DNA of 64,000 nt, taken from contig JAUJYN010000029.1 in the NCBI GenBank assembly GCA_030737835.1, positions 1,662,871 through 1,726,870 of the forward strand. The letters are read 5' to 3'. The notes under the pieces are model-generated. The model made no database searches. It was not told where the DNA came from and saw only the letters and a list, made by a program, of their open reading frames with translations. Positions within the stretch are counted from its first letter, which is position 1; the number at the start of each line of letters is the position of its first letter. Made by a program: the position numbers and the translations under genes. The DNA comes from Acorus gramineus. Lineage: Eukaryota > Streptophyta > Magnoliopsida > Acorales > Acoraceae. This document shows positions 1-64,000 of this stretch, piece by piece.

Positions 1-356
1 TTTACTTGCTTTAAGTCGGCGATATGCCCTTGATTTGCTGAGTTACCCAAGCACGGGTGCGGTAGGCACAAGGAAACTGACGCCGGGCTGCTTCGTGCAC
101 GATGGCTAAGAACCACATCCGAGGGTTGGATCACTCGCTACTTTACTTTTTCCGCCTTCCACCTGGATCATTCCTTTCGATTAAAATTCTAGTCAAGACC
201 TAGCCTCTGACGATGTAAATCAACTCCTTGAATGATATTGGTCATGAGATCAAAACTTCTTGAAGGTCGGGCCGGTCAAAATAGGGGTCTCTTTCTCCTT
301 ATCATCCATCGAAGTCTTCTCGCTTCGCGCAAAGACTCCATCCGATGTGGGGCAAT
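1..356 (+). mobile_element. C1: 3' end of the internal region of a Tat-like gypsy element
   Basis: Untranslated 3' internal sequence of an LTR retrotransposon, matching the stretch just before the 3' LTR of C2 (about 37258-37621) at most positions by eye. It ends in a short purine-rich run (GTGGGGCAA) directly before the LTR start, the expected place of the polypurine tract. No coding function is visible here. The rest of C1 lies left of the window. Family assignment rests on C2, which carries the diagnostic gag. Confidence 0.8.
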
Positions 357-1285
357 TGTAGACACCCCAATTTTGACCGTCCAAAGAAAAGAAATTTACT
401 TCAAGTAACATTTTTAAATGACCACATTTGGACCATATAGAAAACTACCCAAAGTTGAATAGATATGAAAATAGAAGAAAAAGACAAAACTGTCGGAAGG
501 TGGCTACTTGAAACTTGTTGCCCCTCCTCAGACGGCTACTTTCCAGTAGCAGTCGGACGTAGAGACAAGGTGGCTACTTGAAACTAGCCGCCCCTCCTCA
601 GACGACTACTTTCAAGTAGCCGTCAGACATCTTTTCCCAAATCCATAAAGAAACCTGCAGAAATTAGAAGGCTACCTGAAACCAGCGGCCTCCCTAAAGA
701 CGGCTAGTTACAACATGCCCCCCCCCCCAACCGCTTCCCAGAGATGGGACATAAATCAGCAGTTAATGCTGATTGGCAGGTCATCATGGGGGCGGCATCT
801 TGAAAGTAGCCACCTGTTGTGCCTGTGTCATTTGGAGCACTCTGATTGAAAATTTGGGTACATAATTTTTTTCCTAGAAGTTATGTATTCCTGATTTGGT
901 ATTTGGATTTGATTTTTTTAAAATCCAAGATGAAGAGGTTTAAATATGATTTTATTATGAGACGTCCAGTTTTGAGTTAGCTTTCGTACAAAGGTGGAAT
1001 TAGGTCAACTGGATTCCTGTAGTAAAAGTTATGGGTATTTTACCAAGTATACCCCGGGGAGGGAAATTCTGACAGCAGCCCTGTTCTATGTTTAGCTCTA
1101 ATTTCGGAATAGCTGGAGAGATTAGTTGATCTTGGCATGAACATAAAAGTTGTAGATAATCTTCTTAGCTTTCCAACGGACTTGGAATTGTGCAATTCGG
1201 AGCTATATTGAGGAAGTTATGGCTGTTCCAGTGAAGCATGCGCAGAATTTCTAAGTCAGGGATGAAATGGTCATTTCCCATCCCT

Positions 1286-1395
1286 CTTTAGATATTTATG
1301 TGTGCAACCAAAAATATCTTCTCTCTCTCTCTCTCTCCCTCTCACTTCCACGCCCATTTTTCTTGGGCTCTCTCTTCCTCTCTCTCAAGCACCCT
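1286..1395 (+). promoter_or_regulatory. Candidate core promoter of the element A LTR
   Basis: A TATA-like stretch (TAGATATTTATG) is followed about 30 bases later by a long CT repeat and pyrimidine patch, the arrangement common around plant transcription starts. The same arrangement recurs in the 3' LTR at about 7798-7910. The start site is inferred, not demonstrated. Confidence 0.4.
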
Positions 1396-1785
1396 AGGTG
1401 TTTGTTGAAATGTCACAAAGAGAAGGAGATGGTGGAGAAGAGAAGGGTTGTCATGTGTTGTTGTTGTTGATCTTCTCTTCTCTCAAGCTCCCCCTCATGA
1501 TCCTTCCCCCCTGATTTTCAGCCAAGGAGGAGGCTGAGGAGAGGCTGAGGAGGTGGTGGTAGTGGTGGTGGCGGTTGAGGTGGTCGCGGGTGCATCGAGG
1601 GCCCCCGAGCCTCCCCCTTTCATTTCCCCTCCAAAGGTGAGCCTTTCCCCTTCTTTTCTTGATTTTTATGGCTTAGGGTTGGTTGGGAGGGTCATGCATG
1701 TTGGGTAGATGTGTTAGGGTGTGTGTGAGGTGTTGGGAAGGGTTAAAAAGGGGTTAGGGTAGGCTGGGCGGGAGGAGGGGGTTGT

Positions 1786-2480
1786 CTGCATGCGTGCGCG
1801 AGCAGGCGTGCGCACAGGCGGGCGCGCAGACGCGCGCAGGTGCGTGCGCGCGGGTGCTGGCACGAGCATGGGTGAGCGCGGGCGTGCGCGAGCATGCGTG
1901 AGCGCGGAGCAGTGCACCTGGGCATGCGCCTGGGCGCGGGGCTGGGGACCAATGCGCGCGCGTGCGTGCGCGTGCTGGGGCGTGCGAGCAAGGTGATGCG
2001 CGGGGGGCGCAGTGCGCGCGGGTACGCGCTGGGCTGGACGCGCGGTGCGCGCGGGTGCGCGTGGAGTGGTCTCGCGGGTGCGCGCGGGTGCTGGCGCGAG
2101 CGGGGGTGCGCACGGGCGCGCGCGAGCGTGCGCGAGCGCAGAAGAGTGCGCCTGGGCATGCGCTTGGGCGCGTGGCTGGGGACCAGTGCGCGCGCGTGCG
2201 TGCGTGCATGTGCATGTGCGTGCTGGGGCGTGCGAGCAGGGTGCTGCGCGGGGGGCGTAGTGCGCGCAGGTACGCGCTGGGCTGGACGCGCGGTGTGCAC
2301 GGGCGCGCGCGAGCTTGCGCGTGCGTGTGGTAGCGCGTCTAGGTGCGCGGGCAGGCGTGTGGCCGTGGGCCGAGGGTGCTGGGGTGCGTGCGTGCGTGCG
2401 GAGGGCCATGCGTGTGGCTGCCCGAGGGTTCGGGTAGGTGTCGGGGCACTCGGACTCGCGTGCGTACGTGCGTGCTCGCA
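1786..2480. repeat. GC-rich alternating purine-pyrimidine block in A 5' LTR
   Basis: About 700 bases made mostly of GCGCGC, GTGCGC and CGTGCG strings, dense in CpG. Bases 1921 onward and 2155 onward repeat with a 234-bp offset, so the block contains a tandem duplication that the 3' LTR lacks. The composition removes stop codons on both strands, so long open frames here are not evidence of coding. The block sits between a GT donor-like site and the AG of the 39-nt segment, which places it inside a putative intron. Confidence 0.85.
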
Positions 2481-2586
2481 TGCGTGCGAGCCCGTATGCA
2501 TGCTTGTCCGAGTATTGGGTATTTCTAATGATTTCTATGTGTAAATTGTGTTGTTACTCACCAAATTCGATGCCCCTACCTTGCAG

Positions 2587-2625
2587 ATCTCGTCGGATGG
2601 GATGCGCGAGGTCCCGGGTTGTAAG
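2587..2625 (+). other. Candidate 39-nt microexon in A 5' LTR
   Basis: Preceded by ACCTTGCAG and followed by GTGAGT after AAG, matching good plant acceptor and donor sites. A branch-like CTCAC lies about 30 bases upstream. The same segment recurs at 8893-8931 in the 3' LTR and, at 36 nt, in B-type LTRs. Both lengths are multiples of three. Splicing is inferred from sequence alone. Confidence 0.45.
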
Positions 2626-3913
2626 GTGAGTGGTTTGATTCCAATCCCCCCCCTCTCTAGGGATGCGCTCGACCCGCATAGACGCGCGTCGCGCATCGAT
2701 GGGGCCCCCTAGCTATAATATGTAAATATTATGTAACGCATGTTATAATATGAAGAAACCATTCCATATTAGACCTTGTATGCTAGGGATATGCATCCAT
2801 ATACCATGTATAGAGGCCCATACATGCCTAGACACCATGTCCCTTGATTTGAAAGCCCCGACCTACGCATGTTTCCCATTTTGTTTAAATTTATTTAAAT
2901 CAAATGTGAGTATGTTGTTGTAAGCATGCCTTAGAGAATATTATAACCTTGTTGTTATAATATATGTTTCCCCGCATCTTAGTTATGCGCCCTGGAGGAA
3001 TTCTTGAGAATTCATGACATTAGTAGTGTTAGAAATCGTTGTCGACGGATCCAACAGGATCGTACGCGCGTGAGTAGGCTGTCTTCTCCTTTTGGTTGGA
3101 TCCGATGTAGGAACTCCCCGGCGTTGGCTGACCTGACAGAGGGCTCCCGTCCGTAGGTACCTCCGATGTGTCGGACAGTACTGATAGCGGGAGTGGACTA
3201 GGTGGAGGCTACGAGGGTGGGAAAGGGCTACCGGGTGGACCAGGGGTGGAGAGCGGTCTAGTCTGTCCCAAAAGACCCATGACACCCCTAAAGGGCGAGC
3301 GTGGGGTGGATCGGCGATGTTACGACCCTCTAATTTGTGTAGTTACTCCCGTATAGGGACTATGACTATTTTAAGGTTAATATGAGTGTGTTGATTGTTG
3401 TTATGCCTGTGTTTGATATCTCGATAAGCGAGTATCGAGAGTGGTTGTTTTCCATTGGGTTTCGCTTTGCGAACATGGGATCGTTCTCCCCTTCGTTGGA
3501 TCCGATGTAGGAACTTCTTGGGTTTAGCTGTCCTGACAGAGGGCTCCCATCCGTAGGTACCACCGATGCATTCGGAAGAGTACTGATCGTGGGAGTATAC
3601 CAGGTAGAGGCTACCCGGGGAAAGGGCTACTGGCGGACCAAGGGTGTAGAGCAGTGAGTTGAGGAGATCGGGTTGTAGATACTACCCGGGAGAGGGTTAA
3701 CGAATGATGTTACGGGCGTGGGAATCGTTCTCTCTTCCATAAGTCCCAAGAGTCTCCCTCCAGGAGTGAGGGTAAGGATGAGGTGAAGATTATCGCCGCG
3801 TGACCCATTCGTTGTTCGACCGTTCCCATAGTTGGTGGGTCCGGTCTTGAATCGATGTTCAAGGACATCGTTGGGCGATTATCTATATGTAGATGATCCA
3901 GTAGTGTTGAGTA

Positions 3914-4042
3914 GACCAGTAAATCCGGGTCTCTTCGACCGACGGTATGGTCTCTAGACCAGTAAATCCGGGTCTCTTCGACCGATGGTATGGTCTCTAG
4001 ACCAGTAAATCCGGGTCTCTTCGACCGACGGTATGGTCTCTC
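3914..4042 (+). repeat. Three tandem 43-bp repeats in A 5' LTR
   Basis: Three nearly identical units start at 3914, 3957 and 4000, each opening GACCAGTAAATCC and ending in GGTATGGTCTCTA. Each unit has internal dyad symmetry around TCTTCGACCGA and around TCTAGACC. The same triplet occurs in the 3' LTR at 10210-10338, so it predates this insertion. Confidence 0.9.
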
Positions 4043-4621
4043 CCCATAAGTCCCAAAAGACTCCCTCCGGGAGTGAGGGTGGGGGTGAGGTTGGTCGCGC
4101 CGCCGCGTGACCCAGTTATCCATGGGTTTCTACCCATGTTTTCCTTGAAAGGAAATTGATTATGTATTGAACTATAGAATGGTGATTGGTTTCAGCCACT
4201 CACTGAGCTTGTAGCTCACCCCTCACATACTGTTTCTTTTCAGGGGCAGTGTTGGGCGTGGAGCTGGAGCTTCCTGTGGCGTGGTCTTATGGGCGTGGAG
4301 CGTTCTGTCGGCGGGTGGCGTGTGCGAGGCTGTCAGCATTCCTAGAGTCATTTTATGCTTTGTAAATCGTGCATGTGGCACAGGTTGTATTTTCTTTGGT
4401 CTAGACTTGGCTTTCACAGGACATTGATTGTGTATTCGGGTCTGTAATATTGTTTTTGATTTACAGACATTGTTATATATTATGCTTCCGCTTTTCAGTC
4501 AGTTATCATTATCTTGCTTGCCGCCTTGTGTATTGTTATTAGTGTCCTTATTGACCTCAGGTATTGATAGCTGATATTTATTATTGCCACGTCTCGGGGA
4601 CGGCCGCCCTGGGGCGTGACA

Positions 4622-7326
4622 AAAGTTGGTATCAGAACCTGGTCCTGTCAGAGCCTAAGTCTAGTCGTATAGATGATGAGTCGTAGGATTGTCATCCGAG
4701 TACTCTTGTTTTAGAAGTTATCTTAGGTTGCTGACATGCCTCCTCGCATCCGTTGACGTGGACGTGACCCCCTGGACCCACCCTTAAGTTGTCGACTGGG
4801 TCGACTGGTTAGGGTCAGTTGTTAGATCTCTTGTTGTGGGATTAAGGCTTGGGTAGGAGATTCCAGCCCAGTAGTATGATAGTGATGAATTGGTCACAAT
4901 TTCTAAGGTATGGATTGTGTCTCGATGATGGAGCTCTTTCCCGTGTATCGGTATCGCTGGTAGCCATGGAGTTTGCGTGCTGCGCCAGTGTAAAGTGTCA
5001 AGGATGTGGCGTATTGCTCATTAAGGGATGATGTCTTCTTCTAGTCTTCCTACTCAGGATTAAGGGGCCTTGCAGGGTCAGCGTTGAGACCTGGGCTAGG
5101 GTACTCCGTGTTCCTTGTTTGGTTGTCGGGATATCCTATATCGGACCTCATGGTGCCCTCCCAACGTCTCTTTTCCCAGTCAAGGAATACCTTAGAAGCA
5201 TCCAATTGATGGTGGATTTTTCCCTCTCACTAGGAAGGTGCTGTAGCGAGTGGTGATGCGTACGATCGGGATTGGGTGCGTCCTATTGCAGCTCAGTGGG
5301 CGATCGCTAGTGGACAGGGTTCCATAGTGGCATCTGGAGTCGCTTCGATATATCATTGTGCGTTGTAGCTGCCCGGTTGAGGCCAGAGCCCTGTGAGGTG
5401 CTCCCAGATACTATGCTTGTGGTGCGCCCATATGGCAGAGATAGTAGGCTTGGGAGGCTACCAGGTAGAGGCCACACCGGGAGAGTGCTGCTAAATGATG
5501 TCAAGAGCGTGGACTCCCCGTGATGAATCTGCCCATGGAGTGCAGGATGCTGGAGTTCCAATGGTTGTAGATGAGCGACCTATCTCTGGCGGCATGTGAA
5601 GCACAGTTGTGGATACTATCGCGTTTTGCCCCACATTGGTCGCGAATAAGGAGACGCGATGCTAGCGTTTGTGATGGGACTCAACCGCCCTATCAGATAG
5701 ATGACGTCACATAGGCATTGTCGAGGTTTGATGACCTTTTATTGCGTGTCTTGTGGATTAAGTGCGGTTGAGTGACTTACCAAGCGTGTAAGTGTCATCA
5801 TGAGCGCCAGACATGCTCGAGGAGCAGAATCTGGACTTAATTGTTCATGGTGTTGTTTTGATCTCCCCTAGGTTGAAGATCAATTACCTTTGCCGCGAAT
5901 CGATGATCTATTTGACCAGCTCTGGGAGCGAGTGTCTGCTGTTAGATCGATCTTCGCACAAGGGTACCACAAGTTAGAGATCCGAGAGTTGGACATCCCG
6001 TAGATGGCCTTTCGTGACCGTTCAGGCACTACAAGTTTTAAGTACTGCCGTCGGGGTTGACGAATGCGCTGGTTCGTGGATCTCAAAAGTTTATTGGGCC
6101 TCCGTGGACTACTTTAAGGTAGTCTTCATTGAGATTGCTGTGGTGTGATGAAAAAGGCGATATGGGTGACCTTGTTTCCCCAGGTGGGCATGCCCTCAGG
6201 CAAAGCTCGAGAATCATCATTGAGTGGAAAGCGTCAGTCCATCGAGATTCCTCATGTGACGTGGGAGTGGGTTATCAGGGATTGTTGCGGACTCGCTAAT
6301 GTCACATTCGGGTCACGATGCCGTCTAGGTGATCATTGACCGACTGACTAAGTCCGCGCTTCCCTCCCTAATCCAACTCATTGAGTCTCTGGATGCCTTG
6401 ACGTGGGTTTTCACCTTCGCGATTGTTCGTCTTCATGGCACTCCAGTCGGCGCTATTTTCGGTTGAGACGCGAGGGTTACTTTGAGGTTGTGGCGCAGCC
6501 TTTGGCGCGAGCCTCCATTTAAGTATAGCGTTTCATCGCCGATGGACAGCCAGACAAAGAGGACGATTCAGACCTTGGAGGACATGCTAAGTGCCTGCGT
6601 GCTCGATGATGAGGGCAGTTGGGTGAGGCACCACCCATTTGTTGGGGTATGCCTGCAAGACGACTGCCATTCGAGCACCCAGATGGATCTGTGAAAGGCA
6701 CTCTACAGGCACAGTTTTATACCTCCCTTGTGTTGGGACGGTTGAGGAGCGCCAGTTGGAGGGGCCATAAGTTAGTTGTTTGACCTTGCGGTGGCCAGGT
6801 TGGTTCGTGTGTACATCTGCACCTCCCAGAACCGACAGAAGGGCTACCCAGGTCATTGTCGCCAGGGGCTTACCTTTGGGTTTGGTGACCATATTTTCAA
6901 GAAGGTGTCCTGGTTAAAGGGCACCCTCTGTTTCGACGTTTGGGGCACGCTGAGTTTGCTCTTTAATGGGACCATTTCTCGTCATTGAGTGGATTGGGGA
7001 GGTGGCTTATCATGTGACCTTTCCCCCACAGCTGGCTCATGCCCACGACGTCGTCCTTGTCCAATGGCCGAGGCGTTATGTCCACGATCCTGCTCATGTC
7101 TCCTCGAGGTGGATTTGTCGTTCGTGGAGCAGTGGATCGAGGTCAAGGACAAGCATGAGAAGAGGCTCCACGCTAAGACCGTTCCTTTGATTATAGTGTG
7201 TTGGTAGCGCCAGTCCGGTGCAAGGACCACTTGGAAGCAAAAGGTCTATGCGTGATACTTGCTATATTCGGTCTTCCCTTTGGGCTTCCTTAAATTTCGA
7301 GGACTAAATTTCTAAGGGGGGAAGAA
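4622..7326 (+). mobile_element. Element A internal region: decayed, chimeric gag-pol remnant
   Basis: The interior begins with a primer-binding site complementary to tRNA-iMet (TGGTATCAGAACC, 4627-4639) and ends with the polypurine tract AAGGGGGGAAGAA (7314-7326). A gag-start-like peptide is seen near 4737, RT-like sequence ([10 protein letters not shown]) near 5890, integrase-like sequence near 6180-6700 and a pol tail near 6850-7200. The whole carries many breaks and is about half the length of the B interior. Segments near 5059-5170 and 5430-5520 resemble B-type and A-type LTR sequence instead of gag or pol, so it is a patchwork. It is best read as a non-autonomous derivative moved by enzymes from a relative. 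Confidence 0.8.
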
Positions 7327-8279
7327 TGTTGTGCCTGTGTCATTTGGAGCACTCTGATTGAAAATTTGGGTACATAATTTTTTTCCTAGAAGTTATGTAT
7401 TCCTGATTTGGTATTTGGATTTGATTTTGTTAAAATCCAAGATGAAGAGGTTTAAATATGATTTTATTATGAGATGTCCAGTTTTGAGTTAGCTTTCGTA
7501 CAAAAGTGGAATTAGATCAACTGGATTCTTGTAGTAAAAATTATGGGTATTTTATCAAGTATACCGGGGAGGGAAATTCTGGCAGCAGCCCTGTTCTATG
7601 TTTAGATCTAATTTCGGAATAGCTGGAGAGATTATTTGATCTTGGCATGAACATGAAAGTTGTAGATAATCTTCTTAGCTTTCCAACGGAATTGGAATTG
7701 TGCAATTCGGAGCTATATTGAGGAAGTTATGGCTGTTCCAGTGAAGCATGCGCAGAATTTCTAAGTCAGGGATGAAATGGTCATTTCCCATCCCTCTTTA
7801 GATATTTATGTGTGCAACCAAAAATATCTTCTCTCTCTCTCTCTCTCTCTCTCCCTCTCACTTCCACGCCCATTTTTCTTGGGCTCTCTCTTCCTCTCTC
7901 TCAAGCACCCTAGGTGTTTGTTTAAATGTCCCAAAGAGAAGGAGATGGTGAAGGAAGAAGAGAAGGGTTGTTCATGTTGTTGTTGATCTTCTCTTCTCTC
8001 AAGCTCCCCCTCATGATCCTTCCCCCTGATTTTCAGCCAAGGAGGAGGCTGAGGAGAGGCTGAGGAGGTGGTGGTAGTGGTGGTGGCGGTTGAGGTGGTC
8101 GCGGGTGCATGGAGGGCCCCCGAGCCTCCCCCTTTCATTTCCCCTCCAAAGGTGAGCCTTTCCCCTTCTTTTCTTGATTTTTATGGCTTAGGGTTGGTTG
8201 GGAGGGTCATGCATGTTGGGTAGATGTGTTAGGGTGTGTGTGAGGGGTTGGGAAGGGTTAAAAAGGGGTTAGAGTAGGC

Positions 8280-8800
8280 TGGGCGCGCGCAGGGGGTTGT
8301 CTGCACGCGTGCAAGCGCAGGCGGGCGCGCAGACGCGCGCAGGTGCTTGCGCGCGAGCGCGCGGGTGCAAGCGGAGTGGGCACACTGGTGCGCGCGGGTG
8401 CTGGCTCGAGCGGGGGTGCGCGCGAGTGCGCGCGGGCGCGCGCTAGCGTGCGCATGCGCGAAGAAGTGCGCCTGGGCATGCGCCTGGGCGCGGGGTTGGG
8501 GACCAGTGCGCGCACGTGCGGGCGCGTGCGTGCATGTGCTGGGGCGTGCGAGCTGGGTGCTGCGCGGGGGGCGCAGTGCGCGCGGGTACGCGTTGGGCTG
8601 GACAAGCTGTGCGCGCGGGCACGCGCAAGCGTGCGCGTGCGCGCGGCATCGCGTCTGGGCGCGCGGGCAGGCGCGCGGCAGTGCGCCGAGGGTGCTGGGG
8701 TGCATGCGTGCGTGCGCGTGCGGGGGGCCATGCGTGTGGCTGCCCGAGGGTTCGGGTAGGTGTCGGGGCACTCGGACTCGCGTGCGTACGTGCGAGCCCG
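8280..8800. repeat. GC-rich alternating block in A 3' LTR
   Basis: About 520 bases of CpG-dense alternating purine-pyrimidine sequence, equivalent to 1786-2480 but without the 234-bp duplication. Open frames here on either strand are composition artefacts. Confidence 0.85.
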
Positions 8801-8892
8801 TATGCATGCTTGTCCGAGTATTGGGTATTTCTAATGATTTCTATGTGTAAATTGTGTTGTTACTCACCAAATTCGATGCCCCTACCTTGCAG

Positions 8893-8931
8893 ATCTCGTC
8901 GGATGGGATGCGCAAGGTCCCGGGTTGTAAG
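8893..8931 (+). other. Candidate 39-nt microexon in A 3' LTR
   Basis: Second copy of the 2587-2625 segment, again bounded by TTGCAG before and GTGAGT after, with one or two base differences inside. Confidence 0.4.
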
Positions 8932-11900
8932 GTGAGTTGTTTGATTCCAATCCCCCCCCCCTCTCTAGGGATGCGCTCGACCCGCATAGACGCGCGTCGC
9001 GCATCGATGGGGCCCCCTAGCTATAATATGTAAATACTATGTAACGCATGTTATAATATGATGAAACCATGCCATATTAGACCTTGTATGCTAGGGATAT
9101 GCATCCATATACCATGTATAGAGGCCCATACATGCCTAGACACCATGTCCCTTGATTTGAAAGCCCCGACCTACGCATGTTTCCCATTTTGTTTAAATTT
9201 ATTTAAATCAAATGTGAGTATGTTGTTGTAAGCATGCCTTAGAGAATATTATAACCTTGTTGTTATAATATATGTTTCCCCGCATCTTAGTTATGCGCCC
9301 TAGAGGAATTCTTGAGAATTCATGACATTAGTAGTGTTAGAAATCGTTGTCGACGGATCCAACAGGATCGTACGCGCGTGAGTAGGCTGTCTTCTCCTTT
9401 TGGTTGGATCCGATGTAGGAACTCCCCGGCGTTGGCTGACCTGACAGAGGGCTCCCGTCCGTAGGTACCTCCGATGTGTCGGACAGTACTGATAGCGGGA
9501 GTGGACTAGGTGGAGGCTACGAGGGTGGGAAAGGGCTACCGGGTGGACCAGGGGTGGAGAGCGGTCTAGTCTGTCCCAAAAGACCCATGACACCCCTAAA
9601 GGGTGAGCGTGGGGTGGATCGGCGATGTTACGACCCTCTAACTTGTGTAGTTACTCCCGTATAGGGACTATGACTACTTTAAGGTTAATATGAGTGTGTT
9701 GATTGTTGTTATGCCTGTGTTTGATATCTCGATAAGCGAGTATCGAGAGTGGTTGTTTTCCATTGGGTTTCGCTTTGCGAACATGGGATCGTTCTCCGCT
9801 TGGTTGTTTTCCATTGGGTTTAGCTGTCCTGACAGAGGGCTCCCATCCGTATGTACCACCGATGTATTCGAAAGGGTACTGATCGTGGGAGTATACCAGG
9901 TAGAGGCTACCCGGGGAAAGGGCTACTGGCGGACCAAGGGTGTAGAGCGGTGAGTTGAGGAGATCGGGTTGTAGATACTACCCGGGAGAGGGTTAACGAA
10001 TGATGTTACGGGCGTGGGAATCGTTCTCTCTTCCATAAGTCCCAAGAGTCTCCCTCCAGGAGTGAGGGTAAGGATGAGGTGAAGATTATCGCCGCGTGAC
10101 CCATTCGTTGTTCGACCGTTCCCATAGTTGGTGGGTCCTTTCTTTAATCGATGTTCAAGGACATCGTTGGGCGATTATCTATATGTAGATGATCCAGTAG
10201 TGTTGAGTAGACCAGTAAATCCGGGTCTCTTCGACCGACGGTATGGTCTCTAGACCAGTAAATCCGGGTCTCTTCGACCGACGGTATGGTCTCTAGACCA
10301 GTAAATCCGGGTCTCTTCGACCGACGGTATGGTCTCTCCCCATAAGTCCCAAAAGACTCCCTCCGGGAGTGAGGGTGGGGGCCGCGTGACCCAGTTATCC
10401 ATGGGTTTCTACCCATGTTTTCCTTGAAAGGAAATTGATTATGTATTGAACTGTAGAATGGTGATTGGTTTCCAGCCACTCACTGAGCTTGTAGCTCACC
10501 CCTCACATACTGTTTCTTTTCAGGGGCAGTGTTGGGCGTGGAGCTGGAGCTTCCTGTGGCGTGGTCTTATGGGCGTGGAGCGTTCTGCCGGTGGGTGGCG
10601 TGTGCGAGGCTGTCAGCATTCCTAGAGTCATTTTATGCTTTGTAAATCGTGCATGTGGCACAGGTTGTATTTTCTTTGGTCTAGACTTGGCTTTTACAGG
10701 ACATTGATTGTGTATTCGGGTCTGTAATAATGTTTTTGATTTACAGACATTGTTATATATTACGCTTCCGCTTTTCAGTCAGTTATCATTATCTTGCTTG
10801 CCGCCTTGTGTATTGTTGTTGGTGTCCTCATTGACCTCAGGTATGGATAGCTGATATTTATTACTGCCACGTCTCGGGGACGGCCGCCCTGGGGCGTGAC
10901 ACCACCCCTCACTGGGCGGCTAGTTACATGTAGCCACCCCATGTCTGGACAAATTTTCACAACAAATATATGAATTTCTTTGGGGTGAAGTTTGCTTAAA
11001 CCACTCTATTATCCAATCCATGCTATTGTCCAATGAATAACCCTATGCATCCCTTTCTACTATAAAGGGGGGGGGGTGTGGTGAGAAAGAAAGTGTGGAC
11101 AAATTCATTTCTAAGTGTGTGTTAGAGAGAAAGAGAAAGAGAGAGAGTGAGGGAGAGAGCCTTAGTTGAGAGAGAAGGAAAGCCATTTCCTACCAAATTC
11201 AACTCTCCATAAACCCCCCTCTAACCATTGTCCTAAACCTCTCCTAGCCCTAGCCAAACAAATTCAAATTCCTACCTAGGTGTTGTCCAAATCTAGAAGA
11301 AGAAACCACCAACACCACTTTCAATCCTCACTACCACCACCCTAGCCAAGCCAAAACAGTTCCGTACCTAGGTTCTGCCCAAATCTAGAAAACCAAGAAC
11401 CAGGTACCAGGCGGCTAGTCCAAACCAGTCGTTGAACTCAGATGGCTAGGTTCAAGTAACCGGCTTATCCTCCCTCCCATGTGTCAGCTGTCACACCCCA
11501 GGGCGGCCATCCCCGGGATGCGGCAAGGGTATACATGATATCAGCAGTCAATACACGAGATCAATAATATACCATAAACAACAGCTAAAAAGACAACACA
11601 GACAACAAAGAGGCAGACATGATGTATACACAGAAAGCGGAAGCTAAAAAGACTGAATCTATAAATCAACAACACGTTACAGACTCGATACATAATCATA
11701 TGTCCTGTGAGAGCATATATATACACATACATCCAAGTACAATCCGAACTGGGTGCCCAAGCACAGAAATATATACATACAATAAAAGAAGGATGCTGAT
11801 GGCCTCAAAACTCGAGGGACGTGGCGCTACTCCGCTACTGGTGCAGTCGCTCGGGAAGCTCCTCCTTCAAGTCCGCCTCAGTAATCACTGGAGAAAAATA

Positions 11901-12944
11901 TTATACGAGGGGTGAGCCACACGCTCAGTGAATAGCACAACCCATGCATCACAATTTATATTAACCACATTTAATCAAGCAAAATCCTAAAAGTGGCATG
12001 AACAACAAAATCCGGGGGTTCGTTATATCGCCGAACCACCACACCCTCACCCTCACCCTCACCCCTCAATAGGTGACAAAGGATGTTGGGACTTTATAGG
12101 CTGATAATCATCCTTACACAATCCAGTGGGTCGCCACATCGCCGGCCCACCACACCCTCACCCTCACCCCTCAATATGGTGACATGGGATATTGGGACTG
12201 ACTAGGATGTTGGTCACCCTTGGTCCACCGATAGTCTCTCCCCACTCCGTAGGCCGTTTGGCCACCCCCACATTCAGCACAGTCCGTCCCAAATCAGGAG
12301 GTGCCTACTGATGGGAGCCCCTGCACGGGACAGCCTTTCTAACGCCGGGGTAGTATCTACACAGATCCAACGAAGGGAACAGAACAGCCCATCCATACGC
12401 ATATGATCCACTCGGATCCGCCGACATCACATCTCAATAACTCAAATGTCCTGAATTCTTCAGAATTCCTCCAGCGCGCATAACCAGGATGCGGGGAAAT
12501 TATATATAATAACAATAGGGAAAAGAAACCTTGGGAGGGCAACCTGAGGTCCCGATATAGGACATCCCACCAACCAAACAAGGAACACGGAGTACCTAGC
12601 CCGGGTCTCAATGTTTACCTCGCAAGGCCCCCTTATATTCCCTAAGGCATGCTAACAATATCATAGGCTTGCATTTAATTAAAAAAATCAAACTAATAGG
12701 TCGCATGCATAGGTTGAGGCTTTCCTAGCATGATAATAAGGTGACAGGATGCACGGCTCTTACACATATCCTAAGGGTGCAAGTCCCTAACCTACAAGTC
12801 TAGGGTGGCATGCATTCTACACATTAATCATGCTTACATAGATTATATATTAATCAGTTAATATTAACTATGTGCCCCAGGGGAGGACGGTATACGCCCA
12901 AGTGCATATAGCGCCTCCCAACTGGGTTGGGTTGTCCCACTCAC

Positions 12945-12980
12945 CGGTAACCGGGTCGTCGCGCGACCGTCTGTCAAGAT
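12945..12980 (-). other. Candidate 36-nt microexon in B 3' LTR
   Basis: On the minus strand the segment starts ATCTTGAC after an AG dinucleotide and ends in CCG before GTGAGT. It is colinear with 2587-2625 of A. Splicing is inferred, not shown. Confidence 0.4.
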
Positions 12981-13084
12981 CTCCATGACAGGGTAACCAA
13001 CTGGGTGAGTAAAATACACAAAAATACCACAAAATACACAAAAATACTATAAAAATACCCAACACTCGGACAAGTGTACATACG

Positions 13085-13680
13085 GCCTGTACGCACGCGA
13101 GCCCGAGCACTCCGACTCACTCCCGAACCCCCGGCAACCACCCGCACGGCCACCCGCCCCCAGATGCACCGCCGCGCCCCAGCCCGGGCACCCAGGCGCC
13201 CTGCCAACCCCTGCCCGCACGCCAGGACACGCCGCCGAGCTCCCCGGGTGCACCGCGCGCTCACTGCGCCCCATCGCAGCAGCCCGCACGTACACCGCAC
13301 ACCCCGCGCCCAGCTCCTCTCCCCGTGCGCACCCCGCGCGCACCACCCTCGCCTAATCGCGCCCTCGCCTCGCTCTGCGCGCACCCTGCGCGCACCACCG
13401 GCTCGCCCAGCGCTCCATCGACTCGCCGCGCGCGCCCAGCGCGCCTGCGCCTCTGCGCAGCGCTCCGCGCGCACGCCCCCGCACGGCACCCTGCACGCAG
13501 CGCCCCATCGCCCACGACCAGCGCCCAGCACACCCGCGCCCAGCACCCAGCACGCGCGCCCAGGACACGCGCCAGCACGCCCTCCAGCTCCACCCGAGCG
13601 CACGCCCGTGCGCGCGCGCGCGCACGCACGCGCGCACCCTGCCAGCTGCTCCACCTGCTGCGCCTGTGCTGCTGCCTGTG
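13085..13680. repeat. GC-rich block in B 3' LTR
   Basis: About 600 bases of CpG-dense CGCGCACGC-type sequence, the reverse-strand equivalent of the block in A. It produces long Arg/Ala/Pro-rich frames on both strands that I regard as artefacts. Confidence 0.85.
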
Positions 13681-14670
13681 CTGCCATCCTGCCCGGACAG
13701 ACAACCACCCTGCCCGAGCCACCCCACCTCCTCTATCCGGCCACCAATGGCCTCCAACAGCCACCAATCACCCCCACAGCCACCAACACCCAAACCCACC
13801 CTCCTAACAAGCATCTAAGCAAGAAAAGGAAGGAAAGAACCCTTACCCAAGGAAAGGAGAGGAAAGGAAGGGAACCGGAAGCTCTTCGTGCACCGAAACG
13901 CCTCCCCAAAGCCTTCCACCACCAAGATCTCCTCCTAGCCAAAGAAGGGCCGAAATCTGAGGAGAAGAGAGGGGGCAAGAGGGGGCTAAACACCTCGGAA
14001 TTCGAATCCAAACTACCGGTAGATAGATCGGGACCGGATCTAACCTTTCTATGCTTTGTTTTAAGGTTCAAGCACTCTAGGTGGCTCAAAACCAAGAAAA
14101 GGAGAGGGGGAGAGAGAAAACAAATTTGAGAAGATGATGAATAGTGTAGGGCAACTTTTTAGATTCACTTAAATAAGTCAACCCACTTAATTAGTTAACT
14201 AGGTTAAGGCTTGATTAATTAGGTTAAGTGGGTTTAAGTGGGATTTGACTTGGGTCAACCCAACCACACAAAAAACAAAAAGGGTTGACCAAGTCATGGG
14301 CCCACTTTGACCGAGTCAACTCTCCCAATGACTTCTCGCTCGGTCAAAACCCGGATACGCCCCGGAACTGTGAAATTCTGAAACGTACCGGAATTCGATG
14401 AAATTTTCGTGAGTGGCTTGAAATGGCACCAGGACACATAATATGCAGTTAGATTTTCAATCGGAGTCCTCAAACACAGGACGATAGCTAACAGTCCAAA
14501 ATTTTGCGGTTCCGATCGAAAAATGAAAAAAACTCAAAAACTGCCAAAATGCTCCAATGGTTACCAGCAGGCAAAAAGTGACACATATATAACATTCTCC
14601 CCCCCTTAGGAAATTTTGTCCTCAAAATAAATACAAGAACATCTAAGAAGGGAAAAGATGCGGATACGCG

Positions 14671-17600
14671 TCACGCATGGCGTCCTCGCTCCCAAGTGGC
14701 CTCGGCACCGGAACGGTGCTGCCATCGCACCTTGACCAGCTGGACGGTCTTGGTGCGGAGCCTCTTCTCGCGGCGGTCCAGGATCTCAATCGGCTGCTCA
14801 ACGAAAGACAAGTCCGGCTCGAAGACGAGCGGCTCGAACGGGATGACGTGAGCAGGATCGTGGACATAGCGCCTCAGCTGCGAGACATGGAAGACGTCAT
14901 AGGCCTGAGCCAACTGTGGGGGCAGAGCTATGCGATAGGCCACCTCTCCAACTCGCTCGAGGATGAGGAACGGCCCAATGAAACGCGGACTCAGCTTGCC
15001 CCGCACACCGAAACGGAAGATGCCCTTCATCGGGGACACCTTCAAGAAGACATGGTCACCAACCTCGAAGGCGAGCTCACGGCGACGACGGTCGGCGTAG
15101 CACTTCTGACGACTCTGAGCGACTCGGATACGCTCGCGAATCGTCTTCACCATCTCTGAGGTCTGGTGAACGATCTCTGGTCCCTCCAACTGGCGCTCTC
15201 CGACCTCGTCCCAACACAGGGGGACCTGCAGCTGCGGCCATAGAGCGCCTCGTAAGGAGCCATCCGGATGCTCGAGTGGTAGCTGTTGTTGTAGGCAAAC
15301 TCCACCAACGGAAGGTGCCTCTCCCAACTGCCCCCAAAATCGAGAACACAGGCTCGCAGCATGTCCTCAAGAGTCTGGATCGTCCTCTCCGACTGGCCGT
15401 CCGTCTGCGGATGAAACGCTGTACTGAAATGGAGGTTCGTACCAAGGGCGTGCTGGAGGCTACGCCAGAACCTCGAAGTAAAACGCGCGTCTCGATCGGA
15501 AATGATGCTGACTGGAGTGCCATGGAGACGGACAATCTCGAACTGCGCCAGGGTGTCCAGAGAATCGGTGAGTCGGATGGGGAGGAAATGAGCAGACTTC
15601 GTCAGCCGGTCGACGATCACCCAGATGGCATCGCGACCCGAACGTGACCTCGGCAAACCCGAGACGAAGTCCATGGTGATCTGCTCCCACTTCCACTGAG
15701 GGATCTCAATGGACTGCAGCTTCCCCGCAGGGCGCTGATGCTCCGACTTCACCTGCTGGCATACTAGGCATCGGGCAACGAAACGGGCAATATCCGTCTT
15801 CATCCCGCGCCACCAGTAGCCACGACGAAGGCCCCTGTACATCTTCGTGCCACCAGGATGCACTGTGTACCTCGAACGATGGGCCTCGTCCAGAATCTTC
15901 CGCTTCAGCTCTGCGTCGTCGGGAATGCACACTCGGCCTCTGAATCGCAGGATCCCGTCCGCGTGAATCTGGTAGTCCGGACGCTCGCCCCGGGCGACGC
16001 CTTCAGAGAGGACTATAAAATGCGGATCCTGAGCCTGAGCCGTGCGGATATCGTCGAGAAGGACTGGCTGCACCACTAGCCTGGCCAAAAAGCCACCTGC
16101 AGGAGTCTCTCGAACACTGATCCAGCAAGCGGCCTCCTCCAGAAGCCTCCAACGACGGACAGCCATGTGGGCGGCCATGCCCAAGGGCTGCCTACTGAGC
16201 GCATCTACCACGACATTCGCCTTACCCGGATGGTAAGCGATGTCACAATCGTAGTCCGTCAGGAACTCAACCCAACGTCTCTGACGCATGTTGAGCTCCG
16301 GCTGGGACTGCAGATATGTCAAGCTCTTATGATCGTAAAGAGCTCGAACTCCTCTCCATAGAGGTAATGCCTCCACATCTTCAGCGCAAAGATGATCGCT
16401 GCCAACTCAAGGTCGTGGGTGGGGTAATTCTGCTCATGGGGCTTCAACTGACGAGACGCGTAAGCCACAACCTTACCGTGCTGCATCAGGACGCAACCCA
16501 CACCCAACTGCGATGCATTCGTGTAAACTGCGAACCCACCACTCCCAGACGGAAGGGTAAGAACTGGCGCTGAGGTGAGCCTTCGCTTCAGCTCCTGGAA
16601 GCTCTCCTCGCAAGCAGGGGACCACTCGAACCGAACATCCTTCCGAGTGAGGCGGGTAAGAGGAACGGCTATCTTCGAGAAACCCTCGACAAACCTCCTG
16701 TAATAACCCGCCAAGCCCAAGAAGCTCCGAATCTCTGTGGGGTTCGACGGTCGACGCCAATTCGACACGGCGAGCGTCTTCTCCGGGTCCACAGATATGC
16801 CCTCACCGGAAATCACATGGCCCAGAAAGGCCATACGCTCCAACCAGAACTCGCACTTGCTGAACTTGGCGAACAACTGATGTCTGGCCAAAGTCTCCAA
16901 GACAGTGCGAAGATGGTGAGCGTGCTCCTCAAGACTCCTCGAGTACACCAATATGTCATCGATGAATACTACCACAAAGGAGTCGAGGAAGGGCCGAAAC
17001 ACCCGGTTCATCAGATCCATGAAGGCCGCCGGCGCGTTCGTCAACCCGAATGGCAGTACTCTGAACTCGTAGTGCCCATACCGGGTGCGAAAGGCCGTCT
17101 TCGGAATGTCTGACTCCCGGATCTTCAGCTGGTAGTACCCTTGCGGAGATCGATCTTGGAAAAGACACGCGCTCCCTGGAGCTGGTCAAACAGATCGTCG
17201 ATCCGCGGCAACGGGTACTTGTTCTTCACTGTCCGTTTATTCAGCTGCCTGTAATCAATACACAGCCGCAGCGAACCGTCCTTCTTCCGGACGAACAGGA
17301 CAGGGGCTCCCCACGGAGAAACACTCGGACGTGCGAAGCCCTTCTCCAGCAACTCCTCCAACTGCTCCTTGAGCACCCTCAGCTCTGCAGGGGCCATCCG
17401 GTACGGAGCTCTCGAAATCGGCTCGGTCCCCGGAATCAGATTGATCTCAAACTCGATCGCGCGATCCGGCGGTAATCCCGGAAGATCATCGGGGAAAACC
17501 TCGGGATACTCTGCCACGACCGGAGTCTGACTGATATCTGCCTGCAGCGGTGCATCCTCCTGAGCAATGTACACTAGAAAGCCCTCGCATCCTCCCTGAA

Positions 17601-18230
17601 GGAGTCTACACGCCTGCATGGACGACACGAACCCCAAAGGGGCTACGTCATGATCGCCCACGAACTGGAAGGACCTCCGACCCGGAAGGTGGAAAGACAC
17701 CGACTTGGCAAAACAGTCGATGCTGGCATGACTAGCTGCAAGCCAATCCATTCCCAGGATGGCATCAAAGTCCGTCATCGCGAGCTCCACCAACTCCACT
17801 GGAAACTCATGCTCCGCAACCTCTACCGTACACCCTCGGTACACAGAACGGAGGAGAATACGGTCTCCTACGGGCAATGATACCTCCAAGATAGCATCTA
17901 AAGGAGCGGACGCCACGCCCGTCCGTCTCGCGAAAGCGGGAGACACGAACGAGTTTGTGGCTCCGAAATCAAACAATACATATGCAGGGAGCTGGGAGAT
18001 CTGAACAATACCTCTGACCACGCTGCCTGATGCCTGAGCCTCCTCTGCCGAAAGCGCTGCCACTCGGCCCTGAACAAACTGAGGCTGAGGAGCAGGGGCA
18101 CGCCTCGCCGGCTGCGCTGGCTGCCTCCTCTGGTCAGCACGGCCCCCCTGTGGCTGCTGCTGCTGACGCTGAGGCTGCTGCTGCGGCTGGCGCTGAGGCT
18201 GCTGCTGCTGAAATGACTGCTGCTGCAACT
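14671..18230 (-). mobile_element. Element B pol region (PR-RT-RH-INT-chromodomain)
   Basis: Protease-like [10 protein letters not shown] lies near 17920-17985. RT follows from about 17410 ([23 protein letters not shown]) to [11 protein letters not shown] near 16940-16980. RNase H-like sequence ([15 protein letters not shown]) is near 16310-16540, and the integrase core ([43 protein letters not shown]) near 15330-15670. A chromodomain-like tail (VQLVKVRWQHRSGAEATWE) ends near 14680. RT before integrase makes it Ty3/gypsy, and the tail makes it a chromovirus of the Tekay/Del type. The frame is broken. Confidence 0.9.
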
Positions 18231-18249
18231 GCTGCTGCTGCGGAGGCAT

Positions 18250-19425
18250 CACTCGGGGTCGGCCAGCGTCGGGGCAATTATACAAGATATGCCCGACGCG
18301 CTGACAGTGATAACAGCGCCGCGTCTCTGGTCGCCTCGCCTGGACTGGCACTGCTGCGATGGGTGCTGGACCTCGCACTGGCACCGCATCTGCTGGAGGA
18401 GAGGCAGCCGCTGACCGATCAAAGCGGGGCCTCTTCTTCTTGCGCTGTCCCTGGTCCTGGCTCCTGGGTGGCCTCTGGTCTGCCGAAGGGGTCGAAGCCC
18501 TCACGAGGATCCCGAGGTCTCGCTCGACTGTCTTCGCTCGAGACACTAAGTCGGAGTACCTCGTGAATGCCTGGGAGGTAACGTGCACCCGAATGGCGCT
18601 GAGACCGAGCTCGAATCGACGGCACCTCGTCTCCTCGTCCATCACCAAAGCTGGAGCGAATCTGGACAGCCTCGTGAAGCGCGTGGAGTAGTCAGCGACA
18701 GACATAGAGCCCTGCGTCAGCTGCTCAAACTCCTGCATCACTATCTGTCGCGTCGAGACGGGAAGTACTCCTCCAAGAAATACCTCCGGAATCCCGCCCA
18801 TGTAAGCTGCTCCACTCCCTCCGGGATGTCCACTGATCTAGTAGCCCACCAGTCGGCGGCGCTACCCTTCAGCATAAAAGTGGCCAGGGAGACTCGCTGG
18901 CGGTCGGTGCAAAGCATGGTCGAGAAGATCGTATCCACCTCCATCAACCATCGCTCTGGGGCAAGAGGATCCTCCATCTGACCCTAGAACTCGGGAGGGT
19001 GGAGCTTCAAAAAGGCTGCGCGGCCACTCTGCTGCACTCGCGCTGCAGCCTCTAGCCCCATCTCCCTCTCCTGGGGATCCTGAACTCTGACCGTCGGACC
19101 ACCACGGGGACTGGGGGTACATCGGGTACCACAGGTGGATCTGCCACCAAGGGAACCTGCGGAACTGCCTCGCGGGCCGCCCGCAGCTCCTGAATCTCCC
19201 GTGCCTGATCTGCCAACACTCTGGTCTGGGCCTCCAATGCCCTGGTCTGCGTCTCCACCAAATCAGCTATCCGCGCAAACGCGCGCTCCCAGGCAGGAGG
19301 CTCCTGCGCTGATCCTGGCCTCACGGCTGAGGACTCACCAATAGCATCCTCGCCCCTGGTAGGTCCGGAAACCTCCAAGGGTCGAGAGGGACCACGTCCG
19401 CGCCGTCCTCTGCGAGGAGGCATAT
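18250..19425 (-). mobile_element. Element B gag region
   Basis: Capsid gene of the chromovirus. It begins MPPRRGRRGRGPSRP near 19423, has a coiled-coil-like segment rich in ETQTRALEAQ repeats, a retrotransposon gag domain near 18560-18980 ([30 protein letters not shown]), and a CCHC zinc knuckle ([14 protein letters not shown]) near 18260-18320. A glutamine-rich tail follows. The order and motifs match B2 closely. It is a fossil copy with breaks. Confidence 0.85.
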
Positions 19426-19543
19426 CAGCAACCTAAGAAAACCAGACACTAGGATCAGAATACTCATATAGAAATCCTAGGACTCATCTCTACGAAAAAG
19501 AAGACAATTGGCTCTGACAGGACCAGGCTCTGATACCAACTTT

Positions 19544-22540
19544 TGTCACGCCCCAGGGCGGCCGTCCCGGGACGCGGCAAGGGTATACATGATATCAGCA
19601 GTCAATACAGGAGATCAATAATATACCATAAACAACAGCTAAAAAGACAACACAGACAACAAAAGGGCTGACATGATGTATACACAGAAAGCGGAAGCTA
19701 AAAAGACTGAATCTGTAAATCAACAACACTTTACAGACTCGATACATAATCATATGTCCTGTGAGAGCCAATATATACACATACATCCAAATACAATCCA
19801 AACTGGGTGCCCAAGCACAGAAATATATACATACAATAAAAGAAGGATGCTGATGGCCTCAAAACTCGAGGGACGTGGCGCTACTCCGCTACTGGTGCAG
19901 TCGCTCGGGAAGCTCCTCCTTCAAGTCCGCCTCGGTAATCACTGGAGAAAATATTATGCGAGGGGTGAGCCACACGCTCAGTGAATAGCACAACCCATGC
20001 ATCACAGTTTATATTAACCACATTTAATCAAGCAAGCCTCAAAGTGGCATAAACAACACAAATTCGGGGGTTCGTTACATCGCCGAACCACCACACCCTC
20101 ACCCTCACCCCTCAATAGGTGACAAAGGATGTTGGGACTTAATAGGCTGATAATCATCCTTACACAATCCAGTGGGTCGCCACATCGCCGGCCCACCACA
20201 CCCTCACCCTCACCCCTCAATAGGTGACATAGGTATTGGGACTGACTAGGCTGTTGGTCACCCTTGGTCCACCGATAGTCTCTCCTCCACTCCGTAGGCC
20301 GTTTGGCCACCCCACATTCAGCACAGTCCGTCCCAAATCAGGAGGTGCCTACTGATGGGAGCCCCTGCACGGGACACCTTTCTAACGCGGGTAGTCTCTA
20401 CACGGATCCAACGAAGGGAACAGAACAGCCTATCCATCGCATATGATCCACTCGGATCCGCTGACAACACATCTCAAACTCTAATGTCTTGAATTCTTCA
20501 GAATTCCTCCAGCGCGCATAACCAAGATGCGGGGAATATATGATAATAATGAGGAAAAGAGACCTTGGGAGGGCAACCTGAGGTCCCGATATAGGACATC
20601 CCGCCAACCAAACAAGGAACACGGAGTACCCTAGCCCGGGTCTCAATGTTTACCTCGCAAGGCCCCCTTATATTCCCCAAAGCATGCTAACAATATCATA
20701 AGCTTGCATTTAATTAAATAAATCAAACTAATAGGACGCATGCATAGGTCGAGGCTTTCCTAGCATGATAACAAGGTGACAGGATGCACGGCTCTTACAC
20801 ATATCCTAAGGGTGCAAGTCCCTAACATACAAGTCTAGGGTGGCATGCATTCTACACATTAGTCATACTTGCATGGATTAGTTTATAACAGTTAATACTA
20901 ACTATGTGCCCCAGGGGAGGACGGTACACGCCCAAGTGCATGTAGCGCCTCCCAACTGGGTTGGGTTGTCCCACTCACCGGTAACCGTCCGTCAAGATCT
21001 GCAAGACAGGGTAACCACTGGTGAGTAAAATACACAAATACCACAAAATACACAAAAATACTCTAAAAATACCCAACACTCGGACAAGCGTACATACGGC
21101 CTGTACGCACGCGAGCCCGAGCACCCGACTCACTCCCGAACCCCCGGCAACCACCCGCACGGCCACCCGCCCCCAGATGCACCACCGCGCCCAGCCCGCG
21201 CACCCAGGCGCCCTGCCGAGCCCCTGCCCGCACGCCTGGACGCGCCGCCGAGCTCCCGGGTGCACCGCGCGCTCACTGCGCCCCATCGCAGCAGCCCGCG
21301 CGACACCGCACGCCCCGCGCCCAGCTCCTCGCCCCGCGTGCACCCGCGCGCACCACCGCTCGCCTAATCGCGCCCTCGCCTGCTCCGCGCGCACCCCGCG
21401 CGCACCACGGCTCGCCCAGCGCTCCATCGACTCGCCGCGCGCGCACAGCGCGCCTGCGCCTCTGCGCAGCGCTGCGCGCACGCCCCCGCACGGCGCCCTG
21501 CACGCAGCGCCCCATCACACCCGCGCCCAGCGCCCAGCACACGCGCCCAGCACGCCCTCCAGCTCCACCCGAGCGCACGCCCGCGCGCACGCCCGCGCGT
21601 ACGCACGCGCGCGCCCGTCCGCTGCTGCGCCTGTGCTGCCTGTGCTGCCATCCTGCCCGGGACAGACAACAACCCTGCGAGCCACCCCACCTCCTCTATC
21701 CGGCCACCAATGGCCTCCAACAGCCACCAATCACCCCCCCCCCCCCCACCCACCAACAACCCAACCCACCCTCCTAACAAGCATCTAAGCAAGAAAAAGG
21801 AAGGAAAGGAGCTTACCCAAAGGAAGGAGAGGGAAGGAAGGGAACCGGAAGCTCTTCGTGCACCGAAACGCCTCCCCAAAGCCTTCCACCACCAAGATCT
21901 CCTCCTAGACAAGGAAGGGCCGAAATCTGAGGAGAAGAGATGGGGTAAGAGGGGGCTAAACACCTCGGAATTCGAATCCGAAACTACCGGTAGATAGATC
22001 GGGACCGGATCTAACCTTTCTATGCTTTGAGTTTTAAGGTCCAAGCACTCTAGGTGGCTCAAATCTAAGAAAAAGAGAGAGGGGGAGAGAGAAAATCTAT
22101 TTGAGAAGATGATGAATAGTGAAGAGCACCTTTTTAGCTCTCACTTAAATAGTCAACTCAACTTAATTAGAGTTAACTAGGGTTAAGGCTTGATTAATTA
22201 GGTTAAGTGGGTTCTAAGTGGGATTTGACTTGGGTCAACCCAACCACACAAAAAGACAAAAAGGGTTGACCAAGTCATGGGCCCACTTTGACCGAGTCAA
22301 CTCTCCCAATGACTTCTCGCTCGGTCAAAACCCGGATACGCCCCGGAACTGTGAAATTCTGAAACGTACCGGAATTCGATGAAATTTTCGTGAGTGGCTT
22401 AAAATGGCACCAGGACACATAATATGCAGTTAGATTTTCAATCGGAGTCCTCAAACACAGGACGATAGCTAACAGTCCAAAATTTTGCGGTTCCGATCGA
22501 AAAACGAAAAAAACTCAAAAACTGCCAAAATGCTCCAATG
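19544..22540 (-). repeat. Element B 5' LTR, outer end missing
   Basis: 2997 bp matching the 3' LTR, with GC block about 21100-21640, CCCTCA arrays near 20095 and 20200, and hydrophobic open frame 19595-19801. Its AG/GTGAGT segment near 20979 is shorter than in the other copies. The copy stops within the promoter-distal end at CCAATGG, where A-type LTR sequence takes over. Confidence 0.9.
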
Positions 22541-22596
22541 GATAGCTGATATTTATTATTGCCACGTCTTGGGGATGGCCGCCCTGGGGCGTGACA
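22536..22596. other. Recombination (or assembly) junction: B LTR joined to A LTR end
   Basis: B 5' LTR sequence ending AATGG passes without a break into GATAGCTGATATTTATTA, the last 56 or so bases of the element A LTR, ending GGGGCGTGACA at 22596. ATGG is shared by both parents (10843-10846 in A), giving a short microhomology at the join. Confidence 0.8.
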
Positions 22597-23183
22597 CCAC
22601 CCCTCACTGGGCGGCTAGTTACAAGTAGCCACCCCATGTCTGGACAAATTTTCACAACAAATATATGAATTTCTTTGGGGTGAAGTTTGCTTAAACCACT
22701 CTATTATCCAATCCATGCTATTGTCCAATGAATAACCCTATGCATCCCTTTCTACTATAAAAGGGGGGGGGTGTGGTGAGAAAGAAAGTGTGGACAAATT
22801 CATTTCTAAGTGTGTGTTAGAGAGAAAGAGAAAGAGAGAGAGTGAGGGAGAGAGCCTTAGTTGAGAGAGAAGGAAAGCCATTTCCTACCAAATTCAACTC
22901 TCCATAAACCCCCCTCTAACCATTGTCCTAAACCTCTCCTAGCCCTAGCCAAACAAATTCAAATTCCTACCTAGGTGTTGTCCAAATCTAGAAGAAGAAA
23001 CCACCAACACCACTTTCAATCCTCACTACCACCACCCTAGCCAAGCCAAAACAGTTCCGTACCTAGGTTCTGCCCAAATCTAGAAAACCAAGAACCAGGT
23101 ACCAGGCGGCTAGTCCAAACCAGTCGTTGAACTCAGATGGCTAGGTTCAAGTAACCGGCTTATCCTCCCTCCCATGTGTCAGC
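22597..23183 (+). repeat. Second copy of the A-flanking C1 LTR segment (587 bp)
   Basis: Same length as 10902-11488 and differing at about two positions by eye, including CCACC, the right target duplication of A. It ends TCAGC and then continues into C1 LTR sequence with no B insertion, so it is the empty form of the B site. Copy one stops at B; copy two is followed by the rest of the C1 LTR (23184-23472). Confidence 0.9.
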
Positions 23184-25389
23184 AGTCCCTTTTTCAAGTT
23201 CTGTCTAGCAGAAAGGATTCCTTGTTTTTCACCTCTGTGTGTGGCAGGTCCGTAGCTCAGAGAGGAGAACCCACCCAATTTCCCCGCGAGGTGATCAAAA
23301 GCAACACTCAACTTTTCCTACTTTTTTAGAAAGCAGGTGGAGATCACCACAAACCCCATCTTTCTGATAAGCTATCGGGCGGCTCAGAAACGACTCTCTA
23401 GGCGGTGATCTGATCAGTCGCGAGATGGACTAGGACCAAGTTCGCAGAACCCCCAAGTTTTACATACCGACAACTAGGTCCCTCTTGCTTTCTTCTGGTT
23501 ATCACTTCTTCTTTTTTTTCCTTTGGGTGGAAAGTATATTCCACCGGGCATATACTAAATTTTTGAGCTTTTACGCTGAAAGTAGAGAGTGTCAACCACT
23601 TTGGGGTGTATGTTTTGGCCTCTCCTAGCCTTTGGGGGGGGGGTGTTTCTATTTTTTACCCCTGTTCTTTTTTGCTTCCCCTTTTCTTTTTTTCTTCTTT
23701 TTTTTGGAAGTGTTTGTATAGTGCCAGAGCCAGTTTTGGGACGTATGCTAGGTCCAGGGTATATTTCTCGTAAATCTCAATTGTACACGAAGTAAGAGTT
23801 AAAAACAAGGGAAAGATAATCCCAAAAAAATAAAAAAAAATTAAAAATAACAATTGCGCCAGTCTATGGGGCAGGCAATTTTCCCTTTTATCAGGTGAAC
23901 CAAGACTTAAATTATACTCGTGTAGTGGAGGTGGCATGATTTGCGGGTATGAGTCTAGGTAAAATGCAGGTTATCTTCTGGATTTTCATTATATTATCAT
24001 CAAGCACTAAACGCTAGAATTCACAGTAAGGAAGAGTAAAACTTCTCAAATAGTGACAAATATGCATAGAAGTTCTTCTGGTAAAGTGCATACTGCCGAC
24101 CTGAAACCTCACCCCCGTCAGCATTTAACAAGCGGTAGGCATTCCTAGAATAGGCATGAGTGATCACATAGGATGCCTCCCATGTTGGTTGCAATTTTCC
24201 CTCGGATGGGGTTGTTTTGATGGTATGATTTTCTTTTGCACCATCTCCCCAATTTTCTTTTCATTTTTTTTTGGTATTTTTTTTAAACTTGAAAATGAAA
24301 TGTAAAACTGAAATAAACTGAATTTATGCAAGGGAATCTTTTTTTTGTTTTTGTTCTGAAAGCTTTTAAATATATGCATAATAACTGAAATAAACAAACT
24401 TTGTAAAGGAAATTTTTTTTTTGAGCTTTTAACATATTTGATTTTTTTGGATTTTTAATTTAAAGAAATTAATAAACAAACAACATGCTGTAAGGGAAAG
24501 TAGTGTACAGTGTTGGAGGATGGCCTCTAGAAAATGATGGTGCAGGATCAGTCCTCTATGGAGGCTCAAATTGAAGCGGATTCGAAGGAACAATGCTTGA
24601 ATGTTGTCGAAAGTGCGAGTGGCGCTTGATCTACCATAGATCCTTAGTAGAAAGAGAACGATCCCTCGTAGACAAAGATGTGGATATGGAAAAGCATGTC
24701 GCAGAGGCGACTACTGACTGAGTAGGTGCAAGGGACCAAAGTTCAACACAATGCTGAGGCCCTAATGATGGTGGGGGGTAAAGACCCATCAATTGGTGCA
24801 ATCAGGGGCATATAGACCAGATCAGAAATAATTGATTTGGATATGGCGGGCACAACAAGGAAATTGACCTTTCCTGATGGACATTAGCCGTCGTTGGCGT
24901 TGAGGGTGTCGCGAAAAGGTCTGTGACGGACTTAGTCCATCACATTTCCTATATTTAGTGACGGATTAAGTTCGTCGTGGTTTCTTTATTAGCGACGGAC
25001 TTTATAGCCATTAGCGACAGATGATCATTGTCGCTGTTACTATTAGCTACATATATTGTCCATCACGCATACTATATTGAAAGTATAAAGTATGTCACCA
25101 TTTATCTTTTAGCGACGGACAGAATCCATCGAGATAAATTTCACAAAACCTGTAGATTCTGTTCGTCCTTTTCTATATCAAAATCGTTATCTTTAAAAAA
25201 ATTTAAAAAGCATATCATTTAACATGAATTCGAATATTCATTCCCATTCAACCCATTCGATTACAATTTGAACGCAATTTCATAAAACAAATATTATAAA
25301 TCAAGCCATACATTAACAATAAAAAAAAACTTTAACAATTGAATACTCTCACATAGAATAAATGTTGATCATATCTATACATACAAAGT

Positions 25390-25500
25390 TTAACTAACTA
25401 ATGTGTAAAATTTGTCCAACCATGACTTGGTTTTCATTTTCTTCCTTTTGCATTTGCCAACTGGTGCCTCTGTATACTCACATGCAAAAGAGTGAAGAAC
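25390..25500 (-). pseudogene. Exon-like segment in the CACTA-type element (37 codons with stop)
   Basis: On the minus strand TTTTTTACAG is followed by an open stretch of exactly 37 codons beginning VLHSFACEYTEAPVGKCK, rich in lysine and arginine, then WLDKFYTLVS and a stop. This looks like a last exon. I do not recognise the protein. It could belong to a host gene fragment or to the transposon's own transcript. Confidence 0.4.
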
Positions 25501-26142
25501 CTGTAAAAAAGAGATTGTAAATCAAAGATATAAATTTAATAACTTATCATAGTATCCTAAAAAATGATAATCAACATCAAACTCTAAGACATATATATAA
25601 AACCTTTTATGGTAATAAAAAAAAATGTTGTGCAAGGAATATAAGCCATAACAAGTTAAATACATAACATTCATGAGGCAGTCCGTTGCCTTTGGCCCTT
25701 TTTTTAGTTGTGAATATAATATAGTAGTACCTTAACAACACATTAGTAGTTGGATGCATTTGACTAACATCACAAATATTTTGTACCTTAGGAAAGACCA
25801 AGTCTTGATCACTTGAAACAACAATAAGAAAATTTGATCCCACAGAAATTTATGAACAAGAAAACACACTTTTCCTTAATATTGATGCAACTATATCAAC
25901 TCTTCCGCTATGATTGATTAGGTCAATGGTTTTCCTAGTCATTAAACTAGTGTCTCATACATCTAAATCTATTCAAAGTAAAAAATTATATATACTTAAA
26001 ACTCTCCCTCTCACACTTCAAGCTATCAACCAAATACAGCATATAAAATGACAATTTGTATATAAACAACCCAAAGTCAATTTATCACTAAAAATATTTG
26101 GGTGCTCCAGTGTTTTCATAGGTTCCAGCGCAATTATAAAGG

Positions 26143-26222
26143 TTAATTTGTTGCATAGTAGATCACCTCATTGAATACATCTTGAACCCACTTCAGAATG
26201 TCATGTATACCTAGTTCAGCCC
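26143..26222 (-). pseudogene. Exon-like segment in the CACTA-type element (GIHDILKWVQDVF)
   Basis: On the minus strand AATAACAG precedes an open stretch reading AELGIHDILKWVQDVF and NEVIYYATN before a stop. Amphipathic composition and the AG boundary suggest an exon, but there is no recognised family. Confidence 0.3.
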
Positions 26223-26815
26223 CTGTTATTGCCAACGAACATAGTGGTAAAGCAGGGAATGCATTGCAATTATGTTAATTAGATCCACGTATCTCGGATG
26301 CTACGAAAAACCATGGAAGACAAACGCAAATCAATAGCAGAATTGTAGAGTAGTTTGAAGAAACAAAAATTAAAGGACCTCTGTCATGTTCAAAAATGGA
26401 ATTCAATTTATATTGTGATGGAATGGATTAAACCATGGACTAAAAATTAATACAAACAATTTGATTAAAAAATGACTAAGTGGGAAGTCGAAATCAAGGT
26501 CAGCCATCAATCATCCTCCTTTGATATTTTTGCTTGAAAAAAAATATGAAAACCATCCCTGTGTGAGACAAAAATGAAACCACCTCATAAAACTCTAATG
26601 CTTCTCTTCATTGTCCTCTCATTTTTATCAAAATTCCCAACATCTTAATCAGATCATAAATTGTATGATTTCTTTAATTATGTAGAAATAAAATAAAAAG
26701 ACATACAAGAATTATAAAACAGGCCAAAAGCTATCATCTAGATAAAGTTGCAACAGTTGGCATTTTTTATAAAAGAGATGGAAACTGAAAAAGCCAATAA
26801 AACTTGTGATAATAC

Positions 26816-26845
26816 CTCATCATGTCTTTCAGGTGATCTATCAAC
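26816..26845 (-). pseudogene. Exon-like 30-nt segment in the CACTA-type element
   Basis: On the minus strand ATGTGCAG is followed by ten codons (VDRSPERHDE) and then GTATTA, so both splice borders are plausible. Short, hence weak evidence alone. It lies in line with the other minus-strand exon-like pieces. Confidence 0.3.
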
Positions 26846-27405
26846 CTGCACATTACATCAACAAGTGTAAAATTAATTTGAATAAGCAATATATATCTCA
26901 ACAGTAAATCTAATACTAAAAAATATACATAAACCCACTCGATGCCTTATTTGTGTATAAAAGAGGATCCACACATAATCCTATCTGTACATAATTGTGA
27001 GAAGGAACAAAATATGAAGGAAACAAGATACACTGAAGAAGAAAAATATGGATTTTGTGATACTTCTTACAAATGTAATTTAGTCACTGAATATATGATG
27101 TGAAAAACTAATGGGAGGAATAAAGCTAATGTACATTAGTGAATCTATTTTTGCATATAAAAAAGATCCATACGAAATCCTATCGGCATTTGAATGTGAG
27201 AAGGGATAACTTGTTGGCTGCCTGATCTGATAAACCTGAGGAGACACAAACACATGTATGAGATGAATTGAGGCATGAATACTGAACGTTTTGGTCATAG
27301 ATGAGAAGGATGGCTTGTCCACTTGAGCAAGCAAATGCTTAAAATAGAAGGAGAAAAAATTAGGAAGCCAAAAAACAAAACAATAAAAGAATATCCACTG
27401 GCATA

Positions 27406-27491
27406 TCACAATACTTCTGATTCAATTGTTATGAAATAAGACATCGATCGAAATCCATCTTCAAAATCCTCAATGAATTCCCCTCCCACCC

Positions 27492-27522
<31 letters not shown>

Positions 27523-27900
27523 ATTCTTGCTCCCCAAATTATAGAACCCGTAAAACAATAAACCACTCATTACACTTTCAATCAATCCATGAAAATAAAC
27601 CCAGATAACATCAAAACCCAAATCAACAAATCCCAAATTTTCCCCAAAAAACTGAAAAGAAACAACAAATAGGGAAGATAGATAGATAGGTAGAGAGGGA
27701 GAGAATGTATGAAGAAGTTGAGAGGTCGATGAAGACGGCGGGATAGGGGCTACAGCAGCGGCGGTGCTGTGGAAGCGGGGCTGCATGATGGAGACGGTTG
27801 ACGCTCTGTGGCGGCAGCGGAGAAGGTGGACTATGGATATCAAATGGTGAGGAAGGAAGAAGGGGTTGCATCTAGGGTTTCGACCCCACTCCATCTCCAC
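27406..27900 (-). other. Leader-like region at the right end of the CACTA-type element
   Basis: On the minus strand a GC-richer, CT-rich stretch (27640-27900) resembling a 5' exon or untranslated leader ends near TTGTTTCTTTTCAG, then becomes T-rich. A frame of 164 codons runs through it but includes low-complexity glycine from a C homopolymer at about 27489-27512, so I do not call it a protein. It may be the first exon of the transcript whose later exons are at 26845-25390. Confidence 0.3.
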
Positions 27901-28368
27901 CTTTACACCACTTTAAAATTGGACCGAGTCAAATTTCCCTTTTTAATGTAATTTTTTTTTTAACTTTCTGATGCAATTTGTGATGGACTAAAGCCGTTGC
28001 CAATTAGCGACGGATATTAGCCCTCACCAAAGGTGTATACAGTCCGTCGCTGAAACCCCATTTTTTGGTTGTGGGGGGAATCCGGAGGGAGCTCCTCAGA
28101 CAAATGGGATGGCAAGTCGAGTGGATCTGGCAATTCGGATGGCTTGACTACTCCCTCAAATTGTGCATTTTTAAATATGTGCGGTTCTGATTCGAGGACA
28201 TGCACTATTGGTTCTACAAGATCTATGTGTAGATACCCCAATTTTGACAATCCAAAGAGAAGAAAATTTACTTCAAGTAACATTTTAAAATGATCAAATT
28301 TGGAAATCTAATAGAAAACATCTTTTAACCCTAGCCACAACACTTAGAAAAATTAAATGACCATCATC

Positions 28369-28650
28369 TGGGCGGCTAGTTGAAAGTAGCCGCCCCACAC
28401 TAGGCGGCTAGTTGAAACTAGCCGTCCCTTAAACCGCTCCCATCGCTTCCTTTGGATGGGACATAAAGCATCATTTAATGCTGATGATTAAGCGGATTGT
28501 TCCCTTTAGCCGCTGCATCTTGGCCGGTTCAACCTTAGTAACCAACCCAGGCTACCGCTTGTAAGAGATGGGACATTTGACAGGTCATCATTGGGGCGGA
28601 AACTTGGAACTAGCCGCCCCTCACTAGGCGGCTAGTTTGAACTAGCCGCA
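28369..28650 (+). repeat. Hairpin array in the C2 5' LTR
   Basis: Short inverted repeats such as GGGCGGCTA, a GTTGAAAG loop and TAGCCGCCC occur at about 28370-28396, 28401-28427 and 28596-28650. Related ones lie at 499-624, 11418-11470, 32128-32180, 37764-37822 and 37985-38048 in other C LTR segments. Stem length is 8-11 bp with loops of 2-8. Confidence 0.75.
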
Positions 28651-28773
28651 CCTCAACTGGACAATGTCAGAAGAACAAAGATCTAATGGGGGTCAAATCA
28701 ACCACCCTATTATCCAATTTGATCTATTGTCCAGTGGACACTCCCCTGCCACTTTTTTTTACTATAAATAGGG

Positions 28774-31700
28774 TGTCACGCCCCAGGGCGGCCGTCCTCG
28801 GGTCGCGGCAAGTGTATACAAGATATCAGCAGTCTAAACAGGGAATCAATAAATCACTCTAAACAACAACTAAAATGACAACAACACAGATGAAAGCAAG
28901 GCTGACATAATATATACACAGATAGCGGAAGCTAAAAGACTGAGTCTGTAATCCAAAAACATACTACAGACTCGATACAAATCAAATGTCCTGTGAGAGC
29001 CAATATACACACATACATCCAAATATAATCCAAACTGGGTGCCCAAGCACAGAAATATATACATACAATAACAAGGAAGGATGCTGATGGCCTCAGAAAC
29101 TCGCGGGACGTAGCGCTACTCCGCTACTGGTGCAGTCGCTCAGGGAGCTCCTCCTTCAAGTCCTCCTCAGTAATCACTGGAAAAATATTATGCGAGGGGT
29201 GAGCCACACGCTCAGTGAACAGCACAACCCATGCATCACAGTTTATATTAACCACAAATAATCAGCAACTAGCCTCAAAGTGGCATACAACATAAATCCA
29301 GTAGTTCGTACATCGCCGAACCACCACACCCTCACCCTCACCCCTCAATAGGTGACATAGGATATTGGGACTTAATAGCCTGATAAACATCCATACACAT
29401 CCATACACCCTCACCCTCACCCCTCAATAGGTGACATAGGATATTGGGACTGACTAGGCTGTTAATCACCCTTGGTCCACCGATAGCCTCTCCTCCACAC
29501 CGTAGCTTGCCTGGTCTACTCCCACATTCAGCACAGTCCGAGTCTAAGATCAGGAGGTGCCTACTGATGGGAGCCCTCTGTCAGGATAGCCTGTCTAACG
29601 CTGAGGAGTCCCTACACGGATCCAACGAAGGGAAGAGAAACAGCCTACCCACACGCATATGATCCACTCGGATCTGCTGACAACACATCTCTACAACTCT
29701 AGTGTCTTGAATTCATCAGAATTCCTCCAGGGCGCATAACCAAGATGCGGGGAACATGCATTAATATAGACGGGAAAAGAAACCTTGGGAGGGCACCATG
29801 AGGTCCCGATATAGGACATCCCGACAACCAAACAAGGAACACGAAGCACCCTAGCCCAGGTCTCAATGTTGACCACGCAAGGCCCCTTAATATTCCCTAA
29901 GGCATACTATAATATTACAAGTTGCATTTAATTTAACAATTAAACTAATAGGACGCATACAAAGGCCGAGGCTTTCCTAGCATGATAACAAGGTGACAAG
30001 ATGCATGGCTCTTACACAACCTAAGGGTGCAAGTCCCTAACATACTCAGTCTAGGGTAGCATGCATACTACATATCAATCATGCTTGCATGGATTACATA
30101 TTAAACAGGTTAATATTAATCTATGGTGCCCCAGGGGAGGACGGTATACACCCAAGTGCATATAGCGCCTCCCAACTGGGTTGGATTGTCCCACTCACCG
30201 GTAATCGGGTCGTCGCGCGATCGTCCGTCAAGATCTGCAAGACAGGGTATCAACTTGGTGAGTAAAATCCACAAGTACATCAAAAATACACAAAAATACT
30301 CTAAAAGTACCCAACACTCGGGCAAACGTACATACGGCCCGTACGCACGCTAGCCCGAGCACCCCGACTCACTCCCGCACCCCCGGCAACCACCCGCACG
30401 GCCACCCGCCCCCGGATGGACCGCCGCGCCACAGCCCGCGCACCCAGGCGCCCTGCCGAGCCCCTGCCCGCACGCCAGGACACGCCGCCGAGCTCCCCGG
30501 GTGCACCGTACGCTCGCTGCGCCCCAGCGCAGCAGCCCGCGCTCACACCGCACGCCCCGCGCCCAGCGCCTCGCCCCGCGCGCACTCCGCGCGCACCACC
30601 ACGCGCATCACCCACTCGACCAGCCCCCCTGGTGCACCAGCGCGCACTGCGCCCTAGCGCAGCGCCCCGCACGCGCACCCGCCCGCTCGCATCGACTGCT
30701 CTCCCCGCCGCGCGCGCACAGCACGCCTGCTCCTCTCGCAGCGCTCCGCGCGCACGCTTCCGCATGGTGCCTAGCGCCCAGCGCCCCAGCGCCCACGCCC
30801 AGCACTCGCGCCCAGCACACCCGCGCCTGCGCCACCCGAGTGCACGCCCGCGCGCACGTCCGCGCGCACGCGCGCGCGCGCCCTGCCACTGCACGCCTGC
30901 TGCGCTGCCTGCTGCGCCTGTGCTGCCATCCTGCCCGGGACAGACAACCACCCTGCCCGAGCACCTCTCCTCCTCCCACCGGCCACCCGTGGCCTCCGAC
31001 CACCCCCAACCACCACCGACAGCCACCAGCCGCCCTCCTCACTCAACCCCCCCCTCCTAACATGCATCTAAACATGGAAAGGAGGGAAAGAGACCTTACC
31101 CAAGGAAAGGAGAGGAAGAGAAGGGGATCGGGAGCTCTTCGCGCACCGAAACACCTCCCCAAGGATCTCCACCACCAAGACCTCTTCCTACCTTCGAAGG
31201 GGCTGAAAACAGGGGAGATAAGAGGGGGTTAGAGGGGGTCAAACTCGTCAGAACTCGAATCCGAGAACACCGGGGGATAGATCGGGACCGGATCTAACCT
31301 TTCTATGTTTTGAGTTTTAAGCTTCAAGCACTCTAGGTGGCTCAAATCAAGAAAAAGAGAGAGGGGGAGAGAGAAAATGAGTTGGGGAAGAAGATGAATA
31401 GTGGGGGAAGACTTTTAGCTCTCACTTAAATAGGTCAACCTCACTTAAATTAGGGTTAACTAGGATTAAGGCTTGATTAATTAGGTTTAAGTGGGTTTTA
31501 AGTGGGATTTGACTTGGGTCAACCCAACCACACAAAAAAACAAAAAGGGTTGACCAAGTCATGGGCTCACTTTGACTGAGTCAACTCGCTCAATGACTTC
31601 TCGCTCGGTCAAAACCCGTATACGCCCCGGAACTGTGAAATTCTGAAACGTATCGGAATTCGATGAAATTTTTGTGAGTGGCTTAGAATGGCACCAGGAC

Positions 31701-31858
31701 ACATAATATGCAGTTAGATTTTCAATCGGAGTCCTCAAACACAGGACGATAGCTAACAGTCCAAAATTTTGCAGTTCCGATCGAAAAACGAAAAAAACTC
31801 AAAAACTGCCAAAATGCTCCAATGGTTACCAGCAGGCAAAAAGTGACACATATATAAA
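28774..31858 (-). mobile_element. B-type solo LTR number 1
   Basis: 3085 bp from TGTCACGCCCC to the TATATAA-type end, flanked by target duplication TAGGG (28769-28773, 31859-31863), with no internal sequence. A solo LTR arises by recombination between the two LTRs of a full element. It has the GC block (about 30310-30900), a 36-nt AG/GTGAGT segment (30199-30234), CCCTCA arrays near 29330 and 29410, and a hydrophobic open frame at 28870-29064. Confidence 0.9.
30199..30234 (-). other. Candidate 36-nt microexon in solo LTR 1
   Basis: Minus-strand CTTGCAG before and GTGAGT after; colinear with 12945-12980. Confidence 0.4.
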
Positions 31859-33092
31859 TAGGGGGCATCCAACTCCTTTTCTACTCATTCTCAATTGAAA
31901 TCAACACCTATATTTCCTTCCCAAGCCACACTCACAAACCCATATCCCCTCCCCCACTTGAAACCCTAGAGAGAAAGAGAGTCCTATTTGTGAGTAGAAA
32001 ACCCATTCTCTACACAAAATCACTCTCCAAATCCACTCTCCAAAAACCCAGGTTAAACCTAGTTTAGCCCCTGCCAAACCCTAGCCCATTTTTAGCCTAG
32101 GTTCTGCCCAAATTGAACCAGACATCAGGCGGCTAATTCCCACTAGCCGTCCCCTTTTAGGCTGCTAATTTCCGCTAGCTGACCCTTCACCTACACCCTG
32201 ACTCCCAAACCTCCTTTATCAAGTTCCCGAAGCAGAAGAGGATTCATGTTTTTCACCTCTGTGTGCAGCATGCCCGTTTCTCAAAGCGGAGACCCCACAA
32301 ACTCTCCCACGAATGCGATCAAATCCACCCTCAACTTTTCCTGCTTTTTGGAGAAAGAAGGTGGCGATCACTAACACACCTAAATCCTCCTGAGGAGCTG
32401 TCGGGCGCCTCAGCAAGGAACTAAAAACCCCTTCCCCCTTCCGAGAGACGATCTGACCAAGCCTTCCAAGGCACGCCCCAGATCCGAATCCCCGAACAAC
32501 CACCACACATGCGGAAAGAAGACGCCATACCCCAATATCTTTTTTCGGAGGCCCCCCACGCTCCTGGAAACCCGAAAAACGATACTGACAAACCTGGCGA
32601 TCACGGTGGGACATCCCTCATGAAAAACAACAAAAGGTAATCCTCTTCTGCTTCCTTGCATAACTTGACTAGAATACCATCACCCCTTTAGGAAAACTAA
32701 AATTTTGCACCCTTCAAGTCAGGCCCTCCTCTACTTTGCATTACAACATCTTTTACTTCTTTAAGCCGAACACAGCTGCGCACCCCTTTACTACTTTAAT
32801 TACATCCTTTAATGCTTTAAGCCGCACACAGCTGCGCACCCTTTACCACTTTATCACACCCCTCTTACTGCTTTACACTTGCGTTCATCCACACCATGGA
32901 AACCCACCTCCATGAGAAAACATTAGAGGAGAAAGCCGACCAAGGAGACCAAACCGCCCAATTCCTTAGCCACCTAGAGGAAAAGATAGCTACCTTAGGA
33001 TACCAATCGGCAGAGGACATGTTCAATGACCTCGCGGACTATAACTAGGCCAAGACCATGAAGCAGGAAACTCCTGTCAAAACCCCCAAGGC

Positions 33093-33810
33093 TTGCCCCA
33101 CCCCCAACCACCAACACCCAGCTTCTCGGTCAATCCGAGCCCATTTTCATTTACCTCACCTTCCCCTGCAAATCCAATATTTCAAGCAGCCTCTGCCCCA
33201 AGCCCTTGCCAGGCCACATTCAACCCAGGACCGCTGAACTACCCACCCAAGGTAGAAACACTTGACGAAACCATCCAGAGAATCCTCTCCGAGACTGGCC
33301 CTTCTGCTCCCAAACACATGTCTCTACACAACCTGAGACAAATCCCATCAGTCAGCCTATCGGAGGGATTTAAAATCCCAAAGTTTTGCCGGTATAACGG
33401 TCGTGGAGACTCAGACATTCATTTAACTGCTTTTTATCTAGATGCCCGACCTTTTCTAGATAATCAACCTTCTTTGTTAGTCTTCCTTTTCCAAAAAAAT
33501 CATTGGAAGGAGAAGCACTACAATGGTTCTCCACTCCCTGTAGACTATTTTTTGAATTTCTCAGCTGTAAGCGAGAAATTTTTAGGCCGTTACGGTTACC
33601 AGAGGATTAGAACCCCCTCTATCTCAGACCTAACCGTAGAAAGGATAAGGCCTAGGGAGAATCTCGAACAGTACGTGTCTAGGTGGCGCACCCTAGTCCA
33701 CAGAACTGGCCTACAACTAACGGAATATCAAGAAATTGACATGATGTTACAGAGCCTGAGTCCAGAGCTTCGTACGAGTCTATCGTACGGAGACTGCACC
33801 ACGCATTAGC
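33093..33810 (+). mobile_element. C2 gag region
   Basis: Encodes a Tat/Ogre-type capsid domain. A proline-rich head is followed by SEGFKIPKFCRYNGRGDSD, DARPFLDNQPSLLVFLFQ, SEKFLGRYGYQR and RENLEQYVSRWRTLVHRTG, in the family order. Further acidic gag-tail sequence continues to about 34958 in places. It is a fossil with breaks. No protease or RT motif follows. Confidence 0.8.
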
Positions 33811-34959
33811 TTCTAATTGACCGCCACAACAGGATTTCCCGTTGTGCGGCCCAAGTAGTCCAAACCCAGTCCCCACCTATCAGCCATAGGGTTGGACCAC
33901 CGCCAAGAAAGGCGCAAACCCCCACGATAGAGGGGATTACAAGAAAAGTTTCAACACTCTACCCGAATGGACTACGAGGCCAAAATCGAGAGTCAGCTCT
34001 GAGACCACATACACCCGGACCTTCCAGATATGTATTGCCTCGACAGGCGACCTACCCTAACAATTTTTACTCTCGATCAGCACCCGTGTTCGTGCTGTCA
34101 CAACCAAACCCTGCAATCCAAAATCATGCAATCAAAAGCTTTGTAGTCCAAAATCCTATAGACCAAAATCAATTCTCCTAGGCACAACCCAGTCAGGCGT
34201 ACAACAATGGAGCAAGAGTTCCCTCTGTCTATGCCTCTGCCCTATAAAGGCCGCAATCCTTTATTCCCCAACAACCACCTCAAAGACAGTACACTACTAT
34301 TCCACCCCCATCAACCTATGAGTCTCTGGCACTTGAAATTATAGAATCTACCAAATGTCCCAAGCAGGAGTTTGACGATGATGAAAATTTTTTGGATGGA
34401 GAACTATTGGAACTCTTTTACCCTACTCCAACACAACCTAAATCCACCATCCAAACCTTAGGCCTGACCGAGTTTGAATGTCCATTGTCTATACCTGCTC
34501 AAGATCAAATCATATCATGGCCTATTGAACCTACCTTGATCATCTCAGATGACTCACATTCTGACTCATCATATTCTGAGGTTGACCTAGATCCGGTTCA
34601 ATCAATTGTGTGCGTCATTGAATCAAAACCGCTCATATTTAAAAATGCACAATTTGAGGGAGCAGTCGAGCCATCCCAATTGCAAGATCCACTCGACTTG
34701 CCATCCTATCTGTTTGAGGAGCTCCCTCCAGATTCCCCCGCCATATCCAAATCAATTATTTCTGATCTGATCCATATAACCCTAATTGCACCAATTGAGG
34801 AGTCTTTACCCCCACCATCATTAGGGCCTCAACAGTATGTTGAACTGTGCTCCCTTGCACCTGTTGTTCAGTCAGTATTTGCCTCTGCAACTTGCTTTTC
34901 CATATCCACATCTTTGTTGACTAACCCCTCTATGAGGGATCGTTCTCTTTCTGCTTAGG

Positions 34960-37621
34960 ATCTATGGCAGATCAAGTGCCACTCGCGCTTTCGACAGCAT
35001 CCAAGCAGTGTTCCTTTGAAACTGCTTCAATTTGAGGCTCCATAGAGGAGTCATCCCGCACCATCATTTTCTGGAGGCCATCAACCAGCACTGTACACTA
35101 CTTTCCCTTACAGCATGTTATTTGTTTATTTTTTTCTTTATATTCAAAATCCAAAAAAAAATCAAATATGTTGAAAGCTCAAAAACAAAAAAAATTTCCT
35201 TCTCAAAGTTTGTTTATTTCAGCTATTATGCATACATTTAAAAGCTTTCAAAACAAAAATAAAAAAAACGAGTCCCTTGCATAAATTCAATTTATTTCAG
35301 TTTTACCTTTCCTTTTCAAGTTTTAAAAATATATATATACAAAAAAAAAAGATAAGAAAAAGATAAGAAAATTGGGGAGATGGTGCTTAAGAAAATCATG
35401 CCATCAAGACAAACCCATCCAAGGGAAAATTGCAACCAATATGGAAGGGACCCTATGTGATCACTTATGCCTATTCTAGGAATGCTTACTGCTTGGTAAA
35501 TGCCAAAAGGGGCGAGCTTTCAGGTCGGTGGAATGCACTTTACCAGAAGAAATTCTATGCATATTTGTCAGTATTTGAGAAGTTTTACTCTTTCTTACTG
35601 TGAATTCCAGCGTTTAGTGCTTGGTGACAATATTTGAAAATCCTAAAGATAACCTGCATTTTACTTAGACTCATATTCACCAATCATGCCACCTCCACTA
35701 CACAAGTATGATTTAAGGCTCGGTTCACCCGATAAAAGGGAAAATTTCTTGCCCCATAGAATGGGGCAATTGTTAATTTTTTTTTTTTTTTTTGGATTAT
35801 CTTTCCCTTGTTTTTAACTATTACTTCGTGTCAATTGAGATTTACCAGAAATATACCCCGGACCTAGCATACGTCCCAAAACTGGCTTTGGCACTATACA
35901 AACACTTCAAAAGAAAAGAAAAGAAAAGGGAAAGCAGAAAAGAACAGGGGTAAAAAAAAGAAACGCCCCCCCCCCCTCAAAAGGCTATGAGAGGCCAAAA
36001 GTTACACCCCAAAGTGGGTGACACTCTCTACTTTTAGCCTAAAAGCCAAAAAAATTTAGTTTATGCCCGGTGGGCTATACTTTCCACCCAGAAAAAAAAG
36101 GAATAAAGAAGTGATAAAAAGAAGAAAGCCAGAGGGACCTAGCGAAGTAAGATTTATGCTAGGACTGGGGAAATTTTGAAGGAATTCAAAGAAGATATTA
36201 CTCTCATCCCCATTCACCCACTCCTTTCCCACCATGATTAAATTAAACCAAGTCTGTTGGCTAGGCGAAATTTCAACCAAGGGTGAACCTTTCCCTACAT
36301 TTACAACAGCACACAATCTCACATGAATCTATTTAAAGTCTTGCATATCTGAGGGATGCTTATTAGTTTGATTCTTGGCATATTCATGGAGTTTTCAGCA
36401 TGTTTAGAGTAACATGATCAAATATTTAAAAACTACTCCACTTGGAAACTCACCCCTCAAGCTAAACCACTTCAAAATGCTCTGGGCTGGGCATGAGTGA
36501 TCACAAGGTGTTTTCCCTTAAATTTGAAGTATGCCTTGATTAGATTACTTAAAATTGCCCTCCTCACATCAAAGCATGAATTTGGCATCAATCTTAATAC
36601 TTGACCATCAAAAATTAACCCCCCATGCTCATTTACAAATTGCTCCTTTATGCTTCTCAAGAAAAACTAGCCCAACCTCTCTTTTCTCGACATCACACAA
36701 CATATTCTGCCTTCATACATGTCGCGACACGCATGTGCTAAACTCAATCCCACCATGATGAAATGCATGTAAGGTTGTCCTTCTTTTTAACTCATATGCT
36801 ATGCTCCAAATAAATCACATCATATGCATTCAATTCCACCGTGACAACACATGCAAACATTCTTTCAAACTCATGCTAGTTCAAATCCCATCGTGACAGA
36901 ACACGCATGCAAAAATAATCCTTTCTAAATCCATGCTCACATCATTTTATACTCAGAAATATAAAACATGCTTGTTTAAATCCCACCATGATGCATATGC
37001 ATGCAAGACATCTTTTTTGAACAAAGTTCTATTCTATCAAAAATGCACGCACTCCTTGCCAGCATCCAAAACCAACTCAAAGTCCAAAGTTTTCTAAAAC
37101 CACAGCCATGTCTTGGTTAATTTCAAAATCCTACTTAATTAAAACACGACTCTCTTGAAGTTTTATCACATTTCCAATATCGTTAAGTTAGAATTTCCTC
37201 CGTTCTAGTTCTTTTCTAGAATTTTTAACCTTTGGATGATCCAATTCACCAACTCAATACCTTTACTTGCTTTCTGTCTGCGATATCCCCTTGATTTGCT
37301 GAGTTGCTATGCACGGCATGGTAGGCACAAGGAAACTAACGCCGGCCTCCTCTACGCACGATGGCTAAGAACCCCGTTCGAGGGTTGGATCACACGCTCG
37401 CTACTTTACTGTTTCCCATCTTCCACCTGGATCATACCTTTCGATTAAAAATTCTAGTCAAGACCTAGCCTCTGACAGTCTAAATCAACTCCCTGAATGA
37501 TACTGGTCATGAGATCAAGACTTCTTGAAGGTCGGGCTGGTCAAAATAGAGGTCTCTTTCTCCTTATCATCGATCTAAGTCTTCTCGCTTCGTGCAAAGA
37601 CTTTGTCCGATGAGGGGCAAT
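34960..37621 (+). mobile_element. C2 untranslated 3' internal region with integrase-tail remnant
   Basis: About 2.7 kb of AT-rich sequence with poly-A and poly-T tracts. Near 35370-35570 translation gives fragments like the integrase C-terminal tail (GPYVITYAYSR, GRWNALYQKKFYAY). From about 36740 to 37010 the motif ATCCCACCATGATG with CATGCATGCAA recurs imperfectly four times, a degenerate repeat zone. The region ends in a short purine run (GATGAGGGGCAA) before the 3' LTR. No independent gene is seen. Confidence 0.65.
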
Positions 37622-38264
37622 TGTAGATACCCCAATCTCGACCATCCAAAGAGAAGAAAATTTACTTCAAGTAACATTTTAAAATGACCACATTTGAAAA
37701 TCTAATAGAAAACATCTTTTAACCCTAGCCACAACACTTAGAAAAATTAAATGACAAGAATCCGGGCGGCTAGTTGAAAGTAGCCGCCCCTCACTAGGCG
37801 GCTAGTTTCAACTAGCCGCCCTTAAACTGCCCCCACCGCTTCCTTTGGATGGGACATAAATCAGCATTTAATGCTGATGATTATGGCGGATTGTTCCCTT
37901 TAGCCGCCCCATCTTGTCCGGTTCAACTTTAGTAACCGACCCAGGCCACCGCTTTTTCAGAGATGGGACGTTCGACAGGTCATCATTGGGGCAGCAACTT
38001 GGAACTAGCCACCCCTCACTGAGTGGCTAGTTTGAACTAGCCGCCCCTCACCTGGACAATGTCAGAAGAACAAAGATCAAGTGGGGGTCAAATCAACCAC
38101 CCTATTATCCAATTTGATCTATTGTCCAGTGGATACTCCCCTGCCCCTTTTTTACTATAAATAGGGGGCATCCAACTCTTTTTCTACTCATTCCCAATTG
38201 AAATCAACACCTATATTTCCTTCCCAAGCCACACTGACAAACCCATATCCCCTCCCCCACTTGA
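37622..38264 (+). repeat. C2 3' LTR, first 643 bp
   Basis: Opens TGTAGATACCCC, repeats the hairpin array and TATA box (TATAAATA near 38156), and matches the 5' LTR until CCCACTTGA, where element E begins. The rest of this LTR is not found further right in the window. Confidence 0.85.
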
Positions 38265-39453
38265 TGTCATGCCCTAGGGCAGCTGTCCCCGAGACGCGAC
38301 AATATATATAATATCAGAAATTAGTACAAGAGGTCAATAATGACGCCAATAAAACATACAAGGCTAACAAAGCAATGATAACTGATAGCTCACTGAAAAG
38401 CGGAAGCATAAAACATCACTAAGTCTTTAAACCAAAACATTATTACAGACTGGAATACACAATCTCTGTCCTGTAAGAGTCAAATCTAGTCCAAATAAAA
38501 TACAAACAATGCAACACGCACAATTTATCAATATATAAATGACTCTAGGACTGCTAACAGCCTCGCACTCGCCACCCGCCGAACGGAACGCTCCACGCAC
38601 GCAAAACCACACCACAGGGAAGCTCCAGCTCCATGCCCAACACTGCCCCTGAAAAGAAATAGTATGCGAGGGGTGAGCTACAAGCTTAGTGAGTGGCTGG
38701 AAACCAAACTTCATTACAACAATTCAATACTAAGGCAATTTCCTTTCAAGGAAAAACATGGGTAGAAACCCAAATGATAACAAGGTCAGGCGATGGCGCA
38801 ACCATACCTCGCCCTCGCCCTCGCCCTCACTCCCCAGAGGGAGGATTTTGGGACACTCGGGGAGAAACAACAGTTAACCATAACACATGGTGTTACTGGA
38901 TAATAGTTACAACGAGTCCATCCGCTACGAGGTAGAGATATAGTTCGATACCTCAAGCGTTAGGAGCAGCATACCCATAGTACAGTCGATGGGTTTAAGA
39001 GTCACGTGACTATGTGACTCAACTCACTCTCACCCTCACCCCTAAGGGTGACACAGGTTTGTTGGGAGAATCAATTTTCTCTACACCCTTCGTCATCTGG
39101 TAGCCCTCTCCTGAGTAGCCTCTATCTAGTATACTCTCATGATCAGTACATCTGCCGAACGCATCGGTAGTACCTATAGGTGGGAGCCCTCTGTCAGGAC
39201 AACTTCAACGTCGGGCACTTCAACGCGGATCCGATGAAGAGGAGAATGATTTCACGCTCGCAATATCTTCTGGTAGCCCTCTCCCGCGTAGCCTCTACCT
39301 ATCGGCCTTCCACGATCAGTACATAAGCCAGATGGGTACCGCAGTACGCATCGGTAGCACTTACAAGTGGTAGCACTACACAGAACAGCTTCGACGCCAG
39401 GGCTTCGGTGCACGACGATATTGGGAGGAAGACTTCGTATTTGCAAAGCAATC

Positions 39454-42400
39454 TGTCACGCCCCAGGGCGGCCGTCCCCGTGACGCGGCAAGTGTATATA
39501 TGATATCAGTAAACAGGAATCAATAACATACTCACACAACAACTAAAATGACAACATAGATAAAGCAGGGCTGACATAATATATACACCAAATGCGGAAG
39601 CTAAAAAGACTGAATCTGTAATCAAAATATACTACAAACTCGATACCTAATCATATGTCCTGTGGGAGCCAACATGTCCATATATACACAAATAAAATCC
39701 ATACAACATCCAACTAGGTGCCCAAGCACAGAGATATATACATACAACTGAGAGAAGGGTGCTGATGGCCTCAAAACTCGAGGGACGTGGCGCTACTCCG
39801 CTACTGGTGTAGTCGCTCGGGACGCTCCTCCGCCAAGTCCTCCTCAGTGCTCACTGAAAAAGGATTTGATGCGAGGGGTGAGCCACACGCTCAGTGAATA
39901 GCACAACCCATGCATACAGTTCATATTAACCACATTTAAATCAAGCCAATAGCCCCAAAGCGGGATAAACAACACAATCCGGGGGTTCGTCACATCGCCG
40001 AACCGTCATACCCTCACCCTCACCCTCACCCTCAATAGGTGACCTAGGATGTTGGGACTTAATGGGCGGATAATCATCCATACACAATCCTGTGGGTCGT
40101 CGCATCGCCGGCCCACCATACCCTCACCCTCACCTCTCAACAGGTGACCTAGGCTCTTGGGACTGACTAGGCTGTTGGTCACCCTCGGTCCACCGATAGT
40201 CTCTCCCCACTCCGTAGGTCGTTTGGCCACTCCCACGTTCGGCGCAGTCCTTCTACCAAATCAGGAGGCGCCTACTGATGGAAGCCCCTGCACGGGACAA
40301 CCTTTCCAACGCCGGGGTAGTCTCTACACAGATCCAACGGAGGGAACAGAACAGCCTATCCATCGCATATGATCCACTCGGATCCGCTGACAGCACATCT
40401 CTACAACTCTAATGTCTTGAATTCCTCTGAATTCCACCAGCGCGCATAACCAGGATGCGGGGAAATAAATAAGACATAAATGGGGAAAAGAGACCTTGGG
40501 AGGGTAACCTGAGGTCCCGATGTAGGACATCCGACAACCAAACGAGGAACACGAGTACCCTAACCCGGGTCTCAATGTTAACCTCGCAAGGCCCCCTTAT
40601 ATTCCCTAAACATGCTATCAATATTAAAGCTTGCATTTAATTAAATAAATCAAACTAATAGGACGCATGCACAGGTCGGGCTTTCCTAGCATGATAACGG
40701 GGTGACATGATACACGGCTCATGCACAAATCCTAAGGGTGCAAGTCCCTAACATACAAGTCTAGGGTGGCATGCATTCTACACACACACATCATGCTTAC
40801 ATGGATTATAACAAAGCAGTTAATACTAACTATGTGCCCCAGGGGAGGACGGTACACGCTCCAAGGCATGTAGCGCCTCCCAACTGGGTTGGGTTGTCCC
40901 ACTCACCGGAAATCGGGTCGACGCGCGACCGTCCGTCGAGATCTGCAAGACAAGGTATTAACTGGTGAGTATAAATCCACAAACACAACAAGAAGACTTA
41001 AAATACACAAAACCCACAACCAAACACCCAACACTCGGGCAAACGTGCATACGACCCGCACGCACGCTAGCCCGAGCACTCCGGCAACCACCCGCACGGC
41101 CACCCGATTGCCCGGGTGCACCGCCGTGCCTCAGCCCACCCACCCCGCGCCCCGCCGGGCCCCTGCCCGCCGCCTCAACACGCCGCCGCACCACCCGGGG
41201 CACCGCGCGTCCACTGCGCCCAGCCGCAGCAGCCCGCGCGCGCCCCGCACGCCTCGCGCCGGCCCGCGAGCACCCCGCACGCCCCCGCGCGCAGCGCCTT
41301 GCCCCGCGCGCACCCCGCGCGCACCTCCGCCACCTCGCCGCGCCCCGCGCGCACCACAGCCGCCTCGCCCTACCCCGCGCGCGCCACCACTGCCTCGCCG
41401 TGCCCCCGCGCGCACCCTGCACGACCTCCCGCACGCACTGCCCTCGGCCATCACCCCCAGCACCCGCACGCCCAGCACCGCCCTCCGCGCGCATCGCCCG
41501 CTCGCACATCTCCCCGCACCAGACCCGCGCGACCAGCTCCTGGCACACAGCACCCGCGCGACCAGCTCCTCGCACACAGACCTGCGCGACCAGCTCCTCG
41601 CACACAGCACCCGCAAGCCCAGCACGACCAGCACCCACGCCCTGCACGACCAACACGCACGCCCTGCACGCCCTCTCGCTGGCTACCAGCTCCCCTGAGC
41701 GCACGCACGCGCGCACGCCCGCGCGCGCCCAGCCTGCGCGCTACCTGTGCTGCTACCGCTGCTGCCTGCTGCCCGAAACAGAACCCCCACTACCCGAGCA
41801 CCTCCACCGCCCACCCAATGGCCTCCGATGGCCTCCGACCGCCCCCAACCACCCCCGACGGCCTCCCACAGCCGCCGACCACCTCCCAAACACAAAAACC
41901 CCCTCCTATCAAGCATCTAAGCATGAAAAAGAGGGAAAGAAAGCTTACCAAGGGTGAGGAAGGGGTGTCCGGGTGCTCTCCGCGCACCGAAACGCTTCCC
42001 CTAAGCCCTCCAACGCTCGGATCTTGCTCGGCCTTCGAAACGGCCCAAAACAGAGGAGAAAGGAGGGAGGATGGGAGGGCTAAACTCGTCGGAAATGGGA
42101 TTTGAAGGCACCGGGGTGTAGATCGGGACCCGATCTACACTTCCTAGGTTTTGGGTTTTTGGGTTTGAGGGGTCTAAGGGCCTCAAAAGGGAGAAAAAGA
42201 GAGAGGGGAGAGAGGAAATGAGTTGGTAGGGATGATGAATAGTGATTTCGAAAATTAGATCCCACATATATATAGTGAGCGACTTAAAAACCCAGATACG
42301 CCCCGGAACTGTGAAATTTCAAAAACGTTGCCGGAATTCGATGAAATTTTCATGAGTGGCTTAAAATGGCACCAGGACACATAATATGCAGTTAGATTTT

Positions 42401-42539
42401 CAATCGGAGTCCTCTAACTCAGGACGATAGCTAACAGTCCAAAATTTTGCGGTTCCGATCGAAAAACGAAAAAAAACTCAAAAACTGCCAAAATGCTCCA
42501 ATGGTTACCAACAGGCCAAAAAGTGACACATATATAACA
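39454..42539 (-). mobile_element. B-type solo LTR number 2
   Basis: 3086 bp from TGTCACGCCCC to ACATATATAACA, flanked by CAATC (39449-39453) and CAAAC (42540-42544), a 5-bp duplication with one change. It contains a GC block (about 41040-41740), a 36-nt AG/GTGAGT segment at 40907-40942 and CCCTCA arrays near 40012-40035 and 40122. No internal region remains. It lies inside element E. Confidence 0.85.
40907..40942 (-). other. Candidate 36-nt microexon in solo LTR 2
   Basis: Minus-strand CTTGCAG before and a GTGAGT donor after; same length and place as in the other B-type LTRs. Confidence 0.4.
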
Positions 42540-43086
42540 CAAACCCTATGGAAAAATGAACTATCTTCGGTAATCCCATACCGATGCTATCGAAATACGC
42601 TTGAACTCCCATAGAGATGTTTCGCTTAGACGCAAGGAGTCACTTCTGCTCTTGCACAGAGATAAGCCTTAAGGCATAACCCAACAAGCGGTTCATACAC
42701 TCGCCTAACATGGGTAGGCTTAGCTTAATGTCATAACCACCGGCTTAACAAAATCGATATGACAATGAATTCTCTTGAATTCCAATCGAGTGCATTGCTC
42801 GGATGCAAGGGGACGATTACATTGCTAGCACTCTAACTAATAAGGTACAACCCGACAACGGGTCATACCCACCACGCCTATTTCAGATAGGCCTAATCAG
42901 TTTTAACATACGAATATATATTACATGAGAATTATATCATAGTTATGTACATAAACTACACGCACGATAACATAATAATTAATTATAAGGATACTCCCAA
43001 ACATGGATAAAAGCATAAAAAATAAATATGCAACATATATATCAGGTATGGCCTACATAACATAGAGCTTATTCGTGCTGATAACG

Positions 43087-43382
43087 TGTTATAAACTAAG
43101 TAGAATATATAAACATAAGAATGCATAAACAAAGCACACGAGAATATAGAGAAGAGAAGTAGAGAGAGAATTCTTATTCTTTACTCATTAGTTATGGAAT
43201 ACATTGCAAACCCCTCAATTTATAAGGTCCAAGAAGGAATCTCAAATGTTGAAAGTTACAAGTAATAAGAGGTGGGGGTACATAATGCGGTGTTAAAGAG
43301 GTGAGGGGTTAGGGAAGTGAAGAGAGGGGGTTATGGAGAAAGTGGTGGGAGTTAAAGTGGTGGTGGTTATCCATAATATTCA
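43087..43382 (-). mobile_element. Copia-type LTR fragment with primer-site-like flank
   Basis: On the minus strand the segment starts TGAATATTATGGATAACC, has a TATA-like CTTATAAATTGAGG, a CT-rich patch and an end at TTTATAACA. It is followed (leftward) by CGTTATCAGCACGA, the sequence that follows the 5' LTR of many plant Ty1/copia elements. Length 296 bp is typical. No copia gag-pol is recognisable to its left, where E-like LTR sequence lies, so only the 5' LTR and leader seem to remain. Confidence 0.5.
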
Positions 43383-43411
43383 CAATAATTATTACTTTGT
43401 AAATGAGATTC

Positions 43412-43621
43412 CATTTTTAAAATACTGGCATTTGGGGGCTTTTGGTTGTTTTTTTTTTAAATATCATAAAAATCTCACCAATTTCTCGTGAGAAATTTCT
43501 GGGAAATACAATTTCTCGTGAAAATTGAATATTTTGTTAAAATACCGATATATTTTCGATATTTGGTGTTTTTCTCATGAAAATCGATATATCGATATAT
43601 CGGTTGATATTTAAAACAGTG
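43412..43621. mobile_element. Possible hAT-like MITE
   Basis: A 210-bp AT-rich stretch whose ends look like imperfect inverted repeats (CATTTTTAAAATACTG and, inverted, CACTGTTTTAAATATC). It contains repeated TTTCTCGTGA and ATATATCGATAT motifs. A clear 8-bp target duplication is not seen, so this stays tentative. Confidence 0.3.
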
Positions 43622-46242
43622 ATGAATATTACCTATCCTTAAATTTGTATTGAAATGTTATTTGAAAAAACATATATATCTCCTTGGCGAAATAAGATTG
43701 CAGTAGTTGATGGTTTTTTGTAAGCACTTGTCGTGCAAAGAATGATTTCACCATTCTTTGTACGAATGGTGAAATAACTGAGGGGAGGGGTGGTGGAATA
43801 GTTTTTTTTTTTTTTTTTTTTCTCATTCCACTCATCCACTGCTACGCATAACTTCTGAATAAAAAACAGTACCATATTTTAAGAAGAAAAAAAAATATAA
43901 GCATGAATAACGACAATTCTAGTCCAAATTTGGTTTTTAAAACTGGGGGCTTTCTTTTACTTGGGGGGGGAGGGGGGAGACACAGAGAGAGGGAGAGAGA
44001 GAGAGCAGTGTATGTAACAGTGATACTCCATAAAGCAATTATGGACGCCCATTATATAATGCGTGTTTTTGACTTTTTACTACTCTAGTGTCAGAGCCCT
44101 CTCGACAACCCACTTCAATGAAGTATCAGCTCCACAGGAAAAGAGAAGAAGGAAGGAAAAGAAAAAAGAAGGGACAACCAATGATGTGGAACCAACTTTA
44201 CTATGATCACATGGCGGTTCCAAAATTTGCCACTTCATGAACCTACAATTTAAAACAAACAAAAACAAAACCAATTCATGACTTCCTACCCCTCTAATAT
44301 ATCTGTTTCGTTTTTATGGGTATTTCAAAATCAACAAGCATAACATCTCATTGTTAGGTACAAATAGGTGTCACGGCCTCAAATCATGCCTACTTTGTAA
44401 TATAAATCTTTGGACAATTTTTTTAGACTATCGATCATTCCAACTTTTGGGATGGCAACAAATCAAAAGTCACTAATTTATGAAAAGTAGTTCACAGGGA
44501 ATTTTTGTTTCTCTATGAATCTGTTAAAAGTAATAAATTAATTAATATCTGCTCATGTGCAGAGGGGCCCGTCCAATAATTTGTATAGAACAAAAGTATG
44601 TATAAAAGCTTGAATCAAGAAGGAACCATGAAACTCCATTAAATGTGAAATGTTTATTCTTGTTTTTAGATGAAATGTTTGAAAGCGGAGGCGGCCAATT
44701 CCACGTTTCAAAAGTCAACAGTCAACATTTATTAAGGTTGGTCAATAATATTCCACCTAACAAAAGCGTAAGAGCTTTTAATTATTCTTGAGGAATTAGG
44801 TTACTAGAGTTTTTTAGAATATTAATCTATTGGTTGTTAGCAATTGAGTATTTCAAAAGAAGGGGGAAAAACAAAATAAGTGTATTAAGAATCAATCCTT
44901 GCTTAAATCAAAGAATTATATTACCAAGAAACCTAACGTTGAACATCAGATGTCAGATGATTCTCACTTCCGAACTACTGCAACTATCACAATTATCAGT
45001 CCATTTCAGTTTAAATAACTACTGCAACTAACACAATTATCAGTTCGAGTTAAAGGTAGGTCTGGGGGTCGAGTTTCGACGTTGACTTACGTACCTACCT
45101 GTTTGTTGGCGATTATTTGAAATAATTTTATGTAGGACCAGAACAAACAGATCAATGTAACATTCCCAATTTGACTGTAAGATCAGCCAGGGGGTCTCTT
45201 TGATATATATAAAAAAAACTATTTATTAGTTCCCCGGCCGGTTGGATTTGACATTCAGCAAAATTTAAAGCAATAGAAACATTGTTCGGCTCTGAATTTT
45301 TGTGGTTTATTAGTTGGAATCTCACCGTCTATATATTCTTTCAAACATTGCAGTTCGGTGGAATGTACAAAAACAATTAAGGAACAGCTACCACACTTCA
45401 ATGAAGTTCAATGCATGTTATGCAACTTATTGTTCTATATGTTCCACTTATTGGTTCATTTTTTTGGATGGTCCTCCATACATGCTACCTCAGAGTGACC
45501 TAAAACATTAACGTAACCCACGTGACGTATCGAGGCCCTACAGAAGGTCCCAATCCATGAACGTGCAGTGTCGGATCCATATATCTATAAAGCCAGAAAA
45601 GAAAAAAAACAAAATATGGTGACACTGAAGAGCAATGAAGGTGGACCAAAAAAAGGAGGCCTAGACCTCATATGGGTGTTCCATTAAAATAAGAAGAACA
45701 ATGTAATGAATCCAAAACCACATCACCGTTGATAAAAAAAGATGAAGAACAAATGAAAGTGAAGAGCTTTCTTAATAGTTAGGTTAAGAATCTTTGAAGG
45801 CAAATTGCCACTAAATCGCGTGACAAAAGAACCTACCAAACCATATATTCTCCATGGACACAATATAAATTTCTATGATATGGGTGGGTTTCTAGAGTTT
45901 CTAATGTTTTTGACCTTTACAAGGTTCAAAAACAACTAGGCTAAATTGACCATTGACACCACCAAAGACAAATATGTCATGCATTGCTGACTAGATGCCC
46001 TTATTGGGATGAGATGTTCAAGTGTGGTTGGCTTCGGAAAGGAATAAAGCACATAATGAGTGAAAAGGAGCTTTTGAAACACTTTGGAGGGGTTGACATG
46101 ATCACATTAATTTGATCTACACGATGCAGTGAACTGTCTTATTTTGTTGAAGTCGTTAACTGTGGATGTGTTAACCGAAAGTGAGGAATGGATTTCTTAT
46201 TTTGTTGAGGCATCATCAAATAGGATCACAGACATAGAGATA
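43622..46242. other. No recognisable gene (2.6 kb AT-rich)
   Basis: I see no supported coding region here. It holds a poly-T tract (about 43801-43820), a GA-rich microsatellite (about 43966-44007), and a small tandem duplication with a 44-bp period (AACTACTGCAACTA at 44973 and 45017). Open frames are short and lack recognisable motifs. It may be old host intergenic DNA or unrecognisable element debris. Confidence 0.5.
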
Positions 46243-46667
46243 TGATGTAAGACAGATTTGGAAAGAAATCATTGCATAATATTTGATTTTAAATCTGTTA
46301 TTAAAATATGGTTTTATGAGATTTTGTCATTTATTGACAAATCTTATTATTTAAAGTCATATTAATCACCTTTTATTGGTGAATTAGGAATTTAGGATTT
46401 TTAGGATTTTATATGTTATTTTATTATATTTTAATCAGTGTCATTGTCATTGTGTCTTTACTATTTTTAGTACTCATAATTCACATTATGAATATGTATT
46501 TAATGTTTGTGGTCCATATAATGAGTGCCACCATCTTTGTATGAAAAAAAACTTTTGATTAATTAATACAATTATCTCCCTTTTGGGTTTTCTTCCTTGT
46601 GGATTCAAGGAGCTTATGAGATCTCAACGCTGGTTGGATCTTTTTATCAGTTTTTCGCTGCGTTAGG
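46243..46667 (+). repeat. Element D 5' LTR (425 bp)
   Basis: AT-rich LTR ending GCTGCGTTAGG just before the tRNA-iMet-type primer site. A promoter-like GTCCATATAATGAG is near 46513. The 3' LTR carries one extra repeat of the TTCCTTGTGGATTCAAGG motif. Confidence 0.8.
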
Positions 46668-46689
46668 TGGTATCAAAGCGAGGATTCGC

Positions 46690-47127
46690 CTAGCTTCGAT
46701 GACACATAGCCGTGCGGGAAACAACCATCCCATTGACAGTGAGCGTGGGGTGCAGGAGCTGTGTCGGAAGTTGCAAGATGGACTACAACAACATCAACAA
46801 CAATTTTTTGACGTTCAACAACAACTGCAAGAGATTTGTGAGATGTTGGTTGGTGCAAATCTTCACACTGACATCAGACGAACTGGAAGGGATGGGGTGC
46901 AAGCTAAGGGATTCGCCCAAAGCCAACATATTGTCCACGACGTTGTCCGACAACCTCTTTGTTTTCAACCTGACAACGAGGATGATTCGGATGATGAAGT
47001 TAATGGAATAAACGGCTACCAGCCGAAGCGGCGGCAACAAGAGAGTAGTGATTATCGGTTGAAGATGGATATCTCCTTCTTCAATGGTAATATGCACATT
47101 GATAATTTTCTCGACTAGATCTCTGAG
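46690..47127 (+). mobile_element. Element D gag, left part
   Basis: Encodes a Gln-rich coiled-coil-like head (LQQHQQQFFDVQQQLQEI), an acidic patch (DNEDDSDDEVNG) and the start of the gag domain (LKMDISFFNGNMHIDNFLD). It stops where B2 begins, with target duplication CTGAG at 47123-47127. Confidence 0.75.
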
Positions 47128-48547
47128 TGTTATATATGTGTCACTTTTAGCCTTCTGGTCACCATTGGAGCATTCTGGCAGTTTTTCAACTTTTTCCTTT
47201 TTCGATCGGAACCGTTAAAATTTTAGACTTTTAGCCATCATCAGGAGTTTGAGAACTTCGATTGAAAATCTAACTGCACATTATGTGTCCTGGTGCCATT
47301 TCAAGCCACTCAAGAAAATTTCATCGAATTCCGGTAACGTTTCAGAATTTCAGAGTTCCGAATCGTGACCGGGTTTTGATCAAGCGAAAAGTCATTGAGA
47401 GACTTGACCAACTCAAAGAGGACTTTGACCAAGTCAAGTTTGACCCTTGACTTGGTCAATTGGTTTTGTTTGTTAGTGTGGTTGGGTTGACTAGGGTCAA
47501 AGTTCACCTAAACCTAACTAAACCTAATTAATTCTAAGTGTAAGTGAGTGTGTGTGTGTGTGTGTGGTGTAAGTGGTGTGTGTGGTGACTTAAGGTCCAC
47601 GCCCACAACTAGTGCCCCTCCTATTCATCTTCTTCTCCATCTCTCAATCTCTCTCTCCCTTCTCTTTAAATCCACCTTTTGACCTAGTAGAAGGTGTTGG
47701 ATTGAAAAACCCTAGAAGGAGAAAAGGAAGGTGAGGACCCGATCTATCTTCCTATGGTCTCGGTTTCGATTTCCCTCATGTGTGACCCCCTCTCATGGTC
47801 CCTTTTCTCCTCCGTTTTGAGCCACTCTTAGGGCTGAAGGAGGGCTTGGTGGTGGTGGTCTTGGTGGTGGTGTTTCGGTGCGCGAAGAGCACCCGATTTT
47901 TCCTCCCTTCCTTTCCTCCCTTGGGTAAGCTTTCCTCCCCCCCTATTTCTTGTTTAGATGCATGTTTAGGATGTGTTTTTGGTTGTGCAAGGTGTGCATG
48001 AGTGTTTGGGGTGTGGGAGGGCTGAGAGAGGTGGTGGGGTTGGCTCGGGCGCGCGTGCGGGCTCATCCGCGCGCGTGCGCGCGAGTCTGCGCGCGCAGGC
48101 AGTGCAGGCGCGTGCAGTCGGGCGTGCTGGGGGCGTGCGCGCATACACGCGGACGCACGGGCGTGCGCGCGGAGTGCTGCGCGGGGGCGTAGTGCGCGGG
48201 GTGTGCGCGGGGGTGCGCGCGGGGTGCTGCGCAGGGGCGCAGTACGTGCGGGTAGACGCAGGGCTGGACGAGCGGTGCGCGCGTCCGTGCGCGAGAGTGC
48301 GCGCACGCGCGGCAGCGTGTCTGGGCGCGCGGGCTGGGGCGCGGGGGTGTGTGCGTGCGTGCGCACCCATGCGTGTGCGTGCGGGTGGCCGTGCACATGG
48401 CTGCCGTGGGTGCGGGAGTGTGTCGGGGCACTCGGACTCGCGTGCGTACGGGCCCGTATGCATGCTTGTCCGAGTGTTGGGTATTTCTAGCGTATTTCTT
48501 GTGTATTTGTATAGATTACTCACCATTTTGATTCCCATGTCTTGCAA

Positions 48548-48583
48548 ATCATGACGGACGGTCACGCGACGACCCGGGTATTG
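48548..48583 (+). other. Candidate 36-nt microexon in B2 5' LTR
   Basis: Colinear with 56157-56192 and the B-type copies; ends ATTG before GTGAGT. Confidence 0.35.
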
Positions 48584-49570
48584 GTGAGTGGGACAATCCA
48601 ACCCAGTAGGGAGGCGTTCGATGCACGTAGGCGTGCATTGCCCTCCCCTGGGGCACCATAGTTGCATATTAGCTAGTATTATTGTAAACTATGCTTTGCA
48701 TGAATATTATGTTGTATCCATGCCCCCTTAGACCTGCATGCTAGGGATATGCACCCTTATATTGATTATTATGATGTGTCCATGCCACCTTAGATTTGTA
48801 TGCTAGGGATATACACCCTTACATCATGTTAGAGGCCCATGCCTGCCTAGACACCTTGCCCGACCCGAGCATGTTCCCAAGTAGTTTAATTTGATTAAAT
48901 CAAGTGTGAGCATGCCTTAGAGAATATTTTAACCTCGTTGTTATAATATGTGTCTCCCCGCATCTTAGTTATGTGCCCTGGAGGAATTCTTGTGAATTCA
49001 TGACATTAGTAGAGTTACCATCGGTGTCGACGGATCCATGAGGATCGTATCCGCGTGACTAGGCTGCCTTCTCCTTATTGGTTGGGATCCGAGGTAGGAA
49101 CTCCCCGGCGTTAGCTGGCCTGACAGAGGGCTCCCATCAGTAGGTACCTCCTTATGTGTTTTAGACTGTGCTGAATCGTGGGAGTATACCAGGTGGATGC
49201 TACGAGGGTGGGAGAGGCTACCCGGTGGGACCAGGGGTGGAAAGCGGTCTAGTATGCCCCAAGAGGCCCATGTCACCCCTAGGAAAGGGTGAGGGTGAGG
49301 GGGGGGGGGGGTGGGAGGTGGGTTGGCGATGAAATAACCCATTAGAATGTTGATGTTGCGCCCGTGTTAGGGGCTATGAATTGTATAAGGTTGATATGAA
49401 TTGTGATGCATGGGTTGTGCTATTCACTGAGCGTGTGGCTCACCCCTCGCATATATTTTTCTCCAGTTATATTTGAGTCGGATCTGAAGGAGGAGCTCCC
49501 CGAGGCACATCAGCAGTAGTGGAGCAGCGTCACGTTCTGCGTGTGAGAGGCCATCAGCATCCCCCTTTGA

Positions 49571-49792
49571 TTGTATGTATTGTATTCCGTGCTTAGGCAC
49601 ACGTTTGTATTATATTTGGATGTCATTGTATATATATTGGCTCTCACAGGACAGTTGATTATGTATCGGGTCTGTAATATGTCTTTGAATTACAGATTCA
49701 GTCTTTTAGCTTCCGCTATTTGTGTATATATCATGTTAGCCTCATTGTTGTCTGTGTTGTCATTTTCGATGTTGTTTAGAGTATGTTATTGA
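49571..49792 (+). other. Conserved hydrophobic open frame in LTR (73 codons)
   Basis: Reads VYILALTGQLIMYRVCN and then YRFSLLASAICVYIM, membrane-like in composition. Related frames occur at the same place and on the sense strand in other B-type LTRs: 60387-60608, and on the minus strand 11541-11732, 19595-19801, 28870-29064 and 56956-57156. It may simply reflect shared DNA. Coding is unproven. Confidence 0.25.
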
Positions 49793-49984
49793 CCTCCTGT
49801 ATAGACTGCTGATATCATATATACCATTGCCGCGCCTCGGGGACGGCCGCCCTGGGGCGTGACAAAAGTTGGTATCAGAGCCTGGTCCTGTCAGAGTCAA
49901 TTGTTTCTTTTTTCGTAGAGATGAGTCCTAGGATTTCTATATGAGTTTTCTGATCCTAGTGTCTGGTTTTCTTAGGTTGCTGAT

Positions 49985-51185
49985 ATGCCTCCTTGCAGAG
50001 GAATGCGTGGACGTGGTCCCTCTCGGCCTTTGGAGGTTCCCGGACCTACCAGAGGTGAGGATGCTACTAGAGAGTCCTCGGCTATGGGGCCAGGACTGGC
50101 GCAGGAGCCTCCTGCATGGGAGCGTGCTTACGTTCGGATAGCAGATCTGGTGGAGGCTCAGACCAGAGCATTAGAGGCCCAGACGAGGGCGTTAGCTGAG
50201 TAGGCTAGAGAGATTCAAGAGCTGAGGGCGGCCCGCGAGGCAGTTCCACAGGTCCCCTTGGTGGCAGATCCACCTGTGGTGCCCGATGTACCCCCTGTCC
50301 CCGTGGTGATTCCAGTGGTGGGAGTTCAGGATCCCCTAGAGAGGGAGGTGGAGCTGGAGGCTGCAGCGCGAGTGCATCAGAGTGGCCTCACTGCCTTTCT
50401 GAAGCTCCACCCTCCCGAGTTCCATGGACAGATGGCGGACCCCCTTGCCCCTGAGCGATGGTTGATGGAGGTGGACAAGATCTTCTCGACCATGCACTGC
50501 ACCGACCGCCAGCGTGTCTCCCTGGCCACCTTCATGCTGAAGGGTAGCGCCGCAGACTGGTGGGCAACCCGATCGGTGGACATTCTCGAGGGAGTGGAAC
50601 GACTTCTATGGGCGGGGTTCCGGAGGTATTTCCTGGAGGAGTACTTCCCGTTTTCAACGCGCCAGATCGTGATGCGGGAGTTTGAGCAGCTGACGCAGGG
50701 CTCCATGTCAGTCGCTGACTACTCCACACGCTTCACGAGGCTTTCCAGGTTCGCCCCAGCCTTGGTGATGGATGAGGAGACGCGGTGCCGTCGATTCAAG
50801 ATGGGTCTCATCAGCACCATTCGGGTGCATGTCTCTTCGCAGGCATTCACGAGGTACTCGGACTTGGTGTCTCGGGTGAAGACAGTCGAGCGAGACCTCG
50901 GGGTCTCCATGGGGGTTCCAACCCCTTCTGCAGACCAGAGACCTCCCAGGAGCCAGGACCAGGGACAGCGCAAGAAGAAGCGGCCCCGCTTTGATCAGTC
51001 AGTGGCTGCCGCTATTCCAGTCGATGTGGTGCCAGTGCGAGGTCCAGCACCCATTGCGGTAGTACCAGTCCAGGCCATGCAGCCGGAGAGGCGGCGCTGT
51101 TACCATTGTCGGCGCGTCGGGCATATTGCATATGATTGGCCTGATGCTGGCCGACCCCGCGTGCTGCCTCCGCAGCAGTAGCAGC
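49985..51185 (+). mobile_element. Element B2 gag region
   Basis: Homologous to B gag, starting near 49985 after MPP with an RGRGPSRPLEV motif. The gag domain is near 50400-50800 ([35 protein letters not shown]). A basic segment ([10 protein letters not shown]) and a zinc-knuckle region near 51095-51150 precede the Gln-rich tail. It is a broken fossil copy. Confidence 0.85.
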
Positions 51186-51339
51186 AGTTACAGCAGCAGC
51201 CGTACCAGCAGCAGCCTCAACATCAGCAGCAGCAGCCACAGGGTGGCCGTGTTGACTAGAGGAGGCAGCCAGCGAGGCGTGCCCCTGCTCCTCAACCGCA
51301 GTTTGTTCAGGGTCGAGTTGCAGCACTTTAAGCCGAGGA

Positions 51340-54300
51340 GGTGCAGGCTTCGGGTAGCGTGGTCCAAGGTATTGTTCAGATCTCCCAGCTCCCTGCATAT
51401 GTGTTATTTGATTCTGGAGCCACGCACTCGTTCGTGTCTCCCGCTTTTGCGAGACGGATGGGCGTGGCGTCCGCCCCTCTTGATGTTATCCTGGAGATAT
51501 CATTGCCCGTAGGAGACCGTATTCTCCTCTGTTCTGTGTACCGAGGGTGTACTGTGGTGATTGCGGAGCATGAGTTTCCAGTGGAGTTGGTAGAGCTCGC
51601 CATGACGGACTTCGATGCCATCCTGGGAATGGATTGGCTTTCAGCTAGTCACGCCAGCATCGACTGTTTTGCCAAGTCGGTGTCTTTCCACCTTCCGGGT
51701 CGGAGGTCCTTCCAGTTCGTGGGCGATCGTGACATAGCCCCTTTGGGGTTCGTGTCGTCCATTCAGGCGTGGAGACTCCTTCAGGGAGGATGCGAGGGCT
51801 TTCTGGCGTATATTGCTGAGGAGGACGCACCGCTGCTGGCAGATATCAGTCAGACTCCGATTGTGGTAGAGTATCCCGAGGTTTTCCCTGATGATCTTCC
51901 GGGATTACCGCCGGATCGTGCGATCGAGTTTGAGATAAATCTGATTCCGGGGACCGAGCCGATTTCGAGAGCTCCGTACCGGATGGCCCCAGCAGAGCTG
52001 AAGGTGCTCAAGGAGCAGTTGGAGGAGTTGCTGGAGAAGGGCTTCGCACGTCCGAGTGTTTCTCCGTGGGGAGCCCCTGTTTTGTTTGTGCGAAAGAGGG
52101 ACGGTTTGCTGCGGCTTTGTATTGATTACAGGCAGCTGAACAAGCGGACCGTGAAGAACAAGTATGCCTTGCCACGGATTGACGATCTGTTTGACCAGCT
52201 CCAGGGAGCGCGAGTCTTTTCTAAGATCGATCTCCGTTCGGGCTACTATCAGCTGAAGATCCGGGAGTCAGACATTCTGAAGACGGCCTTTCGTACCCGT
52301 TATGGGCACTACGAGTTCAGAGTACTGCCGTTTGGGTTGACGAATGCGCCGGCGGCCTTCATGGATCTGATGAACCGGGTGTTTCGGCCCTTCCTCGACT
52401 CCTTCGTAGTAGTTTTCATCGATGATATCTTGGTGTACTCGAGCTTGAGGAGCACGCTCACCATCTCCGCACTGTCTTGGAGACTTTGGCCCGACATCAG
52501 TTGTTCGCCAAGTTCAGTAAGTGCGAGTTTTGGTTGGAGCGTATGGCCTTTCTGGGCCACGTGATTTCCGGCGAGGGCATATCTGTGGACCCGAACAAGA
52601 TGCTCGCCGTGTCGAATTGGCGTCGACCGTCGAACCCCACAGAGATTCAGAGCTTCCTAGGCTTGGCGGGTTATTACAGGAGGTTTGTCAAGGGTTTCTC
52701 GAAGATAGCTGTACCTCTTACCCGCCTCACTCGGAAGGATGTCCGGTTCGAGTGGTCCCCAGCTTGCGAGGAGAGCTTCCTGGAGTTGAAGCGAAGGCTC
52801 ACCTCAGCGCCAGTTCTTACCCTTCCGTCTGGGAGTGGTGGGTTCGCAGTTTACTCCGATGCATCGCGGTTGGGTGTGGGTTGCGTCCTGATGCAGCACG
52901 GTAAGGTTGTGGCTTACGCGTCGCGTCAGTTGAAGCCCCATGAGCAGAATTACCCCACCCACGACCTAGAGTTGGCAGCGATCATCTTTGCGCTGAAGAT
53001 GTGGAGGCACTACCTCTATGGCGAGGAGTTCGAGCTCTTTACTGATCATAAGAGCTTGACATATTTGCAGTCCCAGCCGGAGCTCAACATGCGTCAGAGA
53101 CGTTGGGTCGAGTTCCTGAAGGACTATGATTGTGACATCGCTTACCATCCGGGTAAGGCGAATGTCGTGGTGGATGCTCTCAGCAGGCAGCCCTTGGCAT
53201 GGCCGCCCACATGGCTGTACGTCGTTGGAGGCTTCTGGAGGAGGCCGCTTGCTGGATCAGCGTTCGAGAGACTCCTGCGGGTGGCTTTTTGGCCAGGCTA
53301 GTGGTGCAGCCCGTTCTTCTCGACGAGATCCGCACGGCTCAGGGGCAGGATCCTCACTTTCTAGTCCTCTCTGAAGGCGTCGCCCGGGCAAGCGTCCGGA
53401 CTACCAGATTCGCGAGGACGGGATCCTGCGGTTCAGAGGTCGAGTATGCATTCCTGACGACGCAGAGCTGAAGCAGAAGATCTTGGACGAGGCCCATCGT
53501 TCGAGGTACACAGTGCATCCTGGTGGCACGAAGATGTACAGGGGCCTTCGTCGTGGCTTATGGTGGCGCGGATGAAGACGGATATTGCCCGTTTCGTTGC
53601 CCGTTGCTTGGTATGCTAGAAGGTGAAGTCGGAGCATCAGCGTTCTGCGGGGAAGCTAGAGTCCATTGAGATTCCTCAGTGGAAGTGGGAGCAGATCACC
53701 ATGGACTTCGTTTCGGGTTTGCCGAGGTCACGTTCGGGTCGCGATGCCATCTGGGTAATCGTCGACCGACTGACGAAGTCCGCTCATTTCCTCCCCATCC
53801 GACTCACCGATTCTCTGGACACCCTGGCGCAGTTGTTTGTCTCCGAGATTGTTCGTCTCCATGGCACTCCCGTCAGCATCATTTCTGATCGAGACGCGCG
53901 ATTTACTTCGAGGTTCTGGCGTAGCCTCCAGCACGCCCTTGGTACGAACCTCCACTTCAGTACAGCGTTTCATCCGCAGACGGACGGCCAGTCGGAGAGG
54001 ACGATTCAGACCCTGGAGGACATGCTGCGAGCGTGGGTTCTCGATCTTGGGGGCAGTTGGGAGAGGCATCTTCCGTTGGTGGAGTTTGCCTACAACAACA
54101 GCTACCACTCGAGTATCAGGATGGCTCCATACGAGGCGCTCTATGGCCGCAGCTGCAGGTCCCCCTTGTGTTGGGACGAGGTCGGAGAGCGCCAGTTGGA
54201 GGGACCAGAGATCATCCACCAGACCTCAGAGATGGTCAAGACGATTCGCGAGCGTATCCGAGTCGCTCAGAGCCGTCAGAAGAGCTACGCCGATCGTCGT

Positions 54301-54744
54301 CGCCGTGAGCTCGTCTTCGAGGTTGGTGACCATGTCTTCCTGAAGGTGTCCCCGATGAAGGGCATCTTCCGTTTCGGTGTGCGGGGCAAGCTGAGTCCGC
54401 GTTTCATTGGGCCGTTCCTCATCCTCGAGCGAGTTGGGGAGGTGGCCTATCGCATAGCTCTGCCCCCACAGTTGGCTCAGGCCCATGACGTCTTCCATGT
54501 CTCGCAGCTGAGGCGTTACGTCCACGATCCTGCTCACGTCATCCCGTTCGAGCTACTCGTCTTCGAGCCGGACTTGTCATTCGTGGAGCAGCCGATCGAG
54601 ATCCTGGACCGTCGCGAGAAGAGGCTCCGCACCAAGACCGTCCAGCTGGTCAAGGTGCGATGGCAGCACCGTTCCGGTGCCGAGGCCACTTGGGAGCTCG
54701 AGGACGCCATGCGTGACGCGTATCCGCATCTTTTCCCTTCCTAG
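51340..54744 (+). mobile_element. Element B2 pol region (PR-RT-RH-INT-chromodomain)
   Basis: Protease DSGATHSFV lies near 51410, RT from about 51970 to [14 protein letters not shown] near 52400-52440, and RNase H near 52840-53060 ([15 protein letters not shown]). The integrase core is near 53700-54120 ([32 protein letters not shown]), and the chromodomain-like tail ends LEDAMRDAYPHLFPS near 54744. The polypurine tract AGGGGGGAAGAA follows at 54781-54792. Domain order and the tail place it with Tekay/Del chromoviruses. The frame is broken. Confidence 0.9.
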
Positions 54745-56156
54745 ATGTTTTTGTATTTATTTTGAGGACAAAATTTCCTAAGGGGGGAAGAATGTTATAT
54801 ATGTGTCACTTTTAGCCTTCTGGTCACCATTGGAGCATTCTGGCAGTTTTTCAACTTTTTCTTTTTTCGATCGGAACCGCTAAAATTTCAGACTTTTAGC
54901 TATCATCATGAGTTTGAGAACTCCGATTGAAAATCTAACTGCATATTATGTGTCCTGGTGCCATTTCAAGCCACTCACGAAAATTTCATCGAATTCCGGT
55001 AACGTTTCAGAATTTCACAGTTTCGAATCGTATCCGGGTTTTGACCAAGCAAAAGTCATGGGGAGACTTGACCAAGTCAAAAATGACTTTGACCAAGTCA
55101 AGTTTGACCCTTGACTTGGTCAATTGGTTTTGTTTGTTAGTGTGGTTGGGTTGACTAGGGTCAAAGTTCACCTAAACCTAACTAAACCTAATTAATTCTA
55201 AGTGTAAGTGGTGTGTGTGTGTGTGGTGTGTGTTGTGACTTAAGGTCCACGCCCACAATAGTGCCCCTCCTATTCATCTTCTTCTCCATCTCTCAATCTC
55301 TCTCTCCCTTCTCTTTAAATCCACCTTTTGACCTAGTAGAAGGTGTTGGATTGAAAAGCCCTAGAAGGAGAAAAGGAAGGTGAGGACTCGATCTATCTTC
55401 CTATGGTCTCGGTTTCGATTTCCCTCATGTGTGACCCCCTCTCATGGTCCCTTTTCTCCTCTGTTTTCAGCCACTTTTAGGGCTGAAGGAGGGCTTGGTG
55501 GTGGTGTTTCGGTGCGCGAAGAGCACCCGATTCTTCCTCCCGATCTTTCCTCCCTTGGGTAAGCTTTCCTCCCCCCTATTTCTTGTTTAGATGCATGTTT
55601 AGGATGTGTTTTTGGTTGTGCAAGGTGTGCATGAGTGTTTGGGGTGTGGGAGGGCTGAGGGAGGTGGTGGGGTTGGCTCGGGCGCGCGTGCGGGGTCATC
55701 CGCGCGCGTGCGCGCGAGTCTGCGCGCGCAGGCAGTGCAGGCGCGTGCAGTCGGGGCGCTGGGGGCGTGCGTGCGCGCGTACGCGAGGACGCGCGGGCGT
55801 GCGTGCAGAGTGCTGCGTGCGGTGCGCGCGGGGTGGTGCGCAGGGGCGCGAGCGTGCGCGTGCGCGCGGCAGCGTGTCTGGGCGTGCGAGCAGGGGAGCT
55901 GCAGCGTGCCTAGGCGCACGGGCTGGGGCGCGACAGTGCGCCCGGGGCACATGGGTGCGCGCGTGCGTGCGCACCCGTGCGTGTGCGTGCGGGTGGCCGT
56001 GCGCATGGCTGCCGTGAGTGCGGGAGTGTGTCGGGGCACTCGGTCTCACGTGCATACGGGCCCGTATGCATGCTTGTCCGAGTGTTGGGTATTTCTAGCG
56101 TATTTCTTGTGTATTTGTATAGATTACTCACCATTTTGATGTCCCATGTCTCGCAG

Positions 56157-56192
56157 ATCTTGACGGACGGTCACGCGACGACCCGGGTATTG
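56157..56192 (+). other. Candidate 36-nt microexon in B2 3' LTR
   Basis: Bounded by TCTCGCAG and GTGAGT, with a CTCACC branch-like motif about 25-30 bases upstream. Confidence 0.4.
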
Positions 56193-57419
56193 GTGAGTGG
56201 GACAATCCAACCCAGTAGGGAGGCGTTCGATGCACGTAGGCATGCATTGCCCTCCCCTGCGGCACCATAGTTGCATATTAGCTAGTATAAATTGTAAACT
56301 ATGCCTTGCATGAATATTATGTTGTACCCATGCCACCTTAGACCTGCATGCTAGGGATATGCACCCTTATATTGATTATTATGATGTATCCATGCCACCT
56401 TAGATTTGTATGCTAGGGATATGCACCCTTACATCATGTTAGAGGCCCATGCCTGCCTGGACACCTTGCCCGACCCGAGCATGTTCCCAAGTAGTTTAAT
56501 TTGATTAAGTCAAGTGTGAGCATGCCTTAGGGAATATTATAACCTCGTTGTTACAATATATGTCTCCCCGCATCTTAGTTATGCGCTCAGGAGGAATTCT
56601 TGTGAATTCATGACATTAGTAGAGTTACCATCGGTGTCGACGGATCCATGAGGATCGTATCCGCGTGACTAGGCTGCCTTCTCCTTATTGGTTGGGATCC
56701 GAGGTAGGAACTCCCCGGCGTTAGCTGGCCTGACAGAGGGCTCCCATCTGTAGGTACCTCCTGATGTGTTTCGGACTGTGCTGAATCGTGGGAGTATACC
56801 AGGTGAATGCTACGAGGGTGGGAGAGGCTACCCGGTGGGACCAGGGGTGGGAAGCAGTCTAGTATTGTCAAGCCCCAGGGCCGGCCGACCCCGGGACGCG
56901 GCAAGTGTATATATGATATCAGTAACAGGAGTTCAACAACATACTCACACAACAACTAAAACGACATCAAAGACAACAAAAGCAGGGCTGACATAATATA
57001 TACACCAAAAGCGGAAGCTAAAAGACTGAATCTGTAATCCAAAAACATATTACAGACTCGATACATAATCAATTGTCCTGTGAGAGCCAATATATACAAA
57101 GACATCCAATAATACAAAGACGCGTGCCCAAGCACGGAATAAATACATACAATCACAAGGGATGCTGATAGCCTCTGAAACTCGCGGGACGCGGCGCTAC
57201 TCCGCTACTGATGAAGTCCCTCGGGGAGCTCCTCCTCTGGATCCGACTCAGATGACTCTGGAGAAAAATATTATGCGAGGGGTGAGCCACACGCTCAGTG
57301 AACAGCACAACCCATGCATCATAGTTTATATTAACCACAACCAGATATCATTAATCCACAATCTCATTATTGAAAGCCACAAAATGGCAACAACTATACA
57401 ATCCAGTGGGTCGCTACCG

Positions 57420-57670
57420 CCAACCCACTACACCCTCACCCTCACCCCTCAATAGGTGACAAAGGATGTTGGGACTTCACAAACCGGTGGGTCGCTATCG
57501 CCAACCCACTGCACCCTCACCCTCACCCCTCAATAGGTGACATAGGATATTGGGACTTAATAGGCTGATAATCATCCTTACACAACCTAGTGGGTCGCCA
57601 CATCGCCGGCCCACCACACCCTCACCCTCACCCCTCAATATGGTGACATAGGATATTGGGACTGACTAGG
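57420..57670 (-). repeat. Tandem CCCTCA-containing units in solo LTR 3
   Basis: Three units, each with ACCCTCACCCTCACCCCTCAA followed by a GGTGACA and GGATRTTGGGACT tail, start near 57430, 57512 and 57618. Other B-type LTRs have two units. The sense strand of the LTR is G-rich here. Confidence 0.8.
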
Positions 57671-58445
57671 CTGATGGTCACCCTTGGTCCACCGATAGTC
57701 TCTCCCCACTCCGTAGGCCGTTTGGCCACCCCCACATTCAGCACAGTCCGTCCCAAATCAGGAGGTGCCTACTGATGGGAGCCCCTGCACGGGTCAGCCT
57801 TTCCAACGCCGGGGTAGTCTCTACACGGATCCAACGAAGGGAACAGAACAGCCTATCCATCGCATATGATCCACTCGGATCCGCAGACAACACATCCTAA
57901 CAACTCTAATGTCATAAATTCTTTAGAATTCCTCCAGGGCGCATAACCAAGATGCGGGGAACATGCATAATAACAATTATTAACAAGGGATATCATATTA
58001 ATTATTAACAAGAGTTATAATATTATTGGGACAAGAAACCTTGGGAGGGCAGCATGAGGTCCCGATACAGGACATCCCGACAACCAAACAAGGAACACGG
58101 AGTACCCTAACTCGGGTCTCAATGTTGACCTCGCAAGGCCCCTCCCTATAATATTATACAAGGCATGCTAGCATTTAATTTAATAATCAAACTAATAGGA
58201 CACATGCATAGGCTGAGGCTTCTTAGCATGAGAACAGGGTGATAGGATGCATGGCTCTTACACATATCCTAAAGGTGCAAATCCTTAACATCAAAGTCAA
58301 GGGTAGCATGCATACTACATTTTTATCATGATCGCATGGATTACACATTACAACAGTTAATATAAATCCATGGTGTCCCAGGGCAGGACGGTACACGCTC
58401 AAATGCGTATAACGCCTCACTACCAGGTTGGATTATCCCACTCAC

Positions 58446-58481
58446 CAGAAACCGGGTCGTCGCGCGATCGTCCGTCAAGAT
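58446..58481 (-). other. Candidate 36-nt microexon in solo LTR 3
   Basis: Minus-strand TCTTGCAG before and GTGAGT after; same length as in solo LTRs 1 and 2. Confidence 0.4.
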
Positions 58482-60680
58482 CTGCAAGACAGGGTAACCA
58501 ACTAGGTGAGTAAAATCCACAAATACCCCCAAAATACATTAAAAATACTCTAAAATACCCAACACTTGGACAAACGTACATACGGCCCGTACGCACGCGA
58601 GCCCGAGCACTCCGACTCACTCCCGAACCCCCGGCAACCACCCGCACGGCCACCCGCCCCCGGATGCACCGCCGCGCCTCAGATCGCGCACCCAGGCGCA
58701 CTGCCGGGCCCCTGCCCACACGCCTAGACACGCTGTTGAGCCTCCCGGGTGCACCGCGCGCCCACTGCGCCCCAACGCAGCAGCCCGCGCGCACACCGCA
58801 CGCCCTCGCCCAGCGCCTCGCCCCGCGCGCACCCCGCGCGTACCACCGCTTGCCTCGCCGCGCGGGCACACCCCGCGCGCACCACCGCTCGCCTCACCGC
58901 GCACCCCGCGCGCACCACCGCTCGCATCACCCACTCGACCAGCACCACCAGCACACCCAGCCAGCACGCCCAGCACACCCAGCACGTCCAGCGCCCAGCA
59001 CGCCCAGCGCCCAGCACGCCCAGTACTCCCGCGCCTACGCCACCCGAGCGCACGCCCGCGCGCACGTTCGCGCGCACGCGCGCGCCCGCCCTGCCACTGC
59101 ACGCCTGCTGCGTTGCCTGCTGCGCCTGTGCTGCCATCCTGCCCGGGGCAGACAACCACCCTGCCCGAGCACCTCTACCACCACCCACCGGCCACCGAAC
59201 GGCCTCCGACCGCCCCCAACCACCTCGACAGCCACCAGCCGCCCTCCACACTCAATCACACCCTCCTAACATGCATCTAGACATGAAAAAGAGGGAAAGA
59301 AATCTTACCCAAATGAAGGAGAGGAAAGGAAGGGAACCGAAGGATCTTCGTGCACCGAAACGCCTCCCAACGGATCTCCACCACCAAGACCTCCTCCTAC
59401 CTCAAAAGGGGCTGAAAACAGGGGAAAATAGAGGGGGTTAGCGGGGGCCAAACTTGTCGGAACTCGAATCCGAGAACACCGGGGGATAGATCGGGACCGG
59501 ATCTAACCTTTCTATGTTTTGGGTTTTGAGTTTTGAGAATTCTAGGTGGCTCAAAACCAAGAAAAGGAGAGAGGGGGAGAGAGAAAATGAGTTTGAGAAG
59601 ATGATGAATAGTGTAGGGCAAGTTTTTGCTACTCACTTAAATAGTCAACTCACTTAGATTAGGGTTAAGCAAGCTTAATTAGGGTTTAAGTGGGTTTTAA
59701 GTGGGATTTTACTTGGGTCAACCCAACCACACAAAAAAACAAAAAGGGTTGACCAAGTCATGGGCCCACTTTGACCGAGTCAACTCTCCCAATGACTTCT
59801 CGCTCGGTCAAAACCCGGATACGCCATGGAACTGCGAAATTCTGAAACGTACCGGAATTCGATGAAATTTTCGTGAGTGGCTTAAAATGGCACCAAGACA
59901 CATAATATGCAGTTACATTTTCAATCGGAGCCCTCAATCTCAGGGCGATAGCTAACAGCCCAAAATTTTAGCGGTTCTGATCGAAAAACGAAAAAAACAA
60001 AAAAACTGCCAGAATGGTCCAACGGTTACCAGAAGGTTAAAAGTGACACATATATAACAAGTATGCCCCAAGAGGCCCATATCACCCCCAGTAAAGGAAG
60101 AGGGTGAGGCGGGGGGGGGGGGGGTGGAGGTGGGTTGGCGATGAAATAACCCATTAGAATGTTGATGTTTCGCCTGTGTTAGGGGCTATGAATTGTATAA
60201 GGTTGATATGAATTGTGATGCATGGGTTGTGTTATTCACTGAGCGTGTGGCTCACCCCCCTTTGCATATATTTTTCTACAGTTATATCCGAGTCGGATCT
60301 GAAGGAGGAGCTCCCCGAGGCACATCAGCAGTAGCGGAGCAACGTCACGTTCTACGTGCGAGAGGCCATTCAGCATTCCCCTTTGATTGTATGTATTGTA
60401 TTCCGTGCTTGGGCACTCGTTTGTATTATATTTGGATGTTGTTGTATATATGTTGGCTCTCATAGGACAATTGATTATGTATCGAGTCTGTAATATGTCT
60501 TTGAATTACAGATTCAGTCTTTTAGCTTCCGCTATTTGTGTATATATCATGTCAGCCTCATTGTTGTCTGTGTTGTCATTTTTGATGTTGTTTAGAGTAT
60601 GTTATTGACCTCTTGTATAGACTGCTGATATCATATATACCATTGCCGCGCCTCGGGGACGGCCGCCCTGGGGCGTGACA

Positions 60681-61734
60681 CTGAGATCGAGCGCTTCTTC
60701 GAGATGATGGAGGTCCCAGAGGAGAGAATGGTCAAGTTGGTGGCCTTCCGTTTGAAGAATGGCGCCGCCGTTTGGTGGGACAACCTTCAAAGGACCAGAC
60801 AACGCCAAGGAAAGACTCCTATTCGTACGTGGAGGAGGATGAAACAACTCCTCATGCATCGATTCCTTCCACTTAACTACGAGCAGTACCTGTTCCAACT
60901 ATACCAAAACTTCCATCAAGGTAATCAATCCGTTTCTGATTACACTGCTAAATTTTTAAAATATTCGGGTCGATATAACCTTGCGGAGGCTAAGTGGCGA
61001 TGAGTGGTCCATTATCTTAATGGGTTGAGGCCATTAGTGCGAGATCGTATTGCTTCACAAGAGATTTACAGCTTGATAGAAGCGATCTCGGTGGCCATAA
61101 GAGTTGAATCACAATTGGAGAGAACAAGGGTGTACATGGTGTCCAAAAGCTCTTCCATGACCAACCCGTTACATGTCACATTAAGTCAAGGTATGATTGA
61201 TGGATTGATGGAGAAGATCGAAGAAAGTCCACCAGAAAATCAGGAGAATCTAATAGCTGACCCCCATAATCAACCTCTAGTTGAATAAAAAATTGATGAG
61301 GACAACGCAAATAAAGAAGTGGAGGATGTTGTTCTTTCCGTTGAATTTGAAAAGATTATTGGAGGAGAACAAGAGAAGTCATTTTCTTATTTCTTAATGG
61401 TGACACTAGAGATAGAAAAACTCATGCAAATGTTCGTGTTGCAAACTGCATGCCACATCAACATGAGCGTTTTTTATGCTATCGTCAACAACAAGAATGA
61501 TGGGGATATTGGGACTGCCACAATGGTCGATTCGATTGAGAAGGAATTTAAGATCAAGAAGATGTCTCTCCTCTTGCCAAAGGTCAAATACAAGAATACA
61601 CCAATTAAGATGGAAGAAAATATCTTAATCTCTCCTATTGATGTATTTGATTACATCAAATATCATCTTCCTGATCATCTAAGATCCTCTCATCTTAAAC
61701 TTGAGGACGAGTTTCTTTTTTAAGAAGAGGAGAC
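60681..61734 (+). mobile_element. Element D gag, right part, and tail
   Basis: Resumes the gag domain after B2 with [40 protein letters not shown] and [20 protein letters not shown], then VRDRIASQEIYSLIEAISVA, matching the classic chromovirus capsid order. After about 61290 a lysine-rich stretch ends DHLRSSHLKLEDEFLF, resembling the very end of a pol polyprotein. No RT or integrase core lies between. It is a fossil with a few breaks. Confidence 0.75.
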
Positions 61735-62178
61735 TGATGTAGGACAAATTTGAAAAGAAATCATTGCAGAATATTTGATTTCAAATATGTCATCAAAATA
61801 TGGTTTTATGAGATTTTATCATTTATTGACAAATCTCATTATTTAAAGTCATATTAATTACCTTTTATCGGTGAATTAGGAATTTAAGATTTTTCAGATT
61901 TTATATGCAATTTTATTAGATTTTAATCATTGTCATTGTAATTGTGTCTTTACTATTTTTAGTAGAGTCATAATTCACATTATGAATATGTATTTAATGT
62001 TTGTGGCCTATATAATGAGTGTCACCATCTTTGTAAGAAAAAACTTTTGATTAATTAATACAATTATCTTTCTTTTGGGTTTTCTTTCTTGTGGATTCAA
62101 GGATTCCTTGTGGATTCAAGGAGCTTATGATATCTCAACGCTGGTTGAATATTTTTATCAATTTTTTGCTGCGTTAGG
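61735..62178 (+). repeat. Element D 3' LTR (about 444 bp)
   Basis: Opens TGATGTAGGAC and closes near GCTGCGTTAGG, about 92 % like the 5' LTR by eye. The exact end is uncertain by a base or two because the flanks AGATA (left) and GGATA (right) overlap the LTR end. Confidence 0.75.
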
Positions 62179-63761
62179 ATAAGTTGAGCTTCCAATTGTG
62201 TGGGACAATTTGTTGAAATTGGGGAATCGCAGCACATATCATTTCCCATAATAAAAAGAACATTTGCACTTTTAAGATTTTGGTGCTAATCATTGAGGGC
62301 TTAGAATGATTTTTTATTTTTAATTAGCAGTTCTAATTAACATTTTTTTTTTTTTTTGTTATGTAAAAGATAAACTGATTATAGTATCTTATTTTTGAAA
62401 GTGATTTGATGATATATGCCTTTTCACTTTTTAATGCTAAAATTGAATGTCGGCTGGGTATCTTTTTCACTAGCTAAAGCCGTAGATTGACTTCTTATGC
62501 GCATAGATTTCAGTCAATTCAATATGATGATGGACCCTTCAGTCCTTCACATTTACATACATATTTATCAAGAAACAGATGGTACATATAATACATAATA
62601 GTTAAAAGCGTGTATTATTGTCGTATAAAATAGTGTATTTCAAAAAATATTGATGCATAAATTTACTGTAGATATTCTATTTGAAATATCATAAATGAAG
62701 GGACCGGATACACCCACAAAAAATATCATTTTACAGTCTTAAATGCAGTCAAATGTATTTTGTTAGCCCCCTCTACTAATTATAACGAGACACATATTTC
62801 ATTGAAAATTTTTCACATTTTCTATAAATGATAATATTTAATAATTGGAGTTCATAATTAATCATTTACAAAAAAACACACCTAATTAAATAGGGTATAT
62901 GATTTTTCTAAAAAATAAATATATGATCGGATTGCATTTTGAACTATAAATAGAGTAAGTATAACATTTTTTTAAAAAAAATTGGTTTACGGGAAAAATA
63001 AGGGGAGGGGGGGGGAGAGAAAGAGGAATACAAAAAGAATGGATGGTGGTAGTAGGAGGAGGAAGACGATGTGGTGGAAGACACAGAAGGAGGCTAAGTT
63101 GGGAGAGGGGAAGGGAGGGAGAGAGAGTCGGGAAGAGGGCAGAGGGCACGAGGTTAAGGTGGGCAGCGAGTGAAGGAGGTCAGGAAAGGAAGGGGGGGGG
63201 GGGGGGGGAGTGAGAATAAGAAGAGGTTGGGAAGGGGGTCGATCTCCTTCACCCACCACCCTCTCTGCCCTCTCCGTTAGGCCTGTAAGTGGGTTGGGGT
63301 TTGGACTTGGATCTGATGCGGATCTGATCCTATAAAACGTGTAAAATACCCGACCCAAATGATCTAAAACATGTTATGTACTCGACCCAAAGGACCCAAT
63401 CCTCAAAATGAGTCGAGTCTGGGTCTACCCTCACTTGGTCCTATGGACCCGATGGGCCGCCCATAATATAGAATGTTGATTTTTTTTTGGGAAAATGATA
63501 CGACCAGCCTCCATTGCAACCCCAATTGTAGTCCATACCGATTTTATTTTTTTTATATATATAAAAAAAATCATACACTCTCCAAATGAAGTGTATGCTG
63601 TTATGTTGAATGAAGTATATATTGAGATACATTAGTGTATTTTTTTAAGTTAAAATTTTGCGTGCCATATACTGTGATCGAATCTTGTACACTATGATAA
63701 CACAGTATATACGATATTATTTATAATGTATGGTACCGCAAAATGGACTGAGCATATCAGC
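62179..63761. other. No recognisable gene (1.6 kb)
   Basis: AT-rich sequence with no supported coding region. It contains a poly-T tract (about 62343-62358), a GA- and G-rich low-complexity stretch (about 63001-63215), and a zone near 63340-63460 with ACCCGACCCAAA-type motifs seen in some plant MITE-like repeats. None of this is enough for a family call. Confidence 0.5.
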
Positions 63762-64000
63762 TGTCACGCCCCACAGCGGCCGTCCCTGAGACATGGCAAT
63801 ATATATAATATCAGCTATCAATATTTGAGGTCAACAAGGACTCCAACAATAACACGCAAGATGGCAAGGCAAAGATAAATGATAGCTAATTGAAAAGGGA
63901 AAGCATAAAATATCAACAATATCTGTAAACCAAAAACATTATTACAGACTCGAACACTCAATCACTATCCTGTGAGAGTCAAGTCTAGTCTAAATAAAAT
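63762..64000 (-). mobile_element. A-like LTR, running off the window
   Basis: Begins TGTCACGCCCC and follows E (38265 onward) at about 80 % by eye, sharing ATATATATAATATCAG and the ACATTATTACAGACT block. There is no primer site on its left, so it is the outer side of a 3' LTR or a solo LTR in reverse. The rest lies beyond 64000. Confidence 0.75.

Follow-up and report, generated by a model that had tools for sequence, protein, structure and literature searches.

Retrotransposons have to split one transcript between translation and replication, and the locus described here raises the question of whether the answer may be encoded in the long terminal repeat (LTR) itself. The window, meaning the whole stretch of 64,000 nucleotides of Acorus gramineus DNA that was analysed, contains many Ty3/gypsy chromovirus elements with LTRs of about 2.7-3.8 kb, for which the initial annotation had suggested a spliced leader of three exons, the second of them a microexon. 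In thousands of copies the genome preserves a record of the RNA forms that were copied, and the assembly searched for this purpose comprises 398.6 Mb in 137 contigs. The reading that is considered probable from these copies is that of a leader split within the LTR, in which intron 1 is lost before copying and the RNA spliced at intron 2 would be a messenger barred from reverse transcription.

Elements of the window and their predicted leader

The elements and single LTRs on which the analysis is based were delimited as follows.

815-10901, + strand: element A, with the target duplication CCACC at 810-814 and 10902-10906
815-4621, + strand: 5' LTR of A (TGTTGT...GTGACA), from self-comparison, termini and duplication
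7327-10901, + strand: 3' LTR of A, from self-comparison
47128-60680, + strand: element B2, with the target duplication CTGAG at 47123-47127 and 60681-60685
47128-49864, + strand: 5' LTR of B2, from self-comparison, termini and duplication
54793-56865 and 60060-60680, + strand: 3' LTR of B2 in two parts, interrupted by the - strand LTR at 56866-60059
about 11489-22541, - strand: element B1, from self-comparison
28774-31857, - strand: single LTR, from self-comparison
39454-42540, - strand: single LTR, from self-comparison
56866-60059, - strand: single LTR nested in the 3' LTR of B2, from self-comparison

By their sequence, B1 and B2 can be assigned to the Ty3/gypsy chromoviruses on the basis of Pfam matches to gag, protease, RT, RNase H and an integrase placed after RT, in a scan that covered these two elements and in which the chromodomain is weak (16.5 and 20.3 bits against a cut-off of 25.1) and the integrase core likewise falls below the Pfam cut-off. 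The long LTRs, together with their ...GGGGCGTGACA / TGGTATCAGAGC ends, suggest a putative membership of the Tekay/Del-like clade. In both A and B2 the LTR ends in GGGGCGTGACA, and five bases further starts TGGTATCAGA, presumably the primer site for the initiator methionine tRNA. The paired TG...CA termini, primer site, purine tract and 5-bp duplication that characterise LTR retrotransposons are recognisable in A, in B2 and in a further element, L068-L069, which is described below. The ends of the LTR nested in B2 (56866-60059, - strand) suggest a 5-bp duplication, AGTAT. B1 is flanked by a direct repeat of 650 bp (10843-11492 and 22538-23187, 99% alike) which contains the end of the 3' LTR of A with its flank; it far exceeds the length of a target duplication and is likely to stem from local duplication or recombination.

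The proposed leader would be non-coding and would consist of exon 1, a GC-rich intron 1 of 0.5-1 kb, a microexon of 35-39 nt, intron 2, and an exon 3 running through the LTR end and the primer site to gag. Its parts in the window are listed below.

1330-1636, + strand: exon 1 of A, start guessed, 3' end from spliced copies
1637-2586, + strand: intron 1 of the A 5' LTR (GTGAGC...TTGCAG), 950 nt, GC 0.69, from spliced copies and composition
8152-8892, + strand: intron 1 of the A 3' LTR, 741 nt
47925-48547, + strand: intron 1 of the B2 5' LTR (GTAAGC...TTGCAA), 623 nt, acceptor AA
2587-2625, + strand: exon 2 of the A 5' LTR, microexon of 39 nt
8893-8931, + strand: exon 2 of the A 3' LTR
48548-48583, + strand: exon 2 of the B2 5' LTR, 36 nt
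56157-56192, + strand: exon 2 of the B2 3' LTR, preceded by an intron 1 of 598 nt
12945-12980, - strand: exon 2 of the B1 3' LTR, intron 1 of 866 nt
20979-20998, - strand: exon 2 of the B1 5' LTR, shortened by a deletion
30199-30234, - strand: exon 2 of the single LTR at 28774-31857, intron 1 of 865 nt
40907-40942, - strand: exon 2 of the single LTR at 39454-42540, intron 1 of 1006 nt
58446-58481, - strand: exon 2 of the nested LTR at 56866-60059, intron 1 of 827 nt
2626-4243, + strand: presumed intron 2 of A (GTGAGT...TTTTCAG), from conserved borders
48584-49466, + strand: presumed intron 2 of B2 (GTGAGT...TTTTCTCCAG), from conserved borders
4244-4736, + strand: presumed exon 3 of A, which reaches the presumed gag ATG by way of the LTR end at 4621 and the primer site TGGTATCAGA from 4627

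The eight full-length exon 2 segments of this list are those that the initial annotation had pointed out, and each is oriented with its own LTR and followed by GTGAGT. Its statement that most copies follow an AG also agrees with the window, where AG precedes seven of the eight and AA precedes the one at 48548, and the upstream donor (1637 in A, 47925 in B2), the CTCACC motifs and the downstream CAG acceptors are present as it had described them. The B copy that it found not to fit the length is that of the B1 5' LTR, in which exon 2 has been reduced by a deletion to about 20 nt, its borders being intact. The hint it had seen in segment lengths that are multiples of three did not survive a wider sample. 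A collection of 117 LTR rows, chosen by similarity and hence non-random, represents 113 distinct places, four of the rows being duplicates. Where GTGAGT is present (111 distinct places), exon 2 measures 36 nt in 62, 37 nt in 27, 39 nt in 20, 38 nt in one and 35 nt in one. Frequent exons of 37 nt rule out length as a sign of coding, and exon 2 is taken as non-coding because its length and its 3' end both vary. Skipping of exon 2, seen as a join of exon 1 to exon 3, was absent among the matches listed (40 for each joined query, A and B). There is no sign of a leader trans-spliced from a separate small RNA, and a comparison of the window with Rfam yielded nothing that reached the gathering score.

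Intron 1 and the copies that lack it

The 5' border of intron 1, positioned by alignment without searching for GT, reads GTRAG in all 37 distinct unspliced places (40/40 rows) of a sample picked by similarity; this count leaves out the long unspliced loci L006, L008, L032, L053 and L058 and the B1 5' LTR. The donor hexamers are GTAAGC (18), GTGAGC (8), GTGAGT (6), GTAAGA (2), GTAAGG (2) and GTAAGT (1), the exon 1 ends in front of them vary (CTTGG, TTTGG, CCAAG, CAAAG and others), and the length of the intron ranges from 510 to 1006 nt. Among 82 distinct unspliced places the acceptor reads AG at 80 and AA at two, one of which is the window's own B2 5' LTR, a point that counts against the preferred reading. 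As a check, the initial annotation had proposed comparing the conservation of the borders with that of their flanks, and in this similarity-picked sample GT and AG reach 1.9-2.0 bits (weighted) against a flank mean of 1.0-1.1, with information also high at their neighbours (TTGC before and ATC after the acceptor, G before the donor), an outcome in keeping with that check. The GC content of the intron is 0.67-0.69, with repeats of the GTGCGC type (1637-2586, 47925-48547). Plant introns are usually U-rich, and so GC-rich an intron 1 is atypical for them, which also speaks against the preferred reading.

New LTRs obtain their R and U5 regions from the RNA's 5' end, and therefore both LTRs of a new copy made from spliced RNA should be without the intron. 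A genome-wide pattern search for joined exon ends, allowing at most three mismatches, returned exon 1/exon 2 junctions at 20 A-type and 11 B-type places, while controls with reversed patterns returned none. All 31 places were read, and each has exon 1 sequence upstream and the fusion at the predicted position, with the donor of intron 2 directly after exon 2 (altered in L028 and L063). A 32nd place, L129, came from the A query made of joined exons 1, 2 and 3, and it is exact too, so that all 32 copies read fuse at the predicted exon 1/exon 2 position. Under the same mismatch limit 3423 A and 5869 B matches to the unspliced acceptor followed by exon 2 were counted, which puts the spliced form at less than 1% of all copies, a rarity that weighs against the preferred explanation.

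One such element is complete. The LTRs L068 and L069 form the pair of a single element (C78:712807-720062), both are without intron 1, and they are 98.4% alike; the element has a TTATG duplication, its 5' LTR is followed by a primer site, and its 3' LTR is preceded by a purine run. Spliced RNA was reverse-transcribed and integrated here. The interior of this element (L130, C78:714800-717000) is about 2.9 kb long compared with 4.9 kb in B2, and its first 1.5 kb match the gag side of B2 at 83%. With so short an interior, its gag side like that of B2, the element is probably non-autonomous and would have been mobilised by proteins from elsewhere.

Could these copies have lost intron 1 as DNA, by deletion between short repeats, or could they represent the ancestral state before its insertion? 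Both borders do carry AG, a repeat of 2 bp, and the search patterns were aimed at the exact junction and so favoured exact cases. However, the join is exact in 32 of 32 copies, from many lineages of two diverged families that otherwise carry intron 1 at the same place, and the gapped queries with joined exons, among whose 80 listed matches 15 cross from exon 1 to exon 2, gave 15 exact crossings out of 15 (14 of them already among the 31, the other being L129). Random deletion was rejected as the origin in view of exact joins in so many lineages, and this explanation as a whole is scarcely credible. Removal from the RNA remains the preferred account, and natural retro-processed copies in both families show, at the level of genomic DNA, that intron 1 is genuine. 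With its GU-AG borders and its precise removal in RNA-derived copies, intron 1 has the properties of a spliceosomal intron. The three-exon leader of the initial annotation is supported in part: the first join (1636/2587 in A, 47924/48548 in B2) is strongly borne out by 32 copies, and the second (2625/4244) has conserved signals, with no processed copy found by the genome searches.

Trees of spliced and unspliced LTRs place the changes of state at 11 in A (49 rows) and nine in B (67 rows), of which branches with support of at least 95 alone force five and seven, respectively. Shuffled labels need on average 15.9 changes in A and 10.4 in B, so the spliced state is somewhat clustered in A. Where spliced copies group together with support, they do so in twos (L009/L010, L011/L014, L017/L023, L025/L026 and L063/L067). 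Small groups without intron 1 are possible because some forks are unresolved, one joining L018, L019, L020 and L028 and another lying around L062, L068 and L069; the first four are inseparable as individual events, which counts against the preferred reading. No large group without intron 1 appeared in the sampled trees of 49 A and 67 B rows. These are quick trees, with 40 rows filled to about a quarter, with long branches for L016, L021 and L062 and with three places present twice under two names; L007, identical in place to L025, was omitted, and recombination between LTRs can blur the branching. Forty fetched relatives (20 of 39 listed for L013 and 20 of 38 for L068) all retain the end of intron 1 before exon 2. 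On these trees, the loss of intron 1 via RNA has happened repeatedly in both families. The sister copies L009/L010, L025/L026 and L017/L023 share a contig at distances of 31-51 kb, and they are either the LTRs of one element pushed apart by nested insertions or the products of local duplication.

Intron 2 and the two predicted RNA pools

The borders of the second intron look as good as those of the first, and its splicing is putative. In the similarity-picked sample, exon 2 gives way to GTGAGT at 111 of 113 distinct places (115/117 rows). The acceptor stretch GCTCACCCCTC...CAG is common to A and B, with the similarity ending at AG; this AG is present in all ten A stretches that align across it (18 were fetched) and in 37 of 38 mapped B rows, nine further rows being unmapped. 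Across the whole genome, patterns for the exon 2/exon 3 junction gave no match in A and none in B. Judged by test junctions that were assembled from known copies, these patterns would detect 9 of 12 (A) and 29 of 38 (B), the misses in A being 37-nt exons, and those for exon 1/exon 2 would detect 7 of 7 (A) and 14 of 33 (B); at equal rates about 15 (A) and 20 (B) exon 2/exon 3 matches would be expected, a figure that comes from small and non-random sets. With the joined queries, for which 40 matches each were listed, 13 (A) and two (B) span exon 1/exon 2, the remaining 27 and 38 cover exon 3, and no crossing from exon 2 to exon 3 was seen among the matches listed for either query. Three A matches that start seven bases before exon 3 were read as normal intron ends with TTTTAAG for TTTTCAG.

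The absence of such copies is equally expected if intron 2 is never spliced. It has thus been considered whether only intron 1 is real, the leader having two exons and GTGAGT and CAG being conserved for other reasons or unused, a view favoured by the finding of no exon 2/exon 3 copy with patterns of the sensitivity given above. Against it stand a GTGAGT that is constant at 111 of 113 distinct places next to variable last bases of exon 2, and an acceptor with CTCACC common to A and B beyond whose AG the similarity stops, and it is judged unlikely. Alternatively, the exon 2 donor could join an acceptor past the primer site, giving a product that is never reverse-transcribed. This accounts both for the lack of intron-2-less copies and for the constant donor but leaves the conserved acceptor in the LTR without explanation, and it is regarded as highly improbable. 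An intron 2 removed from the messenger only is preferred because the donor is constant and the acceptor is common to A and B.

In the preferred mechanism, intron 1 is cut precisely from RNA that is later reverse-transcribed, giving new copies with LTRs that lack it. Intron 2 would also be spliceosomal, the RNA without it would serve as messenger, and the intron would hold a packaging or dimerisation element needed by the genomic RNA. Splicing would in this way divide one transcript into two pools. With the start of exon 1 guessed, the leader measures 3407 nt in A and 2296 nt in B and would be shortened by splicing to 839 and 790 nt, respectively, and the two introns contain 62 of the 74 (A) and 39 of the 52 (B) ATGs upstream of the gag ATG. 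Easier scanning can be at most a partial reason for splicing, because 12 (A) and 13 (B) upstream ATGs persist after it. The stricter formulation, a two-step code in which intron 1 is optional in copied RNA and the removal of intron 2 commits the molecule to being translated and excludes it from reverse transcription, is evenly balanced between being right and wrong on the genomic copies. If it is true, the genome is its natural record, in which LTRs without intron 1 were found and LTRs without intron 2 were not.

Conserved RNA structure was considered for a block of intron 2 (23 rows). Its consensus energy is low (-51.0 compared with -28.5 +/- 3.8 in 30 column shuffles with neighbours separated), but the covariation term of +3.5 is worse than that of the shuffles (+1.9 +/- 0.7) and gives no support, and the candidate was rejected.

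Related systems and the apparently mosaic LTRs

In HTLV and BLV the splice donor lies in the R region of the LTR and the packaging signal lies after the major donor, and in retroviral leaders generally the genomic RNA is selected by what splicing would remove. The present elements are alike in having a donor inside the LTR and an intron that would separate genomic RNA from messenger, but differ in that their LTRs hold a whole intron and a microexon, and a packaging role is putative here. Penelope-like retroelements likewise retain introns, but they are another class of element without such an LTR leader.

Among plants, the available text of a 2025 review describes LTR elements as generally intron-free, with exceptions that include Ogre and EVADE (PMC12786077), and Bagy2, Ogre and CRR are named as further spliced plant elements by the authors of the work on BARE (PMC3735527). 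As far as these sources describe them, Ogre, BARE and EVADE resemble the present elements in having spliced retrotransposon RNA, but their intron is in the coding part (in Ogre, splicing occurs between ORFs; PMC6317226), whereas here it is in the LTR, so that each element holds it twice, and genomic copies without intron 1 are present. The accessible part of the BARE report states that messenger and packaged RNA are kept separate and that attempts to amplify DNA copies of the spliced RNA from barley failed (PMC3735527). By analogy, the reading of intron 2 proposed here resembles both retroviral leaders and these RNA pools of BARE. A Ty element with an inserted intron lost it precisely on transposition, the classical proof of an RNA intermediate, as the review recounts in its available text (PMC12786077); the loss is equally precise here, but the intron of Ty was man-made and the present one is natural, lies in the LTR and is retained by most copies. 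A search of titles and abstract openings, which took in few subscription papers and is no proof of absence, found no plant LTR reported to contain an intron. What sets the present elements apart among intron-bearing LTR retrotransposons is the position of the intron within the LTR. Splicing inside LTRs means that an LTR pair can change its structure within one round of transposition, and an LTR of this kind could supply a neighbouring host gene with a complete promoter together with a first exon and its splice donor.

The LTRs also look mosaic, as if by recombination between families, because an intron 2 block and exon 2 disagree on the kinship of B2. The block at 2919-3290 in A is 86-87% alike to 48905-49281 in B2, and between B2 and B1-type LTRs it is just about 68-75% alike, although exon 2 groups B2 with B1. 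Short tandem units (GACCAGTAAATCCGGGTCTCTTCGACCGACGGTATGGTCTCTA) occupy 3940-4045 of the A 5' LTR, within intron 2.
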